A DNA stretch of 29,498 nt. Source: a virus. A program made the translations under genes and the position numbers. The stretch lies in the IMG/VR virus record IMGVR_UViG_3300030102_003916, positions 44,237 to 73,734 of that record. One strand, 5' to 3'. A model generated the notes under the pieces. That model saw nothing but the letters and a program-made list of their open reading frames with translations, searched no databases and was not told the DNA's origin. Each line of letters starts with the position of its first letter. Position 1 is the first letter of the stretch. Positions 1-29,498 of this stretch are shown here, one piece after another.

Positions 1-432
1 AGGATACACGATGAAACAGGAATGGTGAATTTGGCAGGTGGCAATAACTTTCCATCAAATTTGGCAGGTTATGTCTCCAATGTCCGTTCTCTCTCATCAG
101 CAACGGTCACGATGGCCAAAGCACAATTGCCTCCAGACTTGTCTGATGGCGAACCTAAAACGAACTCCTTGTTCATCGGCCTCTCGACAATAAGGAGAAG
201 CATACTGAAAGATGTCTGGTCTGATCTGACAGGCTATAACTCAGGGGCGGTGGACTTGGTTGTTGGCACTAACGATGGTGTGACTAATACAGATGATACG
301 ACAGCAAATCAGAATCCATACATAAATAACGTATGGCTATTCAAAACGGCCTTGTGTAATGTTTCCGTATTCAATTACGCCCTTCCTAATTCTGAGTGTG
401 ACAAGATATTCGCTGCAAGAGGTGTGTGGTAA
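1..432 (+). CDS. C-terminal part of LamG/concanavalin-like structural protein (5' end outside window)
   Basis: The frame is open from base 1 with no required start, so this is the end of a longer gene; 143 codons are visible before the TAA at 430-432. The text ends in a pattern typical of LamG/concanavalin-type jelly-roll domains: 'LAGYVSNVRSLSSA' near the start, then 'VSVFNYALPNSECDKIF' near the end, which resembles the closing 'V.iYN.ALs..Ei..l' strand-helix of Laminin_G_3-like domains in phage tail fibres and adhesins. It is rich in N, S, T and G, as expected for a virion surface protein. The next gene starts in the overlapping TAATG, so the two are translated together. Role inferred: tail fibre or capsid decoration that binds host glycans. 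The domain call is by eye. Confidence 0.6.
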   Translation, partial: RIHDETGMVNLAGGNNFPSNLAGYVSNVRSLSSATVTMAKAQLPPDLSDGEPKTNSLFIGLSTIRRSILKDVWSDLTGYNSGAVDLVVGTNDGVTNTDDTTANQNPYINNVWLFKTALCNVSVFNYALPNSECDKIFAARGVW

Positions 433-3400
433 TGGCACGTTTCACCAAGCAGATATATCCTGCTATGGCAACGCCCCTTGCCTCTGCGAGTGGCTATCCT
501 GCAAGCGGATTCTTCGCTATGCACATCACTTACCCCGACACAGAGTACGATGATGCCGTGACTGATTGGGAGTACGGCACAAACACCAACGACCAATGGA
601 AGCAGGGTCTGACAGTAATTGTAAGGACACCATTGGCTACCGCTTCTGCACCCTCTGAGGACACTAACGTAATCGTGGTGGATCTTAAGCAAGCCGCAAC
701 AGATGATACGAATGGCAAGACCTACGACTTAGGAACAGAGGAAGCCACCAGGCTAATAGCGGCTAAAATCAACAGTCGCAGGGCAATTCAACAGGGAGAG
801 CATAGCAAGACTAGGTATCTCCGAGCTAGATATGTGAGGATGTCAGGGAAGCCAACCTATTCATCCACAGTCGCTTATGCAAAAGACGCACAGACGCTTC
901 GAGTGGAGTTAGATGGGGCTTACAGGCACGGCTTCCCATCAGGCACAGCATCATCGGGTACGATAACATACAACGATAGCAATCACACTAACCTGTCATT
1001 GACATACACGGCGATTACCCCTGTTAGGAGAGGTGGTAGGCAAGATGACTCATTACCAAAAACGCAGACCACACTCGTTGATTTCACAATATCCGGTGGC
1101 ACTTTGCAATCATTGATTTCGCAAGTCGGAGGATCTTATCCTGAGATAATTAGTAGTGCTACTGCTACGATAACAGGAGAACCGGCAAAACACACGGTTG
1201 TTCTAACTTGGGAAACAACCACTCCCAATGCCGCAGGTGGATATTGGGCTGCAGCCAATGGTGGGCCTGTATTCCAGGGAATAGGTGCTTCCGTACCCAC
1301 TTGGTATCTAGGAGCGAAACCTATGGATGGTGGAAACATGGGCTTACCTGCGCCTAATTACGACTCAAGAGGTTCAACTGCCACCGCACACTCATCCGGT
1401 CACGGATATGTCAGATTTAGCATTGAAGGTTTGAACTCCTGCAATCTTCCTGACATACCCCCTCCTGACTATACAGTCACCGAACCATCCATCGCACATA
1501 TTACCAAAGCCGACTCAGATACTACGGGTTCTAACAATATTAAACTCGCAGATATGGAATATGGGACAACATTCCCTGCATCATCAGGAGATATGCTCCA
1601 TCTCAACAACGGATATAGGGCAACGGCCACAAACAATTCCAATAATATGCTCTCTAATTCATATGATAATTTAACCAATGTCTCATATGTTGGAAACTTT
1701 GAGAGTGCAGGTATTGATGGAGATGGTAGTGTCAATGTTCCCCGACCCATATTCTCATCAAAGACTCTCAACACCTCTAGGGTATCAGGACTTCAAATCT
1801 CAAATGAAGAGAGAGTGTTTGAAGACATTATCACCACAGACGACCAGGGAAACAAACTGACCTTGTTCGGCAAATCTCCCTTCGGGGTGGTCATCAAGGA
1901 CTATGCCGTACAGAACACTAGGATTGACCCTACTACGGGTGAGGAGATTACAGGGCCATCCACAACAGATGGGAAACTAACTCCAAATATGCAGATACAA
2001 CTACCAGACCCCTCAGAGATACCAGGAGAGGTATTTGTCAGAAGCGGGCATGACCGCATCCAAGCCTACTCCAACCTAACTTGGGGGATGGGTGGTCTAA
2101 CGGCTCCTGACCCTCGCAGACCAGGCGTAGCAGAGGCATCAGGAGAGGCATCGCAGTTCGACACTCACGACAGGATGCTAATTTTCCACGTTCAGAGGCT
2201 TCTGCATCCCGATATGGCGACCAAACAGGGCTTGACCCCCCACACTACTGCCGGAGCCGTTCCAAGCGGCACAACACGTTTATTCTCAGCTCACAGGATA
2301 ACCGACCACGCAGAGCGAGGCTCAGTCCTAACGCAGACTAACAATGGAACGGCAACGGGATACCCCTATCCACACCATAGAATACGCTTTGCAAGGCAAG
2401 GACACTCGTTTGTGACTCCAATGACCCATAGGGGTACTCCTGCGGCTATGAGGAGACAGTTGCATCGTTCTCACGGATCTTCCTACTCTCTGCTATTTGA
2501 GGCGGAAACCGAGAACAAGCACCACGTCTTCGGTTCTGCTAAATCCACTAACAGTTCAACAATCTTTGAGTTGGATACGCTTGAAGTCAAAGACGAGAGT
2601 GGGTACAGGGCAAACGGCTCTTTCTCTTCAGATGGCGTTCCTGCTAGTGAACAAGGCGGATTCAGGCTACCTGATGTCAAGGCAGTCTATTCGAGCGTCA
2701 CCCCGAGAACGGACATTGACTACCTCGTTGCCCCTGGTCAGGAGCAAACTGAGACAATCGGAGCAGGTCATTTGGTCAGAAGGGCCGCACCAAGCAGGAC
2801 AACCACCACAAATTCGGGGCCAACTAGGCTGACTTTTGCCAATGCATTGAGTGGTGGGAGCCGATATAACACAAGTTCTGAGGCCATAACGAACGGCTTC
2901 ATGATTGGAGACTACGCACTAGCCGGAGGTCGCCCAATGGCCCCTGTAATTGACGTAGGATCGGCAAATTACTTTGTTTTAGGACTTGAAGAAGGGGTCG
3001 CAGTACCTCGTTCTGGTACTGAATTGGCTACTGTACCCCCTCTTCTGTGCCACGACCCTGAATATCTCAATCTAGCGGCCCTTACACCAGGAGGTAGTGG
3101 TGGTATAACGGCTACAAATGGTGACTTTGCACTACTCAACAAGGACAACACCGGAACAGGGTGTGTCCCTGACGCTTTCTTGTGTCATTGGTTAGCCGAA
3201 TACAACCATCCTGCACTACTCGGAACGAGCCGTGAGCACTACTTGACCTTCAGATACAGGGAGTCGGGGATGCCTCGGGCCTTGAACTACCCACCTACTA
3301 GGGGTCTGTACCTTCGCAACCACTCCAACCCCACCACTACTGCACAGGCAGAGAACGCCCTAGCCTTTGAGAGACTATACATCACACAATGGTTGCAGAA

Positions 3401-6400
3401 CTATGGATACAATGGATTGAATGCAGGAGGGCATGGGAATATAGTCGGGTTGAAGTCTGCTAACTCTGTGCTTATGGGCCATACTACCGTAAGGGAACCA
3501 CAAGGTACGCTCCGCATATTAACAGAATATGAGAATGTGCGCCATACTAGGGGAGAAGGTATAGGAGATGGCATCAATCCTGAGAGAACAGGTGTGACCA
3601 TATCTTATGATACTGATACAGATAGTGTGGCGTTCACCTCATATGTTTCTGTTGTCGATAGTATGGTCGCATATGATTACAGTCGTAGGTTGCCTGTAAG
3701 AGCCTGGGGTTTCCGAACTAGCTCAGACGCTTTGGATATGTTAGCAGGAGATCCTAATGAGCATCAGTCTGCTAACCAACCCGTCTATGGGAAGGGAAGA
3801 TTTGACGGTGGCATTCACGATACGATGAATAAGATTCCAAACGCCTCAACACACGGAGATTCCTGGGTGTTCCCGTCTGACTACAACGGTGTCGAGAGGA
3901 CAATGCCCATAGGATTGGTGCTGACTGCTCACACGGCAGAGGCCACGCCCTTCTCAAGCGTGATTAGAAGAAGCAACACGAAGCCCCTGCCGTCAGAGCA
4001 ACCAATTGGAATGGGACTCACTCTAGGGATGGACTCTGCGGGCCTAATCAAGCCAACTGCACTACCAGCAGGGGTGTGGCAACCGAAGACAGACCCGAAC
4101 AAAGGAGCAAACGAACCTTTGAAGGCAATACCGATGAACAAGGGTTCCGACCCGTTCATTGACTTGACACAATACACAGGATCGAACACCTATGCACAAT
4201 CATCCTCATCATCCGCAGTCAGCTCCACGCAATTCGGAGTAGGGGGTGGCTTCCACCACCTGAGAGGCAATGCTCTGCACACGAATGCATCAGCAATAGA
4301 CCACTCAAACACATCAAATGTCCATTATCCCACGACAGGATGGGGAATAGGGACACATAGCAATGCCACGATAACTAGCCTAACACCAATCCCTCTGTCT
4401 GAGATTAGCGACCACAGGCAGATTCAATCAAGGACAGAACCACGTCTTGGTTTCGTTATACAGACCGAAAGCGAGCGTCAGACAAACAAGAATATCCAAT
4501 ACTCAATACTCTCTACGAAGGCAGCATCATTGCACAGTGACTTGATTGTCGGTCAGCACTTCCCTGTAATGCCCTCCTGGTCTGTCAATACCAAGTTCAC
4601 CACTCACAACATGACGGTGAACCCCTCAAGCCCCTCAAGCCAAACAATCAGCAACCCGTACACTCTGCCCTCATGGAGTCCTGATACCAAAGACGACAAA
4701 GGAGATGGAGGTGCGGCGGTGTCCTCTTTGTCACTCACCAACGCAGGAACGGGATACACCTTCCCTAGTGGCACACTCGGATTCTCAGGCGGTGGTGGTG
4801 GAACAGGATTCTCAGGGACATACACTACGACAACCACTCTTGCCAATGCCACTCCCAATACTAACTCATCCCAACAATACACAGGTACAGGGACAGACAT
4901 CGTAGCCCTGTCCATCTCAGGCGGGGGAGGTTCGGGGGCCGCAGGAACGTACACGTTGAAACCAGATGGAAAGCCATTGAAAGGGTCTAATTTCACCATA
5001 ACTAACGCAGGATCATACTCATCCGTTCCCACTTTGACAATAGATGCCCCAACATCAGAAACACCTGGCAATGTCACGGCTACGGCAACCGCCGTTCTAG
5101 CATATGGTGCGAGTATGACTAATCCCAATAACACATCAGGTGGGACAGGATCTGTGTCGATTACTTATGAGTCAGAGAGCGAGGTTAGCGCAGAACAAAC
5201 ACCAAAGACCCTATCTGGTGGAACTATAACGCTAGAAAACGGACAAGACATTGGCCCATACACATTGCAAGGAGGAGCCACAACAGGGATAGCCTACATA
5301 GGAGATAAACCAGATACACAGAAGTTCACTTACACCGGAGTCAATACCTCCAACCCTTCGGCCCATCAATTCACGAATGTTTATATGTTGGGGCCAGTTA
5401 ATCAGAATTTTTCTGCTGGCACAAAAATCAGGCCATTGTCTCAACTTGGCGAATCAATAACAGGAACCACAGTTAGATTCAAGGCTACGCAAACTAGCCC
5501 TGCTCATACCACACAAGCAGAGGGAAAAATCGCATATAATTTCTCAGGTGGTAGGAATTACATCACATCATACTCCCTGACGCAAACAGGAGCTGGTTTC
5601 ACAAACGCTGGAACGAAGACAATGACTTTGCTAAATACAGGAAATGGGTACGGGCAACATAAGTTCGAGTCAAATGGCGACCAAACAACCGCCAATGCAG
5701 ATATTGGCTTGGCATCAAACGGGGTGTTGTCATCCATCACTATGACCAATGTAGGAGATGGTTATCTGTCCGTACCATCTGTGACTATCTCAGGCTCGGG
5801 CGGAGGTGCTATTACTGCCGCTATCAACACGGCCCACCCAACCACTAGAACGATTACTGACGTGAACATATCCAACAATGGAAGTGGATACACTTCAGCA
5901 CCAACGATAACCGCTACCACTCATCTAAGTGGAGGTGGTACGGCTCAGACAATCAACCCAATACTTGGTACGACAGGGCCGATAGCTTCTGTGAGCATAT
6001 CAAATGGCGGGTCAGGGTTCACAACCGCACCGACCATAGTTCCGAGTGGTAGCGGTAGCAACGCGGACATCACGCCTACTGTTCAACTACCAACCAACCC
6101 ATCTGTGCTGAATGCCGCTAAGACTCATGCAAAGGATGCTTGGACAGTCAGAGGTTCAGCAGACTTGCCACCCTGGGGTGGAACGTATATCCTTCGTAAG
6201 ACATACTTGAACAGAAGCGAAGAGGGAACACTCACTACTGACGTGTTCGGGACAGATGGCAACGCTACGACATCGAATCAGAAGAGGAAGTCGATTGACT
6301 ACTTCGTTCGACCCGTCAGGCCACTCAAACTCTTTGGCTTTGCATCAGACTTGTTGCAAGATGGATGGACACACGGCGCAAGATCATCAATAGGAGATGC

Positions 6401-8510
6401 AGATACGGAGTATCAGCCTTTCACTCGTGACAATCGGTATGGTGTTTTTGAATCAGACATGGAACAGACTCTTGGGACACTCCAATTCATCAGCACGGCA
6501 GAAGGGCTGTTCGAGATGTCCTGGCCGGATGCAAACGAGCTAGACTCCGTATTCCATTTGCTACCAAGCGCATCCATGCTACAATTCTTCAAGTCGGATG
6601 CGGTTCGCAAGACTGTCGATGGAGAGTTCAACCCCGAGATAGAAGCAAGATACTCACAGACCACTCATCCAGGTGGCGGAGAGAGCCTTCACCAATCCGA
6701 AGCAAGATACAGGGCAGAGGGAACAGGTGTAAGCGGCGACTTCGTGAAGCAGACGACACCTGATGGTGTGACTCACACGCACATGGATTCTGCAATGAGG
6801 TTGTATCCTCAGTTCGAGGTCACTAGACACGTTAGCAACAATGTGTTCCTCAAGGATGCATCTATGCTGCCTACATCCGGCACACTGTTCATAGTCGGGA
6901 AGGGCAAGATAACCTACACAGGCAAGACCAGGAATAAACTAACAGGCGTGACTAACAATACGGGAGTAGGTGACTTGACGGGTTCCATACTCCGTTATAC
7001 TACCGAGACAAGTCCCTCAACACTAGCAGACATACGGTCTTTGACTCTCCCTCATTTGGTATCTCCTACGTTCATAGACAATTCAATAGTATTGGCAAAG
7101 CAAGAGTCCGCTTTGTGGAATCGTTTCGATACTGCCTCAAGCACGGTCAAACCCACTACTCTCTCATACCGAGGACTGTTGGAGTATGATCCAGCAGACT
7201 TCTTCATGATTAATCAAAGACCAATACTCATAGAGAATGGCAAGACCTCTGCTCAAATCAAAACGACATCGCCTTCAATTACAGCAATCAGATTCGATGG
7301 AAAGACAGTATCTTCATCACACTTCCCGCCATACTTGTTTGACCAGACCGGATTCTCATTGAGGATAGCGGGTGTCGAAACAGATGAGTTGTCCACCTTC
7401 CTGCAATTCAGGAACATAGATTCTGACAGTCTGTCTGATGCTGGTTTAACACAAGGCCCGATACTGCTTGGTCAGCTCGGTTTCGTAGGTATCAGAACAA
7501 GTGATGCCACGCTGACGTTGCTCAATGATGCAGGGGCAGACTTAGCGGCGTATAACGTCACACCAACCAACGCCCTACTATCAAAGGATAGAGAGACATC
7601 CTCGACCTTAGATGCTCACCCATCTCTTCGTTTGGTTTCAGACCACTCCAACGTCTTCACGGCAAGGAAGACTAGAGGCTTGAACATCATGGAAATCATA
7701 CGAAACCTCACACAGATAGATGGCAAGCAATTGGTGAATGAGAGAAATGGCTCACTCATCTATTCATCTAACAGTTTCAATGGGCGTGGCGCAACACTAG
7801 GCATGGGTAGTGGTATTAGATCTCTAGTCGTCAGCAAAATGTTTGATTCGCCTAATGAGATAGTTGTCGTAGGTGACTCACTCGCAGAGAACGAGAGGGT
7901 GTTCGTAGTCGTCAAGGACTTGGAGAGGATGAAAAACGAAGCAAGCAAAGGCGCAACGAGCAACATGGTTCGTACACTCAGGCAGGAGATTCCTGGGCTA
8001 AAGACAAACACCGAGGCTTTGAAACTCGCCAAGTCCATCTTAGCAAGAGCTGAGAATGGTGCGCCACTTGTGACATTAGAGGGTGCATTCAGAGCATCAT
8101 CAATCCAACCAGGAGAGATTGTGAAGATTGACCTGCCGACTCATGGACTAAGAGGAGACTTCGCAGTATTTGAGGCGACACACAATTACTCCAACATGAT
8201 GAGTAATTTCATAGTGGCACAGTATGACAAAGGAATCGAAGGCATACTCTCCGATCTTCAAGCGGTGTCGGGCAACTCATCACCACTAGATGAGTCAGCA
8301 GGACAGGTAGTGGATGTTGCCGAAGTGTCGATGTCTGCGGGTATAAACGTGGTAGCAGTCCACAAGGTATTTGTGCGTAATGTGAACAATACAGGATTCA
8401 TAATAGGGGCGAAACACACTAATGGAATGGGGAAAATCGGAGTGCGTGACGGGAACAAGCGGGGGCGACCCATCGGGGCCAGCAAGAGTTTGTATTACGA
8501 GGTGAAATGA
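432..8510 (+). CDS. Giant tail hub/adhesin-like structural protein (~2692 aa)
   Basis: The ATG at 432 overlaps the previous TAA (TAATG) and has a GAGGTG site 7 bases upstream; an in-frame GTG at 426 would sit inside that site, so it is less likely. The first ~1400 residues are G/S/T/N-rich with no domain I can name. Residues ~1427-1885 hold beta repeats built on 'G(S/T/D)GY..(A/V)P.(I/V)T' (separate entry). Residues ~2415-2610 resemble the central baseplate/tail-tip hub of tailed phages: 'NIMEIIRNLTQIDGKQL', then a helix and 'LEGAFRASSIQPGEIVKIDLP' followed by 'FAVFEATHNYSN', the usual arrangement in which a hub states a reference point and returns to a beta barrel. A short G/K-rich tail follows. 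No signal peptide or membrane segment is visible. It fills nearly 30% of the window. Most likely a tail-tip/hub protein with receptor-binding insertions; the hub call is moderate, the virion role is firmer. Confidence 0.7.
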   Translation: MARFTKQIYPAMATPLASASGYPASGFFAMHITYPDTEYDDAVTDWEYGTNTNDQWKQGLTVIVRTPLATASAPSEDTNVIVVDLKQAATDDTNGKTYDLGTEEATRLIAAKINSRRAIQQGEHSKTRYLRARYVRMSGKPTYSSTVAYAKDAQTLRVELDGAYRHGFPSGTASSGTITYNDSNHTNLSLTYTAITPVRRGGRQDDSLPKTQTTLVDFTISGGTLQSLISQVGGSYPEIISSATATITGEPAKHTVVLTWETTTPNAAGGYWAAANGGPVFQGIGASVPTWYLGAKPMDGGNMGLPAPNYDSRGSTATAHSSGHGYVRFSIEGLNSCNLPDIPPPDYTVTEPSIAHITKADSDTTGSNNIKLADMEYGTTFPASSGDMLHLNNGYRATATNNSNNMLSNSYDNLTNVSYVGNFESAGIDGDGSVNVPRPIFSSKTLNTSRVSGLQISNEERVFEDIITTDDQGNKLTLFGKSPFGVVIKDYAVQNTRIDPTTGEEITGPSTTDGKLTPNMQIQLPDPSEIPGEVFVRSGHDRIQAYSNLTWGMGGLTAPDPRRPGVAEASGEASQFDTHDRMLIFHVQRLLHPDMATKQGLTPHTTAGAVPSGTTRLFSAHRITDHAERGSVLTQTNNGTATGYPYPHHRIRFARQGHSFVTPMTHRGTPAAMRRQLHRSHGSSYSLLFEAETENKHHVFGSAKSTNSSTIFELDTLEVKDESGYRANGSFSSDGVPASEQGGFRLPDVKAVYSSVTPRTDIDYLVAPGQEQTETIGAGHLVRRAAPSRTTTTNSGPTRLTFANALSGGSRYNTSSEAITNGFMIGDYALAGGRPMAPVIDVGSANYFVLGLEEGVAVPRSGTELATVPPLLCHDPEYLNLAALTPGGSGGITATNGDFALLNKDNTGTGCVPDAFLCHWLAEYNHPALLGTSREHYLTFRYRESGMPRALNYPPTRGLYLRNHSNPTTTAQAENALAFERLYITQWLQNYGYNGLNAGGHGNIVGLKSANSVLMGHTTVREPQGTLRILTEYENVRHTRGEGIGDGINPERTGVTISYDTDTDSVAFTSYVSVVDSMVAYDYSRRLPVRAWGFRTSSDALDMLAGDPNEHQSANQPVYGKGRFDGGIHDTMNKIPNASTHGDSWVFPSDYNGVERTMPIGLVLTAHTAEATPFSSVIRRSNTKPLPSEQPIGMGLTLGMDSAGLIKPTALPAGVWQPKTDPNKGANEPLKAIPMNKGSDPFIDLTQYTGSNTYAQSSSSSAVSSTQFGVGGGFHHLRGNALHTNASAIDHSNTSNVHYPTTGWGIGTHSNATITSLTPIPLSEISDHRQIQSRTEPRLGFVIQTESERQTNKNIQYSILSTKAASLHSDLIVGQHFPVMPSWSVNTKFTTHNMTVNPSSPSSQTISNPYTLPSWSPDTKDDKGDGGAAVSSLSLTNAGTGYTFPSGTLGFSGGGGGTGFSGTYTTTTTLANATPNTNSSQQYTGTGTDIVALSISGGGGSGAAGTYTLKPDGKPLKGSNFTITNAGSYSSVPTLTIDAPTSETPGNVTATATAVLAYGASMTNPNNTSGGTGSVSITYESESEVSAEQTPKTLSGGTITLENGQDIGPYTLQGGATTGIAYIGDKPDTQKFTYTGVNTSNPSAHQFTNVYMLGPVNQNFSAGTKIRPLSQLGESITGTTVRFKATQTSPAHTTQAEGKIAYNFSGGRNYITSYSLTQTGAGFTNAGTKTMTLLNTGNGYGQHKFESNGDQTTANADIGLASNGVLSSITMTNVGDGYLSVPSVTISGSGGGAITAAINTAHPTTRTITDVNISNNGSGYTSAPTITATTHLSGGGTAQTINPILGTTGPIASVSISNGGSGFTTAPTIVPSGSGSNADITPTVQLPTNPSVLNAAKTHAKDAWTVRGSADLPPWGGTYILRKTYLNRSEEGTLTTDVFGTDGNATTSNQKRKSIDYFVRPVRPLKLFGFASDLLQDGWTHGARSSIGDADTEYQPFTRDNRYGVFESDMEQTLGTLQFISTAEGLFEMSWPDANELDSVFHLLPSASMLQFFKSDAVRKTVDGEFNPEIEARYSQTTHPGGGESLHQSEARYRAEGTGVSGDFVKQTTPDGVTHTHMDSAMRLYPQFEVTRHVSNNVFLKDASMLPTSGTLFIVGKGKITYTGKTRNKLTGVTNNTGVGDLTGSILRYTTETSPSTLADIRSLTLPHLVSPTFIDNSIVLAKQESALWNRFDTASSTVKPTTLSYRGLLEYDPADFFMINQRPILIENGKTSAQIKTTSPSITAIRFDGKTVSSSHFPPYLFDQTGFSLRIAGVETDELSTFLQFRNIDSDSLSDAGLTQGPILLGQLGFVGIRTSDATLTLLNDAGADLAAYNVTPTNALLSKDRETSSTLDAHPSLRLVSDHSNVFTARKTRGLNIMEIIRNLTQIDGKQLVNERNGSLIYSSNSFNGRGATLGMGSGIRSLVVSKMFDSPNEIVVVGDSLAENERVFVVVKDLERMKNEASKGATSNMVRTLRQEIPGLKTNTEALKLAKSILARAENGAPLVTLEGAFRASSIQPGEIVKIDLPTHGLRGDFAVFEATHNYSNMMSNFIVAQYDKGIEGILSDLQAVSGNSSPLDESAGQVVDVAEVSMSAGINVVAVHKVFVRNVNNTGFIIGAKHTNGMGKIGVRDGNKRGRPIGASKSLYYEVK
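4710..6085 (+). repeat. Degenerate GSGY-type protein repeats inside the giant tail protein
   Basis: At least six related units occur at about residues 1437, 1525, 1735, 1773, 1815 and 1858 of the giant protein. The core is a short beta strand, then N-x-G-x-G-[YF], a few residues, A/V-P-x-[IL], and a glycine-rich stretch. Clear examples are 'NNGSGYTSAPTI' and 'NGGSGFTTAPTI'. A non-repeat insert of about 170 residues separates the second unit from the third. Similar repeats are common in tail fibre and structural proteins of marine phages. They probably form a stacked beta structure. At DNA level the units are diverged, so this is not a recent tandem duplication. Confidence 0.7.
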
Positions 8511-8851
8511 TGCCGGTATTAGATTCATTGAAGTCCGCTTTGACAGACCATCTGTCCACGTTAGTCACACGCATGACTCTCGGTTCAAGTGGTGGCGATG
8601 CATCAAGCAGAGATGGTGGTGCAGGGACACCACAGATAACCACTATACCCCAGGTCAGCAAGATAGATGATAGAACGATTGCAGTCACGGCTAACTTCGA
8701 TACTCAGCAGACATCCTCTGAGGCAATCAAGGAAGTCGCTTTGCATGGTGACACAGCATTGGACACACCTGCATATCGTGCGACATTCCTACCCATAGAT
8801 AAGAATACGACCAATGAGATAAGAGTCGATGTTCTGATGGAGGTGAGATAA
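8510..8851 (+). CDS. Small baseplate/tail-fibre-associated protein
   Basis: 113 residues. Two adjacent ATGs (8507 and 8510) are possible; GGTGA at 8501-8505 is better spaced for 8510, which gives a TGATG overlap with the giant gene. The C-terminal half reads 'SEAIKEVALHGDTALDTPAYRATFLPI' in segments and ends in a strand 'EIRVDVLMEV'. This resembles the short phage tail proteins in which 'E.gLf.g....aR..f.pi.K....l.v.w.i' closes a small beta domain next to the tail fibre genes. The N-terminus is helical and the middle is a G/S/D-rich linker. It sits between the hub-like gene and another tail gene, in agreement with a tail-tip role. Function is inferred from this pattern and position only. Confidence 0.6.
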   Translation: MPVLDSLKSALTDHLSTLVTRMTLGSSGGDASSRDGGAGTPQITTIPQVSKIDDRTIAVTANFDTQQTSSEAIKEVALHGDTALDTPAYRATFLPIDKNTTNEIRVDVLMEVR

Positions 8852-8852
8852 C

Positions 8853-9935
8853 ATGGCAGGATTGGGTCAGGGACACGAAACGGCAAATCAATCGTATCAG
8901 TCAGATGGACTTAGAGACACAGATGTCCTGGCTAGTCCCACTCTTACTAACTTCAACGAACGTGGTCTGCTCAACGGAGTCGTGCCTATCATCTCCAATG
9001 ACTATGACTCGGGTTCTCGCAATTCATCCACGACAGGCAACTGTGCTTGCTCCACATCGGGCAGTCAATCTATTGTGATAGCGGCTGGAACCTTAGTGGT
9101 CGATGGTGTGTTCTATTCCATAACCACATCCACCTTGAACGTGGCATCTGTGACGGCACAGTATGCGACATACAATTCAAGCACAGCTCCGACACTCTCT
9201 GCCAACCATGAAAGAATACTCTTGGTGTATTTCGATCCTGATCTTACGAATAATATCGGTTTCGTCTATGGTGCTTCAATAGATACTTCGAGTGGAGCAT
9301 ACCCTCAAAGCCCATCAGCTCATCTTGCCAATCAAACGATAGTCCTGGCCTCTGCTAGATTGCACAGGAATAACAACCAAGTCGAGATTGCATCACTCGA
9401 AGACAAGAGGGTCTTCGTAAGACCAGGCCCGATACCCGTGTCATCACTCATAGATGGTGGCGCAGCATCCATGCCCAAAAACAACTTCCTATCGGGCAAT
9501 CAAGGAAACCTACCGATTACCGATTTAGGATTCATCTTCGCCCGTGACCCTGCGGGACTTGGCGACCACCCTGACGGTAGCGGCGGCACACATCTGTTCT
9601 ATCAGTCCGATCAGAGAATCAACCAAGCAGGAACAGGCGGGGCATATCAGATAACGCCGACACACAGGACATCCATACTGACAGGAACATACACAGGAGC
9701 GCAGAAGAACTTCACATTGGAATACAGTCCTCTCGGTTCCCAGGATGAGGCATCAACCAAACTTATCGAGGTCGTCATGTATAAGTCAGGAACGCCACGC
9801 TTCATCGCTACTCTCATACAAGGACTAGACTACACCATATCTGCAAACGTAGTGACCGTCAATGGCTCACTAGGATATACAGGCACACCAACTCACGTTA
9901 GGATTTCTTATGTTCATGCGGGGCATACAGGTTGA
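8853..9935 (+). CDS. Tail/baseplate structural protein (DUF4815-like N-terminal architecture)
   Basis: 360 residues. The start is well fixed by a perfect archaeal GGAGGTGA six bases before the ATG, one base after the previous stop. The first ~200 residues read like baseplate/fibre-anchor proteins: 'SIVIAAGTLVVDGVFYSI' (a strand stating an offset and value), then 'NHERILLVYFDPDL', then 'VEIASLEDKRVFVRPGPI'. This order recalls DUF4815-type phage tail proteins, but I cannot confirm it. The middle has a G/D-rich loop with 'HPDGSGGTHLFY', and the last ~90 residues are beta rich ('RTSILTGTYTGAQKNFTLEY', 'TPTHVRISYVHAG'), perhaps a receptor-binding or adaptor domain. A pair of close Cys (CAC) near residue 65 may be structural. 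Confidence 0.65.
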   Translation: MAGLGQGHETANQSYQSDGLRDTDVLASPTLTNFNERGLLNGVVPIISNDYDSGSRNSSTTGNCACSTSGSQSIVIAAGTLVVDGVFYSITTSTLNVASVTAQYATYNSSTAPTLSANHERILLVYFDPDLTNNIGFVYGASIDTSSGAYPQSPSAHLANQTIVLASARLHRNNNQVEIASLEDKRVFVRPGPIPVSSLIDGGAASMPKNNFLSGNQGNLPITDLGFIFARDPAGLGDHPDGSGGTHLFYQSDQRINQAGTGGAYQITPTHRTSILTGTYTGAQKNFTLEYSPLGSQDEASTKLIEVVMYKSGTPRFIATLIQGLDYTISANVVTVNGSLGYTGTPTHVRISYVHAGHTG

Positions 9936-10164
9936 TTGGCGAGATAGCATTGTGGTGGATTATGTTGGGAGTGATTTATTGGGCAACATAAATCATTACC
10001 AAGACAAGATTAGCCAGGATTGTCCAGACTGTGGCAATCGTGTGTTGGCTATCCGCATCAATGGTTTCTATGCCGGTTCGAGAGATAGAATATTTTTATG
10101 GGAATGTCCGTTGTGTGAAAGCGTGTGGAAGAAGCTCAAGCCCAAGTTGAAGGTGGAAGCATGA
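9910..10164 (+). CDS. Small zinc-ribbon protein, end of virion module
   Basis: 84 residues. The ATG at 9910 has AGGA six bases upstream and lies inside the end of the previous gene (26 bases overlap); ATG 9916 is an alternative. Two Cys pairs, 'CPDCGNRV' and 'CPLCESVW', 30 residues apart, form a classic zinc ribbon in which the second knuckle ends with the tryptophan common in TFIIS/Rpb9-like ribbons. The N-terminus has 'DWRDSIVVDYVG', the C-terminus is basic (KKLKPKLK). It could bind nucleic acid or act as a small regulator; nothing shows which. It is translationally linked to the tail gene before it and to the next gene (ATGA). Confidence 0.7.
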   Translation: MFMRGIQVDWRDSIVVDYVGSDLLGNINHYQDKISQDCPDCGNRVLAIRINGFYAGSRDRIFLWECPLCESVWKKLKPKLKVEA

Positions 10165-10559
10165 GTGCCTTCTCAGTAGCGTGGGGCTTGGTCAAGGAAG
10201 AACAGATGTGTGAGAATTGCGTGGACAAACCCGCAATGCCTCGTAGTGATTTCTGCCGTAGTTGCGCTATGAGAATGACAGGCGTTTCATACGATGAAAT
10301 GACTGATAGACAAAAGGGGATGTTCAAGAGATCAGATGACAAGTCAGAGGAGAAGGGTAAGTTCAGAGGCTACTCGAAGAATACCATTAGCGGGAGATCC
10401 GAGAGGCAGGGCAAGGCTAGAGCCTGGAATCAAAGCCGAAAAAACAAGCGAAGGAGAACCCGCAACATATACGCTCGACAGAAGGGGCGAGGTAATGTTC
10501 GCCCTGCCATGAGGAGACAACTAGGTGCTGGTGCAAGCAGAGCAGAGACTAAGAGATAG
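10161..10559 (+). CDS. Basic Cys-pair protein, probably nucleic-acid binding
   Basis: 132 residues from the ATG at 10161, which overlaps the previous TGA as ATGA and has GGTGG just upstream. The N-terminus carries 'CENC' and 'CRSC' 20 residues apart, a small zinc knuckle. The rest is strongly basic and low in hydrophobics, with runs such as 'NQSRKNKRRRTRNIYARQK', and is probably disordered. This composition suggests RNA or DNA binding, for example packaging or a late regulator, but no family is recognised. Its last 11 bases overlap the end of the convergent gene on the minus strand. Confidence 0.65.
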   Translation: MSAFSVAWGLVKEEQMCENCVDKPAMPRSDFCRSCAMRMTGVSYDEMTDRQKGMFKRSDDKSEEKGKFRGYSKNTISGRSERQGKARAWNQSRKNKRRRTRNIYARQKGRGNVRPAMRRQLGAGASRAETKR

Positions 10560-10689
10560 GCTTGCCGTTCCATGTCTTATTTTGCTCATGTCTCTCACGG
10601 ACTCTGCGGCAGATGTGACAATGGGTTCGACCATTCCTAAAGCCCCTCATCACTTTCTTGCATCTCGGATTGTCACAAGTCCAAGTCAT
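10549..10689 (-). CDS. 46-aa zinc-finger protein (last gene of the leftward block)
   Basis: ATG at 10689-10687, TAG at 10551-10549. The protein has Cys at residues 5, 10, 24 and 27 ('CDNPRC' and 'CHIC') and is basic, so it should fold around one zinc ion. It starts five bases after the stop of the gene upstream, as in an operon. The Shine-Dalgarno is weak. It ends inside the last codons of the plus-strand gene at 10161-10559, so the two modules overlap tail-to-tail. Its short length and clean Cys spacing argue that it is real, but a chance frame cannot be excluded. Confidence 0.55.
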   Translation of the reverse strand: MTWTCDNPRCKKVMRGFRNGRTHCHICRRVRERHEQNKTWNGKPIS

Positions 10690-10694
10690 GTCAC

Positions 10695-10943
10695 TCACTT
10701 CAATCTCTTAATTACGCCCTGTACCATTTTGTCTAACCTATCACATTCAGATAGACTGTAATGACGAAGAATTTCATTTGTGAACCCCCAACAATCCGAA
10801 CAGAAAACTAACTTTCTAACCTCATCCGTGTGATTTAGACAAGTCCATTTTTTGCTTGGGTATTCCTCATTCACTTGGTCATAACTCATTTCATTTGAGC
10901 AATTATCGCAAGCCATGATTCTCTTCTCGTTGTCGTATGGCAC
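10695..10943 (-). CDS. Small multi-Cys (zinc-binding) protein
   Basis: 82 residues from a GTG at 10943, chosen because GGAGGAG lies six bases upstream (this site is also the Glu tail of the previous gene); an ATG at 10916 is an alternative. Cys motifs: 'CDNC' near residue 12, 'CLNH' near 35 and 'CSDC' near 48, enough for one or two zinc sites of mixed CCHC/CCCC type. The rest is a helix ending 'LDKMVQGVIKRLK'. No family recognised. It follows the DnaQ-like gene at the end of the replication operon. Confidence 0.65.
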   Translation of the reverse strand: MPYDNEKRIMACDNCSNEMSYDQVNEEYPSKKWTCLNHTDEVRKLVFCSDCWGFTNEILRHYSLSECDRLDKMVQGVIKRLK

Positions 10944-10946
10944 ACT

Positions 10947-11624
10947 TTACTCCTCCTCAAACGCGAAAGTATTCGATCGGACAAACTGACATGGTATGGT
11001 GACAGGACGCTCAGTCCTCTCATCGGTTATCCTGATTTCCTCTTTCACTATCATGTGTTTGTATAAACCGGCAATCAACTCGACCTCTGCGGCCAAGACT
11101 CTCAACACGTTACGCATCATTCCTCTCTGCCACTCGGAAATCAACGCAATGGGTTTGAGCATGAATGAGAAATGAGCGATGGCTGTCTGCTTCTTGCGAT
11201 TCAGAGTGGATAGGTTTCGCAGGTCGTACCTGCGAGGATAATCTCCATAGTGAAGTTTCGACGCTTCGCTGACCATCTCGCTGAGATCAACAGGATTGCC
11301 TTTTACATTATGCTTATGAGTTAGCAAGGCATGATCGAATTTCTCGTTGCCATAACCGACAAGCGTTACACTTGAGTCAATCCTGTTGTCCAACCAACTC
11401 TGCAATTCCTTAAGCGGGAGTGTTATTGTCTTCTTCTTATCAATGAGAATTCGACCAGTCAAATCGGTGAATATCGACATCGTTTTTCCATCAAAGAAAG
11501 CGGCGGCGTCCAATGAGAACTCTTTGGGCCTTTGCCACCCCTCTGGCAAATCACTAGCATCGGTGGAGGAGAAGACCCGATAGGCAATCACCCTGTTTGC
11601 TGACATCCAATCATACAACGACAT
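10947..11624 (-). CDS. DnaQ/RNase H-fold exonuclease-like protein, probably catalytically dead
   Basis: 225 residues from the ATG at 11624, which has GGAGGTG upstream. 'LVGYGNEKFDHALLTHK' (residues ~88-104) matches the Exo II region of DEDD 3'-5' exonucleases ('h.gyN...FD...L'), and 'ISEWQRGMMRNVLRVLAAEV' (~162-181) with the following 'ELIAGLY' matches the 'lWq.G....v..Yc..Dv..l..LY' end of DnaQ-like domains of the PolB-associated type. The Exo I DxE is not visible where expected ('RVIAYRVFSS'), and the Exo III Asp is Glu (E180). So the fold seems kept and the metal site lost. It might serve as a structural or DNA-binding partner of the replication enzymes. It ends in Glu-Glu-Glu, which is the Shine-Dalgarno of the next gene. 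Confidence 0.5.
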   Translation of the reverse strand: MSLYDWMSANRVIAYRVFSSTDASDLPEGWQRPKEFSLDAAAFFDGKTMSIFTDLTGRILIDKKKTITLPLKELQSWLDNRIDSSVTLVGYGNEKFDHALLTHKHNVKGNPVDLSEMVSEASKLHYGDYPRRYDLRNLSTLNRKKQTAIAHFSFMLKPIALISEWQRGMMRNVLRVLAAEVELIAGLYKHMIVKEEIRITDERTERPVTIPCQFVRSNTFAFEEE

Positions 11625-11626
11625 AA

Positions 11627-13075
11627 TCACACCTCCAAAGAAACGTACACGTTTCTCCCTTCCTTAACCATGACCGACAGTTTGTTCTCGATGAGTTTGC
11701 TTAGTCTCCTTTCGGCGGTCTTGACGCTTACAGCATTGAGCGCGGCATATCTAGTCTGTAACTCGGTCTTTCTCACGACCTCCTTCTTGGTGCGATCGTG
11801 GACTTGTCTCTTACATCCTGCAAACGCCTGTTTCCATGCTCTGACATCAGCCTGTCTTTCCCTAGATGCCTTGTAGTCTCGCTTCTGCTCCAACCATATG
11901 ATTAGATTGTGGAGATTGTCATAGATTATCTCTGACGCCATGGAGATGTGTTCAGCAGTAATCACATTGGTTCCCATGGTAGCGGCAATCATGTTGCTGA
12001 ATATGATAGTGTAATTCTCGACGTTTGGCAAAAAGGATATTGCAGTCTCTCTCACATTGCCATCTGATACCGTCTTGACAAGATCGTAGTAGTCATCAAC
12101 CGCACTTAACAGAGCGGCGTGGTAGTTAGGCCCTATTGAGAATAGCATATGGCTGTGATTCACAGCAACCTCCTCTCTCTGCTCCTCGGACATTGAATCC
12201 CATTGGTCTTGGTCTATTCCTGCTACGGTGAACAGCCTGTCTCTGACATCATCTCTCATGCCGATAATCCAATTGGATATTTCCTCATACGACCAGACCT
12301 GTTCGGGAACTGGAACATAGACACCAGACATTCGATGCTCGCTAGTGGTCTGCCGTGTCTCCAGATTGACATCGTTCTGGTACAAGAATACTCTTTGGAA
12401 GAACCCCTTCTCAAGGACGTGGTGCATGATGTCCTTTGGTGGGAAGGTAGTAGCCCATAGGGAGATTCCAGATGGCGTGTATATCGACGCACCCTTCAAG
12501 TGATTGACAAGCACATTGGTTTCGCTACCGATGGGAGCCATGGCCTGTTGCAAGAATAGAATCTTCTGACTGAAATACGATTTGGAATCATCAAGGAGTA
12601 TGCTACCCTCATCGAACAGCAGAGTCTTGTATCCATTCAGAAGACCGGGGACCACTTCAAAATCAACCCCTCCCACTCTCTTTCCATCCTCATCCACCTT
12701 TGGTGTCTCGATTACAGAACCAATCAATTTGGAGTCTGACCCCGCACTAAACTTCTCGCTCTCTATTCCGCACAACTTCAATATCTTGGCCGTGAATTCG
12801 TATGCTATCGACTTCCCCGATCTTGAGGCCTGTATCCAGAAGACATGAAGTCGGGAGTCGATGTAAGCACCGTGTATTGGTATCCTCACATATGGAGCGA
12901 GCATCTGTCCAAGGATGTAAAAGTAAGAGAGCATCCCTGCATAATGGTTGAAGAAAGATAGAGTGTCGAACCTCTCGACGTACTGCCTGAGTTTGTTACT
13001 GCCCTCATAGGGAGAGTTTACCACGCTGTAATCATTCCACTCTCTTCTTGTCGAAGCCAACCCTCTCTCTATCAT
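11627..13075 (-). CDS. AAA+ helicase-like ATPase (DUF3987/MCM-like) with C-terminal winged helix
   Basis: 482 residues; ATG one base after the stop of the nuclease gene upstream. A P-loop is visible as 'QASRSGKS' (residues 82-89; the usual first Gly is Gln), followed by Walker B 'TLLFDE' (151-156), a sensor-1-like strand 'SLWATTFPP' (205-213) and 'GFFQRVFLY' (224-232), which resembles the 'llSRFdl' arginine-finger segment of MCM and the matching region of DUF3987 proteins. The last ~60 residues ('KTELQTRYAALNAVSVKTAE' and following) read as a winged helix, as in archaeal MCM. In a block with primase, RadA-like ATPase and nucleases, the best inference is the viral replicative helicase or its loader. 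The family assignment is open; the ATPase call is firm. Confidence 0.65.
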   Translation of the reverse strand: MIERGLASTRREWNDYSVVNSPYEGSNKLRQYVERFDTLSFFNHYAGMLSYFYILGQMLAPYVRIPIHGAYIDSRLHVFWIQASRSGKSIAYEFTAKILKLCGIESEKFSAGSDSKLIGSVIETPKVDEDGKRVGGVDFEVVPGLLNGYKTLLFDEGSILLDDSKSYFSQKILFLQQAMAPIGSETNVLVNHLKGASIYTPSGISLWATTFPPKDIMHHVLEKGFFQRVFLYQNDVNLETRQTTSEHRMSGVYVPVPEQVWSYEEISNWIIGMRDDVRDRLFTVAGIDQDQWDSMSEEQREEVAVNHSHMLFSIGPNYHAALLSAVDDYYDLVKTVSDGNVRETAISFLPNVENYTIIFSNMIAATMGTNVITAEHISMASEIIYDNLHNLIIWLEQKRDYKASRERQADVRAWKQAFAGCKRQVHDRTKKEVVRKTELQTRYAALNAVSVKTAERRLSKLIENKLSVMVKEGRNVYVSLEV

Positions 13076-13076
13076 T

Positions 13077-13781
13077 TCAAGCCCTCTTCATCTTCACTTT
13101 CTCATCGGCAACCGGCTCCTCGCTGTTGAGACAGAGCAGGATTCGGTTCGCGCGGATTTTGCCAACACCCTCCGCCGCTTGTAATTCCTTCGGAGAACAT
13201 GATGTGATTTCTGAGATTGAGCCGAAGGTAGCAAGGAGTCGCTTGGCTATTGCCTCGCTACATCCTGCGGCTCTGAGGATGTCTATCCTCCTGTCCTCTG
13301 ATGCCGTCTTACGAAGCAGACGGTACGTCGTGGGTGCGCTGAGTGAGCCATGCTTCTCAAACCGCTTACAGATGAACCGAGCGGCTGATGATCTGTCGGG
13401 CATGATTAGGATACTGGCATCGTAGTCATTGTGGAATCTCGCTATCGACCCATAGAACGAGCCGAACACCTTGGGGTAACTCGTCTTCCGACCACCCCTC
13501 CTCGCCTTCGTTATGTATTGGTCTAACGACCCCCACACCACTAAGGCAAATTGGTTGTAGTTATCATCGAGATTCTGCAACTGCCTCTCCAAGTGACCTG
13601 AATACAGACTGCTCATGTAATCGGATATGCTCTTTGCCTCGATGCCCACACTCGCAAATGCGTAGTCAGTAATCATGTTCTGGTTGATTACATAGGAGAG
13701 TCCCTTCTTATCGCAATACTTCTTGACGAGATCCTCAAGGCCTGAGCGTTCACGATTGTCAATATAGAGAACCTTGGTCAC
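13077..13781 (-). CDS. ERCC4/XPF-type nuclease with helix-hairpin-helix domain
   Basis: 234 residues from a GTG at 13781 that overlaps the previous TGA as GTGA; a TTG at 13787 is possible. The N-terminus has 'YIDNRERSGLEDLVKKY', then 'TDYAFASVGIEAKSISDY' and 'LERQLQNL', which is the layout of the ERCC4 nuclease: D-x-R-E, GDY-like Asp, the E-R-K-x3-D motif, and the Ql..L helix. The central motif here reads E-A-K-x3-D, so Glu, Lys and Asp are kept and Arg is changed. Residues ~166-220 form a double helix-hairpin-helix ('SEAIAKRLLATFGSISEI', 'LQAAEGVGKIRANRIL'), as in XPF, Mus81 and Hef. Known members cut branched or flapped DNA at forks. It probably processes replication or recombination intermediates of the virus. 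Confidence 0.8.
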   Translation of the reverse strand: MTKVLYIDNRERSGLEDLVKKYCDKKGLSYVINQNMITDYAFASVGIEAKSISDYMSSLYSGHLERQLQNLDDNYNQFALVVWGSLDQYITKARRGGRKTSYPKVFGSFYGSIARFHNDYDASILIMPDRSSAARFICKRFEKHGSLSAPTTYRLLRKTASEDRRIDILRAAGCSEAIAKRLLATFGSISEITSCSPKELQAAEGVGKIRANRILLCLNSEEPVADEKVKMKRA

Positions 13782-14050
13782 GGCCAACCGACCCCTGCTT
13801 GTTCGGCAAGTAAGAGTCTATTCATCAACTCAACAACCAACTGCGCCCATTCCTCACTTTGAGTGAGTGCTATGACTTTACCCTCCAATCTAACCTCAAA
13901 ATCTGTGGGCCTGTCCTTATGTACCGCTATCGACCACGGCATCGCTTCTCGTATTGCCTCTGCCTGTTCTGGATCTTCGCTGTCAAACGCGGCTAGTAGC
14001 CTTGCCGCCTTCTCTCTTCTTATCTCATCTATGTCTTTGTCTTCACTCAT
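13778..14050 (-). CDS. Small acidic helical protein of unknown function
   Basis: 90 residues; the ATG directly follows the primase stop and has GGGAG eight bases upstream. The N-terminal half is charged and helical ('DIDEIRREKAARLLAAF'), the C-terminal half has strands 'DFEVRLEGKVIALTQ' and a helix 'WAQLVVELMNRLLLAEQ'. No family recognised. It is locked between primase and the ERCC4-type nuclease, with a 4-base GTGA overlap to the latter, so it probably acts in replication, perhaps as a partner of one of them. Confidence 0.65.
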   Translation of the reverse strand: MSEDKDIDEIRREKAARLLAAFDSEDPEQAEAIREAMPWSIAVHKDRPTDFEVRLEGKVIALTQSEEWAQLVVELMNRLLLAEQAGVGWP

Positions 14051-15145
14051 CTATTCAACTCCCTTACCATCGAACATGGGGCATTTGCCAAGGCAAAGTC
14101 CTTCGCTATATATCCTCGCACAGGAGGGCGTTAGGTAATGCTTGCTTGCGCCATGAACGAGCATCTGCTGAGTAATCTTTGGGCTGTAATCTGCCCACTC
14201 CAAACCTGCTATCACTTCATGAGTCCATTGGACTACCTCTGCATTGCTAACCTTGCTCTCATGTGGTGGTCTAGCAAAGTCCCTCTTGTAGTCCATGAGG
14301 TACATCATGAGGTACGATCGTGGTTTGTGTGGTGGATTACTACCCTTGGTACAACAGGCGGCGTCAAGGCATGGGAGGATAGGAACCCCATTTAGGTTCC
14401 TTGCTGATACCCCAATTTCCGCCGCGTCGAACTTTTGAAACAATCCTGTCAGTCCTGTCATGTTTGGGTCATGACTGACAATCTCGATTTCCAAGCCATT
14501 CTTGCCGTATGCCTTCATGCCACCTGATTGCGTTTCTGCCTTGTCGCTGATTGTTGTCCAACCATCTTGCAAATCCTTGGTGGAGACTGGTATAGACCAC
14601 TTCTTTCTTTTGAAATTGTATGAATTTGGGATTCTGATATGCCTATCGGGTCTGAATGATACGACAGGATCGATTGTGACCAAATCCATGTTCTTAATCC
14701 ACTTGTTGATGATGACCCTCCCAGAGAATAACAGGTTAGCCAACTCGTCCGGTGGCAACGTGTGTATCTCTGATAGCATGACCCAGATGTGGAATCCACC
14801 GCCGGAGTACCATGTCGCATGACGTATGTCTTCCTTCTTGAGATGCTCCGTTAGTGTCAGGGTGTCACGGGTGCATCTCTCTCCCCACTCGTCCTCGGTC
14901 CCCTCCGGCAAAACCTCCTCTGCCCTGCCTTTGTCAAGGTCGATGACGAAGTGTGGCACGATTGCCGTTGAGTATTCGCATCGGTTGCCCTTGGTCTTCA
15001 AATGACGGAAACCATAGACTGTCGTGGTCAGGTTGTCCCTCCCATTCATGCTGTCTATGTACCTCTGTAACTCGACCATGTTGCGAACGACCTTCCTCGT
15101 CCTCATGTTTACTTCGCGTGGGAAGTCCGCAAACAAGTGCGACAT
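14051..15145 (-). CDS. Archaeo-eukaryotic primase: PriS-like catalytic part fused to PriL-like Fe-S part
   Basis: 364 residues from the ATG at 15145, chosen because GAGGG lies six bases upstream and the codon is two bases after the previous stop; an ATG at 15172 would lie far inside the upstream gene. The catalytic signature of archaeo-eukaryotic primases is complete: 'HFVIDLD' (Asp69, Asp71), 'SGGGFHIW' (Ser114, His119) and 'TIDP..SFRPDRHIRIPNS' (Asp159, Arg168). The C-terminal ~105 residues carry 'PILPCLDAAC', then a helical stretch, then 'YLTPSCARIYSEGLCLGKCP'; Cys259, Cys341, Cys351 and Cys355 match the four Fe-S ligands of the large subunit PriL. So one chain seems to join the two jobs of the archaeal primase. 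It would make primers at the viral fork. It lies directly behind the Cas4-like nuclease gene. Confidence 0.85.
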   Translation of the reverse strand: MSHLFADFPREVNMRTRKVVRNMVELQRYIDSMNGRDNLTTTVYGFRHLKTKGNRCEYSTAIVPHFVIDLDKGRAEEVLPEGTEDEWGERCTRDTLTLTEHLKKEDIRHATWYSGGGFHIWVMLSEIHTLPPDELANLLFSGRVIINKWIKNMDLVTIDPVVSFRPDRHIRIPNSYNFKRKKWSIPVSTKDLQDGWTTISDKAETQSGGMKAYGKNGLEIEIVSHDPNMTGLTGLFQKFDAAEIGVSARNLNGVPILPCLDAACCTKGSNPPHKPRSYLMMYLMDYKRDFARPPHESKVSNAEVVQWTHEVIAGLEWADYSPKITQQMLVHGASKHYLTPSCARIYSEGLCLGKCPMFDGKGVE

Positions 15146-15147
15146 AC

Positions 15148-16125
15148 CTAGCCCTCTTGAGGGTAGGGCCATAGAATCTTCTCATAGCGAGGACAATATC
15201 CCTTGAGATCGCACCAAGGTTCACAAATGACCTCCTGCGCTCTCCAGAAATCAATCAATGCAAAGGCCCTACCATCTAAATCGCCCTTGTATTGGTTATA
15301 CGTCCGCACCAGTAATCTCAATTTATCCATCATGGAGTCCATGTCCTTCTGCCGGACATCCTCCACGCCACGCCACACCGCATCAGGCTCCTCGCCCTCC
15401 TTAGACGCATAGCCACCCGTGTGGTCCCACCCCCATCGCTCGCACTCCAGACCACCCAGAACCTCATGGTCGCATTCTTTCAAGAGCATGACATAGTATG
15501 CCATCTCCTCTCTCATGTTACTCCACTTTGAGGGCTTGTGGTCTTTCCACATACCCGTCTTCAACTCATGAACATGAGGTATCCCCTCGGCATCAGCGAA
15601 CAACCTGTCCACGATTCCTGTAAGATGAACCAACTGTCCCTCTATGGTGACTACCGCGTCCAGACTTACCTCATTGCCAATCGGAAGGAAGAAGTGAGGG
15701 TCAGCACAATTCATGAATCGCTCTGCTTCAAGTTTCATGTATTTCGTCAAGTGCTGTTCCTCATCCAATTCATAGGGACCGCGCTTCGGATCGCCCTCTC
15801 CAACGAACTCCATGAAATACTTCTCGACGTTCTCCAACCCGTATGACTTCATGGATGCGGCGTAAGATACGCTTACGTCTTGATAGAAGCGTTCGATTGA
15901 GTCATGAACATTGGACCCGCGAATCATAGCCTCAGTCTCCTCAGACTTGATACCAAGGACTCTCTTGATGAATGACTGCTGTTGGCAGAATCCGAAATCA
16001 CCCAATGATGACTTCGACACTCTCAATATCACATTGTCATTCATGCCCGGATGCCATTGGTATGAAGAGAAGAGTCCCGGCCTTCCCGGTACGGGGTATC
16101 TCTTTGGTGGACTAAATACCGACAC
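15148..16125 (-). CDS. Cas4/RecB-like PD-(D/E)XK nuclease with Fe-S cluster
   Basis: 325 residues from a GTG at 16125, the only start in frame with a good site (GGGGGA about eight bases upstream). Nuclease residues are visible: 'RGSNVHDSIERFY' (His74), 'LTGIVDRLF' (Asp173), 'HVHELKTG' (Glu187, Lys189), then 'REEMAYYVMLL' in the place of the QxxxY motif, with Glu for Gln. Cys47 plus 'CEPWCDLKGYC' (Cys301, 305, 311) is the four-Cys cluster pattern of Cas4 and AddB-type nucleases. There are no cas1 or cas2 genes or CRISPR repeats, so this is a stand-alone Cas4-family exonuclease, as often found in archaeal viruses, where it may process ends for recombination. It sits between the RadA-like ATPase and the primase. 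Confidence 0.85.
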   Translation of the reverse strand: MSVFSPPKRYPVPGRPGLFSSYQWHPGMNDNVILRVSKSSLGDFGFCQQQSFIKRVLGIKSEETEAMIRGSNVHDSIERFYQDVSVSYAASMKSYGLENVEKYFMEFVGEGDPKRGPYELDEEQHLTKYMKLEAERFMNCADPHFFLPIGNEVSLDAVVTIEGQLVHLTGIVDRLFADAEGIPHVHELKTGMWKDHKPSKWSNMREEMAYYVMLLKECDHEVLGGLECERWGWDHTGGYASKEGEEPDAVWRGVEDVRQKDMDSMMDKLRLLVRTYNQYKGDLDGRAFALIDFWRAQEVICEPWCDLKGYCPRYEKILWPYPQEG

Positions 16126-16152
16126 TATCCATTCCCCCTATGGATAATCCCC

Positions 16153-17448
16153 CTATTCGTCAATTACATCATCAGGATGATCTAGCGACCCATCTCTGAG
16201 TCCCTTCCAACCGTACCACTCTCCTCCTTCGGGGTCACGTCGGAAGACCTTGACCCTCCCAGAGGACTTTAGGCTCGTTCGGTTATGCGTGATGATGGCA
16301 TGGGACTCTGACACTCCGGTCAATTCGCCCTTCTCGTCCCTCTCCTCAGTCACCTCAAACTTGGCGACCTGTTGTAGCCAACCTTCTGTGTCCTTGAGCC
16401 AATGCGCTGTCTCAGCACCTATGATTTCGTTGCCACCGCTATCGTATGCGGTCTTCCCGTGCGTGATGATGTAGCAATGCACACCTAGTCTGCACAGTTC
16501 CTGCAACGCAGTCAGAGCAGAATTGTATCGGCTCTTTCTGATGTTCCAATTGAATCGACCTATCTTGGTGGTAGCGTCCTTTCCTGCTACGGCTATGCCG
16601 TCTGGCCCTAACTTGAGGTCATCCACCTTCATGATAGTCTCACAGATGTGTAGCCAATGATCTGCACCATCGAACACCACGGTCTTGAGATATGGCTTCG
16701 GCATCTTCCCATGCTCGTTGTAGTATGCCAATTGACCCTTAGCCATCTCGACAGCCGCTCTGAGATAGTCCATGGTGTTCTGGAACGTGGCAGGGTAGTC
16801 GTATGGGACTCGACTGGCCGCAGTCGATGACATGACCCATGGATTGAGGACGAGGATGTTTGTGTCGCCCTCGTGGTGAGCAGACTTGGTAGTCTCTCCA
16901 CCCAGATCGAAATCGTAGTGGTGCATCTCCGCACCGTTCTTCTTCTCCTCTTCCGTGAGGCTATCCAGAACCGCGCCCGTCTTACCCGACTTCGGTGGTC
17001 CCCAGATTCCCATCAGGACGTAGTACGTCTTCTCGCTGATGAGATTCTTGGCCCTAGCCGCCTCTATCTGCTCCCATGCGGGGTTCGCTGATTTGGTCAG
17101 CCATTGTGCTGATGGTGTCTTCTTCTTCCCTATTCTTGGGTCACGCACCTCGATGCCCTTTTCCTTAGCCATTTCAATTTCCTCTTCGTATGTCTCCTTC
17201 GTCACTTTCTTCTCCTCCTTTACTGGAAACTCTGCCGGGGTTCCACCCGCCCCACTATACCCATCTCCACCTGCGGCTTCGATGTCCCTCAATTCCTGCT
17301 CCTCGATTGATAGGTTAGGATCGTACTCTCCCTCTTGAACGAATATCTGCTTTGCTAGAGGCTCAGGCTTACCACCTTCTGCCGGAGGATTAACCTCCTT
17401 GGCCTCAGTAGTGTCCTTCTTCTCCCAATTGTCCATGAATCCGGTCAT
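16153..17448 (-). CDS. RadA/Sak4-like P-loop ATPase with long acidic N-terminus
   Basis: 431 residues; the ATG overlaps the previous stop as ATGA and GGAGG stands seven bases upstream. Walker A is 'GPPKSGKT' (residues 150-157) and Walker B 'TVVFDGAD' (256-263), followed by a sensor strand 'HCYIITHGK'. This is the order of the AAA_24/Sak4 branch of RecA/RadA-like ATPases that phages use as single-strand annealing or recombination mediators. The first ~140 residues are rich in E, K, P and G and seem unfolded, with acidic blocks such as 'EYDPNLSIEEQELRDIEAAG'. No zinc finger or Lon-like part, so it is not the bacterial RadA. Between an ssDNA-binding candidate and a Cas4-like nuclease it makes a recombination set. 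Confidence 0.75.
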   Translation of the reverse strand: MTGFMDNWEKKDTTEAKEVNPPAEGGKPEPLAKQIFVQEGEYDPNLSIEEQELRDIEAAGGDGYSGAGGTPAEFPVKEEKKVTKETYEEEIEMAKEKGIEVRDPRIGKKKTPSAQWLTKSANPAWEQIEAARAKNLISEKTYYVLMGIWGPPKSGKTGAVLDSLTEEEKKNGAEMHHYDFDLGGETTKSAHHEGDTNILVLNPWVMSSTAASRVPYDYPATFQNTMDYLRAAVEMAKGQLAYYNEHGKMPKPYLKTVVFDGADHWLHICETIMKVDDLKLGPDGIAVAGKDATTKIGRFNWNIRKSRYNSALTALQELCRLGVHCYIITHGKTAYDSGGNEIIGAETAHWLKDTEGWLQQVAKFEVTEERDEKGELTGVSESHAIITHNRTSLKSSGRVKVFRRDPEGGEWYGWKGLRDGSLDHPDDVIDE

Positions 17449-17729
17449 TCTAAGTCCTCCAATGGAAATCTGGTCATGACATCGCTGTTGTTGTCGTAAT
17501 TGTCAAGCGTAGCCTGAGTCAGTATAGCGGCTACGACATGGAGATTGCTGTAATCCACATCTAGGTGTCCTATCCTAGAGGAACCTCCTGATTCATTGTC
17601 ATCAGCGACTTGGTACTCATCGTTACCTTCCCTAAGCCACTTAACGAAGTCAAGGAATTGTCCCTTGACAAGTCTCTGTGAGTCTTTGGTAGTCCAGTTT
17701 CTTAACTCTCCCCAACCTTTCTTACTCAT
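17445..17729 (-). CDS. Small conserved-position protein of unknown function
   Basis: 94 residues from the ATG at 17729, chosen over the ATG at 17750 because GGAG is well spaced and the codon follows the upstream stop by one base. It starts with a basic helix ('MSKKGWGELRNW'), has 'KGQFLDFVKWLREGNDEY' and an acidic middle ('DDNESGG'), then 'HVVAAILTQATLDNYDNN'. No family recognised. Position between the ssDNA-binding candidate and the RadA-like ATPase suggests a recombination accessory role, by position only. Confidence 0.6.
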   Translation of the reverse strand: MSKKGWGELRNWTTKDSQRLVKGQFLDFVKWLREGNDEYQVADDNESGGSSRIGHLDVDYSNLHVVAAILTQATLDNYDNNSDVMTRFPLEDLE

Positions 17730-17730
17730 T

Positions 17731-19035
17731 TTAATCACTCCTGAATCCATCTAGGCCGCTAAGATCGTCGTCGTCTGCATCCTGACCCCATAGTATTCTC
17801 CTTGGGACAGGCCATACATTGAGAGCGTCTAGGTTGAGGCGTGTCTCACCCATGTCCGACTCCCATGTGCTTGAGCGCACGGTGACGAATACCTGTGTCC
17901 CTGCTGTGAAGTCTCTCCATGTGTCATTGTCCAATCCTTGGAAGGCATGATGGTCATTGACTAGGTATCTGCTGACATTGAGCCACAGGTTGTTCTCGCC
18001 ATCCCTTCTGAGAGCCGCGCTACTCAGAGTCATGGAGTGTCTGTGTCCTCCGTCGGTGTACCTGTTAGGCTCTCCATCGTGGTCTATGTAGTCCACCACG
18101 CCCCTCATGCAAAAGAGAGGACCATATGATCGGCCAGTCTTCTCTGAATAGGTGGTGTTGGCCTCGTAGTAGTCCATGACGCTTGAGAGGTCGGTGACGT
18201 ATCCCATGAATTGGGACAGGTACTGATCGGGAGTGAACATAGCCTCCGCAGTCGCTCTCTGTGCATCGGGAACCCAATCTAGGCTGTAAGAGGGGTCGAT
18301 GTTGTTTGCCTTGAGTATGGACTCCTCTGGGTTGAAGTATGACTCTCCCACCTCTGCCTTGAAACTGATTGGCTTGTTCATCTGCAAATGCACGTCAGCC
18401 GCATCGAAGGAGCATTCCAATCTCATGGGGGGCAACGGCCCCTCAACTAGGAATTTGTCTGCTGTGTTACCGACGAACAGCCACTCGCGCTTAAGGGAAG
18501 ATGCTCTCTTTGGTCCCTTTGGCCCTAGTAGTGCGACGTAGTATGACTTGTTCGGTACTGCTATCGCCCAAGGGGGAAGGCTACCCTCATCGCCCTGTTC
18601 GGTGTGTATTACCTGATCTGCCGCATTGGACACCTTCCATGAACCATCGGTGTAGTGAACCCTGCCAACGCCAACCGTGTTGTCGTTGTTGTATGGTCTG
18701 ATACCATGACTGAGTACGTTATTCAAGTCAATCTCCGCTTGCTCTGTGGCTAAGTCTCTCTGCTTGGACATCAAGTCTCGGAGAGAAACATGGCCGACAA
18801 TCATGCCGACCCAATCTTCGCCCTTGCCGGACGAGGCCCCTCTGGCCCTAATCTTGTTCACTCTGTATGACTCTAAGAAGAACTCAAGATCCTCATCGTC
18901 AAGGTTGGCTAACTTACCCTTAGCGTCTTTCCACGCATCTGGGTAGTGGCCTTCCACAAAGCCCGTGAAGTCCTTTTCGACTTCTGCTTCCGTCTTTCCT
19001 GTTCGCTGTGCTATTTCACTAAATATATCTGACAT
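17731..19035 (-). CDS. Candidate RPA-like single-stranded DNA-binding protein
   Basis: 434 residues; ATG with GAGGG seven bases upstream. The N-terminus 'MSDIFSEIAQRTGKTEAEVE' resembles the helical start of archaeal RPA proteins, then 'VNKIRARGASSGKGEDWVGM' leads into beta-rich text that could be OB folds ('SYYVALLG', 'LFCMRGVVDYIDHDG', 'TQVFVTVRSSTW'). It ends in an acidic tail 'DADDDDLSGLDGF', common in ssDNA-binding proteins that recruit partners. No zinc finger and no ATPase motif is present. The place directly before a RadA-like ATPase supports an ssDNA-binding role. None of this is decisive; an unrelated replication or structural protein is possible. Confidence 0.4.
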   Translation of the reverse strand: MSDIFSEIAQRTGKTEAEVEKDFTGFVEGHYPDAWKDAKGKLANLDDEDLEFFLESYRVNKIRARGASSGKGEDWVGMIVGHVSLRDLMSKQRDLATEQAEIDLNNVLSHGIRPYNNDNTVGVGRVHYTDGSWKVSNAADQVIHTEQGDEGSLPPWAIAVPNKSYYVALLGPKGPKRASSLKREWLFVGNTADKFLVEGPLPPMRLECSFDAADVHLQMNKPISFKAEVGESYFNPEESILKANNIDPSYSLDWVPDAQRATAEAMFTPDQYLSQFMGYVTDLSSVMDYYEANTTYSEKTGRSYGPLFCMRGVVDYIDHDGEPNRYTDGGHRHSMTLSSAALRRDGENNLWLNVSRYLVNDHHAFQGLDNDTWRDFTAGTQVFVTVRSSTWESDMGETRLNLDALNVWPVPRRILWGQDADDDDLSGLDGFRSD

Positions 19036-19070
19036 AACTAATCCCTCAATGGGAGTCCGACGTGTGAGGA

Positions 19071-19448
19071 CTACCCTATAATCCCGCCGACGCTTTCAAG
19101 CAATTCCAATGCGTTCTCAACGTCTGCATGAGTTTCTGGTTGAGACAGGACACCATTGTACCTTCTGACCATCTCCAGACCCTCTGTCGTGTTCGACAAG
19201 TCCTCTAGGCCGTTAATGATGTTCAGTATCTTGGTAATCTCCTCGGTGTCCGAATACACGTTCTTGACTTCTATGCCTTTGTCGTTCAAGGCTCGTGACA
19301 CTCCTGCTTTGATTACGGGTATCCTCAATTCTGGTCTGATAATGTAACCACATTTGCGCTCTGTGGTTTGAACGCACTTGATACCCCCTCTTATCGACGA
19401 TGCGAGGATGATTACATCACGATCATTCTGATTCAGTATCTTCGACAT
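19071..19448 (-). CDS. Protein of unknown function after ligase-like gene
   Basis: 125 residues from the ATG at 19448, fixed by GGAGGAG seven bases upstream; it starts 26 bases inside the end of the ligase-like gene. Text includes 'DRDVIILASSIRGGIKCVQT', 'CGYIIRPELRIPVIKAGVSR' and a helix 'TEEITKILNIINGLEDLSN'. Two Cys (near residues 30 and 38) are too few for a zinc site. No family recognised. A 35-base gap without clear signals follows before the ssDNA-binding candidate. Confidence 0.6.
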   Translation of the reverse strand: MSKILNQNDRDVIILASSIRGGIKCVQTTERKCGYIIRPELRIPVIKAGVSRALNDKGIEVKNVYSDTEEITKILNIINGLEDLSNTTEGLEMVRRYNGVLSQPETHADVENALELLESVGGIIG

Positions 19449-20850
19449 ATCCAATCTCCTCCACACCCATGCACTCTGAAATCCCTGCATCGGTCTTGAT
19501 GCCCGTTATCGTACCCATGACATACGCGCCTATGTCTCCCCATCCTGATGACAATATATCCACCGTGACGAACAAAGGCGTGTCAATCTTGATTGCCTCG
19601 CCATCAATCATCTTGTATGACGCACAGTAATTGTTGAAGTCAAAGTCACTCTCCATCTCACAGACAGGATAGTAATCGAAACCATCTCTCACTCCAAGTT
19701 TCCATAACTTCCTCGGCGCACCTCCTGTCGTCGAATCAACGACTCGACCAGATAGCACACGGAGAATACGATCCTTGGATATTGGATTCAACAATGCGAT
19801 TTCCTCAATGGTGTTCTCATAAGTTAGCACCCCCCTCGCATTGCGAAGTATGAAGGGAAGGCCAGACTCAATGTGAACCGTCGCATGATAAGGTGCTTCC
19901 AACATCGTCATTGATTTCATGCCCCACGCAGGTATGTCATTGAATCTGCGTCTGCGCTTTGTGTACGTTGCCTTGGGGTCATCTGGGTTCAGCCAATCAA
20001 TCAATAGCATGGGGTTCTCCCTATGCTCTGCATAATCCACCAAATACACTCCTTCTGGGAGATTCAAAGATGAGGCCCATCGCTCCATCCATCCATCATC
20101 ATCCGGTAACTCCTCCCCTGATGCACTAAATCCGACTGTGCCAGAGGACGAATGATGCAAGGTGGCCCACACCCCCTCGACTGTCTCAGCATAGCATCTA
20201 GTGAATGCCACGGCGTCCGTGCTTTCAACCAGATTCGGTGATGGGATTAACAATGGCATATTCGGAATCGGACGTATCTTGTTGTAATTGAAAGACCCCA
20301 TGTTCAAGTCTCTCACGGTGTTTCTCAAACCTAGCAGATTCACAGATGTCCTCACATGATGGAATGGTTGGTCGTATGCCATGCCCAACGCCCTAACCAC
20401 ATCTCTTCGCCTGACTGGTGCGGCCCTTATGCTCAAACGCATGAATAAAGGGTGCAAGTCTCTCTTGTTTATGCGATCGAAGAGAGGACGTATCAACCAT
20501 GCTCTAACCTCATTGTCGTCCGCCTCCAGAATCTTGTGCATCCTATCGACAATCGCTTTGGCGTGTCCCTCCGTGACGACAGTCTCAGACAATGATGTGA
20601 GCAGATCGATTGGGTCGGGATTGGATTCGACCTCTTCTGGATACGCATCAGTCAATAGAAAATATATCTCTCTGAAATCCTCATCGCTAAGGCGATTGCC
20701 CACTCCATTCTTAGGATAGAAGAATGAAACCACCGACCATGGGTCTGTTGTCTCGGCACGGATATTGTTCGCAACCATTTCTGCTCTGTTTCTCAGTCGG
20801 TACAGCGTCATGACTCTCCATGTCTCTGCCAGAGATCGGTACTTCAACAA
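19423..20850 (-). CDS. ATP-dependent DNA ligase-like protein, catalytic lysine missing
   Basis: 475 residues from a TTG at 20850 with GGAGGAG six bases upstream; ATG 20811 is an alternative. The layout follows archaeal ATP-dependent ligases: a helical DNA-binding part (~1-190), then 'PIPNMPLL' (194-201, compare 'P.kPMLA'), then the motif I region 'YAETVEGVWATLHH' (220-233), where family members have E-x-K-x-D-G-x-R. Here Lys is Thr223, Asp is Glu225 and Arg is Trp228. Later 'YLVDYAEH' stands for motif III (DGE), 'LLIDWLNPDD' for IIIa, 'TKRRRRF' follows as in ligases, motif IV has no Lys, and 'KLWKLGVRDG' (381-390) recalls motif V. So the fold seems kept and nucleotidyl transfer lost. It may bind nicks or bridge replication proteins. 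The homology is by eye; if wrong, the gene is unknown. Confidence 0.5.
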   Translation of the reverse strand: MLKYRSLAETWRVMTLYRLRNRAEMVANNIRAETTDPWSVVSFFYPKNGVGNRLSDEDFREIYFLLTDAYPEEVESNPDPIDLLTSLSETVVTEGHAKAIVDRMHKILEADDNEVRAWLIRPLFDRINKRDLHPLFMRLSIRAAPVRRRDVVRALGMAYDQPFHHVRTSVNLLGLRNTVRDLNMGSFNYNKIRPIPNMPLLIPSPNLVESTDAVAFTRCYAETVEGVWATLHHSSSGTVGFSASGEELPDDDGWMERWASSLNLPEGVYLVDYAEHRENPMLLIDWLNPDDPKATYTKRRRRFNDIPAWGMKSMTMLEAPYHATVHIESGLPFILRNARGVLTYENTIEEIALLNPISKDRILRVLSGRVVDSTTGGAPRKLWKLGVRDGFDYYPVCEMESDFDFNNYCASYKMIDGEAIKIDTPLFVTVDILSSGWGDIGAYVMGTITGIKTDAGISECMGVEEIGYVEDTESE

Positions 20851-20853
20851 CTG

Positions 20854-21258
20854 TCACTCCTCCTCGTCCCTCATCCACCATGCAACGCAGTCTTGGTACA
20901 ACTCCTCATCGCCTATGACATCTATGATTATGTCTCTAGCCCAATCTTGAATGAACCACCTGTCCTCGATCCTGCCAAGACTGTCCATGGCCTTCACGCC
21001 CCTCCCCAATGTCATCTGCCCTATGTATTTGAGATAGGAGACTGATACCTTCTTGCCCGTGCAATTCGCTACGATGTATATGCAATCGAAGCAATGAGTA
21101 ATCGGACTGCGATTTACCTTGCTTCTAGTCTTCGACCAGATTTCATAGGAATACTCCGATAGTGACTCATAATCCTCGTCGTCGATAATCTCCCAAATCA
21201 TCTGAATGAGAGACTTATGCTCAGACAGGAAGTCGTCGATGGATTCCCATTTACTCAT
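20854..21258 (-). CDS. Acidic helical protein of unknown function
   Basis: 134 residues from the ATG at 21258 (GAGGG six bases upstream), overlapping the previous gene by 8 bases; ATG 21264 is less well spaced. N-terminal part is helical and acidic ('ESIDDFLSEHKSLIQMIWEI'), the middle has 'CFDCIYIVANCTGKK', and the end 'RDEEE' is encoded by GAGGAGGAG that also serves as ribosome site for the TTG start of the ligase-like gene. No family recognised. Confidence 0.6.
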   Translation of the reverse strand: MSKWESIDDFLSEHKSLIQMIWEIIDDEDYESLSEYSYEIWSKTRSKVNRSPITHCFDCIYIVANCTGKKVSVSYLKYIGQMTLGRGVKAMDSLGRIEDRWFIQDWARDIIIDVIGDEELYQDCVAWWMRDEEE

Positions 21259-21544
21259 CAACATCCCTCAAGGAGTCCTTTTCCACGACAATCCATACGT
21301 CATCATCCTCGACCAAATCCGAGAGCGCATCTCTCAATGCCCTAGCCTCAGTCCTGTTCAGAAAGAAACCGGCCTTGGTATAACCAGTCCAACCTGTTTT
21401 CGATGGCACGATACGACGCATTCTCACGTTGAGCATACGTCCATCAAAGGCATTCGATGTTATGACGTGCAACTCCTCACCGGGATGACAAGTCGTTTCA
21501 ATCTCATCATGAATGACGTTCTGGTAGTCATGCTCTCTGGTCAT
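21251..21544 (-). CDS. PC4-like (p15 coactivator fold) putative ssDNA-binding protein
   Basis: 97 residues, ATG with GGAGGA five bases upstream. The core 'LNVRMRRIVPSKTGWTGYTK' followed by 'AGFFLNRTEARALRDALSDL' aligns by eye with the PC4/Sub1 pattern 'vdIReyy...g..kptkkGisLt.eqw..Lk..i..i': a beta sheet with Arg after the first strand, then a K-x-G-x-x-L turn and a helix. PC4 folds bind single-stranded or melted DNA and are found in phages and eukaryotes. A role in viral transcription or ssDNA protection is possible. No zinc motif; one lone Cys. Confidence 0.4.
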   Translation of the reverse strand: MTREHDYQNVIHDEIETTCHPGEELHVITSNAFDGRMLNVRMRRIVPSKTGWTGYTKAGFFLNRTEARALRDALSDLVEDDDVWIVVEKDSLRDVDE

Positions 21545-21545
21545 C

Positions 21546-22049
21546 TCATTCCTCCTCTGATAGTATCTGCTTTATCCTAGCCCCTCTGTCATCCATTACC
21601 ACATGGAGATTATCCCAAGCCTTTGTGAATCCTTGTTTGCCACAGGTCGGGCATTTTCTATCTGTTATCTGAATCATTATCTTGCCGGGTTCAGGCGGCT
21701 CTATCCTGACTATGGTTCCACATTGCTTTGAGCATACCGCCGCCTCCCCATACCTGTCCTCTGGTATGTTCAACACCTCTCCCTCTTGGTTCCATGCCTT
21801 CTCGATCGCAAGTCCCACTTCCCAACCAATGTGCTTACCCAACTCGACTAGGTACTCATGGTCATCGAACAGGGTCCGAGATTCCTTTGTCACTTTATGA
21901 GTGGGCAGAGCGGCATACAACTCGACGAGGACTATCTGGTTCTCCCCGGTTCTCTCATAGACACCGAGGTCTGGGACAATCCACCGTCCCCCCTCCGCCA
22001 GACCACCCCACAATTGGATGGCCCATATGCAATCCTCCTCAGTAATCAT
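21546..22049 (-). CDS. Zinc-ribbon protein of unknown function
   Basis: 167 residues. The ATG lies inside the end of the small gene before it (11-base overlap). Cys106 and Cys110 ('CSKQC') with Cys133 and Cys136 ('CPTC') make a zinc ribbon in the C-terminal half; the N-terminal half 'IVPDLGVYERTGENQIVLVE' resembles a small beta domain, perhaps binding the partner. Ends in Glu-Glu-Glu, encoded by the Shine-Dalgarno for the PC4-like gene. No family recognised. Confidence 0.65.
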   Translation of the reverse strand: MITEEDCIWAIQLWGGLAEGGRWIVPDLGVYERTGENQIVLVELYAALPTHKVTKESRTLFDDHEYLVELGKHIGWEVGLAIEKAWNQEGEVLNIPEDRYGEAAVCSKQCGTIVRIEPPEPGKIMIQITDRKCPTCGKQGFTKAWDNLHVVMDDRGARIKQILSEEE

Positions 22050-22203
22050 TCGGATCCCACTCCCACTTCTTGCACATGGGACACGCTAGAGTCCCTTGCA
22101 TCCTACTCTTCATGATGTTCTTTCTCCTCTTGCTCTTTGTCATTCTCACACCGCATCCCTCACACCACACTTGATACGCATATACATCTTCATCTTCGGT
22201 CAC
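22039..22203 (-). CDS. 54-aa zinc-ribbon protein
   Basis: GTG at 22203-22201 overlapping the previous TGA as GTGA, with GGAGGGG five bases upstream; TGA at 22041-22039. Cys at residues 14 and 17 ('CEGCG') and 41 and 44 ('CPMCKKWEW') with a basic stretch between ('TKSKRRKNIMK') is a complete zinc ribbon. The strong ribosome site, coupled start and clean motif support a real gene despite its size. Function unknown; the basic linker would suit RNA or DNA. Confidence 0.7.
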   Translation of the reverse strand: MTEDEDVYAYQVWCEGCGVRMTKSKRRKNIMKSRMQGTLACPMCKKWEWDPNDY

Positions 22204-22520
22204 AGAATCCCCTCCAACTCTGAGTCACTCAGGTGCTTGGCAGACTGTAACCACCTCCTCACACGGAAGCCCACTCCCTCGGTTCTTTCCTTGTCATAGC
22301 GAGACAGCCAATCCTCTGCAATCCTCAAACGCGAGTCTATTATGTCTAACTTCTCTGCTTTCTCTATCCCAGACCACTCTTGATATTCGGATGTAGCAAG
22401 CAAAGCCCCCCTCTCTGCTCTGATTTCAGCCATCAATTCATTCCATGGTGCGGACAGCATTCTGTATCGCCTCTCTATGGCATATGCCCTTCCCTTTGGG
22501 TCGTTCATGGCAATATCCAT
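22200..22520 (-). CDS. Helical protein of unknown function
   Basis: 106 residues, almost all helix: 'AYAIERRYRMLSAPWNELMA', 'EYQEWSGIEKAEKLDIIDSR', 'SAKHLSDSELEGIL'. Many charges, no Cys pair and no recognised family; a coiled-coil or bundle adaptor is likely. It begins 28 bases after the previous stop with no clear ribosome site, so it may be a weakly expressed or separately started gene; the start ATG at 22520 is therefore the least certain in this block. Confidence 0.6.
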   Translation of the reverse strand: MDIAMNDPKGRAYAIERRYRMLSAPWNELMAEIRAERGALLATSEYQEWSGIEKAEKLDIIDSRLRIAEDWLSRYDKERTEGVGFRVRRWLQSAKHLSDSELEGIL

Positions 22521-22548
22521 CGCGGTTTACGGTATAACCCCGCCTCTC

Positions 22549-23025
22549 TCACAGCCAATCAGGCATTGAATCATCGAAGTCATCTAGCGGCGGCACTATT
22601 CGGACGGCAAACAAGTCGTCTAAATCCAATTGAACAGGATGCCATCCTCTCCTCTCAAGCATAGAGTCCACATAATTCAGAATCGTCGAATCCTTCTCCA
22701 CCAACTCCAGAGTGTCTCCTGTAACCACACCATGAGGAATCCAACCAGTCCTTCCGGTATCGACCTCAATCACACCAAAATGCCTGTCTGGCAACTTCAT
22801 GGGAAGTATATCTCTGGAGAACATATTCTCTGCAAGCCTGACATTCTGCATTATGATGATTGACGATCTGATGTCCCATGGTTGTCCGTCAGCAGTTTCT
22901 CCCTCATCAGAACCCGCATAGCCATCGTCGCTAATTACAGTAAGGCTTGGCATGACCCAACGAGCGAGCGCGTACTCAAAGGCCGCTTTAGGGGCATCAG
23001 GGAGGTTGTCCTTGTCAATCCTCAT
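22549..23025 (-). CDS. Protein of unknown function with acidic C-terminus
   Basis: 158 residues; the ATG overlaps the stop of the 37-residue gene as ATGA. The N-terminal part looks helical ('APKAAFEYALARWVMPSL'), then G/D-rich 'SDDGYAGSDEGETADG', then beta-like 'HFGVIEVDTGRTGWIPHGVV' and 'DLFAVRIVPPLDDFDDSMPD'. No nuclease or zinc motif. Not recognised. Confidence 0.6.
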   Translation of the reverse strand: MRIDKDNLPDAPKAAFEYALARWVMPSLTVISDDGYAGSDEGETADGQPWDIRSSIIIMQNVRLAENMFSRDILPMKLPDRHFGVIEVDTGRTGWIPHGVVTGDTLELVEKDSTILNYVDSMLERRGWHPVQLDLDDLFAVRIVPPLDDFDDSMPDWL

Positions 23026-23135
23026 TCAATCAACTCCTTGTTAGGCTTACATCTAGGGCATGGGCCTTCGTAATGACTGTTCACATTATGATAATACATT
23101 GTACCTGTACCAAGACAATATTTGCACTTGGTCAT
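23022..23135 (-). CDS. 37-aa DnaJ-like zinc-knuckle protein
   Basis: ATG at 23135-23133 overlapping the previous TGA as ATGA, with GGGAGA five bases upstream; TGA at 23024-23022 overlaps the next start, again ATGA. 'CKYCLGTGT' and 'CPRCK' resemble one unit of the CxxCxGxG zinc repeat of DnaJ. The start and stop couplings on both sides make it very likely a real gene although it has only 37 residues. Function unknown. Confidence 0.65.
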   Translation of the reverse strand: MTKCKYCLGTGTMYYHNVNSHYEGPCPRCKPNKELIE

Positions 23136-23395
23136 TGATTCTCCCTCATCATCTTAATCAGTATGTCATATGCCTTCTTAGCAGGGGCATTGATGACTAT
23201 TGGCTCAGGATCATCGGCAGTCCTGTGTATCGTCCACTCGGTAGTGTCCACGCCGTTACCGGGAGTCATGGTCATGGAGTGTGGTGGGCGTCCGAATAGG
23301 AACTGTGCGCCCACCCAGACGTTCTTGGCCTTCTTGCGTGTCCTGCCGGGGCATCTAGTGAACTCAGTTACTCTTGGCCCTTTGTTGTAAGCCAT
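23132..23395 (-). CDS. Small basic protein of unknown function
   Basis: 87 residues from the ATG at 23395 (GGAGGAG five bases upstream; the GTG at 23401 would overlap the site). N-terminus is basic ('RCPGRTRKKAKNVWVGAQFL'), C-terminus 'IVINAPAKKAYDILIKMM' looks like a helix after a strand. No recognised family. It ends in an ATGA overlap with the 37-residue gene. Confidence 0.6.
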   Translation of the reverse strand: MAYNKGPRVTEFTRCPGRTRKKAKNVWVGAQFLFGRPPHSMTMTPGNGVDTTEWTIHRTADDPEPIVINAPAKKAYDILIKMMRENQ

Positions 23396-23397
23396 GC

Positions 23398-23622
23398 TCA
23401 CTCCTCCTCCTCTTTCTTAGCGGTGATTACCCTGCCAAAGTGATCGCCCATGTAAACGTGGTTTGACACACAAACCGCGCCGACCTTCTCAGTCAGTTTC
23501 ATGCTCAATCCGTAGTTAGCCATTAATTGAGCCAAGTCCTCCATGAGGTCCGGCACTCTGTCTCTCCGAAACGATGCGACGTTCCTCAGAGTGATTTTGA
23601 TTCCTACCCAATCTCCCATCAT
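23398..23622 (-). CDS. Small protein with Glu tail
   Basis: 74 residues, ATG overlapping the previous TGA (ATGA) with GGAGA upstream. Contains 'VPDLMEDLAQLMANYGLSMK' (helix) and 'HVYMGDHFGRVITAK' (strands). Its last residues are KKEEEE, encoded by GAGGAGGAGGAG, which is the ribosome site of the next gene. No family recognised. Confidence 0.6.
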   Translation of the reverse strand: MMGDWVGIKITLRNVASFRRDRVPDLMEDLAQLMANYGLSMKLTEKVGAVCVSNHVYMGDHFGRVITAKKEEEE

Positions 23623-23927
23623 GCCATCTCCTGTCTTGCGATTATCTCTTGGTGAAACTCGTCACCCATCTTGGTAATCAACTCACGGAGAATCTCTCTT
23701 GTGTCTGATACCTGACCGGCCTCTATCCAATCGGAGAGCCTAGCGAGTATATCTATCAATGAATTGAAACGAGGGGTGTTTGCTAATTGCTCAATAGTCT
23801 CGTCAAGCACTCGGATTGCCTCCCCATGCTCATCCTGTCCTAGCCTCGTGTACGCGATTAGCAACAGGCCTGATACTGCACGTTCCATTCCTCTTACGGC
23901 ATCATAGGCACTATCAATGGGATTCAT
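23619..23927 (-). CDS. All-helical protein of unknown function
   Basis: 102 residues, a predicted helix bundle: 'AVSGLLLIAYTRLGQDEHGE', 'RVLDETIEQLANTPRFNSLI', 'REILRELITKMGDEFHQEII'. Not Cys rich. The ATG overlaps the previous stop (ATGA) and GGAGG is just upstream. It is reminiscent of small TPR-like or regulator helices, without a firm match. Confidence 0.6.
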   Translation of the reverse strand: MNPIDSAYDAVRGMERAVSGLLLIAYTRLGQDEHGEAIRVLDETIEQLANTPRFNSLIDILARLSDWIEAGQVSDTREILRELITKMGDEFHQEIIARQEMA

Positions 23928-24082
23928 GCCTCCACCTCCTCACACGCGCACCTCTCGCCACCCCACTCCTCCTCGCGGTAGTCTGGGATGATTGGCAGGT
24001 CGCAGATTGCACAGTCACATAGATCAGTAACCCATGCGGGCAGGTACTCCTCTGGATGCTGTGGGTAGTCTGAGTCTCTCAT
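23924..24082 (-). CDS. 52-aa acidic Cys-rich protein
   Basis: ATG at 24082-24080 and TGA at 23926-23924, both in ATGA overlaps with neighbours. Cys at residues 22, 24, 27, 46 and 48 ('CDCAICDLP' and 'CAC') could hold one zinc ion. Strongly acidic ('YREEEWGGE'), unlike the basic zinc proteins nearby, so a protein partner is more likely than DNA. GGAG lies about ten bases upstream. Function unknown. Confidence 0.6.
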   Translation of the reverse strand: MRDSDYPQHPEEYLPAWVTDLCDCAICDLPIIPDYREEEWGGERCACEEVEA

Positions 24083-24288
24083 CTTAACCATCTCCTCCCT
24101 TCTGGTAGTAGTGCGTTTGCTTCTCTTATTTTTTTTCGGAATTGAATTATTTCGCTTGTTTCCATCTCATCAAGCCTGTCAGCGAACTCATCTATGGAAT
24201 CATCATCGTGATACAGATAGTTTACTTTGTCAAGAAACTTGCTCAAATCCGATTGCAAACTGGATACTGATCCTTTTCTGCTTGGCAT
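24079..24288 (-). CDS. Small helical protein of unknown function
   Basis: 69 residues, ATG with GGAGG nine bases upstream. Mixed-charge helix: 'SVSSLQSDLSKFLDKVNYLY' then 'DEFADRLDEMETSEIIQFRK' ending in the basic 'EGRRWLR'. No Cys pair, no family. It is four bases downstream of the DUF3846-like gene. Confidence 0.6.
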   Translation of the reverse strand: MPSRKGSVSSLQSDLSKFLDKVNYLYHDDDSIDEFADRLDEMETSEIIQFRKKIREANALLPEGRRWLR

Positions 24289-24292
24289 CTTA

Positions 24293-24661
24293 TCACGCCT
24301 CCACCGCTACGACATCAATGTAGTGCATGATGTCCTCTTCCTCTCTCAAGGCAGGGGTATCCATCACAATGACATTGCCCGCAATGAGTTTCTCACTCAT
24401 GAGGACATTGGGGAAAAGCAATTTCTGGAAGTATGTTACGAAACGTGCATTGGTCTGGAACTCATCGCTCAGTCCGGCCATCTCATTTGCAAAGATGATG
24501 TGTCCGGGGACGGGTAGTTTCTCAATTGGACCCTCCACGAATCCCTGCAATTCCTCTAACGTGAAGTCCTCCCCATTCTTGGGTTCGACCTCGACAATGG
24601 GATAAGGATAGGCCTCGCTACGCTGATAGAATATCCATGCCTTCTTTGGTAAGTCGCCCAT
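24293..24661 (-). CDS. DUF3846-like protein
   Basis: 122 residues; ATG one base after the stop of the upstream small gene. Residues 36-49 'LEELQGFVEGPIEK', 58-64 'ANEMAGL' and 92-100 'LIAGNVIVM' follow the pattern of the DUF3846 family ('LqelVgG.iE.v...NEegk..gLp.N..AT......I.GdvlV'), found in many phage and plasmid proteins of unknown activity. The match is by eye. Ends 'VAVEA' so the ribosome site of the next gene is again inside the coding end. Confidence 0.45.
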   Translation of the reverse strand: MGDLPKKAWIFYQRSEAYPYPIVEVEPKNGEDFTLEELQGFVEGPIEKLPVPGHIIFANEMAGLSDEFQTNARFVTYFQKLLFPNVLMSEKLIAGNVIVMDTPALREEEDIMHYIDVVAVEA

Positions 24662-24662
24662 G

Positions 24663-24812
24663 CTACTCCTCCTCCTGATCTAGTAGTGCCTCAACGCGAT
24701 TCTTCGCTAGTGCCTTGGCACTCATGATGTGAGGCGGGTCTGCCTTGCGTCGTGCCTTGAATTTCATGTTGTAGCGGTATCTCTGTGCGGCTCTCTGTCT
24801 GCTGTTAGGCAT
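24663..24812 (-). CDS. 49-aa basic protein with Glu tail
   Basis: ATG at 24812-24810, TAG at 24665-24663, GGAGGAG five to six bases upstream. 'RQRAAQRYRYNMKFKARRKA' is strongly basic and probably binds nucleic acid; the last residues DQEEE come from GAGGAGGAG, the ribosome site for the next gene. Spacing to both neighbours is 1-2 bases. No family recognised; the good translation signals support a real gene. Confidence 0.6.
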   Translation of the reverse strand: MPNSRQRAAQRYRYNMKFKARRKADPPHIMSAKALAKNRVEALLDQEEE

Positions 24813-24814
24813 GG

Positions 24815-25159
24815 TCACTCCTCCTCCGTATCTGCATAGGAATGAACGGGGCGAATAGTGCCGTATGAGGGTATATCAGCCACCTGATTGACCCCTGCCA
24901 ACATCCTATCGACGAAGGCGTTCCTCTCTGCTCGCGTTGCGCCCTTGAGAGTGTATATCGCCGTGCCGAGTCTGTTCTTGACCGTGTACCTCAGTCCCGA
25001 CTTCGACTTGATTACAGTCACACCAGTAATGGGGTCAGACCACTTCAAGGGCTTCTTCAACTCATGAGTGCCGTACTTCTCCCCTGATGCCATCAGGATG
25101 TATTTCTCCCCGGTCTGCTCTGCTTGGATGTATCCGTACCGATCGTATGTGTATGACAT
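24815..25159 (-). CDS. Small beta-rich protein of unknown function
   Basis: 114 residues; ATG directly after the previous TGA with GGGGGA seven bases upstream. Beta-like text: 'EKYILMASGEKYG', 'GVTVIKSKSGLRYTVKNRLG', 'AIYTLKGATRAERNAFVDRM'. Ends DTEEE, coded by GAGGAGGAG that serves the next gene. No family recognised. Confidence 0.65.
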   Translation of the reverse strand: MSYTYDRYGYIQAEQTGEKYILMASGEKYGTHELKKPLKWSDPITGVTVIKSKSGLRYTVKNRLGTAIYTLKGATRAERNAFVDRMLAGVNQVADIPSYGTIRPVHSYADTEEE

Positions 25160-25172
25160 TCACTCGTCCCCC
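25157..25172. repeat. 16-base junction repeat, copy 1
   Basis: CATTCACTCGTCCCCC; on the minus strand it holds GGGGGA, the end codons for Asp-Glu, TGA and the next ATG. The same 16 bases occur at 26689-26704. Both copies mark a gene end that is joined directly to the next start. Confidence 0.7.
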
Positions 25173-26173
25173 ATCCAATTGTAGCGGCAGGAGCGACCGC
25201 TCGCTCCGTTGGTGACAATCCAACCTGCCTTGAGTAGTGCGTCGAAGCGTGGCCTCCAGTCGTCATCGTTGAGGCCCATCTCCGCCATGCCCTTCCGTAC
25301 TGCACCGATAGTCAGGTCGCCTAGAGACAGGACGCTACTAAGTGCGTCCGTAATCTGCTCCCTCTGCTTGACTATGGCGGAGAATGCGGGGGCGTCACCC
25401 TCGACCCCCACACCCTCCTCGGATGTGATGGACTGAACAGTCTGTCCCTCTCCTCCCATGACTACTATGCTAGGAGGCATCTCCTCGGTCGGGTGAACAA
25501 CCGGGTCCGAGGTGGGTGACTCATGGGTTGGAGTAGTAATGATGTCGGATCTTGTGACCGGACTAGCGACTGGTGTCTCTAGTCCCTCGACGGTGACGCT
25601 GACGTTGGTCTGAATCGTACCCTTGGAACGGGACTTGACTCTGCGTGTGAGTGACTCGACCATGGCGTCTATGCGCTCCTTGTCTTGGATGTCTGGTAAC
25701 TGTGCCTTGTCTATGGACGTGCGACCGGACTCGTTAGTGACCATGGCCTCGTCCTGAACCTCGTTGAGTAAATCCACTACTTCCTGAACCCTGTCCATGT
25801 TACCGCCGAATGCGTGACGCAGACTAGCAATCAAGAAGGAGTAATTGTATTTGTGGTCAAGAGCCATGGTCGTCGTGACATCGCTCTTGCCCACGGGTAT
25901 CACGACTGATGGCTTGTCGTCCTCTGCTTGGCGGACCTTGAGTGTGACACCACCCACAGTCACCTCTAAGTCCGTCTGCCCGACAGTCCTCAATGGGTTC
26001 ATGCCCTTACGCTCCTCTTGTGAGAAGTAAACGCGCTCACCCGTGACTTCCATCTGCTCATGGATGAGTCTCTTCACCTCTGCACCTATCGGTTCCAGAG
26101 CGATTAACTCAACGGGTATATTGCCCGCACCAAATTGTTCTTTCAATTGCTTTCCTATCTTTGCTTTGCTCAT
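25160..26173 (-). CDS. Protein of unknown function with disordered middle and C-terminal winged-helix-like part
   Basis: 337 residues, ATG with GGAG about nine bases upstream. The first ~165 residues are mixed helix and strand with no recognised motif ('VTVGGVTLKVRQ', 'FLIASLRHAFGGNMDRVQEV'). Residues ~190-270 are rich in T, P, S and E and likely unfolded. The last ~65 residues ('REQITDALSSVLSLGDLTIG' then 'DALLKAGWIVTNGASGRS') read as a winged helix, so it may bind DNA, for instance as a regulator or origin-binding protein. The largest gene of the small-gene block, and near its promoter end, which suits an early regulator. Function is inference. Confidence 0.6.
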   Translation of the reverse strand: MSKAKIGKQLKEQFGAGNIPVELIALEPIGAEVKRLIHEQMEVTGERVYFSQEERKGMNPLRTVGQTDLEVTVGGVTLKVRQAEDDKPSVVIPVGKSDVTTTMALDHKYNYSFLIASLRHAFGGNMDRVQEVVDLLNEVQDEAMVTNESGRTSIDKAQLPDIQDKERIDAMVESLTRRVKSRSKGTIQTNVSVTVEGLETPVASPVTRSDIITTPTHESPTSDPVVHPTEEMPPSIVVMGGEGQTVQSITSEEGVGVEGDAPAFSAIVKQREQITDALSSVLSLGDLTIGAVRKGMAEMGLNDDDWRPRFDALLKAGWIVTNGASGRSCRYNWMGDE

Positions 26174-26231
26174 TCTATTGTCTCCTAGCCCTCATCGGGG
26201 AATACTTCATGAGTGGGGGTAGTATTTGAAC

Positions 26232-26390
26232 CTACTTCCGCTTGTGATATGCGACCATACCAGATCGCTTCTCCTTCATGTTCAACAGGTAGCACTTGCC
26301 ACAGTACCATCTCTTGCGAGTCACTTGCGAGACTGATGATTTGGTATTCCTAGTATTGATGTCCTTTCTGCACCTGTAACACACGGGCAT
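26232..26390 (-). CDS. 52-aa zinc-finger protein
   Basis: ATG at 26390-26388, TAG at 26234-26232. Cys at residues 4 and 7 ('CYRC') and 30 and 33 ('CGKC') with a basic body ('RKRWYC', 'HKRK' end). Follows the gene at 26413 by 22 bases; no clear ribosome site, so expression is less sure than for the coupled genes. A short basic reading frame of 11 codons fills part of the gap to the next gene (see findings). Confidence 0.55.
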   Translation of the reverse strand: MPVCYRCRKDINTRNTKSSVSQVTRKRWYCGKCYLLNMKEKRSGMVAYHKRK

Positions 26391-26412
26391 GATTAGCAAA
26401 GGGGCGTTTCGC

Positions 26413-26532
26413 TTATGATTGCTCCTCTGGTATCGTCCATGGCCTCTGGTTCAGACAAACCTCGCAGTATATCTCTCTCTTGAAGAATACGTTCCTCATC
26501 CTGCATCTCTGGCATAGGGACAATGTAGCCAT
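26413..26532 (-). CDS. 39-aa zinc-finger protein
   Basis: ATG at 26532-26530 directly abuts the previous TGA, with GGAGGTT upstream; TAA at 26415-26413. Cys at residues 7, 10, 23 and 26 ('CQRC', 'CEVC') 13 residues apart form one compact zinc site. Basic N-terminal half ('RMRNVFFKRE'), acidic end. Strong coupling supports a real gene; function unknown. Confidence 0.6.
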   Translation of the reverse strand: MATLSLCQRCRMRNVFFKREIYCEVCLNQRPWTIPEEQS

Positions 26533-26691
26533 TCACTCAACCTCCACTCCACACTTCGGGCATTGATCTCCTTTGTTCCAATCTGCTTGAATTAAAATGC
26601 CGTGACTGTTCTTGCACTTGTTAGGACAAGGCCTTTTCTTGTTTCCAGATGGCAGGGTAATATTGAACATCCCTCTAAATGGGTCTTCCAT
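26533..26691 (-). CDS. 52-aa zinc-ribbon protein
   Basis: ATG at 26691-26689 directly after the previous TGA, with GGGGGA seven bases upstream; TGA at 26535-26533. 'CPNKC' and 'CPKCG' 18 residues apart give a small ribbon with a beta-like middle ('HGILIQADW'). The last residues GVEVE are coded by GGAGTGGAGGTTGAG, the ribosome site for the next gene. Function unknown. Confidence 0.65.
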   Translation of the reverse strand: MEDPFRGMFNITLPSGNKKRPCPNKCKNSHGILIQADWNKGDQCPKCGVEVE

Positions 26692-26704
26692 TCACTCGTC
26701 CCCC
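26689..26704. repeat. 16-base junction repeat, copy 2
   Basis: Identical to 25157-25172. It forms the ribosome site, stop and start between the genes at 26692-26949 and 26533-26691. Confidence 0.7.
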
Positions 26705-26949
26705 TTTGGCTCGTAATCGACGTGGTTCTCAGGTAGCCTGTGCTTTCTCCTGTCGCTCATGTTCTCAAGATACTTACAGATGTTCTCTGCTCCCTTCCTG
26801 AATCTCTTCTCCGCAACCTTGTCTCCCCTTGGTATCATCTGGGACATGAGTCCGCTCAGGTTAATCTCGTATCCTATGTGTTGGAGGATTTCGTACTCGA
26901 CGTGCGTGATGCTTACTGCCCTGCCCTTGCTGATTTGTCCATCGCTCAT
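26692..26949 (-). CDS. Small protein of unknown function
   Basis: 85 residues, ATG overlapping the previous stop as ATGA with GGTG six bases upstream. Helices 'VEYEILQHIGYEINLSGLMS' and 'KRFRKGAENICKYLENMS' suggest a small helix-turn-helix or bundle; the end is 'YEPKGDE'. No family recognised. Confidence 0.6.
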   Translation of the reverse strand: MSDGQISKGRAVSITHVEYEILQHIGYEINLSGLMSQMIPRGDKVAEKRFRKGAENICKYLENMSDRRKHRLPENHVDYEPKGDE

Positions 26950-27074
26950 CTCTTACACCTGCAAGCATCGTTCATCAAGGCTCCCCATGGTCCGGTCGAT
27001 CCACCGCACTTTCGACAGATGCCCAAAAGCACCTCACTCTTTTTTGCTTCATTTTTCTTCTTCTTTTCACTCAT
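26946..27074 (-). CDS. 42-aa zinc-finger protein, first gene of the leftward block
   Basis: ATG at 27074-27072, TGA at 26948-26946 (ATGA overlap with the next gene). A very basic N-terminus ('SEKKKKNEAKK') precedes Cys20 and Cys23 ('CRKC') and Cys38 and Cys40 ('CRC'). GGAAGTG lies about five bases upstream. It lies closest to the promoter region and so may be made early and abundantly. The final Cys pair has only one residue between, so the zinc site is not certain. Confidence 0.6.
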   Translation of the reverse strand: MSEKKKKNEAKKSEVLLGICRKCGGSTGPWGALMNDACRCKR

Positions 27075-27110
27075 TTTTTCACTTCCATAAACCGGGCCAA
27101 TTTTGCCTCG

Positions 27111-27120
27111 GTAAAATTAA
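27111..27120 (-). promoter_or_regulatory. Possible TATA box of the leftward operon
   Basis: On the minus strand this reads TTAATTTTAC, an archaeal TATA-like element. It lies about 25 bases before a position near 27090, which would give a leader of some 15 bases holding GGAAGTG before the ATG at 27074. A second candidate, TTTATGG, is at 27085-27091, and CCTTTATGG at 27136-27144. No BRE is clear. Confidence 0.3.
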
Positions 27121-27173
27121 CGAGTCGGTATTTGACCATAAAGGCTTCTGCCCAAAAACGGGGTACTGCGAGC

Positions 27174-27191
27174 CATTTTTGTTAAAAAATG
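27174..27191. repeat. Short AT-rich inverted repeat (hairpin)
   Basis: CATTTTT (27174-27180) and AAAAATG (27185-27191) are perfect 7-base arms around a GTTA loop. In the main intergenic region between divergent genes it could be an operator, an easily melted element of an origin or a weak terminator. Confidence 0.4.
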
Positions 27192-27215
27192 CCTATTTTT
27201 GGATATACAACGTGC

Positions 27216-27261
27216 ATTTATGATCGAAATAGAATCGAAACTGCACGAGCGAGAATCGAAC
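27216..27261 (+). promoter_or_regulatory. TATA-like element and phased TCGAA repeats upstream of the rightward gene
   Basis: ATTTATGA at 27216-27223 is TATA-like, and GATATACA at 27202-27209 is another candidate. Behind it TCGAA occurs at 27224, 27235 and 27256, with AGAATCGAA repeated exactly at 27231 and 27252, 21 bases apart. Spacing of 11 and 21 bases keeps the units on one face of the helix, as in operators for a dimeric regulator. The region leads to the ATG at 27296. Confidence 0.35.
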
Positions 27262-27295
27262 CTATTTTGTGAGCGAAAGCACTTGGGGGAAGAAC

Positions 27296-27646
27296 ATGAA
27301 ACGAATACGATATGATTGTGTGAAATGTGGTAAGACAACCTATGACCGCCGCATCTGTGGTTGGTGTAGGTTGGACATGAGTCTTGAGGAGACATTGAAA
27401 CTACTGAATGACAATCCAGTAACTCCCTCTGGCAAACCAATCCGACATTCCGTTCATAGTATGCAAAAGAAAAGGGAGGTGAACAAAGTGAGAAATTGTG
27501 ACGTATGCGAGGCAAGAAAGGCCCGCCGACAGAAGGTCATGGATGTCCTATTTTCAGCCGTGAAGGCCGGATTTGGAGCCGCCTTTCAGTTGGGTGTGTC
27601 AGTCGGTGCTATCTATTATCTGATTCAAGAGGGGGTGATCCTCTGA
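27296..27646 (+). CDS. Cys-rich small protein with hydrophobic C-terminus
   Basis: 116 residues from the ATG at 27296 (GGGGGA about five bases upstream); a GTG at 27269 is less likely. The N-terminus has 'CVKC' and 'CGWC', a zinc ribbon 16 residues apart, and there is another 'CDVC' near residue 70 in a basic stretch ('KKREVNKVRN', 'EARKARRQK'). The last ~30 residues ('FGAAFQLGVSVGAIYYLI') are hydrophobic enough for one membrane segment, though mild. It is the only plus-strand gene in the right half, set off by its own regulatory region, so a regulator or early protein is a fair guess. Its last 48 bases overlap the minus-strand gene at 27599-27871. Confidence 0.65.
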   Translation: MKRIRYDCVKCGKTTYDRRICGWCRLDMSLEETLKLLNDNPVTPSGKPIRHSVHSMQKKREVNKVRNCDVCEARKARRQKVMDVLFSAVKAGFGAAFQLGVSVGAIYYLIQEGVIL

Positions 27647-27871
27647 CTGAGGACGAGGAGGAATAACACCAGAATCTGTGATGTGGGGGTGCGCTTGCAT
27701 TCGCCATCCGTTGGCCTCTCTCCTGAGTCTAGCGCATCTTCCACATCGGACAACAGTATCCTTGGATTGCGTCCTGATATTGTGCTTCTTGCAATCCCTG
27801 CATTGCCTGTAATTCTCAGGCTTGCGAGCGGGGCCTCTCTTCTTGTGTCTGCGAGCGTATGGCTTCATCAT
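27599..27871 (-). CDS. Zinc-ribbon protein, convergent with rightward gene
   Basis: 90 residues, ATG overlapping the previous stop (ATGA). The N-terminus is very basic ('KPYARRHKKRGPARKPE'), then 'CRDCKKH' and 'CGRCARLRR' 17 residues apart make a ribbon. The C-terminal 35 residues look unfolded ('IPPRPQSEDHPLLN'). Tail-to-tail overlap of 48 bases with the plus-strand gene. Probably RNA or DNA binding. Confidence 0.65.
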   Translation of the reverse strand: MMKPYARRHKKRGPARKPENYRQCRDCKKHNIRTQSKDTVVRCGRCARLRREANGWRMQAHPHITDSGVIPPRPQSEDHPLLNQIIDSTD

Positions 27872-28128
27872 GACCAGTCCTTGTAATCCAACGTCAAGTC
27901 CCAGACCTGTATGTTGTACCTCTGGTTCTCGATGGGTGATTTGGTCTGGACGAAACCGATCGCTCTGAACCGGGGGTCTTTCGATAGAACATTGGTGGTT
28001 TGCTGTAATGTGGTTCCACCATAGGACGATTTGTTGATGTGGTCGAAAATCTGCTGTGTCGTTTGCGGACCCTTCTTCTCAAGGTGCTTCACAATCTTGA
28101 GCCGTAGTCGCTTCGTCTTTCCAGTCAT
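27868..28128 (-). CDS. Small winged-helix-like DNA-binding protein
   Basis: 86 residues from the ATG at 28128; a TTG at 28149 would overlap the chaperonin stop and is the alternative. 'LRLKIVKHLEKKGPQTTQQI' followed by 'FDHINKSSYGGTTLQQTTNV' and a beta hairpin ('FRAIGFVQ') is the layout of a winged helix with a recognition helix near residues 38-50. Such proteins are usual transcription factors in archaeal viruses. It lies between the chaperonin and a zinc-ribbon gene, all on one strand. No ribosome site is obvious. Confidence 0.6.
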   Translation of the reverse strand: MTGKTKRLRLKIVKHLEKKGPQTTQQIFDHINKSSYGGTTLQQTTNVLSKDPRFRAIGFVQTKSPIENQRYNIQVWDLTLDYKDWS

Positions 28129-28145
28129 GATTCTCTTGAAGGGAC

Positions 28146-29498
28146 TCAACCCATCATCCCCGGCATTGGTGGCATACCCCCGTCACCTGCCTTCATACTA
28201 ATCACGTCGTCTATTCTTAGAATCATGATGGCGGCTTCGGTAGCGGAGCCAAGTGCTGTCCACACTACCTTGTGTGGCTCTATGACCTTCGCATCTCTCA
28301 TGTTCACCACGTCCCCCTCTGTGTTTATCCCGTAGTCCGCGCTCTCTGCCTTGCGTAGCGCGAGGACTGCATCGACCGGATCGATTCCGGCGTTCTCTGC
28401 CAGAGTCTTCGGTATCGACTCCAGAGCGTCGCTGAAAGCGGAGATTGCCATTCCCTTTCTGTCTCCCATGGTAGCGGCCTTCAACCTCAGATGTCGGGCT
28501 AGGTGGGCATACACCCCTCCACCCCCTGCAACCAGTTTCTTGGCCCTAGCACTCAGGAAAACCACACCCATAGCGTCGTCCCATGCTCTCTCTATCTCAT
28601 CTAGGGAGTGGCCTGTGCTACCACGAAGCACGGCGGTGACGCTCGTCGTCCTATCAGATTTCAGGACCGTGCAATGGTAGTCTCCGAACTTGACCTCCTC
28701 AATATTAGAGGCCAGTCCCATGTCCTCCGGGTCTATGTCTTCCAAGCCATTGACGAACCTCGCGCCCGTTGCCTTCTTGAGTGCCTCCATCCTGCTTTTC
28801 TTCACGCGCTTTAGGCAGAAGATTCCGGCCTTCGCCAGATAGTGCATTGCGAGGTCGTCCACTTCCTTCTGGCAGAACACCGCATTAGCACCTGTTGATA
28901 TTATCTCCGCGCACATCGCCTTGAGCATCTCCTCCTCTTGAGCCAAGAAGTCCTTGACCTGATCCGGGTTGTTGATGTTGAGCGTCGTGTCGAACTTCGA
29001 CTCCTTGATGCCTATCTCCTCTGTGACCAATAGGACATGAGCGTCACTCAGGCTCGCGGGCATCTCGCTGTGCGCTCGCTCCTTCTCTATGAGGACACCA
29101 TGAATCAATGCGGACTCATCATACGTCCCACCAGAGAATGAGGCTACCATGATGTCATCTAACGTACCCTCATCACCTATTGTCTGGACGGCTTCGACGC
29201 ACATTGCTGAGATTACCTCTGCCGCTCCTTCTGCACTCTTCCCGGTCAGGCTAGTCATGGCGACGCTAGTCAAGTCCTCCTCTGTCGCCTCCCATCCTAA
29301 TGTGGCTAATTCGTCCTTGGCTAGGTCATGAGCCTCCTTGAAGCCTCTGCATATGATTGTCTGGTGTATGCTATCGTCTAGCAGGTCTTCTGCACGTTCC
29401 AATATAGCCCCGACCAGAACGGCGGCTGATGTCGTTCCATCGTGGGCCTCCTGTTCTTGGGTTTCGGATACCTCTATGATGAGTTTCGCGGCAGGGTG
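28146..29498 (-). CDS. Group II (thermosome-type) chaperonin, 5' part outside window
   Basis: The frame is open to the window edge; 450 codons are visible and about 90 residues of the N-terminus are missing compared with the usual ~545. Thermosome/CCT features are clear: 'HPAAKLIIEVSETQ', 'HDGTTSAAVLVGAI' (ATP loop), 'DQVKDFLAQEEEMLKAMCAE', 'GANAVFCQKEVDDLAMHYLA' (helical protrusion), 'LVAGGGGVYAHLARHL', 'ALESIPKTLAENAGIDP', 'VIEPHKVVWTALGSATEAA' and the tail 'GGMPPMPGMMG'. Odd points: the loop usually reads GDGTT and here HDGTT; GGGAxE is GGGGVY. Known members fold proteins inside a two-ring cage in an ATP cycle. A viral copy might fold virion proteins such as the giant tail gene. Followed directly by a winged-helix gene. 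Confidence 0.92.
   Translation of the reverse strand, partial: HPAAKLIIEVSETQEQEAHDGTTSAAVLVGAILERAEDLLDDSIHQTIICRGFKEAHDLAKDELATLGWEATEEDLTSVAMTSLTGKSAEGAAEVISAMCVEAVQTIGDEGTLDDIMVASFSGGTYDESALIHGVLIEKERAHSEMPASLSDAHVLLVTEEIGIKESKFDTTLNINNPDQVKDFLAQEEEMLKAMCAEIISTGANAVFCQKEVDDLAMHYLAKAGIFCLKRVKKSRMEALKKATGARFVNGLEDIDPEDMGLASNIEEVKFGDYHCTVLKSDRTTSVTAVLRGSTGHSLDEIERAWDDAMGVVFLSARAKKLVAGGGGVYAHLARHLRLKAATMGDRKGMAISAFSDALESIPKTLAENAGIDPVDAVLALRKAESADYGINTEGDVVNMRDAKVIEPHKVVWTALGSATEAAIMILRIDDVISMKAGDGGMPPMPGMMG

Follow-up and report, generated by a model that had tools for sequence, protein, structure and literature searches.

Small proteins with paired cysteines are a described trait of archaeal viruses: in haloviruses, small CxxC proteins were stated in 2020-2021 to be common and to lie mostly outside the assembly module (PMC7230728, PMC7911831). 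Many are found in the HF1-group haloviruses (Hafunaviridae: HF2, Serpecor1 and Hardycor2; PMC7230728), and in HF2 many CxxC proteins of 33-60 aa are encoded in overlapping chains, with nuclease genes of the PD-(D/E)XK and ERCC4 types in the same region. Among the hypothetical proteins of Hardycor1, ten have CxxC, and most of these are encoded elsewhere than in the assembly module (PMC7911831), and three short early genes of His2 encode small proteins with a high pI and/or CxxC. On the cellular side, 49 proteins with at least two C(P)XCG motifs were counted among about 400 microproteins of Haloferax volcanii (PMC11241148), the zinc-finger microproteins HVO_2753 and HVO_0758 being of this kind. 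The battery described here, carried by a virus of another group, is of the type already known from haloviruses: a single tailed virus encodes many CxxC proteins of <100 aa and its virion assembly module is spared. The likeness is one of pattern. The HF1 group belongs to another lineage and infects another host group, scans against PHROG yielded no significant family, and Hardycor1 is an unrelated virus. The H. volcanii microproteins resemble the present set in size, Cys pairs and abundance but are cellular, and matches here to models of HVO_0758, HVO_2753 and HVO_2142 fell far below cut-off. As for the C(P)XCG form itself, only one of the two motifs of g22039 is a CxxCG, the other being a plain CxxC, and most of the other proteins lack the glycine.

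The window, that is, the whole stretch of 29,498 nucleotides that was analysed, covers bases 44237-73734 of a 75,655-base (~75.7 kb) virus record. Since the left part of the record carries a terminase, a portal, a prohead protease and an SU10-like capsid gene, the virus is a tailed dsDNA virus. Its right part is read leftward; it has genes for two nucleases, of the ERCC4 and PD-(D/E)XK types, and ends with that for a group II chaperonin, whose nearest cellular matches are mostly from Poseidoniales (Marine Group II archaea). These matches suggest that the host is probably a member of this order of marine archaea; because the viral chaperonins, which group to the same side of a branch, are long-branched, we regard this as reasonable but short of proof. 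A truncated chaperonin was considered and rejected, as the frame runs past its first start codon and through a run of N in its own record. This run (~73700-73800 of the record, just outside the window) splits the chaperonin gene, which is intact at that place in the closest relative, G001. A search of the phage collection gave no relative of g11627 or of the chaperonin and only distant similarity for TerL, and no provirus turned up when GTDB genomes were scanned with the alignment of g11627. At the left of the window (426-8510, + strand), a protein of 2,694 aa, almost free of Cys and with many Gly/Ser/Thr-rich stretches, is probably a tail or receptor-binding protein. Comparisons were made with G001 (~98% protein identity), G002 (~50-90%) and further relatives of mostly 30-65% identity (G003, G005, G008, G010, G026, G027, G028, G029, G030, G032 and G034).

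An earlier note on this DNA had proposed about 14 Cys-pair frames, the shorter ones coupled and on the minus strand, and all 14 that it named were found in the sequence (Table 1), the one placed at 27296 having its first start codon at 27269. Eight are 37-55 aa long and six are longer. At least two strict CxxC motifs occur in nine of them (22039, 23022, 26232, 26413, 9910, 10161, 10695, 27599 and 27296), and the other five (26533, 26946, 23924, 21546 and 10549) combine one CxxC with a second pair of looser spacing (CxC or CxxxC, for example). The proposed coupling was borne out by 4-base overlaps at several junctions (22200>22039, 23924>23619, 26946>26692 and 27868>27599, besides those in Table 1). 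Most frames lie in the leftward replication transcription unit; 9910 and 10161, however, are on the plus strand, where they close the rightward virion unit, and thus fall outside the minus-strand set.

Table 1. Cys-pair genes of the battery and the neighbouring chaperonin gene (window positions).
Gene	Positions	Strand	Description	Conservation or match
g9910	9910..10164	+	zinc-ribbon-like, CxxC-(24)-CPxC-x3-W, core LAIRINGFYAGSRDRIFLWECP	26 invariant residues in 15 sequences
g10161	10161..10559	+	N-terminal Cys module (variable) and conserved, very basic C-terminal domain	
g10549	10549..10698	-	49-aa Cys-pair protein, charge +8	90% G001, 70% G002; 4/4 Cys in both
g10695	10695..10943	-	82-aa Cys-rich; overlaps g10549 by 4 bases (10695>10549)	this virus only
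g21546	21546..22049	-	167 aa, embedded CxxxCG...CPxC pair	in all relatives covering the region
g22039	22039..22203	-	54-aa zinc-ribbon-like, core family	4 Cys, G and W invariant
g23022	23022..23135	-	37-aa double-CxxC; 4-base overlaps with g23132 and g22549 (23132>23022>22549)	this virus only
g23924	23924..24091	-	55-aa acidic Cys-rich (CDCAIC...CAC)	89% G001, 86% G002
g26232	26232..26399	-	55-aa basic double-CxxC, motif CGKCYL, charge +13	7-genome cluster
g26413	26413..26532	-	39-aa double-CxxC	97%, G001 only
g26533	26533..26691	-	52-aa Cys-pair	this virus only
g26946	26946..27074	-	42-aa Cys-pair	98% G001, 88% G002; 4/4 Cys
g27269	27269..27646	+	three CxxC and a C-terminal hydrophobic stretch	98% G001, 58% G028, 47% G032
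g27599	27599..27871	-	basic double-CxxC, charge +12	99% G001, 52% G002; 4/4 Cys
chaperonin	28146..29402, continuing upstream beyond 29402	-	group II chaperonin, archaeal signature	Cpn60_TCP1 E=2e-110

Such short frames could in principle have arisen by chance or be what is left of larger zinc proteins. However, between positions 20854 and 27871 of the window there are four double-CxxC ORFs of 30-60 aa, against a mean of 0.08 (maximum 2) in shuffled sequence, and the replication half of the record (54000-75655) holds seven double-CxxC ORFs of 30-100 aa against 0.40 (maximum 2). The left, virion part stays at chance level (three small double-CxxC ORFs versus 2.6 in shuffles), the exceptions to their absence there being g9910 and g10161, at its far end. 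An excess is likewise seen in the replication segments of four larger relatives (4 in G028, 7 in G030, 7 in G032 and 6 in G034, versus ~0.3 shuffled in each) and, by the same test on the first 50 kb, in HF2 (4 versus 0.15) and HVTV-1 (5 versus 0.25), whereas T4 has none (0 versus 0.30). An excess of small CxxC proteins thus appears common to tailed archaeal viruses, and the density that had been called unusual is so relative to shuffled sequence and to T4 but not relative to other tailed archaeal viruses such as HF2 and HVTV-1.

Conservation carries the argument further. Frames without conservation, or broken by stop codons in close relatives, had been named as what would speak against the battery, and 11 of the 14 have an intact, Cys-keeping relative in G001; nine of these 11 also occur in the more diverged G002, and a few across distant relatives. 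At synonymous sites, the alignment of six small Cys genes with G002 (10549, 22039, 23924, 26232, 26946 and 27599, pooled) gave a pS of 0.69 and a pN of 0.23, with 125 of 181 synonymous and 175 of 746 nonsynonymous sites changed and 24 of 25 Cys kept. These 11 frames are conserved coding genes in which the Cys are the best-kept residues. Codon usage sets most small Cys genes apart from 105 out-of-frame null ORFs (g23924 scores above all of them), and g27269 scores 0.053 against -0.363 for its antisense ORF. Two genes stay within the null range, namely g23022, whose score is reached by 19 of the 105 null ORFs, and g10549, the coding status of which consequently rests on its conservation, with relatives in G029, G032 and G034 as well. 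Besides, the Cys of g21546 are largely conserved among relatives, and g27269, although absent from G002, is kept in G028 and G032; HrrHc1_050 of Hardycor1, a protein with two CxxC that ends in a C-terminal membrane span and is likewise encoded on the opposite strand, is a close parallel. Partial hits of g27599 in G028 and G032 were not counted, as they probably arise from its overlap with g27269. In G034 (L169, 7392-7655), an 87-aa ORF matches g10549 in its first half and continues with a second Cys-pair segment; it adjoins the g26232 homolog, away from the site of g10549 in the window. The null-range codon usage of g23022 and g10549 and the three frames without convincing homologs are what a chance or remnant origin has in its favour. 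Against it stand the excess over shuffles, purifying selection, the kept Cys, the 4-base couplings, the open frames and sites that behave as gene units, so that this origin is refuted for 11 of 14 frames, is left with at most about three, and is highly improbable as an account of the set.

Those three (10695, 23022 and 26533) have no conserved relative but also leave no stop-broken remains, the pattern being one of whole-gene absence. No convincing homolog of any of them was found in the relatives or in 40 further virus records, where the single hits were short or broken. In G001 and G002, the two genes that flank g23022 here abut directly; at the g26533 site, the same upstream sequence is followed by an unrelated gene of 172 aa in G001 (24301-24819) and of 165 aa in G002 (1052-1549). 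Both sites are whole-gene presence/absence differences. In an all-against-all comparison, most double-CxxC ORFs outside three recurring families were singletons or pairs, and the large genes around the small Cys ORFs are collinear among relatives. Outside its core, the battery turns over as gene cassettes within a collinear block. In g10161, the C-terminus is conserved in nearly all relatives, and the Cys part is kept in G001 (4/4 Cys) and missing from the G002 match (0/4); the basic domain is thus conserved, and the Cys module in front of it is exchangeable.

The three families that recur widely are those of g9910, g22039 and g26232, for which the cited halovirus literature on small CxxC proteins holds no description. 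A search with the g9910 family retrieved 88 stretches of viral contigs that encode a relative; as these relatives start near residue 26-28 of the annotated frame, the true start of g9910 is probably internal. Its stretch INGFYAGSRDRIFLWEC is almost invariant among viruses whose other proteins are ~40-60% identical, and it matched no known family above cut-off. In g22039, which adjoins g21546 in most relatives, only the four Cys, one Gly and one Trp are invariant across nine diverged sequences, and the CGKCYL motif of g26232 unites a cluster of seven genomes.

The Cys spacing of g9910, C-x2-C-(24)-C-x2-C, is also that of the TFIIS-RPB9 C-ribbon, which raises the idea of a TFIIS/TFS/RPB9-type ribbon that would enter the NTP channel of RNA polymerase without the acid pair and inhibit or retune transcription. 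A precedent for a polymerase-inhibiting ribbon is TFS4 of Sulfolobus (PMC5715097), which like g9910 lacks the D-E pair; in the g9910 hairpin FYAGSRDRIF, S-R takes the place of D-E, counting from the second Cys. A phmmer search of the PDB with the g9910 core ranked RPA12 first (E 0.16), and the best Foldseek hits include RPB9/RPA12/C11 ribbons, but with E values of at least 1.1. At the profile level the membership is unsupported: PF01096 found no match in the record at E <= 10, although 13 of 14 control genomes match, and hhalign of g9910 against a small TFIIS/RPA12 set (verified by comparison with PDB chains) gave 33% over 9 columns. Since g22039 outscores it on the same set, with 90%, the likeness seems to be one that zinc ribbons share in general. 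The gene also lies in the virion-direction unit, and g9910 is a single ribbon without the N-terminal ribbon of TFS. With neither PF01096 nor hhalign supportive and g22039 scoring better, the TFIIS reading is kept as a minor rival, and an improbable one.

For the set as a whole, we favour, with a probability of about 0.6, fast-turning zinc-knuckle or zinc-ribbon microproteins, putative small binding modules that would tune gene expression in the infected cell. The Cys spacing and weak zinc-ribbon matches suggest that one structural metal may be held by each set of two Cys pairs. Scans of Pfam, NCBIfam and PHROG gave no family above cut-off for the small proteins, the zinc-ribbon matches being sub-threshold; two AlphaFold2 models were weak (pLDDT 64.5 and 56.7), and Foldseek returned no significant hits. 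Metal binding should not be taken for granted, since zinc was lacking from 5 of the 14 C(P)XCG proteins that were purified from the H. volcanii set (PMC11241148). Metal-buffering or redox (thiol) proteins, rather than binding modules, would accord with the high Cys fraction of the smallest proteins (7-11%), but each protein has just about four Cys, in ribbon-like spacing and with conserved G/W neighbours, and a metallothionein model gave a weak match to one homolog (E 0.013), which makes such a role very unlikely.

Within the favoured reading of small binding modules, the targets would be nucleic acid, for basic members such as g26232 (+13), g27599 (+12) and g10549 (+8), or host proteins, and by analogy with the small CxxC proteins of haloviruses and haloarchaea the modules may tune the expression of host and viral genes while the cell is taken over, the variable members being possibly fitted to particular hosts. 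The net charge of the members ranges from +20 to -11, which argues against a single shared role. The alternative that these are anti-defence proteins, each blocking one host immune system, would explain the rapid turnover and fits small, accessory genes whose content changes by whole-gene gain and loss. No known anti-defence family was matched, although in PHROG one g9910 relative weakly hit a Lar-like protein (E 0.051), and the core proteins g22039, g26232 and g9910 are conserved over a wide range of viruses, for which a basic function is the better fit; anti-defence as the function of the whole set is unlikely. Overall, the data support real proteins with metal-knuckle Cys whose genes lie beside replication genes. 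That they modulate transcription, RNA or defence, as suggested earlier, is plausible by analogy, but no one role among these is singled out.

To conclude, our results show that the small-CxxC battery of haloviruses also exists in a different group of tailed archaeal viruses, and they reveal what is new in it, a split into a conserved core of three families and a part that turns over. This split tells which three families should be tested first. If the core acts on host gene expression, host takeover in uncultured ocean archaea would open to in vitro work. A doubtful but far-reaching extension is that the g9910/g22039/g26232 trio forms a core host-transcription or translation switch, widespread in tailed viruses of Poseidoniales, with the cassette members as host-specific adaptors. 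If true, the takeover layer of a major group of ocean archaeal viruses would consist of proteins of less than ~60 aa.
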